DNA from: Pontibacter sp. FD36
GTDB taxonomy: Bacteria; Bacteroidota; Bacteroidia; Cytophagales; Hymenobacteraceae
Assembly: GCF_015686655.1 (NCBI RefSeq)
Contig: NZ_JADPMP010000003.1
Location: forward strand, 62,001 to 126,000
Reading direction: 5' to 3'
DNA length: 64,000 nucleotides
The position numbers and the translations under genes were made by a program. The notes below the pieces were generated by a model. It made no database searches. It saw only the letters and a list, made by a program, of their open reading frames with translations, and was not told the origin of the DNA. Each line of letters opens with the position of its first letter. The first letter of the stretch is position 1. Shown here one piece after another: positions 1-64,000 of this stretch.

Positions 1-330
1 GTAGTAGCGGGCCATAGGACCTATGTTATAAGTGTGGGTTATGGTTTTGTTGTCATAGAAATAAAACATACTGGAGCTACTGGGAGCAGATGTTCTTTCC
101 TCCCGATTTGAAGCATACTTATAGCCATAACTAAGGCCGACTACCAGTTTGTCTTTCAGGAAATAGCCCATAGAGGAGGAGGCTTCCAAAGAAGTAACAC
201 GGCTAAACTCGTCGGGTTTGGAAAAGCCCGCACCTGCATGTAGGGCGACAAGCTTGTTGCCTGTTTGGAGTTGGGCAAAGGCACTGCTGGCTACCAGCAT
301 CAGCAGCAAGAGGAGGTTTGTTGTTTTCAT
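1..330 (-). CDS. Outer-membrane beta-barrel-like protein, C-terminus cut by window edge
   Basis: The frame runs open from an ATG at 328-330 to base 1, giving 110 residues with no stop. The N-terminus is a clear signal peptide (MKTTNLLLLLMLVASSAFA, then Gln). The mature part has alternating polar and hydrophobic stretches with Gly and aromatic residues, such as SSMGYFLKDKLVVGLSYGYKY, as in small porin-like barrels that Bacteroidota secrete to the outer membrane. Function is unknown. It lies downstream of dnaK on the same strand, separated by the dnaK terminator, so it is probably transcribed separately. The family cannot be fixed without the missing C-terminus. Confidence 0.7.
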   Translation of the reverse strand, partial: MKTTNLLLLLMLVASSAFAQLQTGNKLVALHAGAGFSKPDEFSRVTSLEASSSMGYFLKDKLVVGLSYGYKYASNREERTSAPSSSSMFYFYDNKTITHTYNIGPMARYY

Positions 331-443
331 GGCTCAAAGATTTACCATGAAATATAGAAATAAATAAATGTTTTTTGGAAATCAGCAAAGGAAATATTTT
401 GAGGAAGACATCGGGCATTCTGCTGATCTTCAACAGGCTACCA

Positions 444-482
444 ACAAAAAAAATCCCCTGCCGAGAAACTCGACAGGGGATT
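444..482 (-). terminator. Rho-independent terminator of dnaK
   Basis: On the minus strand a stem AATCCCCTG(T/C)CGAG pairs across an AAA/TTT loop at 452-482 and is followed by a run of T (plus-strand A run 446-453). It begins about 20 bases after the dnaK stop codon. Confidence 0.85.
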
Positions 483-502
483 CCACTATTTTGAGTTAAT
501 GC

Positions 503-2434
503 TTATTTCTTACCGTCTACTTCTTCGTAGTCCACGTCGGTCACACCGCCGTCGTCAGTAGCAGCGCCCTGCGGACCGCCAGCCTGCTGGCCGTTTCCGG
601 CTGCACCAGCTGCGCCTTCCTGTCCGGCACCGGCTGCGTACATCTCCTGAGAGGCTGCCTGCCATGCGTTGTTCAGGCTTTCGATCGCTGCGTCAATTCC
701 GGCGATGTCCTTCGCACCGTGTGCTGTTCTGAGCTGACCCAGTGCACTCTCGATGTTAGACTTGTTGCCTTCCGACAGCTTGTCGCCATACTCTTTCAGC
801 TGCTTCTCGGTCTGGAAGATCATAGAGTCAGCTGCGTTCAGCTTCTCAATCTCTTCTTTCGCCTTCTTGTCAGCTTCGGCGTTGGCTTCAGCTTCCTGAC
901 GCATTTTCTCGATTTCCTGCTCGCTCAGACCAGAAGAAGCCTCAATGCGGATCTTCTGCTCTTTGCCAGTAGCTTTGTCCTTGGCAGTTACATGCAGGAT
1001 ACCGTTAGCATCGATATCGAAAATTACTTCGATTTGCGGAACGCCACGAGGTGCTGGTGGAATGCCATCCAGGTGGAAGCGACCGATCGTACGGTTGTCT
1101 TTCGCCATTGGGCGCTCACCTTGCAGTACGTGAATTTCTACCGATGGCTGGTTATCTGAAGCAGTTGAGAAAGTCTCGGACTTCTTCGTAGGGATAGTCG
1201 TGTTAGACTCAATCAGTTTGGTCATCACACCACCCATTGTCTCGATACCCAGTGAAAGCGGCGTTACGTCCAGCAGAAGTACGTCTTTTACTTCACCTGT
1301 CAGTACACCACCCTGAATCGCAGCACCGATGGCTACTACTTCATCCGGGTTCACACCTTTAGAAGGCTTCTTGCCGAAGAACTTCTCTACTTCTTCCTGT
1401 ACCTTAGGTATACGGGTAGAACCACCTACCAGAATCACCTCATCGATGTCAGAAGTTGACAGACCAGCGTCCTGAAGAGCTTTCTTGCAAGGCTCCATCG
1501 AGCGACGGATCAGGTCGTCAGACAGCTGCTCGAACTTAGCGCGAGTCAGTTTGCGTACCAAGTGCTTTGGCACACCATCCACCGGCATGATGTATGGCAG
1601 GTTGATCTCTGTTTCGTTAGAAGAAGAAAGCTCAATCTTCGCTTTCTCAGCAGCCTCTTTCAAGCGCTGCAGTGCCATTGGGTCTTTGCGCAGATCCAGG
1701 CCTTCGTCGTTCTTAAACTCGTCGGCCAACCAGTTGATGATCACCTGGTCAAAGTCGTCTCCACCAAGGTGGGTGTCACCGTTAGTCGAAAGTACTTCAA
1801 ACACGCCGTCACCCAGCTCCAGGATAGAGATATCAAATGTACCGCCACCAAGGTCGAATACTGCGATCTTCTGGTCTTTGTGTTTTTTGTCGAGGCCGTA
1901 AGCAAGCGCTGCCGCTGTAGGCTCGTTGATGATACGCTTCACTTCAAGGCCTGCGATCTGACCAGCTTCTTTCGTTGCCTGGCGCTGTGCATCGTTAAAG
2001 TAGGCAGGAACGGTGATAACCGCTTCTGTTACCGTCGTGCCCAGGTAGTCTTCTGCAGTAGCCTTCATTTTCTGAAGTACCATTGCCGAAATCTCTTGAG
2101 GTGTGTACTGGCGGTCGCCAATCTCTACACGCACGGTGTTGTTACCACCCTGGATCACTTTGTAAGACACCTGCTTGGACTCTTCGCTTACTTCATTGTA
2201 GCTGTGGCCCATGAAGCGCTTGATCGAAGCGATCGTGTTCTGTGGGTTTGTGATTGCCTGACGTTTGGCAGGGTCACCTACCTTACGCTCGCCTTTACCG
2301 CCGTCCAGAAACGCGACGATAGACGGAGTAGTTCTGCGGCCTTCGCTGTTAGGAATAACCACCGGCTCGTTACCTTCCATTACGGCAACGCAGGAGTTGG
2401 TTGTACCTAAGTCAATACCAATTATCTTTCCCAT
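503..2434 (-). CDS. dnaK: Molecular chaperone DnaK (Hsp70)
   Basis: This 643-residue protein is a full-length Hsp70 and acts in the cytoplasm as an ATP-dependent folding chaperone with DnaJ and GrpE. The N-terminal ATPase domain starts with the phosphate-binding motif [13 protein letters not shown] and contains [15 protein letters not shown] and the [10 protein letters not shown] adenosine motif. The substrate-binding domain follows from about residue 390 ([17 protein letters not shown]). A helical lid leads to a Gly/Ala/Gln-rich linker and a C-terminus ending in DYEEVDGKK. No dnaJ or grpE lies nearby, so it is a single-gene unit here. It contains no copy of the CAGGTATA word, only one seven-base version near 1405. 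Confidence 0.98.
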
Positions 2435-2548
2435 TCTATAGTTTTATAATGATTCGATTACAATTTCTTTTTACTGTTGGTAGCACTATTACAAGGGATG
2501 TGCCAAGGCGATATATAGCTGTTTTGCCTGTCATTCTGTCACAGGATG

Positions 2549-2563
2549 AGGTATGCTATACCT
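2549..2563. repeat. 15-base inverted repeat AGGTATGCTATACCT, copy 1
   Basis: The sequence is AGGTAT, GCT, ATACCT, so the arms are perfect complements. An identical 15-mer occurs at 33354-33368, also at a gene border. Each arm is nearly the over-used word CAGGTATA. Confidence 0.7.
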
Positions 2564-2723
2564 TGTTTGTCTGACCATGCAACAGGTGCCCCGCTCGTGT
2601 GCGACATAATTACTGCAGTATTGGTACTGTGTTGCTTCGCTGTAGGTTCTAAAATAAAGCACTCCTCTGGAGCTAATCATGCGGTGCTGCTTTTGGGCCA
2701 CCGAACCTTGGGTGTTCATCAAT

Positions 2724-2800
2724 TGTCATCCTGAAAGAATGGAGAGATCTGAAACATGGCTGTGCCTAAACAGGGTGCCGGATCTCTCTTATGGAGAAAT
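2724..2800. repeat. TGTCATCCTGAAAG-type dispersed intergenic repeat with internal hairpin
   Basis: The segment starts TGTCATCCTGAAAGAATGG and contains GAGAGATC at 2742-2749, complementary to GATCTCTC at 2781-2788. Related starts occur at 18948, 59261 and 59758 in this window. Similar GTCAT...GAGAAATCT repeats are widespread in Bacteroidota intergenic DNA. Confidence 0.6.
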
Positions 2801-2938
2801 AAAGCAGCATCAAGTTTAAGGTGAGGGTATTGGGTGAGGAAGCAGGTTGCTACAGCGAGTCCGTTTGCTTTTTTAGCTAAACTTTTATAAATCAGAAGTT
2901 CAAACAAACTGATCCAAAACCTTTTCGCTCACCTTTAC

Positions 2939-5900
2939 ATGAAAAGCACCTTTCTTAGAACTGGCACAACGGCTTGTCTGCTGCTGGCACTGACCATGTC
3001 GTCGCCGGAGGCGGTGGCCCAGAAACAGAAGCCACGCACAAGCAAACAAAAAGAAGCAGCTGCCCCTTACGAAGCCAAGCTATATAATGGCATGACCTGG
3101 CGCTCCATCGGCCCTTTCCGGGGCGGACGTTCCGCTACCGTGACAGGCGTGCCCGGTAAACCAAACCTTTACTACATGGGCACCGTGGGTGGCGGCGTAT
3201 GGCGCACCACCGATGGCGGCTCTACTTGGGAGAACATTTCCGACGGCTTCTTCGGTGGGTCCATCGGTGCCGTGGCGGTAAGCGAAGCTGACCCGAATGT
3301 GATCTATGTAGGCGAAGGGGAGAAGACGGTGCGCGGTAACGTGTCATCGGGGCATGGGATGTGGCGCTCCGTAGACGCCGGCAAGACCTGGGAGCAGATC
3401 GGCCTGAAGGATTCGAAGCATATCGGCCGCATTCGCATTCACCCGACAAATCCGGATATTGTATATGTGGCTGTGATGGGTGACCTGTACAAGTCGCACG
3501 AAGAACGGGGCGTGTTCAAAAGCACGGACGGTGGCAAAACCTGGAAGAAGACCTTGTTTGCCAACAAAGATGCTGGTGCCGTTGACCTGATCATCGATCC
3601 GAACAACCCGCGTCACCTGTACGCCACTACCTGGAACGTGCGCCGCAGCCCGTATAGTCTGTCTTCCGGCGGACCGGGCTCCGGCATCTGGAAAAGTACC
3701 GACGGCGGTGACACCTGGAAAGATATCTCAAAAAACGAAGGTCTGCCAAAAGGTACACTGGGCATCATTGGTGTGACAGTATCACCGGTTAACTCCAACC
3801 GTGTGTTTGCGATGGTGGAAGCCGATGAAGGCGGTCTGTTCCGTTCCGACGACAGCGGCCTGACCTGGAAGAAGATGAACGATGACCGCAATCTGCGTCA
3901 GCGGGCCTGGTATTATACCCGCGTATATGCCGACCCGAAAGACGAGGACGTGGTATACGTGCTGAACGTGGCTTATCACCGCAGCAAGGACGGTGGCAAA
4001 ACCTTTACATCCGCCTACGCCGGTCACGCTGATCACCACGACCTCTGGATCGCTCCTGAGAATCCGTCGCGTATGGTGATTGCCGACGACGGCGGGGCGC
4101 AGGTAACCTCGGACGGCGGCATGAACTGGAGTACGATGAACAACCAGCCGACCGGACAGTTTTACCGCGTCGTGACCGACAACCACTTCCCGTACCGCAT
4201 TTATGGTGCGCAGCAGGATAATTCTACGGTACGTATCAGTCACCGCTCTGCTGGTTGGGGGATTACGGAAGATGATTGGGAAGAAACAGCCGGTTCAGAG
4301 AGTGCGCATTTGGCCGTGAATCCGGAGAATCCGGAGATTGTGTACGGCGGTAACTACGGCGGTTTTTTGTCACGTGTGGACCACAGCAATGGGCAGGAAA
4401 GGGTAATCAACGTTTGGCCGGACAATCCGATGGGGCATGGCGCCGAAGGCATGAAGTACCGTTTCCAGTGGAATTTCCCGATCATGTTTTCGCCCAACGA
4501 CCCGAAGAAACTCTACACCACCTCCAACCACGTGCATGTGACCTACAACGAAGGGCAGTCCTGGGAAACTATCAGCCCGGACCTGACCCGCAATGACTCA
4601 ACCAAATTAGGACCGTCTGGTGGACCGATCACCAAAGACAATACCAGTGTGGAGTACTACGGCACCATCTTCGCCATTAACGAGTCACCGGTAGAGCCGG
4701 GCGTGATCTGGACTGGTTCGGATGATGGCCTGATCCACGTGACGCGCGACAATGGCAAGAGCTGGACCAAAGTGCAGCCAAAGGGTATGCCGGAATGGAT
4801 TCAGATCAACAGCATTGAGGCGCATCCGACTCAAAAGGGTGCCGCTTATGTGGCTGCTACTATGTACAAGTCCGGCGACTTCAGCCCATACCTGTACAAG
4901 ACAACCGACTATGGCAAGACCTGGACAAAGATCACGACCGGTATACCTGGGCACCACTTCACCCGTGTGGTGCGCGCCGATCCGAAACGAAATGGCTTGC
5001 TGTACGCCGGTACGGAGTATGGCATGTATGTGTCGTTCAACGACGGACAGAGCTGGCAGCCGTTCCAGCTGAACCTGCCGATTGTGCCGATCACGGACCT
5101 GACCATCAAAAACGACAACCTGATTGCCGCTACGCAGGGCCGAAGCTTCTGGATTATTGACGATTTAACGCCACTGCACCAGCTAAAGGAAGGTATAGCG
5201 AAGAGCAAGTTCCACCTGTACCAGCCGCTGGATACTTACAAAATGGACGGCGGTAACCGGGGCCTTTCCAAGACTGCCGGCGAAAACCACCCGGGCGGTG
5301 TAATGGTGCACTATTACCTGCCACAGAAACCGGATTCTGCTACCGTAGTGCAGTTAGAGATCATGGATCAAAACGGTAAGCTGATTCGCAGCTATGCCAG
5401 TAATGCGAAAGAGAAAAAGGACCAGTTGGCCGTGAAGGAAGGTATGAACCGCTACGTGTGGGACATGCGCTACCCGGAGGCCAGCCGTTTCGAGGGCATC
5501 ATCCTGTGGGGGGGTGGCCTGCAGGGACCTAAGGCTATACCTGGAAACTACAAAGCCAAGCTGATGGTGAACAAAGAGAGCCAGGAAACAGCCTTCACAA
5601 TTCTGCCAGATCCGCGCACCAAAGCCACACCGGAAGACAGGGCGGCGCAGTTCAACTTCCTGACCGAGGTGCGCGATAAACTGACCGAAACGCATGATGC
5701 GATCAAAGACATCCGCACCATGCGGGCACAGCTCAACACGCTCAAAGGCAACCTGAAAGGACAGAAGAACTACAAAGACGTGGTAGAGTCTGCCACCGCG
5801 ATCGACAAAAAAATCACGGCCATTGAAGAGGCGCTGTACCAGACGAAGAACCGAAGCGGTCAGGACCCGCTCAACTTCCCGATTCGCCTGAACAACAAAC

Positions 5901-6124
5901 TGGCGAACCTGGTGGGGCAGGTGAGCACTGGCGACTTCCGTCCGACTGATCAGGCTTATGCTTTCAAAAAGGAAATCACTGCCCAGATCGACGAGCAGCT
6001 TAATCTGTTTAAGCAGGTACAAACACAGGATGTGCCAGCACTGAACAGACTGGTGAAGGAAAAAGGTGTAGATGCGATCTCGGTGAAGAAAGCAGAAGCG
6101 GCTCCGGCAACAGGATCTTTGTAA
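2939..6124 (+). CDS. Secreted BNR-repeat (VPS10/sortilin-like beta-propeller) protein
   Basis: This 1061-residue protein begins with a signal peptide (through about residue 28, ending SPEAVAQ). It carries about eleven Asp-box (BNR) motifs of the S-x-D-x-G-x-T-W type, for example RTTDGGSTW, KSTDGGKTW, KSTDGGDTW, RSDDSGLTW and KTTDYGKTW, spread over residues 80-720. This predicts one or two large beta-propellers outside the inner membrane. A FlgD-like Ig segment around residues 780-900 and a helical, coiled-coil-like tail of about 130 residues follow. Such proteins are often annotated as glycosyl hydrolase or VPS10-domain protein, but I see no catalytic sialidase signature. It is a paralogue of the gene at 12096-15032, with a C-terminal tail that the other lacks. 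Confidence 0.85.
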   Translation: MKSTFLRTGTTACLLLALTMSSPEAVAQKQKPRTSKQKEAAAPYEAKLYNGMTWRSIGPFRGGRSATVTGVPGKPNLYYMGTVGGGVWRTTDGGSTWENISDGFFGGSIGAVAVSEADPNVIYVGEGEKTVRGNVSSGHGMWRSVDAGKTWEQIGLKDSKHIGRIRIHPTNPDIVYVAVMGDLYKSHEERGVFKSTDGGKTWKKTLFANKDAGAVDLIIDPNNPRHLYATTWNVRRSPYSLSSGGPGSGIWKSTDGGDTWKDISKNEGLPKGTLGIIGVTVSPVNSNRVFAMVEADEGGLFRSDDSGLTWKKMNDDRNLRQRAWYYTRVYADPKDEDVVYVLNVAYHRSKDGGKTFTSAYAGHADHHDLWIAPENPSRMVIADDGGAQVTSDGGMNWSTMNNQPTGQFYRVVTDNHFPYRIYGAQQDNSTVRISHRSAGWGITEDDWEETAGSESAHLAVNPENPEIVYGGNYGGFLSRVDHSNGQERVINVWPDNPMGHGAEGMKYRFQWNFPIMFSPNDPKKLYTTSNHVHVTYNEGQSWETISPDLTRNDSTKLGPSGGPITKDNTSVEYYGTIFAINESPVEPGVIWTGSDDGLIHVTRDNGKSWTKVQPKGMPEWIQINSIEAHPTQKGAAYVAATMYKSGDFSPYLYKTTDYGKTWTKITTGIPGHHFTRVVRADPKRNGLLYAGTEYGMYVSFNDGQSWQPFQLNLPIVPITDLTIKNDNLIAATQGRSFWIIDDLTPLHQLKEGIAKSKFHLYQPLDTYKMDGGNRGLSKTAGENHPGGVMVHYYLPQKPDSATVVQLEIMDQNGKLIRSYASNAKEKKDQLAVKEGMNRYVWDMRYPEASRFEGIILWGGGLQGPKAIPGNYKAKLMVNKESQETAFTILPDPRTKATPEDRAAQFNFLTEVRDKLTETHDAIKDIRTMRAQLNTLKGNLKGQKNYKDVVESATAIDKKITAIEEALYQTKNRSGQDPLNFPIRLNNKLANLVGQVSTGDFRPTDQAYAFKKEITAQIDEQLNLFKQVQTQDVPALNRLVKEKGVDAISVKKAEAAPATGSL

Positions 6125-6150
6125 GGTATAGCCTGTACCTATAAATAACG

Positions 6151-6189
6151 AAAGCCCTGCCAGGAATGGCAGGGCTTTCTATTTTGTTC
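6151..6189 (+). terminator. Terminator after the BNR protein gene
   Basis: AAAGCCCTGCCA and TGGCAGGGCTTT form a near-perfect stem at 6151-6178, followed by CTATTTTG. It lies 26 bases after the stop codon. Confidence 0.85.
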
Positions 6190-6276
6190 GTGTTGCAAAC
6201 TGATGTTGTTAAAAAGCAGGATGCGCTATTCTCAAATGACAGGTATAGGTGCCGGAGTCAGGTATAGCTGAAGGAC

Positions 6277-6747
6277 CTATTGCTTCTCCACCACCAATTG
6301 TGCTTTTTGCACTTCGCCTTCGTGTGCCTGGCCAGGGTATGGCTTCACATCTTTTAGGGTGAATTTGTAACTGACATCGCCAACTGCAGCTTCTACGGTA
6401 TGGGTTTCTCTGGCTGCCTCCGTACCGCAGTCTCCAATGCAGAGTGTGATATTTTCATTCACGCCCTGACTGTTGGAGGCCCGCAGCGCAACACTGGCAT
6501 TGCCTGCTGTCACGCAATTAACATCGGTGGGGCAGCGGGAGTCTTCAATACTTTTCAAAGCCACGATCAGGCGGCGGGGCACTTCCTCGCCGTACAACGT
6601 AATTTGCCCGTACTGCTGCAGGAGCGCCTCCTGACCGAACTTCAGGTCGTCGGTATCTTTTTTGAACTCCGTGGTTTCATAGGACTCGTCCTGTTGGCAT
6701 TGCGTAAAGAGCGCCAGGGCCAGGAGTGGATAGAAAAGTTTAATCAT
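6277..6747 (-). CDS. Lipoprotein of unknown function with a Cys-rich central motif
   Basis: From the ATG at 6745-6747 the product has 156 residues and starts MIKLFYPLLALALFTQC, a lipoprotein signal with the lipid-bearing Cys at position 17. A TTG six codons upstream could also start it, but the ATG fits the signal peptide better. The central region DSRCPTDVNCVTAGNASV, followed by CIGDCG, resembles a Cys-containing motif seen in many small secreted proteins of unknown function. The rest is predicted beta-rich. It stands alone between a terminator on the left and the divergent PepSY gene on the right. Confidence 0.8.
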   Translation of the reverse strand: MIKLFYPLLALALFTQCQQDESYETTEFKKDTDDLKFGQEALLQQYGQITLYGEEVPRRLIVALKSIEDSRCPTDVNCVTAGNASVALRASNSQGVNENITLCIGDCGTEAARETHTVEAAVGDVSYKFTLKDVKPYPGQAHEGEVQKAQLVVEKQ

Positions 6748-6893
6748 AGTAGTATAGTTTTTCAACCGTAAGAGTCTCTAAAACGGGGAATGGTTGCAAT
6801 TAGTATCTAAACTTTAAAGACTGGTGTCGCCACATTGTTTATCTGCCGCAATTGTTGGATATTGGGCTTTCATACCTATTCTGATCTATCTAC

Positions 6894-7460
6894 GTGAGTA
6901 CCAGTACTGCCACCCTTGTAAAACAGAAAATAAAAACGCTTGCCGAACGGCTGCGTAATTTCCGGGTGTATCACCGCTACCTGGGGCTGATTCTGGGCGT
7001 GTTTATCCTGATAAGCAGTATAACAGGTATACTGCTGGGCTGGAAAAAAGACGTGGACCTGCTGCAGCCGCCTACTCAAAAAGGAGCCAGCACAGACCTG
7101 CAACAATGGCTGCCGTTGGCCGAACTGTCAGCACGTTCGCTCGCCGGCCTGGACTCGGCAGCGGCAATCGACAACAACCCTATTGACCGCATAGAGGCTA
7201 GGCTGGACAAAGGCATCGTCAAGACTATTTTCAAGGAAGGAAGCTGGGAAGTGCAGCTGGATGCCAGCACCGGCAAAGTGCTCTCCGTGGCACGCCGCCA
7301 TTCTGACTGGATCGAGAAAGTGCACGATGGCTCCATCATCAGTGATTTCTTTAAGTTGATTTCAATGAATGTGCTGGGATTTGGACTACTGTTCCTCTCT
7401 ATCACAGGGTTCTTCCTGTGGTTTTATCCAAAACAGATCAGAAAGATCAAGAGCGAGTAA
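6894..7460 (+). CDS. PepSY-associated transmembrane protein
   Basis: The start is GTG at 6894; the next in-frame ATG lies far inside the gene. The 188 residues contain a transmembrane helix near the N-terminus (about 29-49, YLGLILGVFILISSITGILL) after the motif RVYHRYLG. A periplasmic PepSY-like domain follows (about 60-140, with WEVQLDASTGKVLSV) and then a second helix (about 160-178, LGFGLLFLSITGFFLWFYP). This is the PepSY_TM architecture usually found beside TonB receptors for iron compounds, where such proteins are thought to act in reductive release of iron at the inner membrane. The stop is 5 bases before the TonB receptor start, so the two form an operon. Confidence 0.88.
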   Translation: MSTSTATLVKQKIKTLAERLRNFRVYHRYLGLILGVFILISSITGILLGWKKDVDLLQPPTQKGASTDLQQWLPLAELSARSLAGLDSAAAIDNNPIDRIEARLDKGIVKTIFKEGSWEVQLDASTGKVLSVARRHSDWIEKVHDGSIISDFFKLISMNVLGFGLLFLSITGFFLWFYPKQIRKIKSE

Positions 7461-7465
7461 ACTGC

Positions 7466-9877
7466 ATGAAAAAGCTCCTGCATTTGATGGGATGGCTGTG
7501 CTTGCTCAACACTCCCACGTTCGGGCAAATCCTGACCGTGAAAGATCAGGTCACGCATCAGCCCCTAGAGATGGTGCAGCTTTACAGCAAACGTTCCGAC
7601 CAAATCAGCTTTACTGACAGTAAAGGGCAGGTAGACATCAGTTCGTTCAAAGGCCTCGATAGTCTGGTGGTCCGCTTGGTGGGTTATGATCAGAAAATCT
7701 TGTCTTACGGGCAACTAGAACGGAAGGGCTTTCAGCTATACCTGCGCGAAAACAACATTTCCCTGCGCACCGTGGTGGTTTCGGCTACCCGATGGCAGCA
7801 GGACGCCAAGGAAGTGCCGCAGCGCGTGAGCACCATCAAGCCCAAAGATGTGCTGCTGCAGCAACCGCAGACTGCCGCCGACATGCTGGGGCAGGCAGGG
7901 GAGGTATTTATCCAGAAAAGTCAGGGTGGAGGCGGAAGCCCTATGATCCGCGGATTTGCAACTAATCGGGTATTGCTTGCCGTGGACGGTGTGCGCATGA
8001 ACACGGCCATTTTCCGGAGCGGCAATCTGCAGAATGTTATTTCCCTTGATCCTTTCGCCACAGAAAAAACAGAAGTGATGTTCGGACCGGGCTCCGTCAT
8101 GTACGGCAGCGATGCCATTGGCGGCGTGATGAACTTCTATACCTTATCACCGAAGTTTTCGGCAGACGCATCACCGTTGATCAAAGGCAGCGCTGCCGTT
8201 CGATGGTCTTCAGCCAACTACGAGAAAACCGGCCACCTCGATCTAAGTTACAGCCTGAAAAAATGGGCTTTCCTGACCAGCGCAACCTTCAGCGATTACG
8301 GCGACCTGACAATGGGATCAAATGGGCCGGATGATTACCTGTGGAAAGAGTATGTGCGCAGCCACAATGGACAGGATGAAGTGATTACTAATTCTGATCC
8401 GGAGCGACAGGTGTACACGGGCTACGACCAGTTGAACCTGATGCAGAAGATCAGGTATAGGCCCAGCAACAAATGGGAATTGCGGTACGGTTTCCATTAC
8501 TCCACCACCTCCGATGTGCCCCGCTACGACCGCCTGATCCTGTACCGAAATGGCAGACTGCGCTCGGCGGAGTGGTACTACGGTCCGCAGGTATGGTTGA
8601 TGAACAACCTGCAGGCAACGCACCAGTCTAGCAACATGCTGTTTGATCAAGTGAACATCACCTTGGCGCATCAGCTTTTTGAGGAAAGTCGTCACAACCG
8701 CGACTTTGGCAAGCCGGTCCGGTATGACCGATTCGAAAAAGTTAATGCCTACTCCGCCAATCTTGACTTTGAAAAGGCACTAGACCGGCGGCACCACCTG
8801 TTTTATGGTCTGGAGGCGATCTATAATAAAGTGAACTCCACTGGCACAGACGAGAATACCAGCACGGGTAGTTCGGTGCCTGGCTCGTCCCGGTATCCGG
8901 ACGGGGCTGACTGGAGCTCCTACGCCGCTTTCCTGACATACCGCTTTAAGGCTGGCGAGCAATTTACGGTGCTTACCGGTGCCAGGTATAACCATGTTTT
9001 ACTGCATGCAGCTTTCGACAAGAGTTTCTATGATCTCCCTTTCGCTTCCGCCGATATAAACAAAGGGGCTGTGACCGGAAGCGCAGGTATGGTGTATAGC
9101 CCGCAGCCAAGCTGGCAGCTGAGTACTAACTTATCCACGGGTTTTCGCTCCCCGAATGTGGACGACATCGGTAAGATTTTCGATTCCGCGCCGGGGCTGG
9201 TTGTAGTGCCGAACCCGGACCTGAAACCGGAGTACGCCTACAATGCGGACCTGGGATTTGCTAAAACATTCGGAGAGGTACTCAAATTGGATGCGACTGC
9301 TTTCTATACCTATCTACAGGATGCGCTGGTGCGACGAGACTATACCTTAAACGGCAACAACAGCATCGAATATGAGGGAGAACTGAGCCAAATGCAGGCA
9401 ATTCAAAATGCCGCCTTCGCCAGGGTGTGGGGTGTACAGGCAGGTATAGAACTGAAATTACCGGCTGGTTTTGGTCTCACCTCCAGGTATAGCGTGCAGC
9501 GTGGGCGGGAAGAACTGGATAATGGAACAGAAGCTCCCTTGCGCCATGCCGCCCCTGCTTTCGGAACAACCCGGTTGACCTATAGCCGCAACCGTTTCAA
9601 GGCAGATCTATACGCCGTGTATAATGGAGCGATCAGGTATAGCCAGCTGGCACCCGAAGAGCAGGACAAAGCTTACCTGTATGCTAGTGATGAAAACGGG
9701 AGTCCTTACAGCCCGGCCTGGACTACGCTCAACCTGAAGGTGCTCTACCAACTGAACCGGCACCTGTCGCTGAGTGGAGGGATAGAGAACATCACCGACA
9801 AGCGTTACCGGCCTTATTCCTCAGGTATAGCCGCTCCGGGCAGAAACTTTGTGCTGTCTGTGCGGGCTACTATTTAA
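7466..9877 (+). CDS. TonB-dependent outer-membrane receptor, probably for haem or another iron complex
   Basis: The start is ATG at 7466, because it opens a signal peptide (MKKLLHLMGWLCLLNTPTFG, then Gln); an upstream in-frame ATG at 7418 overlaps the PepSY gene. The 803 residues comprise a carboxypeptidase-like regulatory domain (about 22-100), the TonB plug (about 110-230, with SPMIRGFATNRVLLAVDGVR and YGSDAIGGVMNF) and a 22-strand barrel ending in GRNFVLSVRATI. The plug resembles receptors of the haemoglobin/transferrin type. The receptor would import its ligand across the outer membrane using TonB energy. The PepSY partner 5 bases upstream supports iron as the cargo. The gene has six copies of the CAGGTATA word, several read as Arg-Tyr-Ser or Arg-Tyr-Arg. 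Confidence 0.9.
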   Translation: MKKLLHLMGWLCLLNTPTFGQILTVKDQVTHQPLEMVQLYSKRSDQISFTDSKGQVDISSFKGLDSLVVRLVGYDQKILSYGQLERKGFQLYLRENNISLRTVVVSATRWQQDAKEVPQRVSTIKPKDVLLQQPQTAADMLGQAGEVFIQKSQGGGGSPMIRGFATNRVLLAVDGVRMNTAIFRSGNLQNVISLDPFATEKTEVMFGPGSVMYGSDAIGGVMNFYTLSPKFSADASPLIKGSAAVRWSSANYEKTGHLDLSYSLKKWAFLTSATFSDYGDLTMGSNGPDDYLWKEYVRSHNGQDEVITNSDPERQVYTGYDQLNLMQKIRYRPSNKWELRYGFHYSTTSDVPRYDRLILYRNGRLRSAEWYYGPQVWLMNNLQATHQSSNMLFDQVNITLAHQLFEESRHNRDFGKPVRYDRFEKVNAYSANLDFEKALDRRHHLFYGLEAIYNKVNSTGTDENTSTGSSVPGSSRYPDGADWSSYAAFLTYRFKAGEQFTVLTGARYNHVLLHAAFDKSFYDLPFASADINKGAVTGSAGMVYSPQPSWQLSTNLSTGFRSPNVDDIGKIFDSAPGLVVVPNPDLKPEYAYNADLGFAKTFGEVLKLDATAFYTYLQDALVRRDYTLNGNNSIEYEGELSQMQAIQNAAFARVWGVQAGIELKLPAGFGLTSRYSVQRGREELDNGTEAPLRHAAPAFGTTRLTYSRNRFKADLYAVYNGAIRYSQLAPEEQDKAYLYASDENGSPYSPAWTTLNLKVLYQLNRHLSLSGGIENITDKRYRPYSSGIAAPGRNFVLSVRATI

Positions 9878-9879
9878 GC

Positions 9880-11238
9880 CTATTGCTGCAGGTAATTAAC
9901 TACCTTACCTTGTCTCGGAATCAGTAGCAATTCTTTTTGGCGTCCATTGATGTAGCGGATGCCAGCGGGAGTAAGCACCGCCTGCTCTTCCAGCATCACC
10001 CGAATCTCTTTATCTTTCCACTCTGGCAGCGTTACTTTTGCATTAAGTTCGATGGCGTAAGCCGTGTTATGCTGCAGCGGGTAATCACCTGTTCCGGGCG
10101 CACCTCCCTGTTTGTCCCACATACCGATGGCGGGACCAGCCCCGTGACCATGGTAGCCAATGGGGTGCGAGTAGATGCTAGCCACAATATTCTCCTGCTT
10201 TGCCTGTGCCAATGTCGCTTTCAGTACTTCATTGCCAGTTCTGCCTGGCTTCATGTGTGAGGTGAGGATGTCCTGCAGACGGTTGCCGGTGGCGAGTGCA
10301 TTTTTCAGGTATAGCGGGGCTTCGGTTTCTCCGGGTTTTAGTACATAGGCTAACTGCTGTACATCGGTGTTGAGGCGGAGATAAGTGATACCGAGGTCGC
10401 AGTGCACCAGATCACCGTACTGGATAACCTCCTGCGCCGGACGCTCTGCAAAAGAGCGTTCCGAGTCACCCGCTCCCGGGTTGGCACGCTGTACATCCAC
10501 AGTCGGGTGAAACCAGGCTTCCAGTTTCAGTTCCGCAATGCGCTCCCGAAACCACCACACCACATCATCAGTCGTAGTCGTGCCAGGCTTGATTACCTTC
10601 TCCGAGAAACCTTCCGCAATAATACTGTGCCCGATCTGGCTGATTTGTTCATACAGCTCCAGTTCCGTTTCAGTGCGCACCTGCAGCCAGTCCACCGCCA
10701 GTTTTTCCGCCGACACTACACGTTTTTGAAATGCCTTGGGCAGGGAGACTACCAGTCCTTCATATTCCGTTTTCACCAGGCCGTCGGCGTGCCCAAAATG
10801 AGAGGAGAAATTCAGTCCGATCTTTTTTGGATTGCGCTCGGCAATGAGCGTAGCGAGACGCTTCCACTGATCAGGCTCCTCTTCCGGATTCCAGGCGCCT
10901 TTAAACAGATTCCCGATATCGTAACGTGCTACGGCCAGGCGTTCCACTGTTCTGCCATTGTCAAAGAAGAGCAGGATCGTCCTGCGTCGGGCTGCCAACC
11001 AGGTAGCGGGCAACATGGTTTTGATCACCGGGTCTTCGTTGTACTCCCGCGCAATGACCAGCCACATGTCTATACCTTGTTTGCGCATCAGAGTGGGCAA
11101 CAGGTTGTCGAGTCGTTCCTGTAGTATTTTGTCTTCGAGGATGGCCTGCTCTTTTAGGGGTAAAATGGCATGCATCTGCTGTGCGAAAGCAGGCACTGCC
11201 AGGCTCAGGAATAGAAGGAGAGGTAAAAGCTTTCTCAT
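9880..11238 (-). CDS. Secreted M24-family metallopeptidase (Xaa-Pro aminopeptidase-like)
   Basis: This 452-residue protein has a signal peptide (MRKLLPLLLFLSLAVPAFA) and therefore acts in the periplasm or outside. Residues 40-180 resemble the creatinase N-terminal domain. The pita-bread catalytic domain follows with likely metal ligands D281 (HCDLG), D292 (LNTD), H363 or H365 (GYHGHGAG), E397 (YAIELNA) and E417/E418 (MLEEQ). M24 enzymes remove N-terminal residues before proline or split X-Pro dipeptides. The gene converges on the TonB receptor with only two bases between stop codons. A candidate -7 box TATCTTTG lies at 11270-11263, 24 bases before the start codon. Confidence 0.9.
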   Translation of the reverse strand: MRKLLPLLLFLSLAVPAFAQQMHAILPLKEQAILEDKILQERLDNLLPTLMRKQGIDMWLVIAREYNEDPVIKTMLPATWLAARRRTILLFFDNGRTVERLAVARYDIGNLFKGAWNPEEEPDQWKRLATLIAERNPKKIGLNFSSHFGHADGLVKTEYEGLVVSLPKAFQKRVVSAEKLAVDWLQVRTETELELYEQISQIGHSIIAEGFSEKVIKPGTTTTDDVVWWFRERIAELKLEAWFHPTVDVQRANPGAGDSERSFAERPAQEVIQYGDLVHCDLGITYLRLNTDVQQLAYVLKPGETEAPLYLKNALATGNRLQDILTSHMKPGRTGNEVLKATLAQAKQENIVASIYSHPIGYHGHGAGPAIGMWDKQGGAPGTGDYPLQHNTAYAIELNAKVTLPEWKDKEIRVMLEEQAVLTPAGIRYINGRQKELLLIPRQGKVVNYLQQ

Positions 11239-11262
11239 AGATGTTCTGCATTAGGGCGTTAA

Positions 11263-11270
11263 CAAAGATA
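11263..11270 (-). promoter_or_regulatory. Candidate Bacteroidota -7 box for the M24 peptidase gene
   Basis: On the minus strand the sequence reads TATCTTTG and matches TAnnTTTG. No clear -33 TTTG is seen at the expected distance, so the call rests on position alone. Confidence 0.35.
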
Positions 11271-11308
11271 AGAGAATTGTGCAGACATGAGCTGTAGTAA
11301 CTGACTTC

Positions 11309-11890
11309 TTACCACCTCCTGTTTTTAATGGTGACACCTACAGCCGCCAGTCGCTGACCGGTGTGGAAACTTTGCACGGAGCCTCTCAATCCGAAAGTGA
11401 GATGCTGTGTTGCCTTTATATCCAGGTTCAGCGCCAACGCATAGCCTGCCTGCAAACCATTTCTAGAGCGCATTTCGGGCTCGAAGTCTGTGATGCCACC
11501 CTGCCCATTATACTGAATGGAAAGCCCGTACAACTCCCGTTCGCTGGCATACCTGAGCACCGGGCCTGCAGCCGGGTAAATCTGGACAGGGCCAGCATTG
11601 ATGAACAGGTTATACAACCCTTCAAGCGCTACGCCATTCGACTTTTGAAAGGTCTCATACCCCTGGCCCCAGCGACGGGTCTGCTCAATGTATGTGCCTG
11701 TTGCCAGTATCTCAAAGCCGGAGCGATTCGAGATTTGCGTTTGCATACCACCTATGAACCAGTGCCCAGGAATGTCGCCGTTGCCGGCATACACGGTACC
11801 ATAACCAACTTTGGGAGTCCATTTGTTCTGTGCCATTGCAGTGAAGGAGGAGGTGAAGAGAAGTGCGAAGAGTATAAGTTTGGTTTTCAT
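11309..11890 (-). CDS. Secreted beta-barrel-like protein of unknown function
   Basis: The 193-residue product has a signal peptide (MKTKLILFALLFTSSFTAMA, then Gln). The mature part is rich in Gly, aromatic and alternating residues, including YGTVYAGNGDIPGHWFIGG and HLTFGLRGSVQSF, and it ends in an aromatic residue (NRRW). These are features of a small eight-stranded outer-membrane barrel. No specific family is recognised. The gene lies in the same orientation as the M24 peptidase gene but 70 bases upstream of that gene's start, so co-transcription is possible but unproven. Confidence 0.78.
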   Translation of the reverse strand: MKTKLILFALLFTSSFTAMAQNKWTPKVGYGTVYAGNGDIPGHWFIGGMQTQISNRSGFEILATGTYIEQTRRWGQGYETFQKSNGVALEGLYNLFINAGPVQIYPAAGPVLRYASERELYGLSIQYNGQGGITDFEPEMRSRNGLQAGYALALNLDIKATQHLTFGLRGSVQSFHTGQRLAAVGVTIKNRRW

Positions 11891-12029
11891 AAGCTGGGAT
11901 TTTAGGTAAGCGTTAGAGATGAAAATAATGCAAGAGGATTTGTATTCAATATATGAAATATTGTATAATTTTTTACGACAATATATGTGCCAGTTTAAGT
12001 GCTGATCTAAAATTGGGGCTTAAAACTTT

Positions 12030-12071
12030 ATGTATAAAAAGACAAAGGCAGCCCTATAGGAGCTGCCTTTG
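12030..12071 (-). terminator. Terminator in the spacer, likely for the second BNR gene
   Basis: CAAAGGCAGC at 12043-12052 pairs with GCTGCCTTTG at 12062-12071. On the minus strand the stem is followed by TCTTTTTAT. The next gene stop on that strand is at 12096. Confidence 0.85.
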
Positions 12072-12095
12072 CAATAGGTATAGTAATTTTCAGAA

Positions 12096-15032
12096 TTAAC
12101 TTCTTGCTCTTCTTTCCTGCGCTTTCAAAGTAAACTCAGAAGTAGCCTTGCCACCATCGGCCGTTTCTACTTCCACGATGTACTTACCTGGCTGCAAGTA
12201 GATCACTTTGTTGTTAGCAGATTCTACTTTTACGGCTTCTTCACCATCTTTCTTGCTGCCGTTCAGGGCCGTTTCGTAGGCTTTGGCATTGGCTTCGTCT
12301 ACCGAGAAGTTGTAGCTCACATAGTTCAGACCACGCTCGTTCTCGTCCTTCATTTCCTTCAGCACCTGTCCTTTATCGGTTTTGATGCGGATGGTCGTAG
12401 TGCCAGCCTGTGCCGTGTAGAATGGAATTTCTAGGGAAGATTCTGCTGGCTCACCCCAGGCACCCCACGACTGTCCCCAGCGCGGGTTGTAGTTGGTTGG
12501 CTGGAAGGCGAACAGGTGCAGCTTCTGATTCTTAATCTCCGGTGTAAGCTGCTGCAGGTGTTCTACGTTGGCAATATAGATGGAACGGCCGTGCGTACCC
12601 ACAATCAAATCGTTGTCACGTGGGTGTACCACCACATCGTGCACTGACACAGCTGGCATGCCGTTGCGCATCTGCATGAAGGTCTTGCCTCGGTCCATTG
12701 AGATGTACAAGCCATGGTCGGTGCCTACGTAAAGCAGGTCCGGGTTCTTCGGGTCTTCCTTTACCACGTTGATAGCCTCTGCTGGCAGGTTTGTGCCCAG
12801 GCGCTCCCACTTTTTACCGTTATCTTCCGACACGTATAGGTATGGCGTGAAGTCATCCCAACGGTAACCGTTGAGTGAAGTATACACGCGGTTCTCAGCG
12901 TGGTTAGAGGCTACTACAGTTGATACCCACATATTTTGTGGCAGTTTCTTGCCGATATTCTCCCAGTTATAGCCACCGTCTTTGGATACATGGATCGCGC
13001 CATCATCGGAGCCTGTGTAGAGCAGACCGAATTTCAGCGGCGACTCATCGATGCTTGTTAGGGTACCGAAGCCAACGTCACCTTTCAGACCACCGTTGGT
13101 CAGGTCGCCGGAAAGGGTCTGCATCTCTTCGCCCTTCTTCATGGAGCGGTGGAATTTATTGGAGCCGAAGTATAGGATGTCCTGGTTGTGGCGGCTCAAG
13201 TGGATCGGGCTTTCCCAGTTGAAGCGGAGCGGCGTTTCACCCAGTTCATGCGTTGGCTTCACAGAAACACGCTGGCCGGTACGCTTGTCTACGCGGGCAT
13301 AGTTGCCGTACTGCGAACCCAGGTATACCGTGTTGTTGTCACGGAAATCCACCTGCACCATCATGCCGTCACCCCCGCCTAGGCGCTGGTATGGGTAGCG
13401 GCCGTTCTGGGTCCAGGCAGAGCTGGCCTTGTAGTTGCTAGGACCGTACCATGTACCGTTGTCCTGCAAGCCGCCATAAATGTTGTAAGGCTTCTCCATA
13501 TCCACGGCCACGGCGTAGAACTGCCCTACCGAAGGAGAGTTGGCAATCGCCCAGGTTTTGCCGTCGTCGTAGGTGATGTTCAGGCCACCGTCGTTGCCGT
13601 TGATCACGTAGCCTGGTTTGTCAGGGCTCACCCATAGGGCCTGATGATCGGAGTGCACGTTGTCGCCCTCAATGTTGCGGAAGGTCTTGCCTCCGTCGTC
13701 TGAGGTCAAAAGCGGCACACCGAGCAGGTATACCTTGTCAGGGTTGTGCGGCGCTACACGTACCACACCGAAGTAGTAACCGTAGCTCGAGTACATGTCG
13801 TCGATTGGCTTCTCGTGCGTCTTCTTCCAGGTCTTGCCAGCGTCGTCGGAGCGGTATAGCTCAGCACCTTTCACCGGAGCTTCTGTGGTCACCGCTAACG
13901 GGTCTTCCAGGTATGCGGCTAGGGCAGCCGGCTTGATTTTACCGCTCTTCACGTCGGCCTTAACCGTTTTGGCGGTATACTTGGCTGGGAAGCGGTTGTT
14001 GTCGAGGAAGCTGTTCAGGTCTTTTTCGTTCAGGGCCAGGAAAGCCTCAGTCGTCATGCCCTTGAACTGATCTTTCTGCAGCTCGCCTGCTTTCGGTTCC
14101 TTCTTTTCTACCTGGCACAGCTCCTGGTTGTCCAGGAAAGCGTAAATGATGTTCGGGTTGCCCGGGTGGATGTCGAGACCGATACGGCCTACGCCAGCAG
14201 AAGTCGGGAAGCCGCTGCCCTCGGTGCTCACACGAGTCCAGGTGTTGCCACCGTCTGTTGACTTATGGATGCCGGAGGTCTTGCCGCCTTCCACAAAATC
14301 CCAGGCGCGGCGCTCGCGGTGCCACATGGCCGTATACAGGTTGTTAGGATTTTTCGGATCGATCACCAGGTCAATCGCTCCTGTGTTATCGTCGATGTAC
14401 AGGGTCTTCTTCCAGGTCTTGCCGCCGTCAGTGGTTTTATAGATACCCCGGTCTTTGTTAGGTGAGTACAGATGTCCAACCGCAGCTACCCAAACGGTGT
14501 TAGGGTCAGTTGGGTGCAGGATGATGCGACCGATGTGATGCGTGTCATCCAGACCCATGTGCTGCCAGGTTTTGCCGCCGTCGGTGCTCTTGTACACACC
14601 CACGCCTGAGTAGGAGGAGCGGCTGGAGTTACTCTCGCCGGTACCGATCCAGATCGTTTCGTTGTTGTTCCAGTCCACAGCAATGTCACCGATGGTCATC
14701 ACCGCTTCGTTGTCGAAGAGGGACTCAAAGGAGATGCCGTTGTTCATGGTTTTCCAGAGTCCGCCCGATGCATAGGCTGCGTAGAAATTAGTCGGATCTT
14801 TCGGGTTCACATCCAGGTCAGTGATGCGGCCGCTCTGCACGGTAGGGCCCACATTGCGGAAGGCCAGGTTTTTAACAAGGGAGTTCTGTTCCAGCTGCTG
14901 TCGCTTTTCAAACCCCTGCAGCCTTTCTTTGGCGGGTGTGGAAGCCGGCTGCTTTGGTGCTTTCTTCTGAGCCTGCACAGCGCCCCCGCTCAGGGCCACC
15001 AGCAGCGCTACAGAAAGTATACGCTTTTGCAT
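12096..15032 (-). CDS. Secreted BNR-repeat (VPS10/sortilin-like beta-propeller) protein, second paralogue
   Basis: This 978-residue protein has a signal peptide (MQKRILSVALLVALSGGAVQA) and about ten Asp-box motifs, including KSTDGGKTW, KTTDGGKTW, KSTDGGNTW, RSDDAGKTW, VSKDGGYNW and ISMDRGKTF. Between about residues 305 and 400 an insertion rich in Lys, Ala and Leu, predicted helical, interrupts the propeller. The C-terminus (about 850-970) is an Ig-like beta domain (PGKYIVEVETADGGKATSEF) without the helical tail of its paralogue at 2939-6124. Location is predicted outside the inner membrane. No catalytic residues of sialidases are recognisable, so the glycosyl hydrolase label common for this family is not supported here. 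Confidence 0.85.
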   Translation of the reverse strand: MQKRILSVALLVALSGGAVQAQKKAPKQPASTPAKERLQGFEKRQQLEQNSLVKNLAFRNVGPTVQSGRITDLDVNPKDPTNFYAAYASGGLWKTMNNGISFESLFDNEAVMTIGDIAVDWNNNETIWIGTGESNSSRSSYSGVGVYKSTDGGKTWQHMGLDDTHHIGRIILHPTDPNTVWVAAVGHLYSPNKDRGIYKTTDGGKTWKKTLYIDDNTGAIDLVIDPKNPNNLYTAMWHRERRAWDFVEGGKTSGIHKSTDGGNTWTRVSTEGSGFPTSAGVGRIGLDIHPGNPNIIYAFLDNQELCQVEKKEPKAGELQKDQFKGMTTEAFLALNEKDLNSFLDNNRFPAKYTAKTVKADVKSGKIKPAALAAYLEDPLAVTTEAPVKGAELYRSDDAGKTWKKTHEKPIDDMYSSYGYYFGVVRVAPHNPDKVYLLGVPLLTSDDGGKTFRNIEGDNVHSDHQALWVSPDKPGYVINGNDGGLNITYDDGKTWAIANSPSVGQFYAVAVDMEKPYNIYGGLQDNGTWYGPSNYKASSAWTQNGRYPYQRLGGGDGMMVQVDFRDNNTVYLGSQYGNYARVDKRTGQRVSVKPTHELGETPLRFNWESPIHLSRHNQDILYFGSNKFHRSMKKGEEMQTLSGDLTNGGLKGDVGFGTLTSIDESPLKFGLLYTGSDDGAIHVSKDGGYNWENIGKKLPQNMWVSTVVASNHAENRVYTSLNGYRWDDFTPYLYVSEDNGKKWERLGTNLPAEAINVVKEDPKNPDLLYVGTDHGLYISMDRGKTFMQMRNGMPAVSVHDVVVHPRDNDLIVGTHGRSIYIANVEHLQQLTPEIKNQKLHLFAFQPTNYNPRWGQSWGAWGEPAESSLEIPFYTAQAGTTTIRIKTDKGQVLKEMKDENERGLNYVSYNFSVDEANAKAYETALNGSKKDGEEAVKVESANNKVIYLQPGKYIVEVETADGGKATSEFTLKAQERRARS

Positions 15033-15233
15033 TGTGTAGATGTAGGTATAGTTTAGAGTAGATTATTTGAGTTTCTAAAGCTAAGAAATTGTACCGGATT
15101 TTGGAACAAAAAGGAACACCAGGTATGGCGCAACCGATTTTCGTGCTGATGGCAAACTGGCTGTTACTTGTTTTTGGCTAAATCCCGTATTAGCTTCACA
15201 TAAACCTATAGCACTACGGGCTGTTGCCTGTAC

Positions 15234-16211
15234 ATGAGAGATAGCACATTGAACAATACCCTAGATATACTGATAGTGGGCGGTGGTCCCATCGGGTTGG
15301 CCTGCGGACTGGAAGCGAAGAAGGCCGGACTTTCTTACCAGATCATCGAGAAAGGCACCATCACCAATTCGCTTTTCAACTACCCGCTCAACATGACCTT
15401 CTTCTCTACCGCCGACCGGCTGGAGATCGGAGGTTTTCCCTTTCCGTCGATTCACCCCAAACCCAACCGCAGCGAGGCGCTGGAGTATTACCGACGGGTA
15501 GCGGACATTGGAGAATTGAACATCCGTTTGTTCGAAGAGGTGACAGGTATAAGTAGGGAAGGAGAGCTATACCTGACGAACACCAGCAAGGGCAGTTACC
15601 AGTCGCGATACGTTATCCTGGCGACCGGCTTTTACGACATCCCCAACATGTTGGCTATACCTGGCGAGGATTTGCCTAAAGTGAAGCATTATTACTACGA
15701 TCCGCATTATTACTACAAACAGAAGATCGTGGTGGTAGGCGCCAACAATTCCTCTGCTGACGTGGCCTTAGAAACCTGGCGCAAAGGAGCTGACGTGACC
15801 ATGGTGGTGCGCGAAGGTGAACTCGGGCGGATCAAGTACTGGATCAAACCCGACCTGGAAAACCGGATCGCGGAGGGCAGTATCAAAGCCTACTTCAACT
15901 CCAGTCTGACTGAGATCCGAGAGCAGGAAGTGGACATACAGACGCCGGAAGGCAAAGTGACGATCCCCAACGATTTCGTAATGGCCATGACGGGCTATCA
16001 ACCCAACTTTGCTTTCCTAGAAAGGATCGGGGTGAAACTATCCGACGACTTTTACCGGCACCCTTACCATAATCCCGAAACAATGGAGACCAACCTGCCT
16101 GGGCTATACCTGGCAGGTGTGGTGTGTGGCGGCATGGAAACGCATGTGTGGTTTATCGAAAACTCCCGAGAGCATGCCGTGAAAATAGTGAAGCATATCG
16201 TGGCGAAGTAG
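15234..16211 (+). CDS. ypdA: YpdA-family putative bacillithiol disulfide reductase
   Basis: The 325-residue flavoprotein has an N-terminal FAD-binding GGGPIG motif (about 16-21) and a second Rossmann motif GANNSSADVALE (about 164-175) for NADPH. The ATGFYDIPNMLAIPGE segment and the C-terminal GLYLAGVVCGGMETHVWFIEN signature are typical of YpdA (Bdr). These enzymes are proposed to reduce bacillithiol disulfide with NADPH in the cytoplasm. They lack the CxxC pair of thioredoxin reductases, and none is visible here. Bacillithiol use is known in several Bacteroidota. The gene ends one base from the convergent neighbour's stop codon. Four copies of the CAGGTATA word lie within it. Confidence 0.88.
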   Translation: MRDSTLNNTLDILIVGGGPIGLACGLEAKKAGLSYQIIEKGTITNSLFNYPLNMTFFSTADRLEIGGFPFPSIHPKPNRSEALEYYRRVADIGELNIRLFEEVTGISREGELYLTNTSKGSYQSRYVILATGFYDIPNMLAIPGEDLPKVKHYYYDPHYYYKQKIVVVGANNSSADVALETWRKGADVTMVVREGELGRIKYWIKPDLENRIAEGSIKAYFNSSLTEIREQEVDIQTPEGKVTIPNDFVMAMTGYQPNFAFLERIGVKLSDDFYRHPYHNPETMETNLPGLYLAGVVCGGMETHVWFIENSREHAVKIVKHIVAK

Positions 16212-16212
16212 G

Positions 16213-16770
16213 CTAAAACATAAAGCCCAACTGCACTGATAAGCGTTTGAAAGTGATCTTTTGCTCTGTGAAACTATTTCCCCAAGAGCTGACGGTTTCT
16301 GCCTTTTGGGTTTTATAACCGGCCGCAAAGGTATAGGCGGTGCTATTGCCTGTTCTGACACGGAAACCCAGTGCCGGATTAAACATCCAGCCACCTTTCT
16401 TGCTGTCATCACCAGATTCATGGCTCAGAAAAGCGGAGCCATACCCAACATCGATGCTGTAGACCGGGCTGATACGTGTGTCCAAAGCCTCGCCACGAAC
16501 ACCTAAGGCAAAAGGCGTGATCAGCAGGTTATCATAAAAATCGAATCCGGTCGTGGCACCGACGGCCAATAGCCGGTGCAGGCGGTAGCCATTGAAAATC
16601 TCCACTGTAGGCGCAGCCACAAAGTTGTTGACATCATGCTGCTTGTTGTCTCCATACAGATAGCCGAGTTCGACAGCGCCCATGTAACGCTTCAGAGGCT
16701 GTTCTTCTGACTGTGCTAGAGCCAAGCCGGAAATAAATAATGACAGAGTGAGCAGGTATAGAAATTTCAT
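16213..16770 (-). CDS. Outer-membrane beta-barrel-like protein
   Basis: The 185-residue product has a signal peptide (MKFLYLLTLSLFISGLALA, then Gln). It alternates polar and hydrophobic residues through GAVELGYLYGDNKQH, GATTGFDFYDN and PALGFRVRTGNS, and ends in a Phe (LSVQLGFMF), as outer-membrane barrels do for recognition by the BAM complex. It lies 18 bases downstream of the LVIVD-repeat lipoprotein gene on the same strand, so the two form a likely operon with a shared but unknown envelope role. Confidence 0.8.
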   Translation of the reverse strand: MKFLYLLTLSLFISGLALAQSEEQPLKRYMGAVELGYLYGDNKQHDVNNFVAAPTVEIFNGYRLHRLLAVGATTGFDFYDNLLITPFALGVRGEALDTRISPVYSIDVGYGSAFLSHESGDDSKKGGWMFNPALGFRVRTGNSTAYTFAAGYKTQKAETVSSWGNSFTEQKITFKRLSVQLGFMF

Positions 16771-16788
16771 GTAGTGGCGATAGAGAGA

Positions 16789-18072
16789 TTAGCGGGATAC
16801 GGGCAGCTTGCTGAGCAGCTTGATGTCTTTCGGATTGCTGTAGTCATACTGGTAGAGGCCGTCCTGGCCTATCAGTAACAGGTTGCTACCCATCGGTATG
16901 ACGTCAAAGGCATCATGCTCTTTGAAGTGAGAAATCAGATTTTCGCTCACTTTCAGGTGATCCTTCGCATCGAAAATCTTCAGACCATACTTGCCTTCAC
17001 AGAGAAAGAGTGTCGAGCGGTCTATACCTAAGCCGTGCGGGTTTTGCATAGGGTAGGTTTTGATAAGCTGTGGACTGCGTGGATTGCTGATGTTGATCAC
17101 TTCAAGCTGGTTCGTGAAACCGGCGCATTCGTTGCCAGATCGCAGTGTTACCCAGGCCAGATCGCCCTCCACCACCACCGGGTCGCAGCTGTTGACGTGT
17201 GCATAAGTAGACAGATGCACCGGGCTTACCGGGTTGCTGTTGTCGTAGATGTGCATACCTGTGGTAGAACCGATGAACAGCTTGTTATCGTAAGGGAAGA
17301 TCGTTTCGATGCCCCAACCCAAGCTGATTTTCTCGCCCTTTTTTGGATTAGCCGTGTTGCTGATGTCGAGCACCTGCAAGTCAGAGTTGCTGACGGTATA
17401 CAGGTGATTCCCTGAAATAGTAAACCTCGCCATCGAGCCGCCTTTGCCGGAAGAGTTGCTAGGCTGCGCCACAGAAGCGGAAGCGAAGGAACGTCCATCA
17501 GCAGTCATCCAGCCATTGCGCCACCCGGGGCCAGCGCTACTGCAGTCAGTACCGGCTGGCTGTTTCAGCTGTGTCTCCACAAACTCAGAGATGAAAAAGG
17601 CTGCGGTGTCATTTACCAGCATCCCAAAATAAGTCGGGAAAATATTCTCGACGCGGCTGACCAATTTAACATCCAGCGGATTGCTGATGTCAAAGGCCAC
17701 CAGGTCAATGTAGTTGTCAGCATACAAAATGTTGCCTTTCACCGCCATGTCCAGATTGCCCGGAATATCTATAAAGCTGAGGAAACGCGGTGCGCTCGGG
17801 ATAGCGTTGTCTATTATGTGGATACCTTTGTTTATTTCATTGATGAAAAGGTAGTGACCCTTTGTATAAATCTTGCCCGGTTCTTTGAGGGTTTGAGCAG
17901 GCGTAACTTTCACAGCATTTTTCAGCTCTGCCCGCATCAAGTACACGGGTTCGTATACAATAAATGTTGTGGTCGACTCACATTCGTCGGAGCAGGAACT
18001 TAGCAGCATGGCCGGCAGAAAAAGCAACAGGGCGATAGCCTGCTGTAAAGCGGGTAGAGGTCCTTTCTTCAT
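16789..18072 (-). CDS. LVIVD-repeat lipoprotein (beta-propeller)
   Basis: The 427-residue protein has a lipoprotein signal ending LLSSC and should be anchored to a membrane facing the periplasm or the exterior. It contains repeats of the LVIVD type with the core (I/V)-x-D-(I/A)-SNP, such as VAFDISNPLDVKLVS, QVLDISNTANPKKG, HIYDNSNPVSPVHL and EVINISNPRSPQLI. These make a propeller-like fold found in bacterial surface proteins of unknown function. It is the first gene of a two-gene unit with the beta-barrel protein downstream. Confidence 0.85.
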   Translation of the reverse strand: MKKGPLPALQQAIALLLFLPAMLLSSCSDECESTTTFIVYEPVYLMRAELKNAVKVTPAQTLKEPGKIYTKGHYLFINEINKGIHIIDNAIPSAPRFLSFIDIPGNLDMAVKGNILYADNYIDLVAFDISNPLDVKLVSRVENIFPTYFGMLVNDTAAFFISEFVETQLKQPAGTDCSSAGPGWRNGWMTADGRSFASASVAQPSNSSGKGGSMARFTISGNHLYTVSNSDLQVLDISNTANPKKGEKISLGWGIETIFPYDNKLFIGSTTGMHIYDNSNPVSPVHLSTYAHVNSCDPVVVEGDLAWVTLRSGNECAGFTNQLEVINISNPRSPQLIKTYPMQNPHGLGIDRSTLFLCEGKYGLKIFDAKDHLKVSENLISHFKEHDAFDVIPMGSNLLLIGQDGLYQYDYSNPKDIKLLSKLPVSR

Positions 18073-18189
18073 AAGTGTCCTTTTTAATGTGAAACCAAAT
18101 TAGTGGCCTTTGTAGTGTACTATTACATGCCCCTTAATTACAGGACCCTGAAAGGATAGCAATGGTTGTAAGGTGTTAAGAATATCTGC

Positions 18190-18873
18190 CTAAAATTTTT
18201 TCTTCCTGCTGGAATTGTTGCGACTGTCATAATGCCTGCCGCCTGTACTTTTTTTGGCGCCGTCTGGTCGCTTAGGTCTGCTGCCAGTCCCGAAGCTACT
18301 GCCCGCTATCAGGCTTTTCAATTTGTCTGCTTCATCCCCTGTTAGTTCACGGTACTCACCAGGCTGCAACTCGCCCAGACTCAGCGGACCAATGGCAGGG
18401 CGAATGAGGCGCAGTGTCGGGTAACCCACAGCGGCTGTCATGCGACGCACCTGCCGGTTCATGCCCTGCGAGATCTTGATTTCTACCCAGCTTGTAGGAA
18501 TGTCCTTTCGGAAACGGATCGGTTTGGAGCGTCCCCATACCTGTGGTTCCTCCTCGAGTAGACTGGCTTTGGCCGGGGCAGTTTTCGTGTTTTTGATCAT
18601 CACGCCGCGTCGCAATTCCTCCAGCGCCTCCTCGGTAGGTATACCATCCACCTGCACCCAATAAGTTTTTTCGATTTTGAACTTTGGGTCGGAGAGGCGA
18701 TGCTGCAGGGTTTTGTCATCGGTCAGCAGCACCAGCCCTTCACTGTCATAGTCGAGGCGGCCAACCGGGTAAATGTTAGGTACAGGCACAAAGTCTTTAA
18801 GCGTGGTACGACCTCCCTCGTCCGTAAACTGGGTGAGCACTTCGTAGGGCTTGTTGAGGATGATGTATTTCAA
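18190..18873 (-). CDS. rluE: RsuA/RluE-family 23S rRNA pseudouridine synthase
   Basis: The 227-residue enzyme matches the RsuA/RluB/RluE family, which converts a uridine in rRNA to pseudouridine. RluE in E. coli targets 23S U2457; the exact target here is inferred. The catalytic Asp is D41 in GRLDYDSEGLVLLT, and QGMNRQVRRM (about 151-160) is the family's C-terminal motif. It has no S4 domain, as in RluE. The C-terminus adds a basic, disordered tail (SSRKKKF). The start must be TTG at 18871-18873: an in-frame TAA lies three codons upstream and no ATG is available. The TTG touches an 8-base periodic repeat. Confidence 0.9.
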   Translation of the reverse strand: MKYIILNKPYEVLTQFTDEGGRTTLKDFVPVPNIYPVGRLDYDSEGLVLLTDDKTLQHRLSDPKFKIEKTYWVQVDGIPTEEALEELRRGVMIKNTKTAPAKASLLEEEPQVWGRSKPIRFRKDIPTSWVEIKISQGMNRQVRRMTAAVGYPTLRLIRPAIGPLSLGELQPGEYRELTGDEADKLKSLIAGSSFGTGSRPKRPDGAKKSTGGRHYDSRNNSSRKKKF

Positions 18874-18912
18874 GGGAGTTTAGGAGTTTAAGAGTTGAGG
18901 ATTTAGAGAGTC
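18871..18912. repeat. 8-base periodic repeat abutting the rluE start codon
   Basis: Reading plus strand after CAAGGG, units AGTTTAGG, AGTTTAAG, AGTTGAGG, ATTTAGAG follow with a period of 8. A closely similar block, also beginning CAAG at a TTG start codon, is at 21858-21898. Confidence 0.65.
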
Positions 18913-18947
18913 CTTTGAGTTAAAAATGTAAAAAATATAGCTTATAC

Positions 18948-19020
18948 TGTCATCCCGAAAGCTTTGAGAGATCTGGATTATTGCAGGGCAACGGACTGTT
19001 TTAGATTTCTCCTAAATAGA
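18948..19020. repeat. TGTCATCCCGAAAG-type dispersed intergenic repeat
   Basis: It begins TGTCATCCCGAAAGC, followed by GAGAGATCTGG, matching the repeat at 2724 and partly those at 59261 and 59758. The rest of the 277-base spacer 18874-19150 holds an AACAATCAACC-type low-complexity stretch near 19115-19152 and no gene. Confidence 0.6.
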
Positions 19021-19150
19021 GGTGCCCTTACCTCGATCGAAATAACGAATAAACCTTAAATTGATGGCATTTGGTTGTAATCTGGACAATCGTGCACCGG
19101 GAATCATGCACTAGCAACAATCAACCATCAACAATTTAAAAATCAACAAT

Positions 19151-19762
19151 TCATACCTTCTCAGGCTGATGAATTTTGAACTGCAGGTTCCAAAGAGGCT
19201 TGAGCCGATCATAGTCGGGGCGGATGATGGAGTAGAGCACCGAATCTTCGTTAATGCCATCGACCACATAATGCTCCCGAATCACGCCTTCCAACTGCAT
19301 CCCAAACCGCTTGAGCAGCTTGACGGAGGGGGTGTTGTAGTCGGCCGCCATCGCTTCAATGCGGCGCAGGCCCATTTCCTCAAAGCCATAGGCAATAACG
19401 GGCCCCAGTGCCTCCGTCATGTAGCCTTTTTGCTTGTAGCTGTCGTCGAAAAGCACATAGCCTACCTCAGCCCGGCGGTGACTCATAATCCAGGTATGAT
19501 AACCGCAGCGGCCTAGCACAGTAGATGTCAGCTTGTCAATAATTCTGAAGTTCCTGAAGCTATGGAAATAGGTGGTGAGGCCTTTACTGAACTTGTCTTT
19601 TTCTTCAGCCAGTTCAGCTGCATTCTTCAAGCCAAGGTATGCGGTGATCTCCTCATCGCTGCTGACTGTAAAGAGGTGCTGGTAGATGGCAGGCGTCAGT
19701 GCGCTTAGGTATAGGCGCTCTGTCTCCAAAACAACGGGATGTGGGAAGTCTGAATTGGTCAT
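19151..19762 (-). CDS. GNAT-family N-acetyltransferase (RimJ/RimL-like)
   Basis: The 203-residue protein starts with the typical ETERLYLSALTP strand of RimJ/RimL-type acetyltransferases. It carries an acetyl-CoA binding region around EVGYVLFDDSYKQKGYMTEA (about 101-120) and the conserved NTPSVKLLKRFGMQLEG near the C-terminus. Such enzymes acetylate ribosomal protein N-termini or small amines; the substrate here cannot be read from sequence. The start is 16 bases after the VWA protein stop on the same strand, so the two are probably co-transcribed. Confidence 0.87.
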   Translation of the reverse strand: MTNSDFPHPVVLETERLYLSALTPAIYQHLFTVSSDEEITAYLGLKNAAELAEEKDKFSKGLTTYFHSFRNFRIIDKLTSTVLGRCGYHTWIMSHRRAEVGYVLFDDSYKQKGYMTEALGPVIAYGFEEMGLRRIEAMAADYNTPSVKLLKRFGMQLEGVIREHYVVDGINEDSVLYSIIRPDYDRLKPLWNLQFKIHQPEKV

Positions 19763-19778
19763 AATACGTTATCAAAAA

Positions 19779-21860
19779 CTAATAACTCCCATTGTACTTG
19801 CGCACAAACCACTCTGCACAGACTAATGCGAGAACCACAAAGAACAGCCATTTCAGGTCAACCAGGTCGTTGAGTGACTCAGAGCTGTAGATCAGTTCCT
19901 TGTGCTCGGCCTGCAGGATGTCCTGCTCCAGTTGTTGCAACTGTGCAGGGTAGTAAAGTTTAGAACCGGTATTGGCACCAAGCTGGTACAGCAGGTTATG
20001 ATCGGCTACGGCGTGCAGCGCTTCCAACTGCTGCTCCTCTACTACAAACTCGCCCTTGTCCTGCTGCAGTGAGCCGTTGATGCGGGCCGAGGCTGTATAG
20101 GTATAGCGACCGCCCGGCAAAGTGCCAATATTCACGCCGGACTGGTTCTCGCCGTTGGCAAATTCAAAGGATTTTTCAGCTCCTTCCGTATCCTGTATTT
20201 TAAGGGTAATGTTCTGGCCATAGATCGGCTCGAGGGCTTCGTTATAGGCTTCGGCCGCAAACCTGATTTCGTCGGAATTGCTGTACTCGTTCAGCTGCGG
20301 GTACACGTTGAGGCGCTTCTTGTTACGGGGAGCCGTCAGGAGCTGCACCAGGTTGGTGATCAGCTTGTCGTACACGGCGGCGTTTTCATGATTAGCCGTT
20401 TCTGTAAGTCTCCATTGCCAGGTACCCGATGCCAGTAGGGCCGCATTGCGTTTGTCGCCCACTGTCTGCACGGTGAGCAGTGGCTTGTTTGTGCGCACAC
20501 GCCCCACTTGCTGGTAGAGCACGGTTTCCGTATTCGGTGTCAGCTGATAGTCGCCGTAAGGTACAGTAGCAGGGGGGTATTGCTGCAGGCGCTCGGTAGC
20601 CTCTTCCGCTACTTTGAAGGTGCTAAAGCTAGGGTTGATCACGCTGGTCACCTCGTCTGACTGTCCTGGCGTGTTGATGCGGATACCCACATTGAGGCGG
20701 TTGAAATTACCGATATCGCTCTGCGGACCGAGGATATAAAGGGCCGGCAAGTTCTTCTGACGCACCAGGTTGAGGGCTGCCTCGCCACCGGCTGTTCGCC
20801 CAGGCAATTGGTGCAGCACCGCCACATCATAGTCCTGCTGCTTCAGTGTAGTCAGACCAGGTATAAACAGCTCCGTTTCATAATTCTCATTCGATTCAAT
20901 GGCAGCTCGGAGCGCCTTGATATCCGGGTGAGGAGAAGCGGCGGCTACCAGTACTTTGATCTTGCCCTTCACCACATCAATGTATGCACTGCGGGAATTG
21001 TTCAGCTCAGTAAACTCGCCTTGCTGCGGTAGTACTTCCACTTCATACTGTCGCTTACCCAACCCGCTGGCCATCACCTGAAAAGGTATTTGCTGTAGTG
21101 GCTGACCAGCCTTCAGGGTAACGGTTTTGCGGTCAATCACCTTCTTGTTTTCCTTCAGCTGTACCGTCACAGTGGCGCCGTCAAAGCCCTGCTGCTGCAA
21201 CTCTGCCTCCAGTGGGAAGCGGTTGCCGCTGTAATTTACCTTGTTGTAGCGCAATGAAGCCATTACGATATCTTTCTTTGGCACGGTGTCACCCACAGCT
21301 ACCGGGTATATAGTGTAGTTGTAGTTGGCGTAGGTAGGCGAGGTGCCTTGGTTCACGATGCCATCCGAAAGCAACACGACGCCGGCCAGGTTCTGCTGCT
21401 CAAAATCACGTTGCACATTCGTAAGCAGCTGACTTAGGTTGGTGGTTTCTGACTCATACTGCAGCTCTTCCAAGTTCTGCGGTGCATCAGATTCTCCCAG
21501 CACACGCACTTCGGTCTGTATACCTTTCTCCTGCAGCTTGTCGCGCAATGCCTGCAAACCTTGCTGCGCCTGACGGAGCTGTACCGAGTCTGAGAACAAT
21601 GCCACCGACTGCGAATTATCTACCGCAAACACAATAGTGGGCTGCTGGGTGCTGTTACTAACGTAGCGCACCAGTGGCCCGAGCAGCAGAAAGCATAGAA
21701 AACTCACCACCACAAAACGCACCGCCGCCAAGGTATAGTTTATACCCTTAGTCCAGGGTGTTCGCTTGCTATACAGCAGCCAGGCGTAAAGCGCACCAAC
21801 AGCCAGGCAGGCCAGGATCAGCCAGGGAGAATAGGTCGTTATGAGGCGGAAGGAATCCAA
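19779..21860 (-). CDS. VWA-domain membrane protein (BatA/CoxE-like)
   Basis: The 693-residue protein has two N-terminal transmembrane helices (about 11-30 and 43-62) and a von Willebrand A domain. The metal-binding DxSxS motif is at D81 (VDNSQS), with VVLLSDGIVNQG (about 162-173) completing the site. A large extracytoplasmic region with Ig-like strands follows, and a last helix lies near 665-684 (LKWLFFVVLALVCAEWF). Members are found with Bat operons or alone; the role is unknown. The start is TTG at 21858-21860: a TAA lies three codons upstream in frame and any later start would remove the first helix. Confidence 0.85.
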   Translation of the reverse strand: MDSFRLITTYSPWLILACLAVGALYAWLLYSKRTPWTKGINYTLAAVRFVVVSFLCFLLLGPLVRYVSNSTQQPTIVFAVDNSQSVALFSDSVQLRQAQQGLQALRDKLQEKGIQTEVRVLGESDAPQNLEELQYESETTNLSQLLTNVQRDFEQQNLAGVVLLSDGIVNQGTSPTYANYNYTIYPVAVGDTVPKKDIVMASLRYNKVNYSGNRFPLEAELQQQGFDGATVTVQLKENKKVIDRKTVTLKAGQPLQQIPFQVMASGLGKRQYEVEVLPQQGEFTELNNSRSAYIDVVKGKIKVLVAAASPHPDIKALRAAIESNENYETELFIPGLTTLKQQDYDVAVLHQLPGRTAGGEAALNLVRQKNLPALYILGPQSDIGNFNRLNVGIRINTPGQSDEVTSVINPSFSTFKVAEEATERLQQYPPATVPYGDYQLTPNTETVLYQQVGRVRTNKPLLTVQTVGDKRNAALLASGTWQWRLTETANHENAAVYDKLITNLVQLLTAPRNKKRLNVYPQLNEYSNSDEIRFAAEAYNEALEPIYGQNITLKIQDTEGAEKSFEFANGENQSGVNIGTLPGGRYTYTASARINGSLQQDKGEFVVEEQQLEALHAVADHNLLYQLGANTGSKLYYPAQLQQLEQDILQAEHKELIYSSESLNDLVDLKWLFFVVLALVCAEWFVRKYNGSY

Positions 21861-21898
21861 GTAAGTTTAGGCGTTAAAGAGTTTAGGAGTTTTAGAAG
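21858..21898. repeat. 8-base periodic repeat abutting the VWA gene start codon
   Basis: After CAAGTA the plus strand reads AGTTTAGG, CGTTAAAG, AGTTTAGG, AGTTTTAG with a period of 8. It parallels the block at 18871. Confidence 0.65.
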
Positions 21899-21929
21899 TA
21901 CTTATTCTACAGAATCAAATAATTTCAGA

Positions 21930-21986
21930 ATTAAAGATAAAAGAAAAAGACCAATGCTACTAACGTAAACGCTAAAGCATTGGTCT
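21930..21986 (-). terminator. Terminator of fabG
   Basis: On the minus strand AGACCAATGCT (21986-21976) pairs with AGCATTGGTCT (21958-21948) around a 17-base loop and is followed by TTTTCTTTTATCTTT. Confidence 0.8.
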
Positions 21987-21992
21987 AATTAA

Positions 21993-22039
21993 AATGACGA
22001 ATGAATAATGGTGACTTATTCAATTATTCATTCGTCATT
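21993..22039. repeat. Perfect 16-base inverted repeat between fabG and its terminator
   Basis: AATGACGAATGAATAA at 21993-22008 and its exact complement at 22024-22039 enclose 15 bases. It is followed by AATTACTCATTA, a word also present in the long inverted repeat at 57288-57410. Confidence 0.75.
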
Positions 22040-22058
22040 ATTAATTACTCATTATTTA

Positions 22059-22805
22059 TTAGGTCAGCATACCACCGTCTACCTGCAGCACCTGGCCGGA
22101 GATGTAAGACGACTGGTCAGATGCCAGGAAGGCTACGGCATTGGCCACGTCCTCTGGCGAACCGCCGCGCTTCAATGGAATTGCCTTTCTCCACTCATCA
22201 ACCACTTTCTGGTCAAGTTCGCCAGTCATTTCTGTTTCAATGAAACCAGGGGCTACTGCGTTGCAGCGTATATTGCGGGAGCCGAGCTCCAGCGCCACAG
22301 ACTTCGTGAAGCCGATGATACCCGCTTTAGAAGCAGAATAGTTGGCCTGTCCGGCGTTTCCTTTTATACCTACCACCGATGTAATGTTGATGATCGAACC
22401 GCTTTTGGCGCGCATCATGTGCTTGGTGGCACCTTTTGTTAATGCAAACACAGATTTCAGGTTGGTATTGATCACCGCGTCCCACTGCTCTTCCGTCATG
22501 CGCATTAGCAGACCATCGCGGGTGATGCCGGCGTTGTTTACCAGGATGTCGATCTTGCCAAACTCGGCTACTACATCCTCGATCAGCTTCTCGGCCTGCG
22601 CCATGTCAGAGGCGTCAGAACGGAAACCTTTGGCTTTGCCGCCGTTGGCAGTTAGTTCCTGCTCCAGGGCCTGGCCTTTTTCAACGCTTGAGAGGTAGGT
22701 GAATGCTACCTGTGCGCCCATCTCTACCAGCTTCTCGGCGATGGCGCGACCTATACCTTTTGATGCCCCGGTTACAAGGGCTACTTTTCCTTCTAGTGCT
22801 TTCAT
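22059..22805 (-). CDS. fabG: 3-oxoacyl-[acyl-carrier-protein] reductase
   Basis: From ATG at 22803-22805 the enzyme has 248 residues. It is a short-chain dehydrogenase with the NADP motif TGASKGIG (about 12-19), NNAG and the YSASK catalytic motif, and the C-terminal GQVLQVDGGM of FabG. It reduces 3-oxoacyl-ACP with NADPH in the fatty acid elongation cycle in the cytoplasm. A TTG three codons upstream is in frame, but it falls in a -7-like promoter box, so the ATG is preferred. No other fab genes are adjacent. Confidence 0.95.
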   Translation of the reverse strand: MKALEGKVALVTGASKGIGRAIAEKLVEMGAQVAFTYLSSVEKGQALEQELTANGGKAKGFRSDASDMAQAEKLIEDVVAEFGKIDILVNNAGITRDGLLMRMTEEQWDAVINTNLKSVFALTKGATKHMMRAKSGSIINITSVVGIKGNAGQANYSASKAGIIGFTKSVALELGSRNIRCNAVAPGFIETEMTGELDQKVVDEWRKAIPLKRGGSPEDVANAVAFLASDQSSYISGQVLQVDGGMLT

Positions 22806-22811
22806 AGGGGT

Positions 22812-22819
22812 CAAAGTTA
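22812..22819 (-). promoter_or_regulatory. Candidate -7 box of fabG, next to the start codon
   Basis: On the minus strand TAACTTTG matches TAnnTTTG and ends six bases before the fabG ATG. If real, the mRNA would be leaderless or nearly so. No matching -33 element is evident. Confidence 0.35.
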
Positions 22820-23082
22820 TAAAAGATTTTTTTATTCAGAAGAGCCGCCGCATTCTCCAGTTTTAATTAGCCTCAATTTTCTGATTTTAAGTCTGTTAAG
22901 TTGCAGTTGGCAGGTTAATGTGCAATTGGGTTTAGGGTTGGTAATAGCCTTTGGTGCTATATTGTGTATCTAGAATAGGATTGCAACATATTTATAATCT
23001 GAATATTGTATTGTAAATGATTTTTATTTCTATCGGTTAAACCATATTTTCGTGCCATTCTTCCAACCAAAGGTACCTTGTA

Positions 23083-24420
23083 ATGTTCATACGTAGTGTC
23101 GGACTAGCCATCCTGATCGCGGTGTCGCTGTTCGTGTTTATCACGGCAGCGCAAACAATCAGCTTTAAAAATTTCAATTTTTCGCCAAAAGAAAAATTAG
23201 ACGAACCGGAGCCCGAACCGGAAGTCACAGTCAAAAGACCAGCCCCGGTCATCTTTGGCATCCCCACCGACACACTCGAAATAATGGAAGGAATTGTGGA
23301 AAGAGGCGAAAACCTGTCGCAGATCCTGGCCAGCTTCAACATCTCACCTGTCACCATCGACCAGCTAGCCCGCAAATCAAAAGAAGTATTTGACGTGCGC
23401 CGTATCAATGCCAAGCGCAACTACATCATTCTGCATGCCCAAGACTCTGCTCAGACGGCCCGTTATTTTATCTATGAACCAAATGAGGTGGAGTATGTGA
23501 TTTATGACCTCAACGGTGAGTTGGACGTTCGCCTGGAGAAGCGCGAAGTTGAGGTTGTGGAACGTGCGATTGCCGGTTTTATCGAACACTCCCTGTTCGA
23601 GTCTATTCTGGCTGCCGGCGGATCACCACAACTGGTAAACCACTTTGCGGATATCTATGCATGGCGTCTAAACCTGAGCCGTTTGCAGCCCGGCGACCAC
23701 TTTAAGCTTATTTATGACGAAAAGCAGGTAAACGGCAACGTGATCGGATTCGGCAAGATTAAGGCTGCCTATTTTGAGCACGAAGGCAAGCCACTTTACG
23801 CCATTGCGTTTGAGCAGGAAGGTCAGAAAGCCGGTTATTACGATCAGGATGGCAAGAGCCTCAAGAAAGCTTTCCTGAGAGAGCCACTGGAATACAGCCG
23901 CATCAGTTCCCGCTTTACCATGAACCGTTTCCACCCGGTGCAGAAGCGCTACAAGCCACACCTCGGTACTGACTTTGCCGCGCCACGTGGCACACCGATC
24001 CGAACAGTGGGTGATGGCGTAGTGTTGGAGGCCGCCTATACCCGAGGCAACGGCTACTACGTGAAGATCAAGCACAACAATACCTATACCACGCAATACC
24101 TGCACATGTCAAAGTTTGCGAAAGGCATCAAACGCGGAAGCCGTGTTAGCCAAGGTCAGACGATCGGCTATGTGGGCAGCACCGGACTTGCCACTGGTCC
24201 GCACCTGTGCTACCGCTTTTGGAAAAATGGCAGGCAGGTAGATGCCCTGAAAGTGCAGCTGCCGTCCGCCCATCCAATCGATAAAAAGTACCGAACTGCT
24301 TTTGAAGAAGTGAAGTCTGAGCTGGAAGGCAAACTGATGGCGATCGAACCTAAAGGTCAGCAGCAGGACTTGTTAGCTTCAGATCAGACAAGTAAGAAAC
24401 TGAATGAAGACGAGGTATAA
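23083..24420 (+). CDS. M23-family peptidoglycan DD-metallopeptidase
   Basis: The 445-residue protein has an N-terminal signal anchor (about 5-24) and an acidic Pro/Glu linker. An opacity-associated/LysM-like region follows (about 60-130, GIVERGENLSQILASFNIS). The C-terminal LytM domain has the zinc ligands H293 and D297 (HLGTDFAAP), catalytic H341 (YLHMSKF) and H374 (GPHLCYRFW). All four residues are present, so it should be an active endopeptidase that cuts peptide cross-links of the cell wall, acting in the periplasm. It is a single-gene unit followed by a strong terminator. Confidence 0.93.
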   Translation: MFIRSVGLAILIAVSLFVFITAAQTISFKNFNFSPKEKLDEPEPEPEVTVKRPAPVIFGIPTDTLEIMEGIVERGENLSQILASFNISPVTIDQLARKSKEVFDVRRINAKRNYIILHAQDSAQTARYFIYEPNEVEYVIYDLNGELDVRLEKREVEVVERAIAGFIEHSLFESILAAGGSPQLVNHFADIYAWRLNLSRLQPGDHFKLIYDEKQVNGNVIGFGKIKAAYFEHEGKPLYAIAFEQEGQKAGYYDQDGKSLKKAFLREPLEYSRISSRFTMNRFHPVQKRYKPHLGTDFAAPRGTPIRTVGDGVVLEAAYTRGNGYYVKIKHNNTYTTQYLHMSKFAKGIKRGSRVSQGQTIGYVGSTGLATGPHLCYRFWKNGRQVDALKVQLPSAHPIDKKYRTAFEEVKSELEGKLMAIEPKGQQQDLLASDQTSKKLNEDEV

Positions 24421-24441
24421 CGTTTATTATATGTGAAAAGA

Positions 24442-24471
24442 AAAGGGACGCTACAAAGCGTCCCTTTTTTG
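24442..24471 (+). terminator. Terminator of the M23 peptidase gene
   Basis: AAAGGGACGCT pairs with AGCGTCCCTTT around ACAA and is followed by TTTGTTTA. Confidence 0.88.
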
Positions 24472-24526
24472 TTTATGAAAGAGTTATCATGTTTTGTTTT
24501 TAATAATGTACGCTATTTGTAATACA

Positions 24527-24905
24527 CCCTTGCCCCTCTGGAGAGGGGAATAGGGAACGATTGTCATCCCCCTGCCCCTTTCAAAGGGGGACTTGCTGCC
24601 ACTACCAATTCTCAGTTAGAAGCGTTGTAGTGACTACACACCACTGACAGGTATAGCAAGACTAACTCGCACGGAATCTACACAGCAAGCATCTTTGCCA
24701 TGTGCGCCTAAATGACGCTCCACTGTTTGAGCGTTCAGCGAGTTTGGAGCGTCTTGATTTTTTTGCTTACTTTTTTCATCAAGGAAAAAAGTGAGTGCCC
24801 GCCGCACAGGCGAAAAGCCAGCTATGCAATAGCACATCAGCTACACCTGGGCCGGAGGCCCAATCATACCCGTCACGAGCGTGGACGCTCGCGCCATACC
24901 TAAAG
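24527..24905. repeat. Composite intergenic repeat, copy 1
   Basis: Module A (24527-24593) holds GCCCCTCTGGAGAGGGGAA and CCCCTTTCAAAGGGGG. Module B (24622-24670) holds GTTGTAGTGACTACACACC, ACAGGTATAGCAAGAC and TAACTCGCACG. Module C (24714-24833) holds two hairpins: GACGCTCCA/TGGAGCGTC (24714-24753) and CTTACTTTTTTC/GGAAAAAAGTGAG, then a stretch ending GCTATGCAATAGCACA. A third segment (24841-24905) has GAGCGTGGACGCTC. Modules A, B and C recur in reverse order and orientation at 59335-59658. No transposase or tRNA is present. Confidence 0.8.
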
Positions 24906-24917
24906 AGATAAATTTGA

Positions 24918-25586
24918 TTACTTCGCTGATTTTGAAGTGGCAGTAGAATTCTGCTCACAATAATCCCGCAGGTACTGCGCCGCTTCTTTCAGGCCAAGCT
25001 GCTCGGCTTTTACCCAGTCTTCGCAGGCGCCGCTTTTGTCGCCGCTTGTATACCTGGGAGCGCCGCGGTTGTAATAGGCTTCGGCGTAATCAGGTTGCAG
25101 GGTGATGGCGCGGCCATAGTCGATGATGGCGCTGCGGTAGTCTTTGAGGGCGTAGCGTACCAGACCCCGGTTGTTGTAGGTGCGGGCCTGCAGCTGATCA
25201 ATCGAAACGGCTGTGTTGAAATCGACAAGTGCACCTTTGTAGTCCTGCAGGTTATACTTTGAGAGGCCACGACTTACCCAGGCTTCCACGTGCGTAGGAT
25301 CCAACGCCAGGGCTTTGTCAAAGTCAGCAATGGCACCGCGGTAGTCCAGTATGCGGTCGCGGGCAATGCCCCGGTTGGTCATCGTGACGATATGCTCGGG
25401 CTCCTGCTTCAGCACTTCGCTGTATTCCTTGATGGCTTCGGTGTACTTACCCGACTTAAATTTTTGGTTACCCGCATTAAAGTGCTGCAGCGCTGTCTTT
25501 TGCGGGGCAGGCTGCGTGGCGGCCTTCTGCGAAAAAGCCGGTAATGCGAAAAGTACAGGTATAATGAGCAGTAAAATTGTTTTCAT
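24918..25586 (-). CDS. Secreted TPR-repeat protein
   Basis: The 222-residue product has a signal peptide (MKTILLLIIPVLFALPAFS, then Gln) and about five tetratricopeptide repeats from residue 34 onward. Examples are AGNQKFKSGKYTEAIKEYSE, RGIARDRILDYRGAIADFDKAL, RGLSKYNLQDYKGALVDFNTA and RGLVRYALKDYRSAIIDYGRAI. The last unit ends with SGDKSGACEDWVKAEQLG, a common closing motif in Bacteroidota TPR proteins. It is probably a periplasmic scaffold; the partner is unknown. Its left side is the composite repeat. Confidence 0.88.
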   Translation of the reverse strand: MKTILLLIIPVLFALPAFSQKAATQPAPQKTALQHFNAGNQKFKSGKYTEAIKEYSEVLKQEPEHIVTMTNRGIARDRILDYRGAIADFDKALALDPTHVEAWVSRGLSKYNLQDYKGALVDFNTAVSIDQLQARTYNNRGLVRYALKDYRSAIIDYGRAITLQPDYAEAYYNRGAPRYTSGDKSGACEDWVKAEQLGLKEAAQYLRDYCEQNSTATSKSAK

Positions 25587-25743
25587 GCAGTAGGGCTTAC
25601 CTCATGTTATGGGGTGCAAAATACAATAGTTCAGACCAATACGGAACAGGTCAGCTGTTTTTTGTAGCAATTCTTAATATAGTGCGAGCGAAGTCTTTGC
25701 AGAGTGCTAATTGAGAGGCAGATACTTCTGTAATAGAAGTGGT

Positions 25744-25774
25744 TTTGTGAAGTTGGGATTATCGTTTAATTTTG
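25744..25774 (+). promoter_or_regulatory. Bacteroidota-type promoter of lpdA
   Basis: TTTG at 25744-25747 and TAATTTTG at 25767-25774 are separated by 19 bases, matching the TTTG-N19-TAnnTTTG consensus of Bacteroidota primary sigma factor. The predicted start is near 25780, leaving a leader of about 17 bases before the ATG at 25798. Confidence 0.65.
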
Positions 25775-25797
25775 CTCAGCATTTAAAAAGAGAAACT

Positions 25798-27192
25798 ATG
25801 GCATCAAAATACGATTTAGTAGTGCTGGGTAGTGGCCCAGGCGGTTATGTGGCGGCTATCCGTGCGTCGCAACTGGGTTTGAAAGTAGGTGTGATCGAGC
25901 GTGAGTCGCTGGGCGGCATCTGCCTGAACTGGGGCTGTATCCCGACCAAAGCATTGCTTAAGAGCGCAAACGTTTTCGAGTACATCAACCACGCCTCTGA
26001 CTACGGCATTACCATCGGTGAGGCGTCTGTAGACTTCAACGCCGTGATCAAGCGCAGCCGTGGTGTAGCCGACGGCATGAGCAAGGGCATTCAGTTCCTG
26101 TTCCGCAAAAACAAGATCGACGCCATCATGGGTACTGGTAAAGTAGTAGCCAAAGGTAAGATCGAAGTGACAGATGCTGACGGCAAAAAAGACACCGTAG
26201 AGGCGGATCACATCATCCTGGCGACGGGAGCTCGCTCACGCGAACTGCCTAACCTGCCAATCGATGGCAAGAAGATCATCGGCTACCGTCAGGCGATGGC
26301 CCTCGACAGGAAGCCAGAGAGCATGGTAGTAGTAGGTTCTGGCGCCATTGGCGTGGAGTTCGCTTACTTCTACAATGCGATGGGTACGAAAGTGACTATC
26401 GTGGAGTACCTGCCGAACATCGTACCTGTTGAGGACGAAGAAGTATCGCGTCAGCTTTCCAAGTCTTTCCGCAAGTCGGGCATCGATATCATGACCGATT
26501 CTTCTGTGGAGTCAGTGGATACAAGCGGCGACCTGTGTAAAGTGACTGTGAAAACAGCTAAAGGCGAGCAGACACTGGAAGCGGAGGTTGTACTTTCTGC
26601 AGTAGGTATACAGACAAACCTGGAGAACATCGGTATCGAGGAGCTAGGTATAAAAGTAGACAAAGGCCGCGTGATTGTGGACGAGTACTACAAAACCAAC
26701 GTGGACGGTATCTATGCGATCGGTGACATCGTGCCGGGCCCTGCGCTGGCGCACGTAGCTTCTGCCGAGGGTATCATCTGCGTGGAGGCCATCACAGGTC
26801 ACGACCCGGAGCCATTGAACTACGGTAACATCCCGGGCTGTACATACTGCTCTCCTGAGATTGCCTCAGTTGGTCTGACGGAGAAAGCTGCCCGTGAGCA
26901 AGGTCTGGATATCAAAGTAGGCAAGTTCCCGTTCTCAGCGTCTGGCAAGGCAAGTGCCGCCGGTGCAAAAGACGGTTTCGTGAAAGTGATCTTTGATGCG
27001 AAATACGGTGAGTTTCTGGGTGCCCATATGATTGGTGCCAACGTAACGGAGATGATCGCTGAGGTGGTGGTAGCCCGTAAACTGGAGACAACCGGCCACG
27101 AGATCATCAAGTCGGTACACCCACACCCAACCATGAGCGAAGCCGTGATGGAAGCTGCCGCAGCTGCTTACGACGAAGTAATTCACTTATAA
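25798..27192 (+). CDS. lpdA: Dihydrolipoyl dehydrogenase (E3)
   Basis: From ATG at 25798 the enzyme has 464 residues; an upstream in-frame ATG at 25711 would add residues unlike the family and overlap the promoter. FAD binds at GSGPGGYVAA (11-20). The redox disulfide is C42/C47 (GGICLNWGCIPTK), and NAD binds at VVGSGAIGVEFAYFY. The C-terminal HPHPTMSEAVMEAA carries the His-Glu active-site pair. E3 reoxidises dihydrolipoamide of 2-oxo acid dehydrogenase complexes or the glycine cleavage system. No E1 or E2 genes are adjacent, so it is unlinked and may serve several complexes. Confidence 0.97.
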   Translation: MASKYDLVVLGSGPGGYVAAIRASQLGLKVGVIERESLGGICLNWGCIPTKALLKSANVFEYINHASDYGITIGEASVDFNAVIKRSRGVADGMSKGIQFLFRKNKIDAIMGTGKVVAKGKIEVTDADGKKDTVEADHIILATGARSRELPNLPIDGKKIIGYRQAMALDRKPESMVVVGSGAIGVEFAYFYNAMGTKVTIVEYLPNIVPVEDEEVSRQLSKSFRKSGIDIMTDSSVESVDTSGDLCKVTVKTAKGEQTLEAEVVLSAVGIQTNLENIGIEELGIKVDKGRVIVDEYYKTNVDGIYAIGDIVPGPALAHVASAEGIICVEAITGHDPEPLNYGNIPGCTYCSPEIASVGLTEKAAREQGLDIKVGKFPFSASGKASAAGAKDGFVKVIFDAKYGEFLGAHMIGANVTEMIAEVVVARKLETTGHEIIKSVHPHPTMSEAVMEAAAAAYDEVIHL

Positions 27193-27213
27193 TTTATAAG
27201 TTAGCAACCTGAT

Positions 27214-27252
27214 TAAGAGGCTGGCCACTAATATGGTCAGCCTCTTTTTTTG
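27214..27252 (+). terminator. Terminator of lpdA
   Basis: AAGAGGCTG.CCA pairs with TGG.CAGCCTCTT at 27214-27246, followed by a T run. Confidence 0.88.
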
Positions 27253-27332
27253 TAGAATTTAACTTTCCTTGCAGCCCTCTGTGCCGTTTTGGGGTCTATC
27301 TTCTATATCATATAACTTAATTCCAACCAACT

Positions 27333-28085
27333 ATGAAGAGGATTTTCCTTTTAGCCATTGCCACACTCATCACGGCCTATGCAAGCGCCCAGACCGACAC
27401 CCTTAGGGTCACATCCAAACATCTGAAAGTAAAGCAACTAAAACCAGGTACAAGACAATACTTAGTTACTGTACAGACGCCAGCGAACCCCAAGGTGCTC
27501 AAGCAGAGCCTCTGGACCCGGAATGTGAGCTTCGAGAAAGTGGCGGGTAAGGAACAGCTGGTCATACAGCAAAACTGGGTAGGGGCAGACACCCTCACCA
27601 ACAGGCAACTTTACTCTATCTGCGAAAAGGACTTCAGACCTGTTTTCCATACAGGTACCTCTGCCAGAGGAACGGCAGCCTTTAATTTTGAGTCAGATAG
27701 AGTAGTCGGTGCCGATACTGTATTAAATAACGGCTTCAAAGGATTCAGTATAGCTGCTGAGGCGGCTACATTCAACTGGGAGCTGGATATGGAGACGTTC
27801 GAAAGCCTGCCACTGAAGGCGAACACGGTATACCTGATTAATTTTTATCACCCGGGCAGCAAAACCGCACCGCAATACTACAGTTACAAGGTAACGGGCT
27901 CGGAAAAGCTGCTTACAGTCAACAACACCTCTGTCGACTGCTGGATGCTACGGATAGATTACAGCGATACCAATTACGGCACCTTTTGGATAAGTAAGAA
28001 GACACACGAAGTACTGAAGATGGAAGAACTCTTTGATGGTGTGAAGCGCTTCAAAATAAAGCTCGGAACGGTGGTTCAGGTATAG
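27333..28085 (+). CDS. Secreted protein of unknown function
   Basis: The 250-residue product has a signal peptide (MKRIFLLAIATLITAYASA, then Gln). The mature protein is predicted mainly beta-stranded. It contains YSYKVTGSEKLLTVNNTSVDCWMLRIDY followed by GTFWISKKTHEVLKMEELF, in which a substrate-like strand is tied to a processing or carrier theme seen in DUF3108-like lipoprotein-type folds. That link is only a resemblance. I do not recognise the family. It lies between two terminators, so it is a single-gene unit. Confidence 0.75.
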   Translation: MKRIFLLAIATLITAYASAQTDTLRVTSKHLKVKQLKPGTRQYLVTVQTPANPKVLKQSLWTRNVSFEKVAGKEQLVIQQNWVGADTLTNRQLYSICEKDFRPVFHTGTSARGTAAFNFESDRVVGADTVLNNGFKGFSIAAEAATFNWELDMETFESLPLKANTVYLINFYHPGSKTAPQYYSYKVTGSEKLLTVNNTSVDCWMLRIDYSDTNYGTFWISKKTHEVLKMEELFDGVKRFKIKLGTVVQV

Positions 28086-28455
28086 GCTTTGCAGGTAGCC
28101 TAGCTTGTAGAAAGGCCTGGCCGCATTTTCGGTCGGGCCTTTCTGTTTCTTGTAAATTAAGTCGTATACCCAGCGTTTTCGAGCGAAGTATATTTTTTGT
28201 AATATATCGAGAGAAGATAATTTTCCAGTTCTTTTTATCTAAATTGCAAGCTAAGTAGGGAGTGTACGACAAGTATAATGTAGCATTCGGCCAGATAATA
28301 AGTATTTATATATAAGTAGGTATAGATACATGAAAGTCGTTGGATATCTGAACTTATAACCTCCTGATTACATTTTAATAAGTATCCGCGATTCACTCTC
28401 TTTGCCTTTTGTCCCTACGTGTGAGTTCTAATTTTTCACACATCACCTTAAAACT
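28086..28455. other. 370-base intergenic region before the first desaturase gene
   Basis: A terminator lies at 28111-28147. The rest is AT-rich, with GTAGGTATAGATA near 28318 and several TATATA stretches. I see no open frame with coding support, and no clear promoter pair, although the promoter of the desaturase gene must lie here. Confidence 0.5.
28111..28147 (+). terminator. Terminator of the secreted-protein gene
   Basis: AAAGGCCTGGCCG pairs with CGGTCGGGCCTTT around CATTTT at 28111-28142, followed by CTGTTTCTTG. Confidence 0.75.
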
Positions 28456-29568
28456 ATGAAGCTGCAGAGCAAAGTCAAGTTTGTCAACAAAGACAAAAGT
28501 CTATTCTTTCCTACCCTCCGGAAACGGGTAGACGCCTATTTTACAGAGAACAACATTCCCAAAACCGCCAACACCACCATGATCGTGAAGAGTGTGGTGC
28601 TGCTGCTAACCTACTTGCTCCCTTTCGTGTTACTGCTGGTATTTCAACCAGCTTTTCCACTTAGTCTGCTGCTGTGGTTCGTAATGGGCCTGGGTGTGGC
28701 AGGTATAGGTATGAGTGTGATGCATGATGCCAATCACGGGGCCTTCTCCAATAGCAAGCGGGTTAACGATCTGATGGGCCATACCCTGAACCTGGTGGGT
28801 GGTTCGGCCTTTAACTGGAAACTGCAGCACAACATCCTGCACCATACCTACACCAATGTGGTGGAGATGGACGAGGATATTCAGGACAGGCTGGTACTAC
28901 GTTTCAACCCTCATTCCAAGGTGAAGTTTTTCCACAAGCTGCAATGGGTATATGCCTTTGTGTTTTATGGATTGCTCACCCTGTACTGGGTGGTGGCAAA
29001 AGACTTTGTGCAGTATTCGCTTTTCAAGAAGAATGGTGTGAACAACAATACAGCAGCCGAAAACAGAAACTGGTTTATGAAATTGGTAGCTATGAAAGCC
29101 ACTTACTTTTTCATCATTCTCGCTGTGCCAACGCTTTTCTTTGGAATTCCGTTTTTGCAGGTGCTGCTTGGGTTTTTAGTGATGCACTTTGTAGCCGGCA
29201 TCGTACTGACGGTTGTGTTCCAGTTGGCGCATACCGTAGAGGGTACGAGTCACCCTAGGCCAGACGAGCATGGGGTAATTGAGAATGACTGGGCGATACA
29301 CCAGATGAACACCACTGTTAACTTCTCGCGTCATAACAAGATCCTGTCCTGGTATGTGGGCGGCCTGAACTTCCAGATCGAGCATCACCTTTTTCCGCGT
29401 GTGTGCCATGTGCACTACCCGGCCATTGCTGAGATCGTGAAAGAAACGGCCGAAGAGTTTGGAGTTCCTTATATGGAAAACAAGACCTTTGCACAGGCCC
29501 TGCGCTCACATATTGCCACACTGCATCGCTTTGGCAGACTGCCGGGCCTGAATGAGGCCATCGGTTAA
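28456..29568 (+). CDS. Membrane fatty acid desaturase, copy 1
   Basis: The 370-residue enzyme has the three histidine clusters of membrane di-iron desaturases: HDANH (90-94), HNILHH (125-130) and QIEHH near the C-terminus. Hydrophobic pairs lie around residues 45-65, 68-90 and 205-250. The Q in QIEHH is typical of front-end or sphingolipid-type desaturases, but no cytochrome b5 domain is fused. It should introduce a double bond into acyl chains in the inner membrane using ferredoxin or a similar electron donor. A close paralogue follows 224 bases downstream in the same direction. It has one CAGGTATA word. Confidence 0.92.
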   Translation: MKLQSKVKFVNKDKSLFFPTLRKRVDAYFTENNIPKTANTTMIVKSVVLLLTYLLPFVLLLVFQPAFPLSLLLWFVMGLGVAGIGMSVMHDANHGAFSNSKRVNDLMGHTLNLVGGSAFNWKLQHNILHHTYTNVVEMDEDIQDRLVLRFNPHSKVKFFHKLQWVYAFVFYGLLTLYWVVAKDFVQYSLFKKNGVNNNTAAENRNWFMKLVAMKATYFFIILAVPTLFFGIPFLQVLLGFLVMHFVAGIVLTVVFQLAHTVEGTSHPRPDEHGVIENDWAIHQMNTTVNFSRHNKILSWYVGGLNFQIEHHLFPRVCHVHYPAIAEIVKETAEEFGVPYMENKTFAQALRSHIATLHRFGRLPGLNEAIG

Positions 29569-29613
29569 AAAATCAAATAAGCAGCAAGCGCTTATAGTAT
29601 CCTGTTTCACCTC

Positions 29614-29621
29614 TATATTTG
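29614..29621 (+). promoter_or_regulatory. Candidate -7 box for the second desaturase gene
   Basis: TATATTTG matches TAnnTTTG in the 224-base spacer and would give a leader of about 165 bases. The -33 region shows only TTATAG, so support is weak. Confidence 0.35.
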
Positions 29622-29792
29622 CAGCCTCTTTGTGTAGCAATGCACTTTGGGTTTGATTTGAAAGCTTTTCCATCCGGATTTATGAGTGGATGCAACTAAC
29701 ATTTAACTAAGGATGTGTAAAACACATAACCTGCAGAACCGTTAAATAGCTTTCAGAGTGTGAGTACTTTATAAGAATATCAAGTAGATTAA

Positions 29793-30911
29793 ATGAAGCT
29801 TAAAGGCAAAGTAAAATTCGTTAACAAAGACAAAAATTTGTTTTTCCCGACGCTCCGCAAACGTGTGGATGCGTATTTTTCAGAGAATAACCTGCCCAAA
29901 TCGGGTAATTCCCGCTTACTTATCAAAAGCATTATCCTGATGCTGCTCTATGTAGTGCCCTTTGCGGTTCTGCTTACCTTCACACCGCATGTGGCTATCA
30001 GCTTAGTGCTATGGCTAGTGATGGGTGTAGGTGTGGCCGGCGTGGCCATGAGCGTGATGCACGATGCCAACCACGGCGCTTTTTCCAAGAACAAGACCAT
30101 GAACTACCTGATGGCACACTCCGTGAACCTGCTGGGTGCCTCGGCTTTTAACTGGAAACTGCAGCACAACATCCTGCACCATACCTATACCAATGTGGTG
30201 GAGATGGACGAGGATATTGACGACATGGTGTTCATGCGATTTTCACCTCACACCAATGTGCGCTTCTATCATAAGCTGCAGTGGGCATACGCCTTTTTCT
30301 TTTATGGCTTGCTCACGCTTTACTGGGTTATCATAAAGGATTTCGTACAGTTCTTCAAGTACATCAAAAGCGGCGTGAACGCTAATTCCAAATCAGACAA
30401 CACGGTTGCTTTCTCCAAGATTGTCGCTTTCAAACTGTTGTATTTCTTCTCGATTCTGGTGGCCCCGACACTTATTTTTGGTATACCTTTCTGGGAAGTG
30501 TTGCTTGGTTTCTTTATGATGCACTTTGTGGCGGGCATGATTCTCTCCACGGTGTTCCAATTGGCGCATACTGTGGAGGGCACGCATCATCCGCTGCCGA
30601 GCGAGACTGGTGTGATCGAAAACGACTGGGCCATTCATCAGTTGAGCACCACCGCCAACTTTGCCCGCAAAAGCAAGTGGCTCTCGTGGTATGTGGGCGG
30701 TCTGAACTTCCAGATCGAGCACCACCTGTTTCCACGCATCAGCCATGTGCATTACCCGGCCATCGCGGATATCGTGAAGCAAACTGCATCCGAGTTTAAC
30801 CTCACTTATATTGAGAGCAAAACCTTCCTGCAGGCTGTGCGGTCACACTTGAATACCCTGCATCGATTCGGGCGGTTGCGTCTGCCGAACCTGAACGAGG
30901 TGATGGCTTAG
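29793..30911 (+). CDS. Membrane fatty acid desaturase, copy 2
   Basis: The 372-residue protein aligns with its neighbour along its whole length, for example MKLKGKVKFVNKDKNLFFPT against MKLQSKVKFVNKDKSLFFPT. It keeps all histidine clusters (HDANH, HNILHH, QIEHH). Differences are concentrated in the transmembrane regions and in the loop around residues 195-205. That pattern suggests a tandem duplication in which the two enzymes diverged in chain or position specificity; this is inference. The 224-base spacer with its own promoter-like box suggests separate control. A terminator follows directly. Confidence 0.92.
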   Translation: MKLKGKVKFVNKDKNLFFPTLRKRVDAYFSENNLPKSGNSRLLIKSIILMLLYVVPFAVLLTFTPHVAISLVLWLVMGVGVAGVAMSVMHDANHGAFSKNKTMNYLMAHSVNLLGASAFNWKLQHNILHHTYTNVVEMDEDIDDMVFMRFSPHTNVRFYHKLQWAYAFFFYGLLTLYWVIIKDFVQFFKYIKSGVNANSKSDNTVAFSKIVAFKLLYFFSILVAPTLIFGIPFWEVLLGFFMMHFVAGMILSTVFQLAHTVEGTHHPLPSETGVIENDWAIHQLSTTANFARKSKWLSWYVGGLNFQIEHHLFPRISHVHYPAIADIVKQTASEFNLTYIESKTFLQAVRSHLNTLHRFGRLRLPNLNEVMA

Positions 30912-30936
30912 AATAGAAAAAAAAAGATAAATGAGG

Positions 30937-30970
30937 GCCTGCTCGAAGCAAATTCGGGCAGGCTTTTTTT
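30937..30970 (+). terminator. Terminator of the second desaturase gene
   Basis: GCCTGC.CGAA pairs with TTCG.GCAGGC at 30937-30963, followed by seven T. Confidence 0.9.
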
Positions 30971-31120
30971 ATATGGCTTAAAAATATCTTAAGTATAGGT
31001 TTTATTTAATATTTGGCACAGTACTTGAATATGCGATGAAAATTGCGGCGATTAAACCTTTTGGTTAAGTGAAGCAACAACATGTGATACCAGCAATACA
31101 CTTGTCAAATAAATAAAACT

Positions 31121-31711
31121 ATGAAGAAATTACTCCCCTTTGCGCTTGTAACGTTAGCGCTTGCGTCTTGCGACAAAGAAGAAAGAACAGTAGAACCGAT
31201 TGCTATTGAGCATGTGACCATCAACCAATCCTTTAAACCTGATGCGCCCCTTTATCTGGATGTAAACAAGGATGGAAGAAATGACTTTATGTTCAGTAAC
31301 GTGCTTGTGTTTGATGCCCGTGGGGCACACAATCTGTTTTACATAAACTCCCTGGACGGTAACGAGATACTCTTAGACGAACAACCCATGAAGCCGCATA
31401 TCGGACACTGGCATGTCGGTCTGCAGGAGGGCGGGACAGTGCTCGAAGACAAATCTTCAAACCATGTGTGGAGCTCTGACAGAGCCTATCTTTTGGATAT
31501 TCGAAAGCCAGATGAAGTGTTTACTTACTTTGAAGGTCCGGCAGCCAGCGAAACCACCCCGTATGTTGCCATCCGGTTAAAAGATGGCGATGGCTATAAG
31601 TCAGGCTGGATTAAACTGAAGTACGAGACTGGTGATGATAAGCTTCAGGTAGTGGAGGCAGGAATTTCAAAAATTGAAAACCAAGTGCTCAAAGTGGGGA
31701 AGGGGAAATAG
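31121..31711 (+). CDS. Lipoprotein of unknown function
   Basis: The 196-residue product has a lipoprotein signal (MKKLLPFALVTLALASC, Cys 17). The motif LDVNKDGRNDFMF (about 47-59) has the D-x-N-x-D-G-x-x-D pattern of a calcium-binding loop as in FG-GAP or dockerin-like repeats. Further on, GDGDGYKSGWIKLKYE-type sequence suggests a single beta-rich domain. Only one such loop is present, so it is not a full FG-GAP propeller. Function is unknown. It is a single-gene unit with a following terminator. Confidence 0.8.
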   Translation: MKKLLPFALVTLALASCDKEERTVEPIAIEHVTINQSFKPDAPLYLDVNKDGRNDFMFSNVLVFDARGAHNLFYINSLDGNEILLDEQPMKPHIGHWHVGLQEGGTVLEDKSSNHVWSSDRAYLLDIRKPDEVFTYFEGPAASETTPYVAIRLKDGDGYKSGWIKLKYETGDDKLQVVEAGISKIENQVLKVGKGK

Positions 31712-31728
31712 CTTCGATTGGAAATTGC

Positions 31729-31757
31729 AAAAAGGCAGGTGCTAAACCTGCCTTTTT
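31729..31757. terminator. Terminator after the lipoprotein gene
   Basis: AAAAAGGCAGGT and ACCTGCCTTTTT form a perfect 12-base stem with a five-base loop. Its flanking A and T runs would let it work in both directions. Confidence 0.88.
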
Positions 31758-31800
31758 GAGTTTATAGACGCGGGTTTTAGGAACTGAGTGGGCATAGGTC

Positions 31801-31808
31801 TACTTTTG
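31801..31808 (+). promoter_or_regulatory. Candidate -7 box for the DEAD-box helicase gene
   Basis: TACTTTTG matches TAnnTTTG, with TTTTAG about 21 bases upstream as a poor -33 element. The leader would be about 120 bases, which is common for cold-inducible helicase genes, but no such control is proven. Confidence 0.35.
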
Positions 31809-31931
31809 CAGCAAAACCATCTTTCAGAAGATAAGCGTATTTGAGGGGCTATTTCAACTGTGCTACTATTAATTCAGTTTTAGAAAAGTAGGCAGCATTA
31901 CGGTTTAATTCCCCAACACTGCACTTTGCGC

Positions 31932-33161
31932 ATGACATTCAAAGACCTACACCTGATTTCCCCTATCCTGCAGGCGCTGGAAGAGGAAGGCTATACCCAG
32001 CCAACACCTATCCAGACGCAGGCTATACCTGAAGTGCTGCAGGGCCGCGACTTGCTGGCCACAGCCCAGACAGGTACTGGCAAAACAGCAGCATTCGCGC
32101 TGCCTGTTCTGCAGCTTCTGCATGGGCAGGCTATACCTGAGCCACAGGTTATTCGTGCACTGGTGCTCACGCCCACCCGTGAGTTGGCCAGCCAGGTAGG
32201 CGACAGTTTTGCAGCTTATGGGAAGTACACCGGACTGAAGCATTTGGTGGTATATGGAGGCGTGCCCTACAAGGTACAAACGGAGGCGTTACAAGCAGGT
32301 ATAGACATCCTCGTAGCCACGCCCGGTCGTTTGCTAGATCTTCTTGATCAAGGCTTTGTGAGTCTGGAACAGGTACAACTACTGGTCCTCGACGAAGCCG
32401 ACCGCATGCTCGATATGGGCTTTCTGCAGGATATTCGACGCGTGCTGCAGGCTATACCTGAAAAGCGGCAGACGCTGTTCTTCTCGGCGACCATGGCACC
32501 GGAGGTGAGCAAACTGGCGAAGAAGATACTGACTGAGCCTGTAAATGTGGAAGTGACGCCAGTTTCCTCGACGGCAGTTACGATCCGGCAGGAGCTCTAT
32601 TATGTGAAAAAAGCCAACAAAACACCTTTGCTGCTCCACCTCTTGCAGCACGCAGGTATAGACCGCACGCTGGTGTTTATGCGCACCAAAGAGGGAGCCG
32701 ATAAACTGGCCAAAGAGCTAAGTATTGCAGGTATAACTGCCGAAGCCATTCACGCCGACCGTGCCCAGCGCGACCGGGAGCGTGTGCTGCAGAGCTTCAA
32801 AAATTACGAAACGAAGGTACTTGTTGCAACCGACGTGGCCGCCCGGGGCATCGATGTGCAGGAGCTCTCGCACGTCATCAACTATGAGCTGCCTTTTGAG
32901 CCAGAGACCTACGTGCACCGCATTGGCCGCACAGGCAGGGCAGGGGCTGCAGGCATCGCCATCACCTTCTGCGGCGCCAGCGAAACGCCTCTGCTGATCG
33001 CCATCCAGAACCTCACCGGCAAGGCTATACCTGTAGTAGACCAGCACCCATACCCGCTCACTGCACAAGATTTTATGGAAGCAGCCGCCTCTTCGTCAGC
33101 CAAAAATGACAAGCGCAAGCCTTCAGGCAGAGGAGGTAAAGGAAAACGGGGGAGGAGGTAG
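31932..33161 (+). CDS. DEAD-box RNA helicase (RhlE-like)
   Basis: From ATG at 31932 the protein has 409 residues; the in-frame TTG at 31926 is less likely. It has the full motif series: Q-motif region (YTQPTPIQTQAIP), Walker A AQTGTGKT, PTRELA, TPGR, DEAD, SAT, VLVATDVAARGID and HRIGRTGRAG. The short basic tail KPSGRGGKGKRGRR probably binds RNA. Such helicases unwind structured RNA during ribosome assembly or cold stress. The gene is unusually dense in the CAGGTATA/TATACCTG word: seven octamers plus one TATACCC variant, read as Ala-Gly-Ile or Ala-Ile-Pro, all using the rare ATA codon. Confidence 0.95.
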   Translation: MTFKDLHLISPILQALEEEGYTQPTPIQTQAIPEVLQGRDLLATAQTGTGKTAAFALPVLQLLHGQAIPEPQVIRALVLTPTRELASQVGDSFAAYGKYTGLKHLVVYGGVPYKVQTEALQAGIDILVATPGRLLDLLDQGFVSLEQVQLLVLDEADRMLDMGFLQDIRRVLQAIPEKRQTLFFSATMAPEVSKLAKKILTEPVNVEVTPVSSTAVTIRQELYYVKKANKTPLLLHLLQHAGIDRTLVFMRTKEGADKLAKELSIAGITAEAIHADRAQRDRERVLQSFKNYETKVLVATDVAARGIDVQELSHVINYELPFEPETYVHRIGRTGRAGAAGIAITFCGASETPLLIAIQNLTGKAIPVVDQHPYPLTAQDFMEAAASSSAKNDKRKPSGRGGKGKRGRR

Positions 33162-33163
33162 GT

Positions 33164-33198
33164 TAGACCTCACAGTGTCTTCCAGACCTGTGAGTGTC
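33164..33198. repeat. Inverted-repeat fragment of the Bacteroidota CTCACAG/CTGTGAG type
   Basis: CTCACAG at 33169-33175 and CTGTGAG at 33188-33194, preceded by TAGAC. It resembles an intergenic hairpin family (AGACCTCACAG...CTGTGAGGTCT) known from many Bacteroidota. It begins right after the helicase stop codon. Confidence 0.5.
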
Positions 33199-33307
33199 AG
33201 AAGAACTGCTGCAGAAACTCAAGTGCTATAACACGAGTGGGTAAAAACTAAGAGAGAAAGCAAGATAAATACCGTTAGAGGGTAGGTTGGAACTATAAGC
33301 CCAAACA

Positions 33308-33342
33308 CAAAACGGCTATCGGAGATACCGATAGCCGTTTTG
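33308..33342. terminator. Bidirectional terminator between helicase and glycine-zipper genes
   Basis: CAAAACGGCTATCGG and CCGATAGCCGTTTTG form a perfect 15-base stem around AGATA. It serves the convergent genes on both sides. Confidence 0.88.
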
Positions 33343-33353
33343 TCCTTTAAAGC

Positions 33354-33368
33354 AGGTATGCTATACCT
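33354..33368. repeat. 15-base inverted repeat AGGTATGCTATACCT, copy 2
   Basis: This is identical to 2549-2563. Its last base is the first base of the stop codon of the neighbouring minus-strand gene. Confidence 0.7.
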
Positions 33369-33646
33369 TACCGCTGCAATTGTTCCCGGTTTTCACGGTT
33401 TTCCCTATTTCGTTTACGTTCCTTCTTTTTGTCTTTCTTACGGCCAATGGCACCACCGGCCACTGTGCCGGCCGCACCGCCAATTACTGCGCCCGAGGTG
33501 CCACCTACCGCAGCACCTGTAGCTGCGCCAGCCGTGCCGCCTATTACGGCGCCTTTCTTTTTACTGCTCCAGTTATCGGAACCAGCACATCCACCTAGTA
33601 GAAATGCTGATAAAATGGCAAATGAAAATATTCTTATGTGTTTCAT
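33368..33646 (-). CDS. Glycine-zipper lipoprotein
   Basis: The 92-residue protein has a lipoprotein signal ending LLGGC (Cys 20). A 40-residue Gly/Ala-rich stretch with GxxxG spacing follows (AVIGGTAGAATGAAVGG, AVIGGAAGTVAGGAIG), typical of glycine-zipper proteins that insert or oligomerise in membranes. The C-terminus is a highly charged Lys/Arg/Asn/Glu tail (KKDKKKERKRNRENRENREQ). Related small proteins are common in Bacteroidota and their role in the envelope is not known. It is a single-gene unit. Confidence 0.85.
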   Translation of the reverse strand: MKHIRIFSFAILSAFLLGGCAGSDNWSSKKKGAVIGGTAGAATGAAVGGTSGAVIGGAAGTVAGGAIGRKKDKKKERKRNRENRENREQLQR

Positions 33647-33862
33647 AACTTGTTGAATTTAAGCGAGTATTATACGCTGTTTGCTGAGTCATTGTTTGTG
33701 ATGAGCTCAAAAACAGTGCAATTTCAGGCTGGCTTAGCGGGTCCGTTCTGCTGAAATGGAAAGACGAGTGATGGTATTTGAAAGAAATTTCAGCGATTAG
33801 TCTGCACAAAAGCGGCGTCTGTGCAGTATATTGGTCTGAGCAATTTCTATCTCTGATTTTCC

Positions 33863-34387
33863 ATGACCGACATAGCCATTACGCCCTGTACACTTGCCGA
33901 CCTGACCGAATTGCGGGACATAGCCGTGGAAGCTTACAACGACCACTACACCTACCTCTGGCACGACGGAGGGGACTGGTATGTGGAACGGTGCTTTACA
34001 GAGGAGGCCCTGCGCGATGACATGGCCAATCCCAATGCCGCCTATTTTCTTATCCAGTACAAAGACGAACCGGTTGGGTTTATGAAGTTCAACAAAGACA
34101 AAGCACTGGAGGGCTACACAGACGCTGAATGCCTTGAACTCGAGCGGTTATACCTGGTCGATCGTGCCTCTGGTATAGGCATAGGTAAGTGGGCGGTGGA
34201 TTTTGCCGTGCAATATGCGCTGGAAAGCAACAAAAGCGTTATCTGGCTCAAGGCCATGGACAGCAGTCGCTCTGTTGACTTCTATGAGCAAAACGGCTTT
34301 GTGAGATGGGGTACCGACGAGCTCGACTTTGAGCAGATGAAGGAAATATACCGCGGCATGGTCGTGATGAAAAGAGATATTGCCTGA
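33863..34387 (+). CDS. GNAT-family acetyltransferase (PaiA-like)
   Basis: The 174-residue enzyme has the acetyl-CoA binding signature LELERLYLVDRASGIGIGKW (about 92-111), in which RxSGxGxG replaces the usual Q/RxxGxG/A. The C-terminal NGFVRWGTDELDF is typical of the PaiA group, which acetylates spermidine and related polyamines. That substrate is inferred from family resemblance only. The next gene starts 46 bases after its stop and has its own promoter, which overlaps this gene's 3' end. Confidence 0.85.
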   Translation: MTDIAITPCTLADLTELRDIAVEAYNDHYTYLWHDGGDWYVERCFTEEALRDDMANPNAAYFLIQYKDEPVGFMKFNKDKALEGYTDAECLELERLYLVDRASGIGIGKWAVDFAVQYALESNKSVIWLKAMDSSRSVDFYEQNGFVRWGTDELDFEQMKEIYRGMVVMKRDIA

Positions 34388-34409
34388 AACGATTCTCTTT
34401 ATACCTTTG
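34380..34409 (+). promoter_or_regulatory. Bacteroidota-type promoter of the lipoprotein gene at 34434
   Basis: TTG at 34380-34382 and TACCTTTG at 34402-34409 are separated by 19 bases. The -33 element lies inside the last codons of the upstream acetyltransferase gene. A leader of about 18 bases is predicted. Confidence 0.55.
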
Positions 34410-34433
34410 AGTTCGACAAAGCCGCACCACCAC

Positions 34434-34913
34434 ATGAAGCTTCGCCTTTTATTTGCCTTCTGCCTATTCACGCTCGTAGCCTGCAACCAAAAAGAGGAAG
34501 AGCAGTACGAGCGGATCGATCAGGAAGTCGCAGTGTCTGACCCAAACAGCTGGGTGAAAGCTGATCTGCAGTGCGAGGAGATCCAAAGCGCTGACGAGGA
34601 CAACCCGCTGGCGGTGGTATACCTGAGTCAGGTGGAGATACAGTACGTGCTTGATACGGTGTATACCTGCTCCGTCATTGCTCCGCAGATGTATACCTCA
34701 TTCGGGGTGCCGCGCCAGGCACTTTCAGCCTGCGGCGGCTGGTGGGCCGGACGGGGCAACTTCTACTATACCCTGCATGAAGGCGACAGCATCACAGTCA
34801 TGCATGCCCGACCTGTGCAAAGCGATACCGTGGACTTCCGCTATACCTTGCTGCGTCGTATACCTATCGCACAAAGCACAGCCGATCTTCCCGAAGACAG
34901 TTATATGCCGTAG
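34434..34913 (+). CDS. Lipoprotein of unknown function
   Basis: The true start is ATG at 34434, since it opens a lipoprotein signal (MKLRLLFAFCLFTLVAC, Cys 17); the in-frame ATG at 34380 lies in the upstream gene and promoter. The 159-residue product has an acidic linker after the lipid site and a beta-rich domain with Tyr- and Trp-containing strands (YVLDTVYTCSV, GGWWAGRGNFYYTLHEGDS). No family is recognised. In 480 bases it holds six TATACC words, all in the same orientation and in different codon frames (Val-Tyr-Leu, Val-Tyr-Thr, Met-Tyr-Thr, Arg-Ile-Pro). Confidence 0.78.
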   Translation: MKLRLLFAFCLFTLVACNQKEEEQYERIDQEVAVSDPNSWVKADLQCEEIQSADEDNPLAVVYLSQVEIQYVLDTVYTCSVIAPQMYTSFGVPRQALSACGGWWAGRGNFYYTLHEGDSITVMHARPVQSDTVDFRYTLLRRIPIAQSTADLPEDSYMP

Positions 34914-34924
34914 CGCGAGAGACT

Positions 34925-35827
34925 TTAGGCTACTTTCTGCGCTACATGCTGTTTAGTTCTGCTCACCAGGTATACGCCCGCAAAGATCAGGAGCGCATAA
35001 AAAGCCTTCTCCAGCGTAAATACATCCTTGCCTACCGCAACTGCAATCAGAATAGCCATGACCGGCTGCAGGTAGATGTAGGCACCTACCAATGAGGGAT
35101 TGGCGTAGCGTAGTGCCCAGGTATTGAGCAGGTAGGCGATGATCGTAACGGCAAAGACCATGAACAGGATCGCCAGCCAGATAGACATCGGAAAAGTACT
35201 GTAGTCAGGACTTAGCAACTGCTGCCAGCCGAACGGAATCACCAGCACGGCTCCCACCGTGAAAATGCGGCTCACAATCGTGATAGCCTGGTACCGCTGC
35301 ATGAGCGGCTTCACCAGCACCAGGTATAGGCCAAAGGAGGTGGCGTTCAGAATGATAAGCAGGTCACCCCACATGTTGCCGGTAGCCTGCTCTCCACGGG
35401 AGGTATAGATCAGCAGAAAAGCACCCGCACAGGCCAGGGCTATACCTGAAACCTTGCGCTTTCCGATACGCTCCCGCAGCAGTAAGGCCGAAAAGACAAG
35501 CACCACCACCGGCACAATGACCATCAGGAGCGCCGCGTTGATGGGCGCAGTAAGATTCAAACCGGCAAAGAAGCACAACTGATTCACAGCCACTCCGGTC
35601 ACTCCACAGAGGATCACGCGGATATTATCAGCACGTCCCACAATTTTCTCTTTCACCACCAGCCGGGCAAATATGCCAAAGAACAGCGCCGCCGACACCA
35701 CCCGTATCAGGATCAGACCGAAAGGGCCTACATATTCCGGCATCACCTCTTTGGCGATGCTGTAATTACTACCATAGATCAGTGCCACCAGAAAAAGCGA
35801 GGCATGCACCTGTACCTGTTTATTCAT
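34925..35827 (-). CDS. EamA/DMT-superfamily transporter
   Basis: The 300-residue protein has ten predicted transmembrane helices in two EamA halves (about 5-140 and 150-290). Typical elements are SLFLVALIYGSNYSIAKEV at the start and TAPINAALLMVIVPVVV and NPSLVGAYIYLQPVMAILIA at the ends of the halves. Members export amino acids, nucleosides or other metabolites across the inner membrane; the substrate here is unknown. It is divergent from the AI-2E transporter gene. A TAATTTTG box at 35839-35832 lies only four bases before the start codon. Confidence 0.9.
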   Translation of the reverse strand: MNKQVQVHASLFLVALIYGSNYSIAKEVMPEYVGPFGLILIRVVSAALFFGIFARLVVKEKIVGRADNIRVILCGVTGVAVNQLCFFAGLNLTAPINAALLMVIVPVVVLVFSALLLRERIGKRKVSGIALACAGAFLLIYTSRGEQATGNMWGDLLIILNATSFGLYLVLVKPLMQRYQAITIVSRIFTVGAVLVIPFGWQQLLSPDYSTFPMSIWLAILFMVFAVTIIAYLLNTWALRYANPSLVGAYIYLQPVMAILIAVAVGKDVFTLEKAFYALLIFAGVYLVSRTKQHVAQKVA

Positions 35828-35831
35828 GCTG

Positions 35832-35839
35832 CAAAATTA
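35832..35839 (-). promoter_or_regulatory. Candidate -7 box next to the EamA start codon
   Basis: On the minus strand TAATTTTG matches TAnnTTTG. It ends four bases from the ATG and has no -33 partner, so either the transcript is leaderless or the match is chance. Confidence 0.25.
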
Positions 35840-35908
35840 CGTGCTTATTCGGTTTGTGCCGTATAAGGAGAGGCAATTAAAACCTGTACGCTCAAACCAC
35901 ATTATTGC

Positions 35909-37075
35909 ATGAATCAAATGCCGCTTACGGTCCGTCGGGCCATCGAGGTAACCGGGCTCTTTTTTCTGGGCTGGATCATTGTACTGGGCCGTGACCTGCT
36001 GGCTCCGTTGCTCGTCGCTTTCTTCATCAGCATCATGCTGCTGCCTATCTACCGCTTTTTTAAGCAGCGAAACTTCCCCGACGCCGTGGCCATCGGCATC
36101 AGTCTGCTCACGCTGATTGTGGTGCTGGGCGGCATTATCTGGTTCTTTTCTTCCCAGATGCGGGTGCTGATAGAGGACTTCCCGATGATCCAGAAGAACG
36201 TGATGAAACACCTGACCGCCCTGAGTGAGTGGATCGGCAGCAAAACGCCCTTTTCGACAGCAGAGCAGACGAGTTTTATAAAAGAGCAAAGTAACAACCT
36301 GCTCACTTACGCGGGTAACCTGTTGGGCGGCGTGGCTGGCGGTGTGACTGGTATGGTGGTGTTTGTCGGTTTACTGCCCATTTACATCTTCCTGCTGCTG
36401 TTCTACAAAAACCTGTTGCTGCGCTTCGTATTCCTTTGGTTTCCCCGCGAGCGGCATGAAAAAGTAGAAGAAACCTTAAGCGAAATGCTGGTGATCATCA
36501 AAAGCTACCTCTTCGGGCTGCTCATACAAATCACCTACATGACCGTGCTTTTAGGAGGTCTGCTCATGATTATCGGGATCAAACACGCGCTGCTCATCGG
36601 GGTGATCTTCGCCTTCCTGAACCTGATACCCTATGTGGGGGCGCTGCTGGGCAATATCATCGGCGTGCTGCTGACACTGGCGTCTTCGGAGGAGCTATGG
36701 CCGGTGCTGGCTGTGCTCGGTACGATCGCCGCTGTGCAGTTTCTGGATAATAACATCCTGATGCCACGGATTGTGGGCTCCAAGGTGAAGATCAATGCCT
36801 TGGCAACGATCGTGGGCGTGATTGTAGGCGGAGAGATTGCAGGTATAACGGGTATGCTCCTGTCGCTGCCCATTATCGCCATGCTCAAAGTGGTGTTCGA
36901 TCGCACCGACCAGTTTAAGCAGTGGGGCGTGCTCTTCGGAGACGAACGGCCTGGCCTGAGCCCCATGGCTATACCTGTGCTGCGTTGGGATACAAAGGCC
37001 GTCCGCCGCCAACTGGAAGAGGAAAATGACATAGAGCCACCTCATGAAGGAGAAGAGGAGAAACCAAAAGAATAG
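35909..37075 (+). CDS. AI-2E family transporter (PerM-like)
   Basis: The 388-residue membrane protein has about eight helices in the AI-2E/PerM arrangement: two N-terminal pairs (about 15-55 and 65-85), a soluble segment (about 90-140), and a C-terminal bundle. The bundle includes ALLIGVIFAFLNLIPYVGALLG (about 228-249) and the PRIVGSKVKINALATIVGVIVGG motif, both typical of the family. Members are linked to export of autoinducer-2 or to sodium/proton exchange; which applies here is unknown. An acidic tail of about 30 residues follows the last helix. Two CAGGTATA-type words are present. Confidence 0.9.
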   Translation: MNQMPLTVRRAIEVTGLFFLGWIIVLGRDLLAPLLVAFFISIMLLPIYRFFKQRNFPDAVAIGISLLTLIVVLGGIIWFFSSQMRVLIEDFPMIQKNVMKHLTALSEWIGSKTPFSTAEQTSFIKEQSNNLLTYAGNLLGGVAGGVTGMVVFVGLLPIYIFLLLFYKNLLLRFVFLWFPRERHEKVEETLSEMLVIIKSYLFGLLIQITYMTVLLGGLLMIIGIKHALLIGVIFAFLNLIPYVGALLGNIIGVLLTLASSEELWPVLAVLGTIAAVQFLDNNILMPRIVGSKVKINALATIVGVIVGGEIAGITGMLLSLPIIAMLKVVFDRTDQFKQWGVLFGDERPGLSPMAIPVLRWDTKAVRRQLEEENDIEPPHEGEEEKPKE

Positions 37076-37199
37076 CATACAGGCCCATGCTGGTGGTAAG
37101 CGGATAATCTGGTACTATGGCATTGGCAGCAGCTGTTTGCCCAACTGCCAGGTATAGGGACCGCTTTGTCGCTTCCTTCCTGCTTTGCCTGCAAATTCG

Positions 37200-37207
37200 T
37201 AACTTTG
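37200..37207 (+). promoter_or_regulatory. Candidate -7 box of rarA
   Basis: TAACTTTG matches TAnnTTTG 32 bases before the rarA ATG. TTTG words upstream are at unsuitable distances (12 and 31 bases). Confidence 0.35.
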
Positions 37208-37239
37208 TTTAGACCGAATCCTGAGAAAGAAAAGAGCAG

Positions 37240-38508
37240 ATGAATCACCCGAACATACCTTTGGCCGAGCGCATGCGGCCGCACAATTTAGATCAATATT
37301 ACGGACAAAAACACCTGGTAGGGCCAGACGGTATCCTGCGTCGCTACATAGAGGGTGGCGTGATACCGAGCATGATCCTGTGGGGACCTCCGGGCGTGGG
37401 CAAAACCACCCTGGCCAACATCATCGCTAACCAGATGAAGGTGCCTTTTGTAGCCTTGAGTGCCATTAACTCGGGCGTGAAGGACATTCGTGAAGTGATC
37501 GATCAGGCTAAGAAGCGTCAGGGCACGGTGTTGTTCATCGACGAGATTCATCGCTTTAACAAATCCCAGCAGGATGCTTTGCTCGGAGCTGTGGAGAAGG
37601 GTACGGTTACCCTGGTGGGCGCCACAACCGAGAATCCTTCCTTTGAGGTAATCTCAGCCTTACTTTCCCGCTGCCAGGTATACATCCTCAAGCACCTCAC
37701 CAAAGACGAACTGATCGAGCTGGTGGACAAGGCCCTGGAGCAGGACGAATGGATGCGCCACCGCAAGGTACGGATCGAGGAGTACGAGGCTTTGCTGACC
37801 ATATCGGGAGGTGATGCCCGCAAACTGCTCAACCTGCTTGAGATCGTGGCCGAAGGTATAAAAGCCGACGAAGTGGTGGTGACCAATGACCTGGTGAAGC
37901 AGGTAGCCCAGCAGAACATCGTGATGTATGACAAATCGGGCGAGATGCACTATGACTTGGTGTCAGCCTACATTAAGTCCATTCGTGGTTCTGACCCTAA
38001 TGCGGCCGTATATTGGCTGGCCCGCATGATCGAGGGTGGTGAAGACCCCAAGTTCATTGCCCGTCGCTTGCTCATCGCCGCTTCTGAGGATATCGGCTTA
38101 GCTAACTCCAATGCCCTGCTCATGGCGACTTCCTGCTTTCAGGCGGTGCAGATGATCGGCTATCCGGAAGCGGAGATCATCCTGTCGCAGTGCACGGTAT
38201 ACCTGGCCACGTCTCCGAAGAGCAATGCGAGCTACAAAGCCATCAAGCAAGCCCGGCAGTTAGTACAGCAAACCGGCAACCTGCCCGTGCCACTACACAT
38301 CCGCAACGCCCCAACCAAGCTAATGAAAGAGATCGGCTACGGCAACAACTACAAATACGCCCACGACTACGAAGGCAATTTTGTAGCGCAGGAGTTTATG
38401 CCACAGGAGCTCAGCAACACCGCCCTCTACCAGCCCGGCAACAACGCCCGCGAACGCGACATGCTCAAGCAACTGCAGGCGCAGTGGGGGAAGAAGTACA
38501 GGTATTAG
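37240..38508 (+). CDS. rarA: Replication-associated recombination protein A (AAA+ ATPase)
   Basis: The 422-residue protein is a full-length RarA/MgsA. It opens with [20 protein letters not shown], has Walker [11 protein letters not shown] and Walker [20 protein letters not shown], and the sensor-1 region [11 protein letters not shown]. The C-terminal tetramerisation part contains [20 protein letters not shown] and the [14 protein letters not shown] motif. RarA works at stalled replication forks with RecA and SSB; eukaryotic WRNIP1 is its homologue. An 8-base periodic repeat follows the stop codon, and a small membrane protein gene starts 44 bases later. Confidence 0.97.
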
Positions 38509-38552
38509 TCAGATGGGGAATTTGAGAGCTTAAGAGTTATAAAATAGAAGAA

Positions 38553-38756
38553 GTGAACAGAACTATTTATGTAATTTTATTGGTGCTGCAAATTGTATTC
38601 TTTTTTGTTTGGCGGCACTTGGGTTACAATTACGGTGGGGCGTATGTTTTCCTCTCAGGAATCGTGCTACTCTATTTCCGCAGACGCTTTCTGGACATGA
38701 AGCCTTATTGGGGCAGCGATCTCAGTGATATTCCTAAATACTTCACAAGAAAATAA
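38553..38756 (+). CDS. Small membrane protein of unknown function
   Basis: The 67-residue frame starts with GTG after an AGAAGAA purine tract that could bind the ribosome. It has two hydrophobic segments (about 4-20, TIYVILLVLQIVFFFVW, and 28-42, GAYVFLSGIVLLYF), then an RRR stop-transfer motif and a polar tail. The codon use fits real coding sequence and the reading frame is closed by TAA. No family is recognised. It could be translated from the rarA transcript, because only the 8-base repeat lies between them. Confidence 0.6.
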   Translation: MNRTIYVILLVLQIVFFFVWRHLGYNYGGAYVFLSGIVLLYFRRRFLDMKPYWGSDLSDIPKYFTRK

Positions 38757-38920
38757 AAGCTTAATGTCAGGCAGGTAAAGCGAAGGTAAGCTGAAATCGA
38801 ATCTTCAAAGAGTTCAGTCGCGCCCTGCTCAATTGTGCTGGTGATACACTAACTCGTGTATAAACAACAATCAACAGTACAACCATCAATAATTCAACAG
38901 TTAAGTTAGTCTATGAAATG

Positions 38921-38932
38921 GACCGATTGGTC
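38921..38932. promoter_or_regulatory. Palindrome-like operator candidate upstream of sppA
   Basis: GACCGATTGGTC has GACC and GGTC half-sites, the pattern of many TetR-family operators. It lies 43 bases before a TATTTTTG -7 candidate at 38975-38982. No TetR gene is in the window. The rest of the 294-base spacer contains an AACAATCAAC-type low-complexity stretch (38866-38903). Confidence 0.3.
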
Positions 38933-38974
38933 GAAATTGCGGTTTATTGGGGCTTAGTATTGAACTTTAAGCGC

Positions 38975-38982
38975 TATTTTTG
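38975..38982 (+). promoter_or_regulatory. Candidate -7 box of sppA
   Basis: TATTTTTG matches TAnnTTTG, giving a leader of about 60 bases. The nearest TTG words are 12 and 25 bases upstream, so the -33 element is uncertain. Confidence 0.35.
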
Positions 38983-39050
38983 TTTATTGTATGCAGGGAC
39001 CTATATTTCCCGTCACTAAAAAAACAGAACCTAAACATTAAATAGAACCT

Positions 39051-40814
39051 ATGCTGAATTTCCTTAGATATGTGCTGGCTACCATTCTTGGCCTGTTCAT
39101 ATTCTTCTTCCTGGGCTTGCTGATCATGGTAGGCATCATTGCGGCATCAGCTTCCAAAGGCGATGTCACCGTTACCGAAAACTCGGTGCTGGAGCTCAAG
39201 CTTGATAAGTCTATTGTAGAGCGTGAGCAGGAGAATCCTTTTGGCGATTTCTCTATCGGCTTCTTCTCGATGAACAGCAATGATGGTCTTGATCAGATCA
39301 AAGCCTCTATTCGCCGCGCCAAAACAGATGACAACGTAAAAGGCATCTTCCTGAACATGCGCTTCGTGGATGCCGGTATGGGCAAGCTGGAAGAGATACG
39401 CAACGAACTGATCGACTTTAAAGAGTCTGGCAAGTTCATCGTGTCCTATGGCGACATGACCAACGAGAAGGCTTACTACCTGTCTTCTGTGGCTGATAAA
39501 ATTTACCTGAACCCGATGGGTACGCTGGAGTTCAACGGCATCAGCTCTGAGGTGTTCTTTTTCAAAGGCACACTGGAGAAGCTGGACATTGAGCCGACCA
39601 TCTTCAAAGTAGGTGAGTTCAAGAGCGCTGTAGAGCCTTTCTTCCTTGACAAGATGAGCGATGCCAACCGGCAGCAGATGACCTCGTTCCTGAATTCGAT
39701 CAATGACTACCAATTGCGCAAGATTGCGGAGGCACGTGGCAAAACTTACGAGGAACTGAAAAAAGTATCCGATGAGGTGCTTGTTCGTGAAGCTGAAGAC
39801 GCCAAAACCCATGGTCTGGCAACAGATATTGGTTACTATGACGAGGCTGTTGATTATATGAAAGAGCAGATGGGTGTTGATAAAGACAAGAAACTGCAGC
39901 TGGTGAGCCTTGGCAAGTATAAGAAAGTGAAAGACACTGAGAAGAGCGGCTCTGCTAAAAACCGCATCGCTGTGATCTACGCCGAAGGCGACATTGTGGA
40001 CGGTGAAGGCGGCGATGATGAAATCGGCAGCATGCGCTATGCTGAGGCTCTTCGTAATGCCCGCATGGACAATAATGTGAAGGCTGTTGTACTGCGCATC
40101 AACTCACCGGGTGGTAGCGCACTTGCCTCTGACGTCATGTGGCGCGAGATTCAGGAGACCCGCAAGGTGAAGCCTGTCATCGCTTCCATGTCAGACATGG
40201 CTGCCTCTGGCGGTTACTACATGGCTATGGGCTGCGATACGATCGTGGCGCATCCGAACACCATCACAGGTAGTATCGGTGTGTTTGGCATCGTGCCGAA
40301 TTTCGAAAACTTCTTCAAGAACAAGTTAGGCATCACAGTGGATCGCGTAAGCACTGGCAAACACTCTGACCTGCCGACTGTGACCCGCGCCATGACACCG
40401 TTTGAGAAAGAGATCGTGCAGCGTGAGATCAACAAGATTTACGAAGTGTTCACGCAGAAAGCAGCCGACGGCCGTGGCATGTCACAGGACCAGCTGAAGG
40501 AATTTGCCTCAGGCCGTGTGTGGTCAGGTATAGAAGCCAAAGAGCGCAACCTGGTGGACGTACATGGTGGATTAGAAGAAGCTATTGAGATCGCCGCTGC
40601 CCGTGTAGGTATAGAGGATGACTACCGCATCAAGGAACTGCCGCGCCGTAAGTCTTTCTTTGAGGAGATGTTCGGCGAAGCTGGTTCGCAGGTAAAAGAG
40701 CGTGCTGTGAAGGCCGAACTTGGACAGCTGTACCCTGTGTACAAAATGTACAAGAAAGTAGAGAACATGCAGGGTATCCAGACCCGCATGCCTTACGAAC
40801 TGACAATCCAATAA
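39051..40814 (+). CDS. sppA: Signal peptide peptidase SppA, 67K type
   Basis: The 587-residue protein has one N-terminal membrane anchor (about 8-30) and two tandem S49 peptidase domains, as in E. coli SppA. The catalytic dyad is expected to be K191 (VGEFKSAVEPF, first domain) and S386 (MAASGGYYMAMGC, second domain), and both are present. SppA degrades signal peptides left in the inner membrane after secretion. The motif RINSPGGSALASDVM supports the fold of the second domain. It is a single-gene unit, with a terminator downstream. Confidence 0.96.
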   Translation: MLNFLRYVLATILGLFIFFFLGLLIMVGIIAASASKGDVTVTENSVLELKLDKSIVEREQENPFGDFSIGFFSMNSNDGLDQIKASIRRAKTDDNVKGIFLNMRFVDAGMGKLEEIRNELIDFKESGKFIVSYGDMTNEKAYYLSSVADKIYLNPMGTLEFNGISSEVFFFKGTLEKLDIEPTIFKVGEFKSAVEPFFLDKMSDANRQQMTSFLNSINDYQLRKIAEARGKTYEELKKVSDEVLVREAEDAKTHGLATDIGYYDEAVDYMKEQMGVDKDKKLQLVSLGKYKKVKDTEKSGSAKNRIAVIYAEGDIVDGEGGDDEIGSMRYAEALRNARMDNNVKAVVLRINSPGGSALASDVMWREIQETRKVKPVIASMSDMAASGGYYMAMGCDTIVAHPNTITGSIGVFGIVPNFENFFKNKLGITVDRVSTGKHSDLPTVTRAMTPFEKEIVQREINKIYEVFTQKAADGRGMSQDQLKEFASGRVWSGIEAKERNLVDVHGGLEEAIEIAAARVGIEDDYRIKELPRRKSFFEEMFGEAGSQVKERAVKAELGQLYPVYKMYKKVENMQGIQTRMPYELTIQ

Positions 40815-40855
40815 CAGCACTGGCAGGATCTAACCTGCCGCTGGTGAAGTACCCG

Positions 40856-40890
40856 AAAGCCCGCTGGTGTAAACCAGTGGGCTTTTTGTT
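40856..40890 (+). terminator. Terminator of sppA
   Basis: AAAGCCC.CTGGT pairs with ACCAG.GGGCTTT around GTAA at 40856-40885, followed by TTGTTT. Confidence 0.85.
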
Positions 40891-41025
40891 TCAGGTCCAA
40901 GCCATTTTTTGCAAATTGCGGAAAAGAAGAAGGTATGAGCTTTGAAAGAACACATGATATAAGTCATTTATTCTCTCAAATTAAATAACCTATTTCGCGA
41001 ACTATAATAGACAGAACATAAAACG

Positions 41026-41850
41026 ATGAACGATATGATGCAGCAATTACGAGAGTCCGCTTCTTACATACAGGACCACACGGGCAACTTTCAACCTGAG
41101 TTTGGCATTATCCTGGGTACGGGCTTGGGCGCCTTGATCACAGAAATTGAAATTGAATATAGCCTCAACTACGCCGACATACCGCACTTTCCGGTTTCTA
41201 CAGTAGAGAGCCACTCCGGACGACTGGCTTTCGGTAAGCTGGCTGGTCGTCGTGTGATCGTGATGCAGGGCCGCTTCCATTACTACGAAGGCTATACCAT
41301 GAACCAGGTCGTGCACCCGGTGCGAGTGATGAAGCTGCTGGGCGTACAGAAGCTTTTCATTTCCAATGCCAGTGGTGGTTTGAACCCTGCCTTCAATACA
41401 TCCGACCTGATGGTGATCACCGACCATATCAACCTGCAGCCATCCAACCCGCTGATTGGTCCGAACCTGGACGAACTGGGGCCTCGCTTCCCGGATATGA
41501 GCGAAGTGTATGATGAGAAAATGGTGCGCCAGGCGATGGTGATCGCTGAGGATGCCGGTTTCAAGCTGCAAGAAGGTGTTTATGCCAGCGTGCCTGGACC
41601 AATGCTGGAAACACTGGCAGAGTACAGCTACATCGCCCGCATCGGGGCTGATGCCGTAGGTATGTCCACCGTGCCAGAGGCCATTGCCGCCCGCCACATG
41701 GGCATGAAGATCTTTGGTATTTCGGTAATCACGGACATGGGTACGCCGGATCGCATCAAGAAAGTGATCCTGGCGGATATTCTGGAAGCAGCCGCGATAG
41801 CTGAGCCACGCATGACCATGCTGATCAAAGAGCTGGTGCGTCAGCAGTAA
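41026..41850 (+). CDS. Purine-nucleoside phosphorylase (trimeric type)
   Basis: The 274-residue enzyme matches the trimeric purine nucleoside phosphorylase family. It has the phosphate-binding GTGLG (about 31-35), VESHSGRLAFG with the catalytic-site His, MQGRFHYYEGY, SNASGGLNP and the purine-binding MSTVPEAIAARHMG. It splits guanosine, inosine and their deoxy forms with phosphate to give free base and (deoxy)ribose-1-phosphate for purine salvage in the cytoplasm. The neighbouring genes are unrelated and a bidirectional terminator follows. Confidence 0.96.
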   Translation: MNDMMQQLRESASYIQDHTGNFQPEFGIILGTGLGALITEIEIEYSLNYADIPHFPVSTVESHSGRLAFGKLAGRRVIVMQGRFHYYEGYTMNQVVHPVRVMKLLGVQKLFISNASGGLNPAFNTSDLMVITDHINLQPSNPLIGPNLDELGPRFPDMSEVYDEKMVRQAMVIAEDAGFKLQEGVYASVPGPMLETLAEYSYIARIGADAVGMSTVPEAIAARHMGMKIFGISVITDMGTPDRIKKVILADILEAAAIAEPRMTMLIKELVRQQ

Positions 41851-41886
41851 TAGCTGAGCACAGGTGCGACAGCACTTAAAAGAGCA

Positions 41887-41923
41887 AACAGGGGCGGCCA
41901 GATGGCTGCCCCTGTTTGTTTGC
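41887..41923. terminator. Bidirectional terminator between purine nucleoside phosphorylase and CPBP genes
   Basis: AACAGGGGC.GCC pairs with GGC.GCCCCTGTT around AGAT at 41887-41916, followed by TGTTTG. It lies between convergent genes. Confidence 0.85.
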
Positions 41924-41929
41924 AGTATT

Positions 41930-42697
41930 TTACATGGTCAGATAGGCGAGGGCGAGCAGCGCTGCGTTAAACAAGCCGTGTGACACGATAGCCCAGGTCA
42001 GGCTGAAGCGAAGGCGGATATAACCCCAGAACAAGGCACCAATAAACTGCGGCACCACCAGTAAAGGTACAAGGGCGATGGGTAGGTGCAGGTTTTCATA
42101 GTTGGCCAGGTGCACCAGGCCAAATACGATTGTGAAGGTATAAAACACCGTTGGGAAACGCTTTTCCCAGAGGCGCCGCAAATACCAGGCACGCATATCC
42201 GAAAGTACTACCCAAATAGCCAGCATCAGGGCCACAAGCCAGATCAGGGCACTCAGGAGTGTGCTGATCTGCAGCATCTCAAGCAGGGTAGGGAGTATAA
42301 AAAAAATGATGGTCAGGAAAGCAACAAACAGCCGCATGCGGGTATAGCGCAAGGGGGCACGGAAGAAGAATTCCTCTATCGCAGGAACGATCACGGCTAC
42401 AGCCAATAGTACTAGCAGCGGGTTATTTTCCTCCAGGAAACGGCCCAGGCGATGACTGGCGAATGGGTTGTAACCCATCAGCTTGATCAGGCCGAATATG
42501 ATTACTGCTATACCCAGGCTCAGGATGAACTTGAGTACGAACAGTTGCAGCAGTGGCCTCCATACCTCCTCAGGCTTTTGATGCAGCGCCTCCAGTTGTT
42601 TAGGAGCTTTCAGAAAACGCCAGAAGGCCAGTGCGGTTTCTTTTGGACGAGGGCTTGGGTTCTCTCTAACCCGGTCAGGAGGTAAAGGTGCTTCCAT
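41930..42697 (-). CDS. CPBP-family intramembrane metalloprotease
   Basis: The 255-residue membrane protein carries the CPBP (Abi/Rce1-like) motifs: EE-x-x-x-R at 108-113 (EEFFFR), F-x-x-x-H at about 192-196 (FGLVH) and H240-N244 (SHGLFN). The sequence predicts six to eight helices. All putative zinc-site residues are present, so it may be an active glutamic/metallo protease in the inner membrane. Targets of bacterial members are mostly unknown. It lies 8 bases downstream of the DUF4249 gene on the same strand, so it is probably the last gene of the TonB-receptor/DUF4249 operon. Confidence 0.9.
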   Translation of the reverse strand: MEAPLPPDRVRENPSPRPKETALAFWRFLKAPKQLEALHQKPEEVWRPLLQLFVLKFILSLGIAVIIFGLIKLMGYNPFASHRLGRFLEENNPLLVLLAVAVIVPAIEEFFFRAPLRYTRMRLFVAFLTIIFFILPTLLEMLQISTLLSALIWLVALMLAIWVVLSDMRAWYLRRLWEKRFPTVFYTFTIVFGLVHLANYENLHLPIALVPLLVVPQFIGALFWGYIRLRFSLTWAIVSHGLFNAALLALAYLTM

Positions 42698-42705
42698 CGT
42701 TTGTT

Positions 42706-43521
42706 TTACTTCTCAATTACGACCGTTTTGCGGTTATAGGAGAGGTTTGTGAAGATGCCGATGCCTCCCTGCACGGAAGACACAATGCGCGAAGGCTGGG
42801 CAAATGGGTTTCCGTTGGCCCTGCGTGCATCCGAAATAGAGCTCAGGAAGTCGTAGTACTGCTTCTCGATGTGAAACAGCGATACGATCAGTGTATCGCC
42901 CTCTTCGTGATCATAGCCCGACCCGTAGGACACGCGCTGGCCATTGGTAAGCTGGTCACTGGATACGAAATCCCGCTGGGAGGAGTTGGACAGGCTGTCG
43001 CGGTGCACCATGTAGCGATAATAGTTCGCGGCATCCGGGTCGTCCTGGTAGGAAGTGAGCAGGTAGGCCTTGTTGCTTTCATTGAACTTCCACTCCACAG
43101 CCTCAATCGGAACCTGCCCCATGATGGTGGTAGTACCGGTCACGTGACGACCTTTCTTATCTTTGACCTCCAGCATAAGCACATCGCCGGGTTGCAGGTT
43201 GAGTTTCTCGTTTTTGCGATGAGTATAGTATTTGCCCGTCGCCTTGTTTTGAATGGGGCTGAAAGGCAGTTTGATCGTTCTGCCCTGGTGGGTGATGAAC
43301 ACTTCCGCATCCGGCACAAGGGGCAATTCGGGTTCGTTGAAGTAACTCACACTCTCCAGGACAACAGCCCGAAGGGGCTTGCCGGGCTCCAGGTAGCATT
43401 CAACCACGAGTTGTGATTCGTAGGGGGGTAACTTAATTTCCACTTCCTGCTCCATGTCACAGGATAACAGCAAAAAGAGTAGGGGCAACAGCAAGGTATA
43501 GATCGCTCGTCTGGTCTTCAT
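42706..43521 (-). CDS. DUF4249 lipoprotein
   Basis: The 271-residue protein has a lipoprotein signal (LLFLLLSC, Cys 21). The beta-rich domain has LVVECYLEPGKPLRAVVLESVSYF and the closing NPFAQPSRIVSSVQGGIGIF motif of the DUF4249 family. DUF4249 genes are usually found directly after TonB receptors in Bacteroidota, and the protein is likely to sit on the outer membrane with the receptor. The ATG shares its A with the receptor stop codon (TGATG), which predicts translational coupling. Ligand unknown. Confidence 0.9.
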   Translation of the reverse strand: MKTRRAIYTLLLPLLFLLLSCDMEQEVEIKLPPYESQLVVECYLEPGKPLRAVVLESVSYFNEPELPLVPDAEVFITHQGRTIKLPFSPIQNKATGKYYTHRKNEKLNLQPGDVLMLEVKDKKGRHVTGTTTIMGQVPIEAVEWKFNESNKAYLLTSYQDDPDAANYYRYMVHRDSLSNSSQRDFVSSDQLTNGQRVSYGSGYDHEEGDTLIVSLFHIEKQYYDFLSSISDARRANGNPFAQPSRIVSSVQGGIGIFTNLSYNRKTVVIEK

Positions 43522-45836
43522 CAGAACTTGAAATTATAGGTAACAGAAGGTATAACCGGGAATAGCGACACCTGCTTGGCCCGGAAGCCGAGGGTTTCGT
43601 TGTCGTCTTCGTCCTTCACCTGTTCAAAATACACAAAGTATGGGTTGCGACGGTTATAGGCGTTGTAGGCATTAAAGGTCAGGTCGGCCTCGCCACGTTT
43701 GGGCTTAAACTTGAGCACAAGGCCCAGATCCAGCCGGTGGAAAGCATCCAGGCGGAAGCTGTTGCGGTCGCTGTATACAGGCACCACGGTAGCACTTTTG
43801 CCCTGCACATCCTGAAAGGCGAAGCGGGCCACGGGCAGCGAATAGGCATTGCCGGTGCCATACACAAAAGCACCGGTCAGGTTGATGCGCTTGCTCAATT
43901 CGTGCAGCACCACCACACTCAGGTCATGGCGGCGGTCGTAGCGGGTCGGGAAGCGGCGGCCTCCGTTGATATCGTCGAACTGGCGGTAGCTCCACGACAA
44001 GGTATAGCCTACCCAGCCGGTGGTGCGTCCTTTTATCTTTTCGAGGTATACCTCATTGCCGTAGCTCTCGCCCTTGCCAAACAGAAACTCCCCTTCCAGG
44101 TTGTCATTCACAAAGAGATTGGCCCCGTCGCGGAAATCGATCTGGCGGTGCATCCACTTGTAGTAGAGTTCGTTGGTGACCATGTAGCGGCCTCCGCCAA
44201 AGAGATGGCTTATACCTGCGGCCACCTGTTGGGAGCGTTGCGGCTTCACGTAGTCATTGGATGGATACCAGATGTCAGTTGGCAATGAAGCACCTGAATT
44301 GGCTACCAGGTGGATGTACTGCATCATGCTGGCATAGCTGGCTTTCAGAGAGGTGTTCTCGCTGAGGCTATACCTGGCAGAAGCCCGCGGCTCAAAAGCA
44401 CCGTAGGTTTTGCCACCGCTAGTGAAAGCCGACATACGAAGGCCGTAGTTAAGCGAAAGCTGGCTACTTACCTGGAAGTCATCTGCTATATAAGCAGCGG
44501 CTTCTGTGGCTTCGTAGTCATTGCCTGCCCCAAAACTGATGCGGTCATCATCTGAATCGAAATTGAGGCGGCCGATCGTGAAGTTGTGCCGGGTGGCCAT
44601 AGCACCGAATTGCAAGGTATGTCCTTTGTCCAGGATCAGGCTGAAGTCGGTTTTGAGAGCAACATCACGGATATCGGAGGTCAGGCTGAAGCTGAACACG
44701 TCGATCTTGTTGCTGACGTTGTACTGGTAGCTGCTGCCCGAAAGCGTCGTATTTACCTGAAAGCGCGGATTGAACTTATGCTGCCAGCGCAAAGCGCCGA
44801 CCTTATTCCCCCAGTCGAAACCAAACTGAAAGTCTGCATCGTTAAACCCGAAGAAATCATGACCAAAATAGCCACTTACAAACAGTTCGTCTTTCTCACC
44901 AAGCTTATAGTTTGCCTTGCCATTCAGGTCATAAAAGTAGTAGTCAGGTATAGGATTGTAGTCCTCTTTGCCTTCTTGTATGCGGTTGATCTGGCGTGTG
45001 AATACATCAAAATAGGTGCGCCGACCGGAGAGAACAAACGAAGATTTGTCTTTCACAATAGGCCCATCTACGGTCAGGCGCGAAGCAATCAGACCGATGC
45101 CGCCCGTTACACCAATGCGCTCTTTGTTACCTTCCCGCATCTTCACATCCACCACAGACGACAGTCTGCCGCCAAACTGTGCCGGGAAACCACCTTTATA
45201 CAGTTCCACACTTTCAACCGCATCCGGGTTGAACACGGAGAAGAAGCCGAACAGGTGGGAGGCATTGTAGACCACGGCGTCATCGAGCAGCACCAGGTTT
45301 TGGTCAGGACCACCACCGCGCACATACAGGCCCGAGGCTCCTTCGCCGCCCGATTGCACACCCGGCTTCAGTTGCAGCGCCTTGATGAGGTCAACCTCGC
45401 CGAAGATGGCCGGCAGGAGTTTGGCTTCCCGAGTGGTCAGCGTCTCAACGCTCATCTGGTTGGCATTGAGTTTCTGCTGGAGCGAATTAGCTTCGATCAC
45501 AACTTCACGTAACTGACTGTTGGCTGGCAACAAGGCAAAGTTAATAGTTAGGTCCCGGTCAGTAACCTCGATGGTACGGGTAGTAGTTTCGTAGCCGATG
45601 TAAGTGGCCTGTAAGGTATGGCTGCCTTCGGGCAGTTGCAGGGTATAGAACCCAAGGGCATCCGTTGCAGCACCGATACGAAGCTCGGGAACAGATACAG
45701 TAGCCCCTATCAGGGCGTCTTCGCTGCCGGTGCCCCGAACGTAGCCACTAATGGTGTAGGTGCTCTGTGCAAATACATCAGGGGCAAGGAAACTGAGTAG
45801 ACAAATAATGTATACAGCGAAAGCTGGTAAGCGCAT
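43521..45836 (-). CDS. TonB-dependent receptor with carboxypeptidase-like N-terminal domain
   Basis: The 771-residue protein has a signal peptide (about 1-23, ending DVFAQ), a CarboxypepD_reg-like domain (about 25-110, with GYVRGTGSEDALIGATV), a TonB plug (about 120-230, GLYVRGGGPDQNLVLLDDA) and a 22-strand barrel ending TYNFKF. The receptor class pairs with DUF4249 lipoproteins; the imported ligand is not known and nothing in the sequence fixes it. The YNRRNPYFVYFEQ motif near the C-terminus is conserved in this class. It is the first gene of a three-gene unit (receptor, DUF4249, CPBP protease). Confidence 0.92.
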   Translation of the reverse strand: MRLPAFAVYIICLLSFLAPDVFAQSTYTISGYVRGTGSEDALIGATVSVPELRIGAATDALGFYTLQLPEGSHTLQATYIGYETTTRTIEVTDRDLTINFALLPANSQLREVVIEANSLQQKLNANQMSVETLTTREAKLLPAIFGEVDLIKALQLKPGVQSGGEGASGLYVRGGGPDQNLVLLDDAVVYNASHLFGFFSVFNPDAVESVELYKGGFPAQFGGRLSSVVDVKMREGNKERIGVTGGIGLIASRLTVDGPIVKDKSSFVLSGRRTYFDVFTRQINRIQEGKEDYNPIPDYYFYDLNGKANYKLGEKDELFVSGYFGHDFFGFNDADFQFGFDWGNKVGALRWQHKFNPRFQVNTTLSGSSYQYNVSNKIDVFSFSLTSDIRDVALKTDFSLILDKGHTLQFGAMATRHNFTIGRLNFDSDDDRISFGAGNDYEATEAAAYIADDFQVSSQLSLNYGLRMSAFTSGGKTYGAFEPRASARYSLSENTSLKASYASMMQYIHLVANSGASLPTDIWYPSNDYVKPQRSQQVAAGISHLFGGGRYMVTNELYYKWMHRQIDFRDGANLFVNDNLEGEFLFGKGESYGNEVYLEKIKGRTTGWVGYTLSWSYRQFDDINGGRRFPTRYDRRHDLSVVVLHELSKRINLTGAFVYGTGNAYSLPVARFAFQDVQGKSATVVPVYSDRNSFRLDAFHRLDLGLVLKFKPKRGEADLTFNAYNAYNRRNPYFVYFEQVKDEDDNETLGFRAKQVSLFPVIPSVTYNFKF

Positions 45837-45996
45837 CTAACTAAAATTAAAACCGGGGGCTTTGAGAATCAGGCACAAAGGTACATACAAATAACCTGAT
45901 CCGCCCCAGAAAAACGACCCTTATCAGATCGTCTTAAGTAGAATTTTTTAATGAAACAGCGCGATTCTCAAAATGTTCCTTTTTGGGGAGGGATTC

Positions 45997-47868
45997 TTAA
46001 GGCATGGTATCGTTTAGCCAGGAGGCTCGCAGGCGAAGCTGTCGCTCCGATGGAGAGGCAACCGGCTCTAGCAGGTGCAGTACTTCCCGTTTGACAGCGG
46101 TCACTTTTCCGGTGAGTTTTTTGGGTTTCACATTGCCCTTAGCGTCTTTGCGTCCTACGGTGATCTCTATTTTGCTGCCCGGCTTGGCCTGTTGTAGCTC
46201 TTCGCCTATGATGTCGCGGATGTTCATGGGTGTGATCTCTCTACCGTTAAAAGCCAGCAGTTGGTCTCCTTCCTTAAAGCCCATTTGCTTTCCGAACTCG
46301 TCCATGTCATCCGCCTCAGCCACCGTGATCTTGTCGGCTTCGCGGTCATAGCCTGGCACAAAGCCTCCGTAGGAATTGACCAGCTGCACCGAAACAGGCT
46401 CGTATTTAACTCCTACCTTGTTGAGCAGTTCCTCCAGCGGCAGGCGCTCACTGCCTTCCACATAGCGGGCAAAGAAGGTGCGAATCTCCGGGTAAGTGAG
46501 TTCGGCTATCTTATCAAACAGCTCGTCGTCTTTGAAAGGACGGCCTTTGCCGTAGGTTTTGGCCAGGTCCTGCATCAGGTCTACCAGACCGTACTTGCCA
46601 TCTGACAGGTCGCGCAGCTGTATATCCAGCGCCATCCCGATCAGAGCTCCCTTTTGGTACACATTACCATATTGGTTTTCGTGCTGGTCCAGCACTTTGG
46701 CACTCATTTCCGTGAAGGGCAGGGTATCGTTAAAAGCCATGGAGTTGAAAATATACTCCCGGATCTTCTGCATGAACTCGTCTACCGAGACCAGGTTTTC
46801 GTGCACCTGCACATGCGAAGCAAAGTATTCTGTTACGCCCTCATACAACCACAAGTGCTTCGACATGCGCGGGTTGATGAAGTCAAAGTCGTGGATTTCT
46901 TCGGATTGAATGGAAAGTGGCGTCACAATGTGAAAGAACTCGTGGGCCGCCACGTCGCGCATGGTGCTGTTGAAACGCTCCTCTGGCATCTCAGGCAGGT
47001 AGTAAACCGAAGAGTTGGAGTGCTCCAGTGCACCATAAGAACCCGACTTGCCTGGTCGCTCCGGCACGTAGATCAGGAAAGCGTACTTGTCGACCGGCAG
47101 GGTGCCGCCGAGGTAGCTGCGCTGCGCTTCCAGAATATCACGGATGTTGTCGGCGATGGGTTTGGAAGTAACCCGGCCAGTAGGGGAATATACGGATACT
47201 AGCACGTCAGTCCCACCCAAATTCAGTACAGTCGTGTCAGGTTGATTGTACATCAGCGGCGAGTCGGCCAGTTCCACATAATTGGGCACTGTATAGGTGT
47301 CGGCAGTGGCTGTGCTGGACGTAGCCTGCAGTGCCGTGGAGCCATAAAAACCGGCGGGTTTGGTAACCGTGAGCTCGTAAGGCACCTGCTTTAGTCCGTC
47401 GAAATAACCCACGAAGCCAAACGGGTTGAGCAGAAAGTTCTTGCCTTCTTCGATGTTGGTGCCGCCCGGTTCAAATACCACATCCTGCCGTCTTTCGGCA
47501 TCAAATGTATCGTCTACCCAATAAGTGATTCTGTCCAGGTTCTGAGCCTGCGTAATGCGCCAGCGGTTGGTGTCGATCCGCTCCACTGGCAGCGGCTTGC
47601 CCTGCTTGTCCAGCGCCTGAAACTCTGATACGAACTTGCCAAAGTCAGATACAGAGTAGGTGCCGGGCACGATCTTGGGCATGTTATAAATGGCCTCGCC
47701 CTGCTTGATGGCCGGTGGACGCAGGCTTACTGGTACCCTATCACCTTTCACCTGGGTGAGGTCGATGGTAACGGCATAGCGAGGTTCAGGTGTCGACTGA
47801 GTGGCAACTGAGGAACAGCTGAAATGAAGGCTGAGCAGCAGGAACAGGATCGTTTTGGTTAATTTCAT
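45997..47868 (-). CDS. M61-family aminopeptidase with PDZ domain, lipoprotein
   Basis: The 623-residue protein begins with a lipoprotein-like signal (LLSLHFSC). The M61 (glycyl aminopeptidase) fold has an N-terminal beta domain (about 30-220) and a thermolysin-like catalytic domain with the zinc motif HEFFH at 309-313 and the third ligand in WLYEGVTEYF (E343). A PDZ domain lies at about 525-600 (FKEGDQLLAFNGREI). All catalytic residues are intact. It likely trims peptides in the periplasm. It starts 24 bases after the DoxX gene stop, in one run with DoxX and the SDYE-repeat gene. Confidence 0.92.
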   Translation of the reverse strand: MKLTKTILFLLLSLHFSCSSVATQSTPEPRYAVTIDLTQVKGDRVPVSLRPPAIKQGEAIYNMPKIVPGTYSVSDFGKFVSEFQALDKQGKPLPVERIDTNRWRITQAQNLDRITYWVDDTFDAERRQDVVFEPGGTNIEEGKNFLLNPFGFVGYFDGLKQVPYELTVTKPAGFYGSTALQATSSTATADTYTVPNYVELADSPLMYNQPDTTVLNLGGTDVLVSVYSPTGRVTSKPIADNIRDILEAQRSYLGGTLPVDKYAFLIYVPERPGKSGSYGALEHSNSSVYYLPEMPEERFNSTMRDVAAHEFFHIVTPLSIQSEEIHDFDFINPRMSKHLWLYEGVTEYFASHVQVHENLVSVDEFMQKIREYIFNSMAFNDTLPFTEMSAKVLDQHENQYGNVYQKGALIGMALDIQLRDLSDGKYGLVDLMQDLAKTYGKGRPFKDDELFDKIAELTYPEIRTFFARYVEGSERLPLEELLNKVGVKYEPVSVQLVNSYGGFVPGYDREADKITVAEADDMDEFGKQMGFKEGDQLLAFNGREITPMNIRDIIGEELQQAKPGSKIEITVGRKDAKGNVKPKKLTGKVTAVKREVLHLLEPVASPSERQLRLRASWLNDTMP

Positions 47869-47892
47869 GTAGTGCGGACGTGAGTTAACAAC

Positions 47893-48345
47893 CTAGTTAA
47901 CGGTCACGGGCTGCTTTTGGGTTTGTACTTGCCTTTTCTCTAAAAAAGAATCGACAGAAAGGGGACCGGCACCGTTGAACAGGTAAAAGAAACCTGCGAA
48001 AATAAGCTCAGCTGCCGGATAGTATTGCGGAAAGGTCTGCCCTATGTGCACAATTATAATAGCAGCCGTGAAATTGATGATCAGTAACAAGCCGGCGATC
48101 CGGACTCCCCAGCCTAGCAGGAGCATCAGGCCAATCAGAAACTGGGTATAGACCGAAAGATGTGCGGCCACCAGCGGGTAGGGCACTCCATGCGCCTGCA
48201 GAAAATCCCGGAACTCGAGCATTCGCTCCCAGCTAAACACGTTATCCTGTACGCCATAGATCAGAAAAATGCCCATTGCAAAACGCAGGAACACCACTCC
48301 ATAGGCTTTGTGACGACGAAAAAAAGCGAAAGCGTTCCTTGTCAT
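47893..48345 (-). CDS. DoxX-family membrane protein
   Basis: The 150-residue protein has four predicted transmembrane helices (about 15-33, 60-80, 85-102 and 110-126), the DoxX layout. Conserved-looking parts are VVFLRFAMGIFLIYGVQDN and LSVYTQFLIGLMLLLG. DoxX-like proteins are linked to quinol oxidases, detoxification or thiol stress, but most have no proven role. It starts three bases after the SDYE-repeat gene's stop codon and is followed by the M61 peptidase gene, so it is in the middle of an operon. Confidence 0.87.
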   Translation of the reverse strand: MTRNAFAFFRRHKAYGVVFLRFAMGIFLIYGVQDNVFSWERMLEFRDFLQAHGVPYPLVAAHLSVYTQFLIGLMLLLGWGVRIAGLLLIINFTAAIIIVHIGQTFPQYYPAAELIFAGFFYLFNGAGPLSVDSFLEKRQVQTQKQPVTVN

Positions 48346-48348
48346 AGG

Positions 48349-49569
48349 TTACCTGAGAGCACTGATGACTTTGTTCTTCTCATAATCAGAGCCAATGGTA
48401 TTGGCTGCTTTCTCCACTTCTGCACGCAGATCTTTATTATCGGAAGGTATAGCACTCGCAATATTGCGGAGAACTTTGCCTTTTTCGTAGTCGGAGCTTA
48501 TGCGGCTTACGACCGGCAGCAGCTCTTTGTACTGGGCCTGTGACAGTTTGTGGTTCTTTACAATTGAGTTGATGATTTTTGCCTTCTCATAGTCCGATGA
48601 AAATTTATCGATGATGGAAAAGGCTGACTTGTAGTTGTGCTGGATGAAGTCAGACTGTTTGGTCAGTTGCTGCAGCACTTTGGCTTTTTCATAGTCAGAA
48701 GATATTTTGCCCGTCTGTTCCAGCGCCATGGCCATACTCTCTTTGCTCAGATCCGGTGTCTCCAGCAAATAAAGCAATGCCTTGCGCCGCTCGTAGTCAG
48801 AACTGATTTTGTCGCTCACCTGTAGGTAGCTGCTCACCACATCCTTGTTTTTTAGATGTGCAGCGGTTACCGTACCCAAAGCTTTTCGGCGCTCATAGTC
48901 GGAAGATACGTGCTTGTCCACAAACTGCAACGACTGCTTCACATCGGCAGGTTTCAGGTCTGGCTGCTGGTACAGGTGTTGCACAAAGCGCATCTTCGCA
49001 TGTTCACTACCTGCTTTTTCTGCTTCAGCAAGTACTCCTTTCGCACCTTCTTTGCCATACAGGTCTTTTACTAACTCGGCTATACCTATGCCGGTGTTGG
49101 CCATCAGGTCCGGCATCACCTGCTGCAGCCACTCTCTGCCAGCTGGCTCATAAGCTACCTTTTTCCCATTCTCTGTGTAAGTGCGGGTTAGGTTACCGTT
49201 CGCATCGCTCGTGATCTCGAGCCGCTTCGTATCATCATTAACCGAGCGCATGTACTTGAGGTAGCCGTTCGGGGAGATGCTTTTGATGTCTTTCAGGTCA
49301 TCGGTAAGGGTGACAGTTCCCTGGCGTTTCAGTTCTTCCCGCTTGTTGTTATCTGTGTTGATGTATACCTGCTCTCCGTTCTTACCGTCTTTGCCACCTA
49401 CCTGTATCCGGACATTGTTGTTTTTCTTCTTTGTCTTCACGGTGTCCTGCTGCATTACTTCCACACCGGTAATAAGGCGCAGACTGGTAGAGGCGGCTGG
49501 GCGCAGGTCAAGCATGCTCAGGACGCCAGCGGCAAGTGAAGCAAAAAAGATAGTAGATGGCTTTGTCAT
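48349..49569 (-). CDS. Secreted SDYE-repeat protein of unknown function
   Basis: The start is ATG at 49567-49569, since it opens a signal peptide (MTKPSTIFFASLAAGVLSM...); an in-frame ATG 29 codons upstream lies in the spacer. The 406-residue protein has a beta-rich region (about 70-150) with SISPNGYLKY and ITSDANGNLTRTY. Seven helical repeats of exactly 34 residues (one step of 35) follow from about residue 188, with core (I/V)SSDYE(K/R)xK(V/A)L; the first is degenerate (SEHAKMR). I recall similar sequence C-terminal to membrane M56/BlaR1-type proteins. Here it stands alone without a peptidase. A nearly continuous operon with DoxX and M61 suggests an envelope or stress role; function is unknown. 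Confidence 0.85.
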   Translation of the reverse strand: MTKPSTIFFASLAAGVLSMLDLRPAASTSLRLITGVEVMQQDTVKTKKKNNNVRIQVGGKDGKNGEQVYINTDNNKREELKRQGTVTLTDDLKDIKSISPNGYLKYMRSVNDDTKRLEITSDANGNLTRTYTENGKKVAYEPAGREWLQQVMPDLMANTGIGIAELVKDLYGKEGAKGVLAEAEKAGSEHAKMRFVQHLYQQPDLKPADVKQSLQFVDKHVSSDYERRKALGTVTAAHLKNKDVVSSYLQVSDKISSDYERRKALLYLLETPDLSKESMAMALEQTGKISSDYEKAKVLQQLTKQSDFIQHNYKSAFSIIDKFSSDYEKAKIINSIVKNHKLSQAQYKELLPVVSRISSDYEKGKVLRNIASAIPSDNKDLRAEVEKAANTIGSDYEKNKVISALR

Positions 49570-49611
49570 AGTTTTTATTTTTAATGATGCATTTTGTTGG
49601 GTAAAGGATGC

Positions 49612-49645
49612 TTCAGCGGGTATCTTTTTTTGACAACCCGCTGAA
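49612..49645. other. Hairpin in the spacer between permease and SDYE-repeat genes
   Basis: TTCAGCGGGT and ACCCGCTGAA form a perfect 10-base stem with a 14-base loop. No T run follows on the minus strand, so it is not a standard terminator. It may protect RNA or weaken read-through from the transport operon. Confidence 0.45.
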
Positions 49646-49685
49646 TTCACCTTCAATTAACAATACAAACACAAACTCAATTATA

Positions 49686-52076
49686 TTACTCCGTGCGTAG
49701 CGCCTGCACCGGGTCCTCCAGCGCGGCTCGTGTAGCTTTAAAGCTCACGGTCAGGATAGCAATGAGTAGCGCCAACAGTCCCGAGATTAAGAATACCCAG
49801 ATGCTGATCGGCGTGCGGTAGGCGAAGTCCTGCAGCCACTGTTGCATGCCGTACCAGGCGAGCGGACTCGCGATCAGAATGGCCAGGCACACCAGCACAG
49901 CAAAGTCTTTGGTTAAAAGCACTACTATACCTGAGATCGAGCTGCCCAACACCTTGCGGATACCAATCTCCTTGGTGCGCTGTTCTGTTGTAAAGGAGGC
50001 TAGCCCAAACAAGCCCATGCAGGCGATGATGATGGTGAGGAAAGTAAAATAGCCGAAAATGGTCAGCATTTTTTCTTCCGCCCGGTACTGCTCGTTGAAG
50101 CTGTCATCCAGAAAGAAGTAGTCCATCGGGTGTGAAGGAGCGAGGCGCTGCCAAACGCTCTCCACATGCGCGAGGGTCGCCTCCATGTTTTCAGGGGTAA
50201 TGCGTGCCATCAGGTAACCATTGTTCTGCGGGGCGAGCATAATCACAAGCGGCTCTATCTGGCTGTGCAGCGAGGTATAGTTAAAGTCTTTCACTACCCC
50301 GATCACCTTGGCCCGGGTGGTATCGGAGCCACCAATGCGTTTGCCAACGGGGTCAGTCCAGCCCATCACTTTGGCGGCCGCTTCATTGACCATAATGCCG
50401 TACTGCAGGTCCGTGCTCATGTCTTTTGAGAAGTTCCTGCCTGCTACCACAGGTATAGCCATTAGGTCGAAGAACTCATAATCCACCCAAATGGTGTTAA
50501 AAGTTTTCTCTACCATCTGGTTGTCGCGCTCCACATTGAAAATGATAACGCCTGTGCTCGCTCCCGGAATCATGGCGCTGGTGGTCGCGCTGGTAATATT
50601 CGGGTGCTTCAGCAATTCGGACTTCACGACAGGCATTTTGTTGACTATCGTTGTATCGCCGCTGGGAATGTCCACCACCAGCACTTGTTCTTTATTGAAG
50701 CCAAGGTCCTGCGTCTTGAGGTAGTGCATCTGGCTGTACACGACCACCGTGCCGATGATCAGTACCAGCGAAATGGTGAACTGCAGAACCACAAGCCCTT
50801 TTCGCAAAAAGGCTCCACTGCCTGATGGCATTTTGCCTGTTTTCAGGATATCGACCGGCTTGAAATGTGACAGCACAAGTGCCGGATAACTACCTGCAAT
50901 CAAACCGATGAAAAGGCCGATCCCGAGCAGCGTCAGCGCAAAGGAAAGATCTAGGAAATAAGTGCCGGGTATATTTTTGTCAGCCAGTGCATTGAAGGTG
51001 GGCAGCATCAGTTCGACCATTACCAGGGCCAGTAGCACTGCCAGCAGTGTGAGCAGCACTGATTCGCTCAGGAACTGGGCGATGAGTTGCGAGCGATTAG
51101 CTCCTACCACCTTGCGGAGTCCTACTTCTTTTGCCCGCTTGGTCGCACGTGCCGTCGCCAGGTTCATGTAATTGATGGAGGCGATCAGGAGGATGAAGAG
51201 ACCAACAAATGAGAAAATATAGATGTAGGATTTTTTCCCAACCGGAAAGGCCTCCCACAGGTAGTCGGTGTTCAGATGGATGTCTGGCAACGCTTGCAGG
51301 TGCAGTTTCACACGTTCTGTCGTGTTGGGGCGCCCGGGTGATACACGACGCTCCACAAAAGCGGGCAGTTGTGACCGAAGTGCCGAGGCATCGCCAGCGT
51401 TTCTGAGCAGCACATAGGTATAGCTGTTTGTGTTGCCCCAGTTGGTGCGCATGTTATTGCGAGCTTCTGCAGGTATGGTGCTGAAGGAGGTAAGCACGTT
51501 AGGGCGCATATGGGCCGCGTCCACAGACTCGAATATACCTGTCACTTTATAGGACTGGTTGCCAATGCGGAGGGTACTGAACATGGCATCCAGCGGATCG
51601 TTAAAGAACTTCGCCGCCACATCTTTTGATAGCACCATCGTGTTTGGCTCCATCAAGGCTGACTTAGAATCACCCTCCAGCATTTTGTAGTCAAAGAGCT
51701 GAAAGTAATTGCTGTCTGCCCAAAAGGTATAGTCGATGGTAATGGCTTTTTCATCTAAGCGAAGCACCTGCTTGCCACGGTTGATCATGCGGGTAGAAGC
51801 TTCCACTTCGGGGAAGTCTGCTGCCAGGGCAGGGGCTAGGGCTGCGTGGGTAACAGAGGCTTTTTCAACTTCATCCTCTACAATCAGGTCGTTGACGACG
51901 CGGTATATCCTGTCATGCTTCGAGAAGGCCTTATCATAGCTGAGCTCATGCTGCACATACAGGTATATGAGGACGCAGGAGGCAATACCGATGGCCAGAC
52001 CAACGATGTTGATGGCAGCATACACTTTGTTTCGTGTCATGTTGCGCCAGAAGATGAGAAGGTAATTCTTGAGCAT
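49686..52076 (-). CDS. ABC transporter permease (MacB/FtsX type, eight-helix)
   Basis: From ATG at 52074-52076 the protein has 796 residues; an in-frame GTG seven codons upstream is possible. It is a fusion of two FtsX-like halves, each with a MacB-type periplasmic domain. Helices lie near residues 15-37, 275-300, 325-350, 375-395, 420-440, 665-685, 715-735 and 750-770. Motifs such as RATKRAKEVGLRKVVGANR and EQRTKEIGIRKVLGSS are the coupling helices that contact the ATPase. Such permeases transmit force across the inner membrane for export or lipoprotein release rather than pumping through themselves. The ATPase and adaptor genes lie upstream on the same strand. Confidence 0.92.
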   Translation of the reverse strand: MLKNYLLIFWRNMTRNKVYAAINIVGLAIGIASCVLIYLYVQHELSYDKAFSKHDRIYRVVNDLIVEDEVEKASVTHAALAPALAADFPEVEASTRMINRGKQVLRLDEKAITIDYTFWADSNYFQLFDYKMLEGDSKSALMEPNTMVLSKDVAAKFFNDPLDAMFSTLRIGNQSYKVTGIFESVDAAHMRPNVLTSFSTIPAEARNNMRTNWGNTNSYTYVLLRNAGDASALRSQLPAFVERRVSPGRPNTTERVKLHLQALPDIHLNTDYLWEAFPVGKKSYIYIFSFVGLFILLIASINYMNLATARATKRAKEVGLRKVVGANRSQLIAQFLSESVLLTLLAVLLALVMVELMLPTFNALADKNIPGTYFLDLSFALTLLGIGLFIGLIAGSYPALVLSHFKPVDILKTGKMPSGSGAFLRKGLVVLQFTISLVLIIGTVVVYSQMHYLKTQDLGFNKEQVLVVDIPSGDTTIVNKMPVVKSELLKHPNITSATTSAMIPGASTGVIIFNVERDNQMVEKTFNTIWVDYEFFDLMAIPVVAGRNFSKDMSTDLQYGIMVNEAAAKVMGWTDPVGKRIGGSDTTRAKVIGVVKDFNYTSLHSQIEPLVIMLAPQNNGYLMARITPENMEATLAHVESVWQRLAPSHPMDYFFLDDSFNEQYRAEEKMLTIFGYFTFLTIIIACMGLFGLASFTTEQRTKEIGIRKVLGSSISGIVVLLTKDFAVLVCLAILIASPLAWYGMQQWLQDFAYRTPISIWVFLISGLLALLIAILTVSFKATRAALEDPVQALRTE

Positions 52077-52235
52077 GGATTTTACCGCTTTAGTCACTCA
52101 TTTCATTTGGTCAATAGCCTATACCTGCAAAACTATTGTAATGCAGGGACCACCACTCACATTGATGCGAAGCACCTCGCTGCTTTTGCAGATGTGCTGT
52201 CATCACATGAGACAGAAAGATTTCTGCTATCAGCC

Positions 52236-52955
52236 TTAAAGCAGTTCGGCAGCGTGTTTTCTGGCGTTGAGGCTCTCCGTCACGATCTGACCGTCAAACA
52301 GGTTAACGATGCGGTGTGCATATTCGGCATCAGAAGGAGAGTGCGTTACCATCACTACCGTAGTGCCGGCATCGTTAAGCTCAGAAAGCAGCGACATCAC
52401 CTCACGGCCATGTACTGAGTCCAGGTTACCGGTCGGTTCGTCAGCCAGGATCAGGCTTGGGTTGGATACTGTAGCACGGGCAATGGCGACACGCTGCTGC
52501 TGACCACCCGAGAGCTGCTGTGGGAAGTGCGCATGGCGGTGGGCGATACCCATACGCTCCATGGCCTCTTTCACACGTTTGTCGGCTTCAGCACGCGGTA
52601 TACCCAGGTAAGCTAGTGGCAAACCGATGTTCTCCTCCACCGTCAGCTCATCGATCAGGTTGAAACTCTGGAACACAAAGCCCAGGTTATGCTTGCGGAT
52701 CTTGGCACGCTGGCGCTCCGATGCATGGCTGATGTCCTGGCCCAGGAAGCGGAAAGTGCCGCCCGAAGGACTGTCAAGCAAACCGAGGATGTTCAGCAGC
52801 GTGGATTTACCACAACCGGATGGACCCATCACCGCCACAAATTCGCCTTTGGCGATGCGCAGGTCTACACCCGCCAGGGCAGTCGTCTCAACCGTATCGG
52901 TGATGTATTTTTTTTCTAACTGCTGTGTTTCGATGATAAAATCTTCCTTGCTCAT
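52236..52955 (-). CDS. ABC transporter ATP-binding protein (LolD/MacB family)
   Basis: The 239-residue ATPase has Walker A GPSGCGKST (about 44-52), the Q-loop FVFQSFNLIDELT, signature LSGGQQQR (about 147-154), Walker B ILADEPTGNLD and the H-loop VMVTHS. These features put it in the MacB/LolD group that powers FtsX-type permeases. It would form a homodimer on the cytoplasmic side of the permease encoded 159 bases downstream. The gene lies 47 bases after the adaptor gene, in one probable operon. Confidence 0.95.
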   Translation of the reverse strand: MSKEDFIIETQQLEKKYITDTVETTALAGVDLRIAKGEFVAVMGPSGCGKSTLLNILGLLDSPSGGTFRFLGQDISHASERQRAKIRKHNLGFVFQSFNLIDELTVEENIGLPLAYLGIPRAEADKRVKEAMERMGIAHRHAHFPQQLSGGQQQRVAIARATVSNPSLILADEPTGNLDSVHGREVMSLLSELNDAGTTVVMVTHSPSDAEYAHRIVNLFDGQIVTESLNARKHAAELL

Positions 52956-53002
52956 GATTTCTATATTGTTGATTGATGATTGTTAAATTGTTGTTTTAGC
53001 AA

Positions 53003-54256
53003 TTATTTGAGTTCCAGCCGGTCTATGTCGCCGTAGCTCTCATAGGAGGAGAGAACCACCTTCTCGCCTGGCTTTAGGCCGTCAAGTACTTCGTAATGCT
53101 TTGGGTTCTGACGACCCAGTTTGATGGAACGCTTGGTCGCATGGTCGCCCGACTTATCCACCACGAATATCCAGCTGCCGCCTGTGCTTTGGTAGAAACC
53201 GCCGCGTGGCAGGAGCACGGCCTTGCCGCCATCATTCAGGTTCAACCTGATTTGCAATGTCTGACCGCGGCGTATACCTTGCGGAGTGGCGTCCCCGGCA
53301 AATTCCAGGTCTACCTGAAATGTACCGCCCTGCACCTCAGGGAACACCTTAGCCACTTTTAGTTTATAGTTCTGTCCGTTGAAGTCGAAGTTGCCCTCCA
53401 ATCCAGGATATATGCGGGAGATGTAGTGCTCATCAATAGAGGCTCTCACCTTGTAGCCGCTCATGTCGTCTACCTGTCCAATGTTCTCGCCGGCGCCTTT
53501 AGACTCACCAACCTGGGCTTTCAGCGTAGAAAGCTGGCCGGATATAGGGGCTGTCACATACAAGCTGTTCAGCGTGTTGCGGGCCATGTTAATATTGGCC
53601 TGCATTCTTCTGATGGATTCATCCAGCTGGCGCAGGCGGTCATCCAAAAGTTTTGCGTCCTGCTTCACAGAGCGGTCACCAAGGATCTTGCGTTTTTTGA
53701 GGTACTCGTACTCTTCTTTCGATGCCTGGAATTCCTCCTGCGAGATCACCTTTTCCTCAAACAGTACTTTGTTCCGGTTGTAGGCCCGCTCAGCTGTTGC
53801 CAGGTTGTATTCAATCTCGGCCAACTGGTTCAGCTGCCTGATCTGCTCCTGCTTCATGGTGATCTCAGAGTTCTGACGTTCATTCATCAGGTCGTAGAGC
53901 TGCGTTTCACGGGTCATGAAGTCGATCTGGAGCGTTGTGTTGGAAAGCTTCAGAATAGTATCTCCTTTCTCCACCATGCGACCGTCATCGGTATAGATCT
54001 TCTCCACACGGCCGCCTTCTGATATGTCAAGGTAGAATGTTTTGAGAGGCTCCACCGCGCCATCGATGGCGATGAACTCTTGAAACACGCCGTTCTCTAC
54101 GGTGCCTACGGTTATGCGCTTGCTGTCAACGTTGAGTTTAGAGGAGTGTTCTGCAAAAAGTAGGTTGTATAGAATCACCACCAACAGCAGGGCAGCACCG
54201 GCTGCAGCAGCGATTTTCTTAGGAGTATATTTTTTCTTTTCTATGACGCGATCCAT
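53003..54256 (-). CDS. Periplasmic adaptor of an export system (HlyD/MacA family)
   Basis: The 417-residue protein has an N-terminal membrane anchor (about 15-34, AAGAALLLVVILYNLLFA), a barrel-sandwich/lipoyl domain split by a long coiled coil (about 105-215) and a beta-barrel domain at the C-terminal side. GGRVEKIYTDDGRMVEKGDTIL and PISGQLSTLKAQVGESKGAGE are the two halves of the lipoyl domain. Adaptors of this class link an inner-membrane MacB-type transporter to a TolC-like outer channel, but no TolC gene is in the window. A sigma-54-like promoter lies 39 bases upstream. Confidence 0.92.
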   Translation of the reverse strand: MDRVIEKKKYTPKKIAAAAGAALLLVVILYNLLFAEHSSKLNVDSKRITVGTVENGVFQEFIAIDGAVEPLKTFYLDISEGGRVEKIYTDDGRMVEKGDTILKLSNTTLQIDFMTRETQLYDLMNERQNSEITMKQEQIRQLNQLAEIEYNLATAERAYNRNKVLFEEKVISQEEFQASKEEYEYLKKRKILGDRSVKQDAKLLDDRLRQLDESIRRMQANINMARNTLNSLYVTAPISGQLSTLKAQVGESKGAGENIGQVDDMSGYKVRASIDEHYISRIYPGLEGNFDFNGQNYKLKVAKVFPEVQGGTFQVDLEFAGDATPQGIRRGQTLQIRLNLNDGGKAVLLPRGGFYQSTGGSWIFVVDKSGDHATKRSIKLGRQNPKHYEVLDGLKPGEKVVLSSYESYGDIDRLELK

Positions 54257-54294
54257 AGTGGGGAAAGAGTTTCTGTGTAATGCTGCACAAGGAT

Positions 54295-54311
54295 TGCCAA
54301 TAAATGTGCCA
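54295..54311 (-). promoter_or_regulatory. Sigma-54-like promoter of the adaptor gene
   Basis: On the minus strand TGGCAC (54311-54306), five bases, then TTGGCA (54300-54295). The -24 element matches TGGCAC exactly; the -12 element has TTGG where TTGC is usual, so the GC is one base late. The start codon is 38 bases downstream. The adjacent divergent gene encodes a sigma-54-type activator. Confidence 0.45.
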
Positions 54312-54546
54312 TTGTAATTAAAATGCTGTATAACAGTGTTTTGTGAATTGTTTGGCTGGCGATATCGAGCTAAACTGTTCGGTATCGTACACTACTTTGT
54401 CTGTATGCGAACACTTGAACACACGAGTAAAAATACACTGTTTTTCTCTTTCTGAATTTACGGCGGGACACAGGGGGATAACTTTTGGTATTCTGAAACA
54501 GAAAGTATTTCTTTACCCCGAAGAATTTGTAAAGTCCTTGCAGCCC

Positions 54547-55926
54547 ATGCGGAAAACCGATTGTAAAATACTGGTGGTAGATGACGAAGAAGACATCCTG
54601 TTGGCAAGCAGATTGCTGCTCAAGCAGCACTTTGCTACGGTGGTGACAGCTTCGGATCCCTACAGCATTCCGGCTTTGCTGCAGGAGCACCGTTTTGATG
54701 TGGTGCTGCTGGATATGAATTATAGCACCGGTGCCACCTCCAGCAAGGAAGGACTGCACTGGCTGAAACAGATCCTGAAACTGGCACCGGCAGTCAAGGT
54801 AATTCTGATGACGGCCTATGGCGATATTGAACTGGCAGTGCGTGCCCTTAAAGAAGGGGCCACCGATTTTGTCTTAAAACCCTGGCAGAACGATAAGCTG
54901 GTGGCTATCCTCAAGACTGCCTGCCAGCAGAATAGGGGAGTGGGCAAACGCAGTGCGGAAACAGCCGAGCAAAACCAGACCGCCTTCCACTATGCCGGTT
55001 TTATCGGCGTATCACCGGCCATGCAGCGGGTATACCAGACGATAGAAAAAGTAGCCGGTACAGATGCCAATGTGCTGATACTCGGAGAAAACGGCACAGG
55101 CAAGGAAGTAGCGGCACGTGCCCTGCACCGTAAGTCGAAACGGGCCGATAAGGTCTTTGAGAAGGTAGACCTGGGAGCTATTAGTGAGACACTTTTTGAA
55201 AGCGAGTTGTTCGGCCATGCCAAAGGCGCCTTTACCGATGCCAAGGAAGAGCGCATGGGGCGGATGGAGGCGGCGAATGGCGGAACCTTGTTCCTGGACG
55301 AAATAGGCAATCTTTCGCTCCCACTTCAGGTCAAGCTCCTGTCTGTGCTGCAAAACCGACAGGTGATCCGGCTCGGTACCAACAAGCCTCGCCCCATCGA
55401 TATCCGCCTGATCTGCGCGACCAACATGCCGCTTTACGACATGGTGCGGGATGGCACTTTCCGGCAGGACCTGCTTTACAGGATGAACACCGTAGAGATA
55501 TACCTGCCCCCGTTGCGGGAGCGTCGTGAGGATATCCGGTTGCTGGCGGAGCACTTCCTGCGCGTGTACAGCCAGAAATATGAACGTGAAGGACTAGGTA
55601 TAGCACCTGGCACCATTCGCCGGCTGACCGAGTACCGCTGGCCGGGCAATATCCGGGAGCTCGATCATGCCCTGGAGCGAGCCGTGATTTTGTGTGACCA
55701 GCAGGAACTGCAGCCGGAGGATTTTTACTTTGCCCCGGACGATGTATCGGCTAAGGTCACCGGTCAGGAGCCTGTTTTGGAAAACGACTATACCTTGGAG
55801 GCATTGGAAAAAATGATGGTGCAGAAAGCCCTTGTAAAACACGCCGGCAATATTACCCATGCAGCAAGGGAACTCGGTATCACCAGAACAGCTCTTTACC
55901 GCCGAATAGAAAAACATGGTTTATAA
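54547..55926 (+). CDS. NtrC-family sigma-54-dependent response regulator
   Basis: The true start is ATG at 54547 (MRKTDCKILVVDDEED). Upstream in-frame sequence would add 68 unrelated residues. The 459 residues have a receiver domain (D12, D13, phospho-acceptor D56, T89, K111), a sigma-54 interaction AAA+ domain with Walker A GENGTGKE (180-187) and GAFTDA (227-232), and a Fis-type helix-turn-helix at the C-terminus (GNITHAARELGITRTALYRR). GAFTDA replaces the canonical GAFTGA loop. The kinase gene overlaps its end by 11 bases. Its likely targets are the divergent export genes. Confidence 0.95.
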   Translation: MRKTDCKILVVDDEEDILLASRLLLKQHFATVVTASDPYSIPALLQEHRFDVVLLDMNYSTGATSSKEGLHWLKQILKLAPAVKVILMTAYGDIELAVRALKEGATDFVLKPWQNDKLVAILKTACQQNRGVGKRSAETAEQNQTAFHYAGFIGVSPAMQRVYQTIEKVAGTDANVLILGENGTGKEVAARALHRKSKRADKVFEKVDLGAISETLFESELFGHAKGAFTDAKEERMGRMEAANGGTLFLDEIGNLSLPLQVKLLSVLQNRQVIRLGTNKPRPIDIRLICATNMPLYDMVRDGTFRQDLLYRMNTVEIYLPPLRERREDIRLLAEHFLRVYSQKYEREGLGIAPGTIRRLTEYRWPGNIRELDHALERAVILCDQQELQPEDFYFAPDDVSAKVTGQEPVLENDYTLEALEKMMVQKALVKHAGNITHAARELGITRTALYRRIEKHGL

Positions 55927-57295
55927 CCGCTTCAGAGTTAACCTACTGTTGCGGGTGATGCTGTTGATCATCAGCATTGTCGGCATCACACTGGTTCTAT
56001 ACCGCACTGAATGGTACATGACAGCCATTTGCATGGGATTGTTGCTGCTTTTTCAGCTCTATGACCTGGTGCATTTTGTAGAACGAACCAACCGCGATAT
56101 TTCAAGCTTTCTGGAAGCTATTCAGCACTCAGACTTTACACATCGCTTCGCAATAAAAGGTGGCAATCCGACCTACAAGGAGCTTTATCAGTCGTTTAAC
56201 GATGTAGCAGATGCCTTCCAGCGCATCAAAACGGATAAACAGGTACACCACTTGTACCTGCAGGCGATCGTGGAGCACATTGGCGTAGGTATCGTTTCTT
56301 TTGAGGAGAATGGGCGTGTGGAGTTGGTCAACCATGTGTTGAAAGAAGTACTGCACACGCCTCACCTGGAGCACATAGAATCGTTGGGCCGCATCAGTGA
56401 GGAGCTGGTGGAAACGTTGCACAGCATCGGTCACAACGAGAGAAGGCTTGTTAGCCTTCAGGTACGGGATGAGCAACTGCAGCTGGCCCTGCATGCCACT
56501 ATCCTGTTCTCGCAGGGGCGTACCTTGAAGATTGTGTCGTGCCAGAATATCAAATCAGAGTTAGAGGAGCAGGAGTTGCAAACCTGGCAGAAATTGATCC
56601 GGGTGCTCACCCATGAAATTATGAATACCATCACACCGGTCATCTCCCTCACGGCTACAGTTTCGGATTTGGTAGAAGAGGAGGTGGTCGCAAAGGCTGT
56701 AGCTGGAGAAATGCCAGAGGAGGAGGCGCTGGAAGATATACAGGCGGGATTACGCACGATTGAGAAACGAAGTACCGGGATGCTCCACTTCGTGCAGAAC
56801 TATCGCCGTCTGATGCGGGTGCCCACGCCAGAAGTTCAGACCGTTAAAGTAAAGGACCTGCTCAAAAATGTACAGACCCTGCTGCAACCTGAAATGGAGG
56901 CCAGGCAAACGAGGCTCTCCATCTACCTGCGCCATGAGAAGGCTGAACTGCAGCTAGACCCGGAACTGATCGAACAGGTGCTGATCAACCTGATCAAGAA
57001 CGGGATGGAAGCATGTCAGCAGTCAGCAAGCCCCTGTGTGGAAGTGATTGCCTATCAGGAAGAGCAGGACAGAGGTCGCTTTCGGATCGATGTGCAGGAC
57101 AACGGGACTGGGATTGCTCTTGAAGACCTGGATAAGATTTTTATTCCTTTTTTTACCACCAAAAAGCAGGGCTCAGGTATAGGTCTCAGCCTCTCTAGAC
57201 AAATCATGCGCCAACATGGAGGCACTATACGTGTCAGCAGCCCCCCAGGCGGTCCTACCACCTTCAGCCTGATTTTTCGAATCAATGATGAGTAG
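55916..57295 (+). CDS. Sensor histidine kinase, partner of the NtrC-family regulator
   Basis: The 459-residue kinase has two N-terminal helices (about 8-28 and 32-50), a HAMP/PAS-like region (about 60-215) and a HisKA-like box RVLTHEIMNTITPVISL with phospho-acceptor H233. A HATPase_c domain follows with N box LINLIKNGMEAC, G1 DNGTGI and G2 GSGIGLSLSRQI. It would phosphorylate the regulator whose gene overlaps by 11 bases. The periplasmic loop between the helices is only a few residues, so the signal is probably sensed in the membrane or the cytoplasm. The left arm of a 17-base inverted repeat spans its stop codon. Confidence 0.93.
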   Translation: MVYNRFRVNLLLRVMLLIISIVGITLVLYRTEWYMTAICMGLLLLFQLYDLVHFVERTNRDISSFLEAIQHSDFTHRFAIKGGNPTYKELYQSFNDVADAFQRIKTDKQVHHLYLQAIVEHIGVGIVSFEENGRVELVNHVLKEVLHTPHLEHIESLGRISEELVETLHSIGHNERRLVSLQVRDEQLQLALHATILFSQGRTLKIVSCQNIKSELEEQELQTWQKLIRVLTHEIMNTITPVISLTATVSDLVEEEVVAKAVAGEMPEEEALEDIQAGLRTIEKRSTGMLHFVQNYRRLMRVPTPEVQTVKVKDLLKNVQTLLQPEMEARQTRLSIYLRHEKAELQLDPELIEQVLINLIKNGMEACQQSASPCVEVIAYQEEQDRGRFRIDVQDNGTGIALEDLDKIFIPFFTTKKQGSGIGLSLSRQIMRQHGGTIRVSSPPGGPTTFSLIFRINDE

Positions 57296-57410
57296 TGAGT
57301 AATTAAGAATGGTTTGGAAAACGTTGAGTGGAAGTGCCAAGCAGCTGAAGCTTAGGTATATCAGCTTCCGCTACTCTTTTATTACAAATTAAAAATTACT
57401 CACTACTCAT
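57288..57410. repeat. Perfect 17-base inverted repeat bracketing the kinase-trxA spacer
   Basis: ATGAGTAGTGAGTAATT at 57288-57304 and its exact complement at 57394-57410 enclose 89 bases. The left arm contains the kinase stop codon, and the right arm ends ten bases before the thioredoxin stop. Confidence 0.8.
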
Positions 57411-57419
57411 TATTAACTC

Positions 57420-57725
57420 CTACAGGTTCTGCTGAATGATTTGGTTTAGCTGATGTCCCGGCACGGCACCGGCCTGTTTCCAAACTACCTGACCATTTTT
57501 GAAAAGCATAAAAGTAGGCACACCCTGCACACGGTACTGCTGAGCGGCAGCCTGATTCTTATCCACGTTTATTTTGATGACCTTCAGCTTCCCTGAAAAC
57601 TCCTTGGCTAGCTGCTCCACTACCGGGTTCATCATTTTGCATGGGCCGCACCAATCGGCATAAAAGTCCACGAGTACCGGCATGCCCGGGCTTTTGATCA
57701 GTTCAGCGAATGATTTCTTTGCCAT
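57420..57725 (-). CDS. trxA: Thioredoxin
   Basis: The 101-residue protein is a classical thioredoxin with the active site WCGPC (25-29, cysteines 26 and 29), the cis-Pro motif VQGVPTFMLF and a C-terminal helix. It reduces disulfides in cytoplasmic proteins with electrons from thioredoxin reductase, which is not encoded in this window. No signal peptide is present. It is a single-gene unit, with a candidate -7 box TAGCTTTG at 57764-57757. Confidence 0.96.
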   Translation of the reverse strand: MAKKSFAELIKSPGMPVLVDFYADWCGPCKMMNPVVEQLAKEFSGKLKVIKINVDKNQAAAQQYRVQGVPTFMLFKNGQVVWKQAGAVPGHQLNQIIQQNL

Positions 57726-57756
57726 AGCTCTATTGTTTAATTGTTTTTACGAGGTG

Positions 57757-57764
57757 CAAAGCTA
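57757..57764 (-). promoter_or_regulatory. Candidate -7 box of trxA
   Basis: On the minus strand TAGCTTTG matches TAnnTTTG, leaving a leader of about 25 bases. Only a TTTTAG-like word is near the -33 position. Confidence 0.35.
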
Positions 57765-57969
57765 AAGGATAAAACCCGCAGACACTAAAAAGCTGCAAGG
57801 AGGCTAGCAAAGGTTCCCAATTTCCTTTCGAGTAATAACACTGCAAATTACACCAGGGACGCGGCATTTAGATGCAGGGTAGAGGGTGCTATACCTGGTT
57901 TGTCCACTAACCGGGAACTATACTAAGTGCGGTGTGATTATTGTACTGACAAGTTTTTCCCTGATTAAC

Positions 57970-59205
57970 ATGACGAATCTAAAATATAAGCTGAGGCATT
58001 GGTTCAGCTCCCTGGCGATTGCCATCATATTGGTAACAACCACCTTCCCACTCAACTCATGTAGCAAAAGTGATGCGGCTGTACCTGAAAACGTCGCGGA
58101 GCGCGAACTGCTCGTGTCGTCAGAGAAGGTAGGCACCCTGCCGGCCGCCATGCTCAAGCAACTGGCAGGTGCCTATGCCGGCAGCTTCCAGAATCAGATC
58201 AAATATGATGTAGCGATTTACAAAGTAAATTACCGCACCACTTTTCAGGGCCGCGAAACAGTAGCCTCCGGCTTAGTCGCTCTGCCGATGAACCTAACGT
58301 CGCCTGCACCTGTGCTGAGTGTGCAGCACGGCACGATCTTTAAACACGATGAGGCGCCCTCTGCCATGAGTGGTGGCCTTACTGGTTTTGAAGTGTTTGC
58401 CTCCGGTGGATATATCACACTTATACCTGACTACCTGGGTTTCGGGGCTTCTAAACAATTACTGCACCCTTACTATCACCAGCAGTCTTCAGGTATAGCC
58501 GTGGTCGATATGATCAAGGCGGCCAAGTCGCTGTACGCCCAGGAAGGTATGACTGATAATGGGCAATTGTTTCTGGCGGGCTACTCTGAAGGCGGCTACG
58601 TAACACTGGCTGCACAAAAAGAAATAGAAACTAATCCACAGCACGGCCTGAAAATCACTGCCTCCGGTGCAGGAGCCGGTGGTTACGACCTCACTGAGAT
58701 GCTGACCGATGTAGTGGCGGGCAAGCCTTATACCTATCCAGCCTACCTGGCTTATGTGCTGATGAGCTACAACAAGACCTACCAGTGGAACCGTCCGCTT
58801 TCTGATTTTTACCAAGAGCCTTACGCTACCCGACTGACTGGTTTATTCAACGGCCAGCATAGTGGCAGCGCCATCAACAAGGAACTGACTACTCAGACGG
58901 AGAATCTGTTTGCAGCTACTTTTCTGGAAGGGCTCCGTGGGAATGGGGAAGAGGAGCTCAAAAAGGCTTTGCAGGAGAATAGCTTTAATAATTGGGTGCC
59001 ACAAAGTCCAACGCGATTGTACCATGGCACCGCCGATGTGATTGTGCCTTATGCTAATTCTAAGCAGACGTATGAGCGGATGAAAGCAGCGGGTGCTCCG
59101 AATTTGGAGCTTATACCTATTCAGAATGGTAATCATGGGAGCAGTTTGATTCCGATGCTTACTGATTTGATTCCCTGGATGCAGTCGTTTAGAGCGAATC
59201 CTTAA
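57970..59205 (+). CDS. Lipase-like alpha/beta-hydrolase lipoprotein
   Basis: The start is ATG at 57970 (MTNLKYKLRHWFSSLAIAI), giving 411 residues with a lipoprotein signal (FPLNSC, Cys 31). An ATG 28 codons upstream is in frame but precedes a poor signal. The catalytic triad is likely S206 in GYSEGGY, D356 in HGTADVIVP and H389 in NGNHG. The sequence around the nucleophile and the lid region resembles secretory lipases (LIP family) acting on acyl esters or diesters. It is membrane-anchored, facing the periplasm or the cell surface. The gene precedes an 800-base repeat-rich spacer. Confidence 0.88.
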   Translation: MTNLKYKLRHWFSSLAIAIILVTTTFPLNSCSKSDAAVPENVAERELLVSSEKVGTLPAAMLKQLAGAYAGSFQNQIKYDVAIYKVNYRTTFQGRETVASGLVALPMNLTSPAPVLSVQHGTIFKHDEAPSAMSGGLTGFEVFASGGYITLIPDYLGFGASKQLLHPYYHQQSSGIAVVDMIKAAKSLYAQEGMTDNGQLFLAGYSEGGYVTLAAQKEIETNPQHGLKITASGAGAGGYDLTEMLTDVVAGKPYTYPAYLAYVLMSYNKTYQWNRPLSDFYQEPYATRLTGLFNGQHSGSAINKELTTQTENLFAATFLEGLRGNGEEELKKALQENSFNNWVPQSPTRLYHGTADVIVPYANSKQTYERMKAAGAPNLELIPIQNGNHGSSLIPMLTDLIPWMQSFRANP

Positions 59206-59334
59206 TAGTAGTTTAAGCTACTTCTTAGTCATTTCTCAATTCTTTATCATTTTAAATTTTTGTCATTTCGAAAGAATTGAGAAATCTGGATGGTTTCAGC
59301 CTTTTGGAAAATGGTTTTGCTGGTGTAGTGACTT

Positions 59335-59658
59335 GTGCTATTGCATAGTTGGCTTTTCGCCTGTGCGGCGGGCACTGTTTGCCCTGGCCGGGCGGGCCTT
59401 ACTTTTTGTCTTGACACAAAAAGTAAGCAAAAAAGTCAAGACCCTCCAAACTCGCTGAACGCTCGAACAGTGGAGTGTCATTTTGTGCACTTGGCACTGC
59501 TGATTGTTTCATAGCCAACGTGCGAGTTAGTCTTTCAATGCGTGTCGGCTTGGTCTTGCTATACCTGCCAGTGGTGTGCTGCAGTCACTACAAGGCTTAT
59601 ATAAAGGACTGGCAGTTATAGGCTCCCCTCCTTGGATAAGGAGGGGCAGGGGTGGTTG
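59335..59658. repeat. Composite intergenic repeat, copy 2 (inverted relative to copy 1)
   Basis: Read on the minus strand, module A (59658-59621, GCCCCTCCTT) precedes module B (59597-59526) with TTGTAGTGACTGCAGCACACC, GGCAGGTATAGCAAGACC and TAACTCGCACG. Module C (59480-59335) follows with GACACTCCA/TGGAGGGTC, then a CTTACTTTTTGT/ACAAAAAGTAAG hairpin and GCACAGGCGAAAAGCCAAC. The order and orientation match copy 1 at 24527, but B is longer by a duplicated CAAGACCAAGCCGAC-type insert, and an extra GC-rich 25-base segment sits inside C. Confidence 0.78.
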
Positions 59659-59935
59659 GACACCCGCATCTGGAGCACCAACTTAAGCCCCAATATTTGT
59701 AAACTGAAAAAGCCAAATTCCCCCTCTAAGGGTAGGCCCATTTCATTTTGCTTTTTTTGTCATCCCGTAGGGATCTTGGTGAAGAGAGCCCATACCCCCA
59801 CAAGTAGCAGCGGCTTATCACCCATACGACCAAGTTTCTTGACAGAATGACAGGGATTTTTGAACAAGGTTTTATAGAATTAAAAATCCCCCTTGTGGCA
59901 TACATATGTTCAATATGTCTGCTTTCATGCAAGTA

Positions 59936-59982
59936 AAAGGCGCTTCGTTCAGCCAATCCGGCCAGCGAAGCGCCTTTTTTTA
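59936..59982. terminator. Bidirectional terminator near the methyltransferase gene
   Basis: AAGGCGCTTCG pairs with CGAAGCGCCTT around an 18-base loop at 59938-59976. A T run follows on the plus strand and TTTTAC on the minus strand. It probably ends the minus-strand methyltransferase gene. Confidence 0.75.
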
Positions 59983-59999
59983 TTCAACCGGAACAGAAC

Positions 60000-60797
60000 C
60001 TATACCTTGGTACACTTCAGCGAGTACACCATCGGAATCATATTCTGCATATGCTTGATGCGCCAATAGCCGTCGGGGCCTTGCACGGTGTGGCTGAAGC
60101 AGTTGTAAGGGGAGTAAGGGAATTCGTGGAATAGCTCTAGTTTCAGGCCTTGGTTCATCAGTGCTGTGATCACTTCGCTCAGGCTATGGTTCCAGGAGTA
60201 TTCTTTGTACTGGATCGGGGCGTCCCGATCGGCGTAGGTGCCTGTGCTTTCCTCTACAATTGGCTCTGGGGTGTTGTGGTAAGGGTACTTTACCTGCGTG
60301 AAGTCATTGTCGAACATCCATACTACCGGGTGGAACTCGGCCATGTAGAAGATGCCGCCCGGTTTCAGGAAATGCGCGATCACTTCTGCCCAGCGGTTTA
60401 GGTCGGGTAGCCAGCCGATCACCCCGTAGGACGTGAACACTATATCAAACTTCCCCTGCAGATTTTCTTTCAGATCATATACATTAGAACACACAAAGCG
60501 GGCGTTCAAGCCAAGCTCGTCGTTAAGTTTCTCTGCTTCTTTTATGGCTTCGTCCGACAGGTCTATACCTGTAACTTCGGCTCCCAGTCTGGCCCAGGAG
60601 AGGGTGTCCTGACCGAAGTGGCATTGCAGGTGGAGCAGACGCTTGCCAGCCACTGGCCCCAGCTCTTCTAACTCTATGGCGTTGAGGCTGGACTTGCCTG
60701 CCTTGAAACTGGCGACGTCATAAAAAGCCGAATCTTTGTGCACAGCTGTGCGCAGGTTCCAGGCTTGTCTGTTCGCTTCAAAATATTCCTGTTCCAT
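60000..60797 (-). CDS. Class I SAM-dependent methyltransferase
   Basis: The 265-residue enzyme has the SAM-binding glycine region RLLHLQCHFGQDTLSWARLG followed by the acidic EVTGIDLS, the middle motif KFDIVFTSYGVIGWLPDL and the post-motif FLKPGGIFYMAEFHP. It is a typical methyltransferase_11/25 protein for a small molecule, with substrate unknown. The C-terminal HEFPYSPYNCF and IKHMQNMIPMVYSLKCTK segments recur in this Bacteroidota/Firmicutes group. It is divergent from the four-gene signalling operon that begins at 60909. Confidence 0.9.
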   Translation of the reverse strand: MEQEYFEANRQAWNLRTAVHKDSAFYDVASFKAGKSSLNAIELEELGPVAGKRLLHLQCHFGQDTLSWARLGAEVTGIDLSDEAIKEAEKLNDELGLNARFVCSNVYDLKENLQGKFDIVFTSYGVIGWLPDLNRWAEVIAHFLKPGGIFYMAEFHPVVWMFDNDFTQVKYPYHNTPEPIVEESTGTYADRDAPIQYKEYSWNHSLSEVITALMNQGLKLELFHEFPYSPYNCFSHTVQGPDGYWRIKHMQNMIPMVYSLKCTKV

Positions 60798-60908
60798 CCC
60801 CTCTTTTTGTGAAGTGTAAGATTAATTAAAAGATAAAAATACTATAAATTGCTTAATCTAAAATTCTATATATTTACATTTAATCTTACCTACGAACAAA
60901 ACGACTAC

Positions 60909-61220
60909 ATGAAGATCACAGGAAAAGAGGGCGGGCCAATTGACCGTGCTCAGGCAAAGAAATGGACAGAAAGATATAGGTCAAGTGGCAGAGGGAAAAC
61001 CAACTCACATTTGTTTGGATCGGAAACAGTAAAGCAGCTTCTTGATCAGGAGGGATGTGTGGCAATGAGAATCTATTATGCTTTAGATGATAACGGAGAG
61101 CAGCAGTTACTGTTGGTAGGTACCGATACTGAAGGAAATGATCTGACAGAAGGCCTGATTCTGGACTTATCTAGTCCATGTCCTCCGGATTGTTCAGTAA
61201 ATAGCGAGTTAGCCGGTTAA
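60909..61220 (+). CDS. Small protein of unknown function, first gene of the 7TM/kinase operon
   Basis: The start is ATG at 60909 (MKITGKEGGPIDRAQAKKW), since the in-frame ATG at 60849 sits in the AT-rich promoter region. The 103-residue product is soluble, has no signal peptide, and shows an N-terminal helix with KKWTERYRSS and a beta-sheet region (QQLLLVGTDTEGNDL) with the end DLSSPCPPDCSVNSELAG. The CPPDC motif is close to a redox or metal pair, but no further ligand is clear. The stop overlaps the next start (TAATG), so translation is coupled. Family not recognised. Confidence 0.75.
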   Translation: MKITGKEGGPIDRAQAKKWTERYRSSGRGKTNSHLFGSETVKQLLDQEGCVAMRIYYALDDNGEQQLLLVGTDTEGNDLTEGLILDLSSPCPPDCSVNSELAG

Positions 61221-61879
61221 TGGACTTTTTTATCGGACATATTTATCCTTGGTTGAAATGGGTTGCTGTGCTGAGCCCTCTATTACCTTTTGTAATAGGT
61301 ATATGGTTGATCAGAAAACATAAGAGCACGAAATTCATGCTGCTCTTTTTGTTTATAGCTATAGGAGTGTTGACAGAAGCTGTATCGATGATTACAGTAA
61401 TGTTAGGGACCAAAAATAATCATTGGCTAGGGTATGTGTATACCTTGTTGGGCTTTAGTGTGCTGGCTGCGATATTTTATTACAGTTTTGATAAGCCTTT
61501 GTTAAAAAGAGCCATTATTAGTGGGGTAGTAGGGCTATGTGCCTTACTTTATTATGATGCCGTTGTTATAGAAGGAATAACGAAAATGAACTCAGTATCA
61601 AGGATAGCGGCAAATGCAATGCTGATTGTACTGGCCATCACTTATTTTTATAAAGTTGCAAACAACACCAAAGTCGTTTACCTAGACCGGGACCCCATAT
61701 TTTTACTGAGTTGCGCGATCCTTATTTATTACGCAGGCACCAGTATGTCATATGCCATTTTTAACGATGCACTGGCTATCTCATACGACACAGCACGTAT
61801 CTGTTTAGCCATCATTATGGTGTTGAATGTACTGTTTTATATCAGCCATGCATTTATATTAAGGAGGATGGCCGCATGA
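61220..61879 (+). CDS. Seven-helix membrane protein, putative sensor of the split signalling system
   Basis: The 219-residue protein has seven predicted helices (about 11-31, 36-60, 68-91, 95-115, 128-146, 160-182 and 190-212) with short loops and no signal peptide. Its ATG overlaps the preceding stop and its stop overlaps the next ATG (ATGA), so it is coupled to both neighbours. The location before a histidine kinase gene suggests it is the membrane input module and the kinase its partner. This is inference from gene order. It is not a recognised rhodopsin: I see no Lys in the last helix that would bind retinal. Confidence 0.8.
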   Translation: MDFFIGHIYPWLKWVAVLSPLLPFVIGIWLIRKHKSTKFMLLFLFIAIGVLTEAVSMITVMLGTKNNHWLGYVYTLLGFSVLAAIFYYSFDKPLLKRAIISGVVGLCALLYYDAVVIEGITKMNSVSRIAANAMLIVLAITYFYKVANNTKVVYLDRDPIFLLSCAILIYYAGTSMSYAIFNDALAISYDTARICLAIIMVLNVLFYISHAFILRRMAA

Positions 61880-62706
61880 TAGAAACTTTAACCCCGTTGC
61901 TGATTATCACGCCGGTTCTGCTAGTACTCGCTATTGGTATTATTGTGTTTGTGTTTGCGTACCAGCGGCGCATGCTGCAGCACCAAGAACACCTGCGTGA
62001 ACTGCAGGAATTGCGTCAGCGACAGATGCTGGAGGCAGCCCTTGAGGCACAGGAAGAAGAGCGCCGCCGTGTAGCCCGTGACCTGCACGACGAGGTGGGC
62101 GGTATGCTGGCTCTGATCCGGCTCAACATAGGCCAGGTAGAGCGAAAGTGTGCTGAAAATGAAGCGGCTGCCGAAACGGCTCATCGCTCCAAAGCATTAC
62201 TCGATGAGGCCATCCAAAGCGTACGCCGCATCTCACATGACCTGCTACCCGTCGGACTTGATAAGATGGGATTAGTGCAGGCCATCAACAGCCTAGTGCA
62301 TTCTGTGCCACCGGATAGTGGCCTGGAAGTGAAGTTTACCCACAATCTTGAAAATTTTCGGTTGGAAGCCCGGCAGGAATTGCTGCTGTTCCGTATCCTA
62401 CAAGAACTCGTAAACAATACCCTAAAATATGCAGAGGCTACGCAGATCACCATCAACCTGCATCGGGAAGACGATAAGCTAACACTGCGTTATACTGACA
62501 ATGGCAAAGGGTTTAACTACGACGCCACCTTGGATACAGGAAGTGCAGGCGGTGGACTAGGCCTGAAAAACCTGCGGAGCCGCGTGGACCTGCTGACTGG
62601 TGCTATTAACTTCTTTTCGAAGTTAGGAGCTGGCATCAAAGCTGAAATAGTGATCCCTGTTGCATATATTATAATTATTATTTATAACTTTGGTTTGCTA
62701 AACTAA
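61876..62706 (+). CDS. Sensor histidine kinase of the NarX/DegS type (HisKA_3)
   Basis: The 276-residue kinase has a single N-terminal helix (about 8-28), a coiled coil (about 30-66) and the HisKA_3 box EERRRVARDLHDEVGGMLAL with H71. A short HATPase_c domain follows (ELVNNTLKYA, DNGKGF, GGLGLKNLRSRV). It needs only one membrane helix, consistent with sensing through the 7TM protein. The last 13 residues are an odd hydrophobic tail (YIIIIIYNFGLLN) encoded by AT-rich DNA that also looks like a promoter. Most relatives end soon after the IPV strand. Confidence 0.92.
   Translation: MIETLTPLLIITPVLLVLAIGIIVFVFAYQRRMLQHQEHLRELQELRQRQMLEAALEAQEEERRRVARDLHDEVGGMLALIRLNIGQVERKCAENEAAAETAHRSKALLDEAIQSVRRISHDLLPVGLDKMGLVQAINSLVHSVPPDSGLEVKFTHNLENFRLEARQELLLFRILQELVNNTLKYAEATQITINLHREDDKLTLRYTDNGKGFNYDATLDTGSAGGGLGLKNLRSRVDLLTGAINFFSKLGAGIKAEIVIPVAYIIIIIYNFGLLN
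62685..62692 (+). promoter_or_regulatory. Candidate -7 box inside the kinase 3' end
   Basis: TAACTTTG matches TAnnTTTG and lies 24 bases before the response regulator's ATG. TTG at 62660-62662 is 22 bases upstream, slightly long for a -33 element. It would allow the receiver gene to be transcribed alone. Confidence 0.4.
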
Positions 62707-62716
62707 GCTTTAATGT

Positions 62717-63142
62717 ATGGAGCTGCAGCCACTTACGCTAGCGATCGCTGATGATCATACCCTTTTCAGGAAGGGCGTAATCGAAATTCTAAAGAATTTT
62801 GAGGAGATTACTGTGATAAGTGATGCTGCAAACGGTGTAGAGCTGCTGGAAAAGATTGAGGCCAACCTTCCCGATATCATCATGTTGGACCTCGAAATGC
62901 CTGATATGGATGGTATTGCCGTGGCCCGTTACGTACTGAGTAAATACCCCAAAGTAAAGATTCTGATCGTGTCGATGTACGGGGAAGAGGAGCTGGTAAG
63001 AAAACTGCTCGAAGAAGGCGTACACGGTTATCTGCTCAAGAGCGCCGACCCCGAGGAATTGCGGGAAGTACTCCAAATGCTCCGAAATGGTAAGACACAC
63101 TACCCGGTTTTCTCTCAGAATTTTTTCACGCTATTGCGATAA
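62717..63142 (+). CDS. Response regulator: NarL-type receiver without output domain
   Basis: The 141-residue protein is a NarL/FixJ-type receiver with the acid pocket (D12, D13), phospho-acceptor D58 (IIMLDLEMPDMDG), S86 and K108 (YLLKSA). The usual C-terminal LuxR helix-turn-helix of about 60 residues is absent: the frame ends GKTHYPVFSQNFFTLLR, 10 bases after the kinase gene began it and a terminator follows directly. No further DNA-binding sequence is found in any frame downstream. Either it is a stand-alone receiver that acts through protein contact, or it is a shortened gene. It is coupled to the kinase by proximity. Confidence 0.88.
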   Translation: MELQPLTLAIADDHTLFRKGVIEILKNFEEITVISDAANGVELLEKIEANLPDIIMLDLEMPDMDGIAVARYVLSKYPKVKILIVSMYGEEELVRKLLEEGVHGYLLKSADPEELREVLQMLRNGKTHYPVFSQNFFTLLR

Positions 63143-63143
63143 T

Positions 63144-63171
63144 AAAAAGCCGCCCTTATGAGCGGCTTTTT
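63144..63171. terminator. Bidirectional terminator between the receiver and MFS genes
   Basis: AAAAAGCCGC and GCGGCTTTTT form a perfect 10-base stem around CCTTATGA, with A and T runs on both sides. It lies between convergent genes. Confidence 0.88.
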
Positions 63172-63180
63172 TCATGCCTG

Positions 63181-64000
63181 TCAGCCAACTGCCCGGATAC
63201 GGCTGACCACCCACACAGCCACAAGCGTGGCCACACTTGCCATGATGCCCACCCAGTTGAAGTGAGTTAAGGTGCCATTGGCCGTTTCCTGCACGATGAG
63301 TCCACTCACGAAGGCGGCTATACCTGCGCCCAACTGCTGCACCGACGAGTTGATGCTCATGAAGCTGCCGCGCAACTCCGGCTCAACGCTGGAAGTGATG
63401 AGCGACATGGCCGGCACAAAGCGGGCTCCGAAAAAGATGAAGAAGATCGTGGACACAGTGAGCGCCAGCACCATACCTACAGGCGGCAGGTTGGTGATCA
63501 GCACGATCGGGATAATGGAAAGGATGGCGGCCCATCGAAAGATAAACTGCTTCCCATACTTATCCGCCAGTCGGCCCGCCCACTGAGAGGTGAAGACCGT
63601 CGCCAGTCCTCCGAATAAATAGATGTAGCTCAGGTCACGCTCCGTAAAGCCTACATTGGCTACCATATAAGGGCTGATGAAGGGCACCACCAGGAAGCCA
63701 GCCATCGTGAGCGTAACGGTAAGTGCCATTGCCCACTGCAGGTTTGGCTGCACTACCATCGCTTTGAGCGCTCGGAATGGATTGCCACGTTTTGCATTGG
63801 TCAGGTGCCCGCGCATGGCTGGCAGAAAACGCACCGCCACCAGCAAGATAAGCAGACTCAAGCCCACAAGCAGGTAAAACGGAGCATGCCAGCTCATCTC
63901 ACTGGCCAGGTATAGCCCGATCGGAATACCGGCAATAGATGCTACTGAAAATGCCGCCATTACGCGACCGGTAGCCGCACCACGGCGCTGCTCAGGTATA
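63181..64000 (-). CDS. MFS transporter, N-terminus cut by the window edge
   Basis: The frame is open through base 64000 and reads PEQRRGAATGRVMAAFSVAS before the first visible ATG, so translation began outside the window. The 273 visible residues hold about nine helices of a major facilitator (the C-terminal two-thirds), with the loop motif GRLADKYGKQFIFRW (D-x-x-G-K/R type) between helices and NSSVQQLGAGIAAF. Arabinose-efflux-like (AraJ/Ydh family) transporters have this outline. It likely exports a small molecule across the inner membrane; the substrate cannot be told from the sequence. Confidence 0.88.
   Translation of the reverse strand, partial: IPEQRRGAATGRVMAAFSVASIAGIPIGLYLASEMSWHAPFYLLVGLSLLILLVAVRFLPAMRGHLTNAKRGNPFRALKAMVVQPNLQWAMALTVTLTMAGFLVVPFISPYMVANVGFTERDLSYIYLFGGLATVFTSQWAGRLADKYGKQFIFRWAAILSIIPIVLITNLPPVGMVLALTVSTIFFIFFGARFVPAMSLITSSVEPELRGSFMSINSSVQQLGAGIAAFVSGLIVQETANGTLTHFNWVGIMASVATLVAVWVVSRIRAVG

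Follow-up and report, generated by a model that had tools for sequence, protein, structure and literature searches.

SDYE-repeat proteins of Bacteroidota: a family of predicted helical solenoids, encoded beside an exporter in Pontibacter and beside envelope-signalling genes in many relatives

Here we report that a 406-residue protein of Pontibacter sp. FD36, encoded in the 64,000-nucleotide stretch of contig NZ_JADPMP010000003.1 analysed in this study (hereafter the window), belongs to a real, old and uncatalogued family of repeat proteins, the SDYE-ladder proteins, whose fold is of a known kind. We propose, with a probability of about 0.5, that the SDYE protein is an exported or membrane-anchored sensing subunit of two modules, acting as an extracytoplasmic sensor or co-receptor. 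The computed support for this reading consists of a predicted repeat fold, a uniform ladder of residues running through the repeats, and signalling genes that recurrently accompany those of relatives; the association with envelope signalling is strong in the relatives and weaker in the window. No paper on the family or its gene cassette was found in the open-access literature searched.

The gene and its repeat array

The gene runs on the minus strand from an ATG at 49569 to a stop codon at 48349-48351. The longest mechanically called reading frame begins at a TTG 29 codons upstream, but the alignment of relatives begins at the ATG instead. The features of the protein are as follows.

48349..49569, minus strand: SDYE-repeat protein, 406 aa (open reading frame; relatives align from its ATG)
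49510..49554, minus strand: N-terminal hydrophobic segment, residues 6-20, putative export signal or membrane anchor (Kyte-Doolittle; low-confidence helix 6-19)
49135..49392, minus strand: beta-rich N-module, residues about 60-145, holding SISPNGYL (strands in two low-confidence models; conserved block)
49015..49143, minus strand: linking helices with conserved TGIG, residues 143-185 (helices 143-159 and 163-184 in the model)
48904..49008, minus strand: repeat 1, degenerate (SEHA), residues 188-222 (alignment, register)
48802..48903, minus strand: repeat 2 (SDYE), residues 223-256 (predicted structure, register and motif positions, as for all following repeats)
48700..48801, minus strand: repeat 3 (SDYE), residues 257-290
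48598..48699, minus strand: repeat 4 (SDYE), residues 291-324
48496..48597, minus strand: repeat 5 (SDYE), residues 325-358
48391..48495, minus strand: repeat 6 (SDYE), residues 359-393
48352..48390, minus strand: repeat 7, helix A only (SDYE), residues 394-406

Exact SDYE tetrapeptides stand at residues 223, 257, 291, 325, 359 and 394 (n = 6), in steps of 34, 34, 34, 34 and 35 residues, and more than one SDYE was obtained in 0 of 20,000 shuffles of the protein. A first-pass annotation, made from the sequence alone, had described seven SDYE repeats with a period of 34 residues and 35 at the last step. The periodic array is real and its periods are borne out by the exact copies, but it comprises six of these plus a degenerate first unit (SEHAKMRF, 35 residues ahead of the second) rather than seven equal repeats; the annotation placed that unit correctly at residue 188, and its remaining starts are about one lower than ours because it counted from the first S of SSDYE. 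Tandem Repeats Finder detected no DNA tandem array in the gene at a score of 30 or more, which fits old repeats.

Hydropathy reaches its Kyte-Doolittle maximum of 2.02 over residues 6-20. No obvious signal-peptidase site was seen in the N-terminus of the window protein; several relatives have a clear signal peptide when read by eye, and secretion of the window protein, as first annotated, is plausible. The N-module is a conserved block in alignments A1 and A3, and when modelled alone it is beta-rich at a mean pLDDT of 46.6. Behind it, T159, G160 and G162 are invariant in alignment A1, within linking helices for which model confidence is low before residue 162. With its N-module, TGIG helices and uniform ladder repeats (alignments A1 and A3; ladder statistics), the window protein has the makeup by which the family is defined.

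Besides full-length proteins, the family includes the N-module alone, the repeats on the C-terminus of M56 proteins, and the N-module on an M56 protein. The N-module without repeats is found in proteins of about 120 aa (L094-L096 and L176), while at L177:2274-4058 it follows the peptidase part of an M56 protein, again without repeats. The proteins of L094-L096 look lipoprotein-like by eye and share a common neighbourhood.

Predicted fold and tests of kinship

In an AlphaFold2 model built with five close sequences, residues from about 163 to 405 form stacked helices arranged in two-helix hairpins. Block pLDDT is 73-93 for residues 161-200 and 89-97 from about residue 201 on, in agreement with the helical solenoid proposed at first; most of the first 160 residues fall below 50. 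The serine of SDYE is located at the start of helix A in the model, and S-x-x-E is a helix capping box.

VPS35, PP2A PR65, importin alpha and other HEAT/ARM proteins, which share the two-helix solenoid, are near the top of the VIA-align matches. The best of these has Z 13.2 and rmsd 5.0 over 275 residues, and since a Z near 13 is a level common among helical repeats and may mean only their common arrangement, the solenoid looks HEAT/ARM-like in form with no specific kin. No sequence match to HEAT/ARM proteins was found: identity to the window protein is 8-9% in the top two rows, and no HEAT/ARM Pfam model matched it up to E 10. Fold-search lists without a family exclude nothing. The first annotation had set its view of the repeats against a known TPR or HEAT fold accompanied by a match to a characterised family; the predicted fold looks HEAT/ARM-like, and no match to a characterised family was found. 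Its statement that the repeats are not TPRs by sequence stands, as no TPR model is among the four Pfam matches of the window protein up to E 10; one other member (of 19) matched a nucleoporin TPR model at E 0.02.

The best Pfam match of the window protein is DUF4476 (PF14771), a weak likeness within the repeats that recurs at E <=1 in 13 of 19 members (best 5e-05). We rejected membership in DUF4476 because the score of 16.3 bits is under the gathering cut-off of 22.5 and the profile-profile comparison is weak, with probabilities of 0.4% and 4.1%. NCBIfam gave nothing usable and PDB sequence searches no credible match for the window protein. The N-module region matched designed or repeat proteins in the PDB (best 1.3e-07, with no stretch passing alone), which we judged unspecific, and the weak hits of individual members scattered over Pfam and NCBIfam (e.g., Glycos_trans_3N at 3.2e-05) were put down to chance.

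A ladder word kept uniform within each protein

Five columns around the SDYE serine (-1, +1, +2, +3 and +6) are alike across the repeats in most proteins and differ between proteins. Many of the 60 full-length proteins are close relatives; the 59 with five or more units were reduced to 34 proteins less than 60% identical, counts made with a simple register finder that misplaces a few units (e.g., in L093 and L163). Among these 34, repeat identity within proteins exceeds that between proteins by 0.42 at +2 and +3, 0.28 at +1, 0.25 at +6, 0.18 at -1 and 0.13 at +5, and by at most 0.09 at the remaining columns. When residues were shuffled over proteins, z was 19-40 at the five columns, with smaller nonzero excess at others such as +5, 0, +9, +4, -2 and -3. 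The words include SDYE, SDFE, SDHE, SDHY, SDHH, SDYY, NDHY, SSSE, SNSE, SSGD, SPGD, SSYD and SSFD. The ladder is not universal: words are mixed in the sigma-linked L090 and L092 and in several proteins of genus g220.

At non-ladder columns, likeness is 0.16 between repeats of one protein and 0.15 between different-index repeats of two proteins, while same-index repeats of two proteins reach 0.24 and exceed different-index repeats in 284 of 313 protein pairs. At the ladder residues themselves, codon identity is 0.441 where 0.441 is expected (34 proteins, 17 of them above expectation). We therefore rejected recent duplication or gene conversion, given non-ladder columns that are barely homogenised, codons at expectation and no tandem array in the DNA. 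Since the repeats are not homogenised outside the ladder and their codons are mixed, it is evidently selection, not copying, that keeps the word uniform. Repeat positions clearly correspond as orthologues within genus g13, and even so one species there (L152) carries N in place of S in nine of 11. An acidic +3 is most often accompanied by a basic +6 (107/179 units), and an aromatic +3 by an acidic +6 in 37 of 90 units and a basic one in ten. The residue pattern would place +2, +5/+6 and +9 together on a face of helix A that is apart from the hydrophobic columns +7, +8, +11 and +12.

Distribution and gene context of the family

Within the taxonomic family of Pontibacter, matches were found in at least 27 of 200 genomes, comprising ten full-length proteins in the genus (the window's included), nine in two other genera and eight short or decayed forms. 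A 19-row profile matched at least 13 of 395 genomes across the phylum, a 22-row profile at least 37 of 291 in the order and at least six of 146 in another class, and a 14-row profile at least 12 of 395 in the window's own class. The genome samples overlap, and the counts are lower bounds because few candidates were scored per genome. With so few matches across the sampled genomes, the family is sporadic in Bacteroidota. Such proteins may also occur in Proteobacteria. Searches for homologues of the window protein on plasmids and phages, for homologues of two M56-linked relatives on plasmids, and for homologues on viral contigs found none.

Of 60 full-length proteins, the window's included, 34 are encoded with a LytS-type kinase and ten, from Pontibacter, with an exporter; seven (g6) have no shared signalling genes, three directly follow a BlaI-M56 pair, two lie downstream of a sigma-70-type factor and four have other contexts. 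These counts exclude L174, which has no protein of full length, the N-module proteins of L176 and L094-L096, the M56 protein of L177, the short or decayed forms of L055-L062, and L147, which shows the SDYE gene followed by a kinase gene and then a second kinase where the contig ends; L033-L036 duplicate the places of L037-L040, and each place was counted once. Signal-transduction genes are adjacent or within two genes in 39 of the 60. The window protein was at first called stand-alone, which understates the company that these relatives keep.

In a maximum-likelihood tree of the 60, the exporter-, g6-, M56- and sigma-linked proteins each form one group, and six context changes are needed versus a mean of 24.7 when contexts are shuffled. 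The exporter and g6 groups fall together beside kinase-linked proteins of the same family (L046 and L047) and of f61. Subject to the customary uncertainty of rooting, the simplest reading is that the window lineage left a kinase-linked ancestor.

A kinase-pseudokinase cassette

In the 34 kinase-linked loci, the SDYE gene is directly upstream of the LytS-type kinase gene. Two kinase genes are seen in 33 of these (the contig ends in L150), and a LytTR regulator is third in 32 of the 33, L151 being the exception, so that the set of SDYE protein, kinase, pseudokinase and LytTR regulator is complete in 32 of 60 and at least partial in 34. The gap between SDYE and kinase genes is 21-255 bases in 24 of 33 loci, and in the other nine the genes overlap or are two bases apart. 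Pfam assigns the kinases to His_kinase (PF06580) and the regulator to LytTR, and in the 11 of 33 loci for which it was computed, the LytS-type kinases have three to four membrane-like segments at the N-terminus, followed by the kinase domain.

The first kinase has H at the phospho-His column in 33 of 33 and keeps the His box SPH(Y/F)LFN and ENA(V/L)KHN. The second (in L086, L087, L088, L148 and others) never has H there, with D in 13, P in nine, E in three and other residues in eight of 33; a His lies two residues earlier in two, and the EN of the N box is kept in three. With no phospho-His in any of the 33, the second kinase-like protein is, by its sequence, a pseudokinase. Of 291 genomes searched with a profile of the pseudokinase, 30 gave a score above 180 bits (next score 161), and every one of these belongs to the 37 that match the SDYE family, an exclusivity that is overstated because the profile was built from SDYE-linked loci. 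The pseudokinase gene is close to the SDYE gene on the same contig in 29 of the 30 and on another contig in G804. Later loci agree: L179, L180 and L181 each have the order SDYE-kinase-pseudokinase, the His column being occupied by Q, Y and E, and L180 ends before any LytTR gene.

M56- and sigma-linked relatives

The order BlaI-M56-SDYE is found in L091, L093 and L175, with Peptidase_M56 matched in the neighbour at each. The first-pass annotation had pointed to related C-terminal segments on M56/BlaR1-type proteins, and these exist: repeats follow the last membrane-like segment, clearly in L091 and L093 (three units each) and weakly in L175 (one unit). The best-kept M56 repeat has the word of the neighbouring SDYE protein, SSGD with SSGD in two operons and SPGE with SPGD in the third, a comparison of three operons only. 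Pfam matched no beta-lactam-binding sensor domain in the window protein (up to E 10), nor in the M56 protein of L091, L093 (both at E up to 0.1) or L175 (E up to 0.01). The sigma-linked SDYE genes of L090 and L092 are preceded by genes for a sigma-70-type factor and a putative anti-sigma protein, the latter named by position, as Pfam gave no match above cut-off.

The window neighbourhood and other Pontibacter loci

In the window, the SDYE gene lies in the order HlyD, ABC ATPase, MacB/FtsX permease, SDYE, DoxX, M61 peptidase and TonB-dependent receptor, and an NtrC-type regulator and a histidine kinase are divergent from the exporter genes.

45997..47868, minus strand: M61 peptidase with PDZ domain (Pfam Peptidase_M61; PDZ match of 21.6 bits, below the cut-off of 27)
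47893..48345, minus strand: DoxX-family membrane protein, 3 bases after the SDYE gene (Pfam DoxX)
49612..49645, no strand: inverted repeat TTCAGCGGGT/ACCCGCTGAA, perfect over 10 bases, between permease and SDYE gene (read from sequence)
49686..52097, minus strand: MacB/FtsX-type ABC permease (Pfam MacB_PCD, FtsX)
52236..52955, minus strand: ABC ATPase (Pfam ABC_tran)
53003..54256, minus strand: HlyD-type membrane-fusion protein (Pfam HlyD_3)
54343..55926, plus strand: NtrC-type response regulator, divergent (Pfam Response_reg, Sigma54_activat, HTH_8)
55916..57295, plus strand: histidine kinase, divergent (Pfam HATPase_c)

The LytS kinase-pseudokinase-LytTR set is absent beside the window gene, and no Rfam element was found within 41000-58000 of the window. 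The inverted repeat is a candidate regulator site or hairpin; its stem is kept in L033 and L034, changed in L036 and absent in L035. The four named relatives are Pontibacter species, the nearest being P. lucknowensis at 92%. Across the ten Pontibacter loci the MacB/FtsX permease is directly upstream in eight, one gene away in one and not seen in one (L039), and an M61 gene is within two genes downstream in all ten. In L039, the Pontibacter indicus locus, the ABC ATPase and SDYE genes show no FtsX permease gene between them.

The exporter does not need the SDYE protein, since its HlyD is present in at least 41 of 50 genus genomes and a full SDYE gene in only ten, all of which have that HlyD. 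Seven short-form loci (L055-L061, e.g., L056:9242-9514) have a short reading frame, of about 80-90 aa where read, which keeps the hydrophobic N-terminus of the SDYE protein without the repeats; L062 is a decayed form. The exporter is absent at the locus in all seven; HlyD is found elsewhere in four of those seven genomes, and we dropped joint loss of SDYE gene and exporter on that account.

Proposed role and alternative explanations

In the arrangement we suggest, 34-residue helical hairpins behind the beta-rich N-module build an alpha-solenoid which would present a regular stripe, formed by the start of helix A in every repeat. This stripe may bind an envelope ligand of periodic or extended form, or a partner whose own repeats offer a matching surface, and binding would then alter the activity of a membrane partner that itself has little extracytoplasmic sensor: a LytS-type kinase with its pseudokinase, an M56 protease or an anti-sigma factor. 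The SDYE protein is read as the outside sensing part because repeats occupy the place of the BlaR1 sensor in M56 proteins and because of the membrane layout of the kinases. In Pontibacter the lineage has probably lost the kinases, leaving the SDYE gene beside a MacB-type exporter, and the least certain step of the model is a tentative one, that the protein there senses or presents an envelope compound related to that exporter. Against a sensing role stand the seven g6 loci and four others of the 60, in which no such kinase, M56 or sigma gene adjoins, and the ten-member group of the window, which has the exporter instead, the divergent kinase/NtrC pair belonging to the exporter region.

An output gene may likewise lie beside a regulator. 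The SDYE protein could be an envelope-protection protein, a chaperone or scaffold, controlled by the neighbouring kinases, BlaI-M56 or sigma factor; regulators adjacent or within two genes in 39 of 60 loci fit a regulated gene equally well, and the SDYE gene comes first in its cassette, 21-255 bases ahead of the kinase gene in 24 of 33 loci. We consider this rather unlikely, as the repeats are built into M56 proteins at the BlaR1 sensor place, the N-module stands alone on the M56 protein of L177, and in 30 of the 37 matching genomes of the order the SDYE gene is accompanied by a single pseudokinase family. For Pontibacter alone, an accessory periplasmic subunit handing substrate to HlyD and MacB would suit the permease directly upstream in eight of ten loci (one gene away in another) and the HlyD in all ten genomes; it is made improbable by the 31 of 41 genus genomes that have this HlyD without a full SDYE gene, by L039, which shows no permease, and by the kinases beside which most members lie elsewhere. 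We give little credence to the binding of wall or outer-membrane material by a structural solenoid unrelated to signalling, a reading close to the first-pass annotation, which had proposed a helical solenoid that binds a wall or envelope ligand: the regular repeated surface and the seven g6 loci without shared signalling neighbours accord with it, and the family's repeated association with signalling genes of three unrelated sorts speaks against it.

If the SDYE protein is a sensing subunit, the missing extracytoplasmic partner would be named for LytS-type kinases with little outside domain, and one exported family would link two-component, BlaI-M56 and sigma/anti-sigma mechanisms. It would also offer a natural case in which one stripe is under coordinated selection over many repeats in the absence of gene conversion, of use in designing repeat proteins and in asking which periodic ligand Bacteroidota sense. 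A bolder form, which we think unlikely, is a repeat code: the same five-position word would be required in every repeat, be specific to the protein and be shared by the receptor and the exported protein of one operon, with the signal passing by repeat-to-repeat zippering with the membrane partner or by both reading one periodic ligand. Were it true, the four-gene cassette with its constant pseudokinase would be a new signalling architecture.

Comparison with known systems

The BlaR1 sensor domain is described as C-terminal, after the membrane part (PMC7593790). The SDYE family resembles BlaR1/MecR1-BlaI systems in that three relatives directly follow BlaI-M56 and the C-terminal repeats of those M56 proteins take the place given there to the BlaR1 sensor. 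It differs in that the M56 proteins of L091 and L093 gave no match to a beta-lactamase-like sensor, and in that the window protein, as first annotated, has no peptidase (no Peptidase_M56 match).

The best working analogue, not a relative, is LiaX of enterococci, whose helical part is suggested to bind antimicrobials and whose beta part to inhibit a kinase system (PMC10269926); LiaX-LiaFSR thus shares with our model one helical and one beta module and a similar working. The order is reversed, LiaX having its helices first and its PF13349 beta domain last. PF13349 was not matched in the window protein up to E 10, and the NCBIfam LiaX model was matched by one of 22 SDYE members at E 0.095, which is no evidence of kinship. 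Like known LytS/LytTR systems, SDYE loci have a His_kinase PF06580 protein and a LytTR regulator, to which they add a pseudokinase and a repeat protein.
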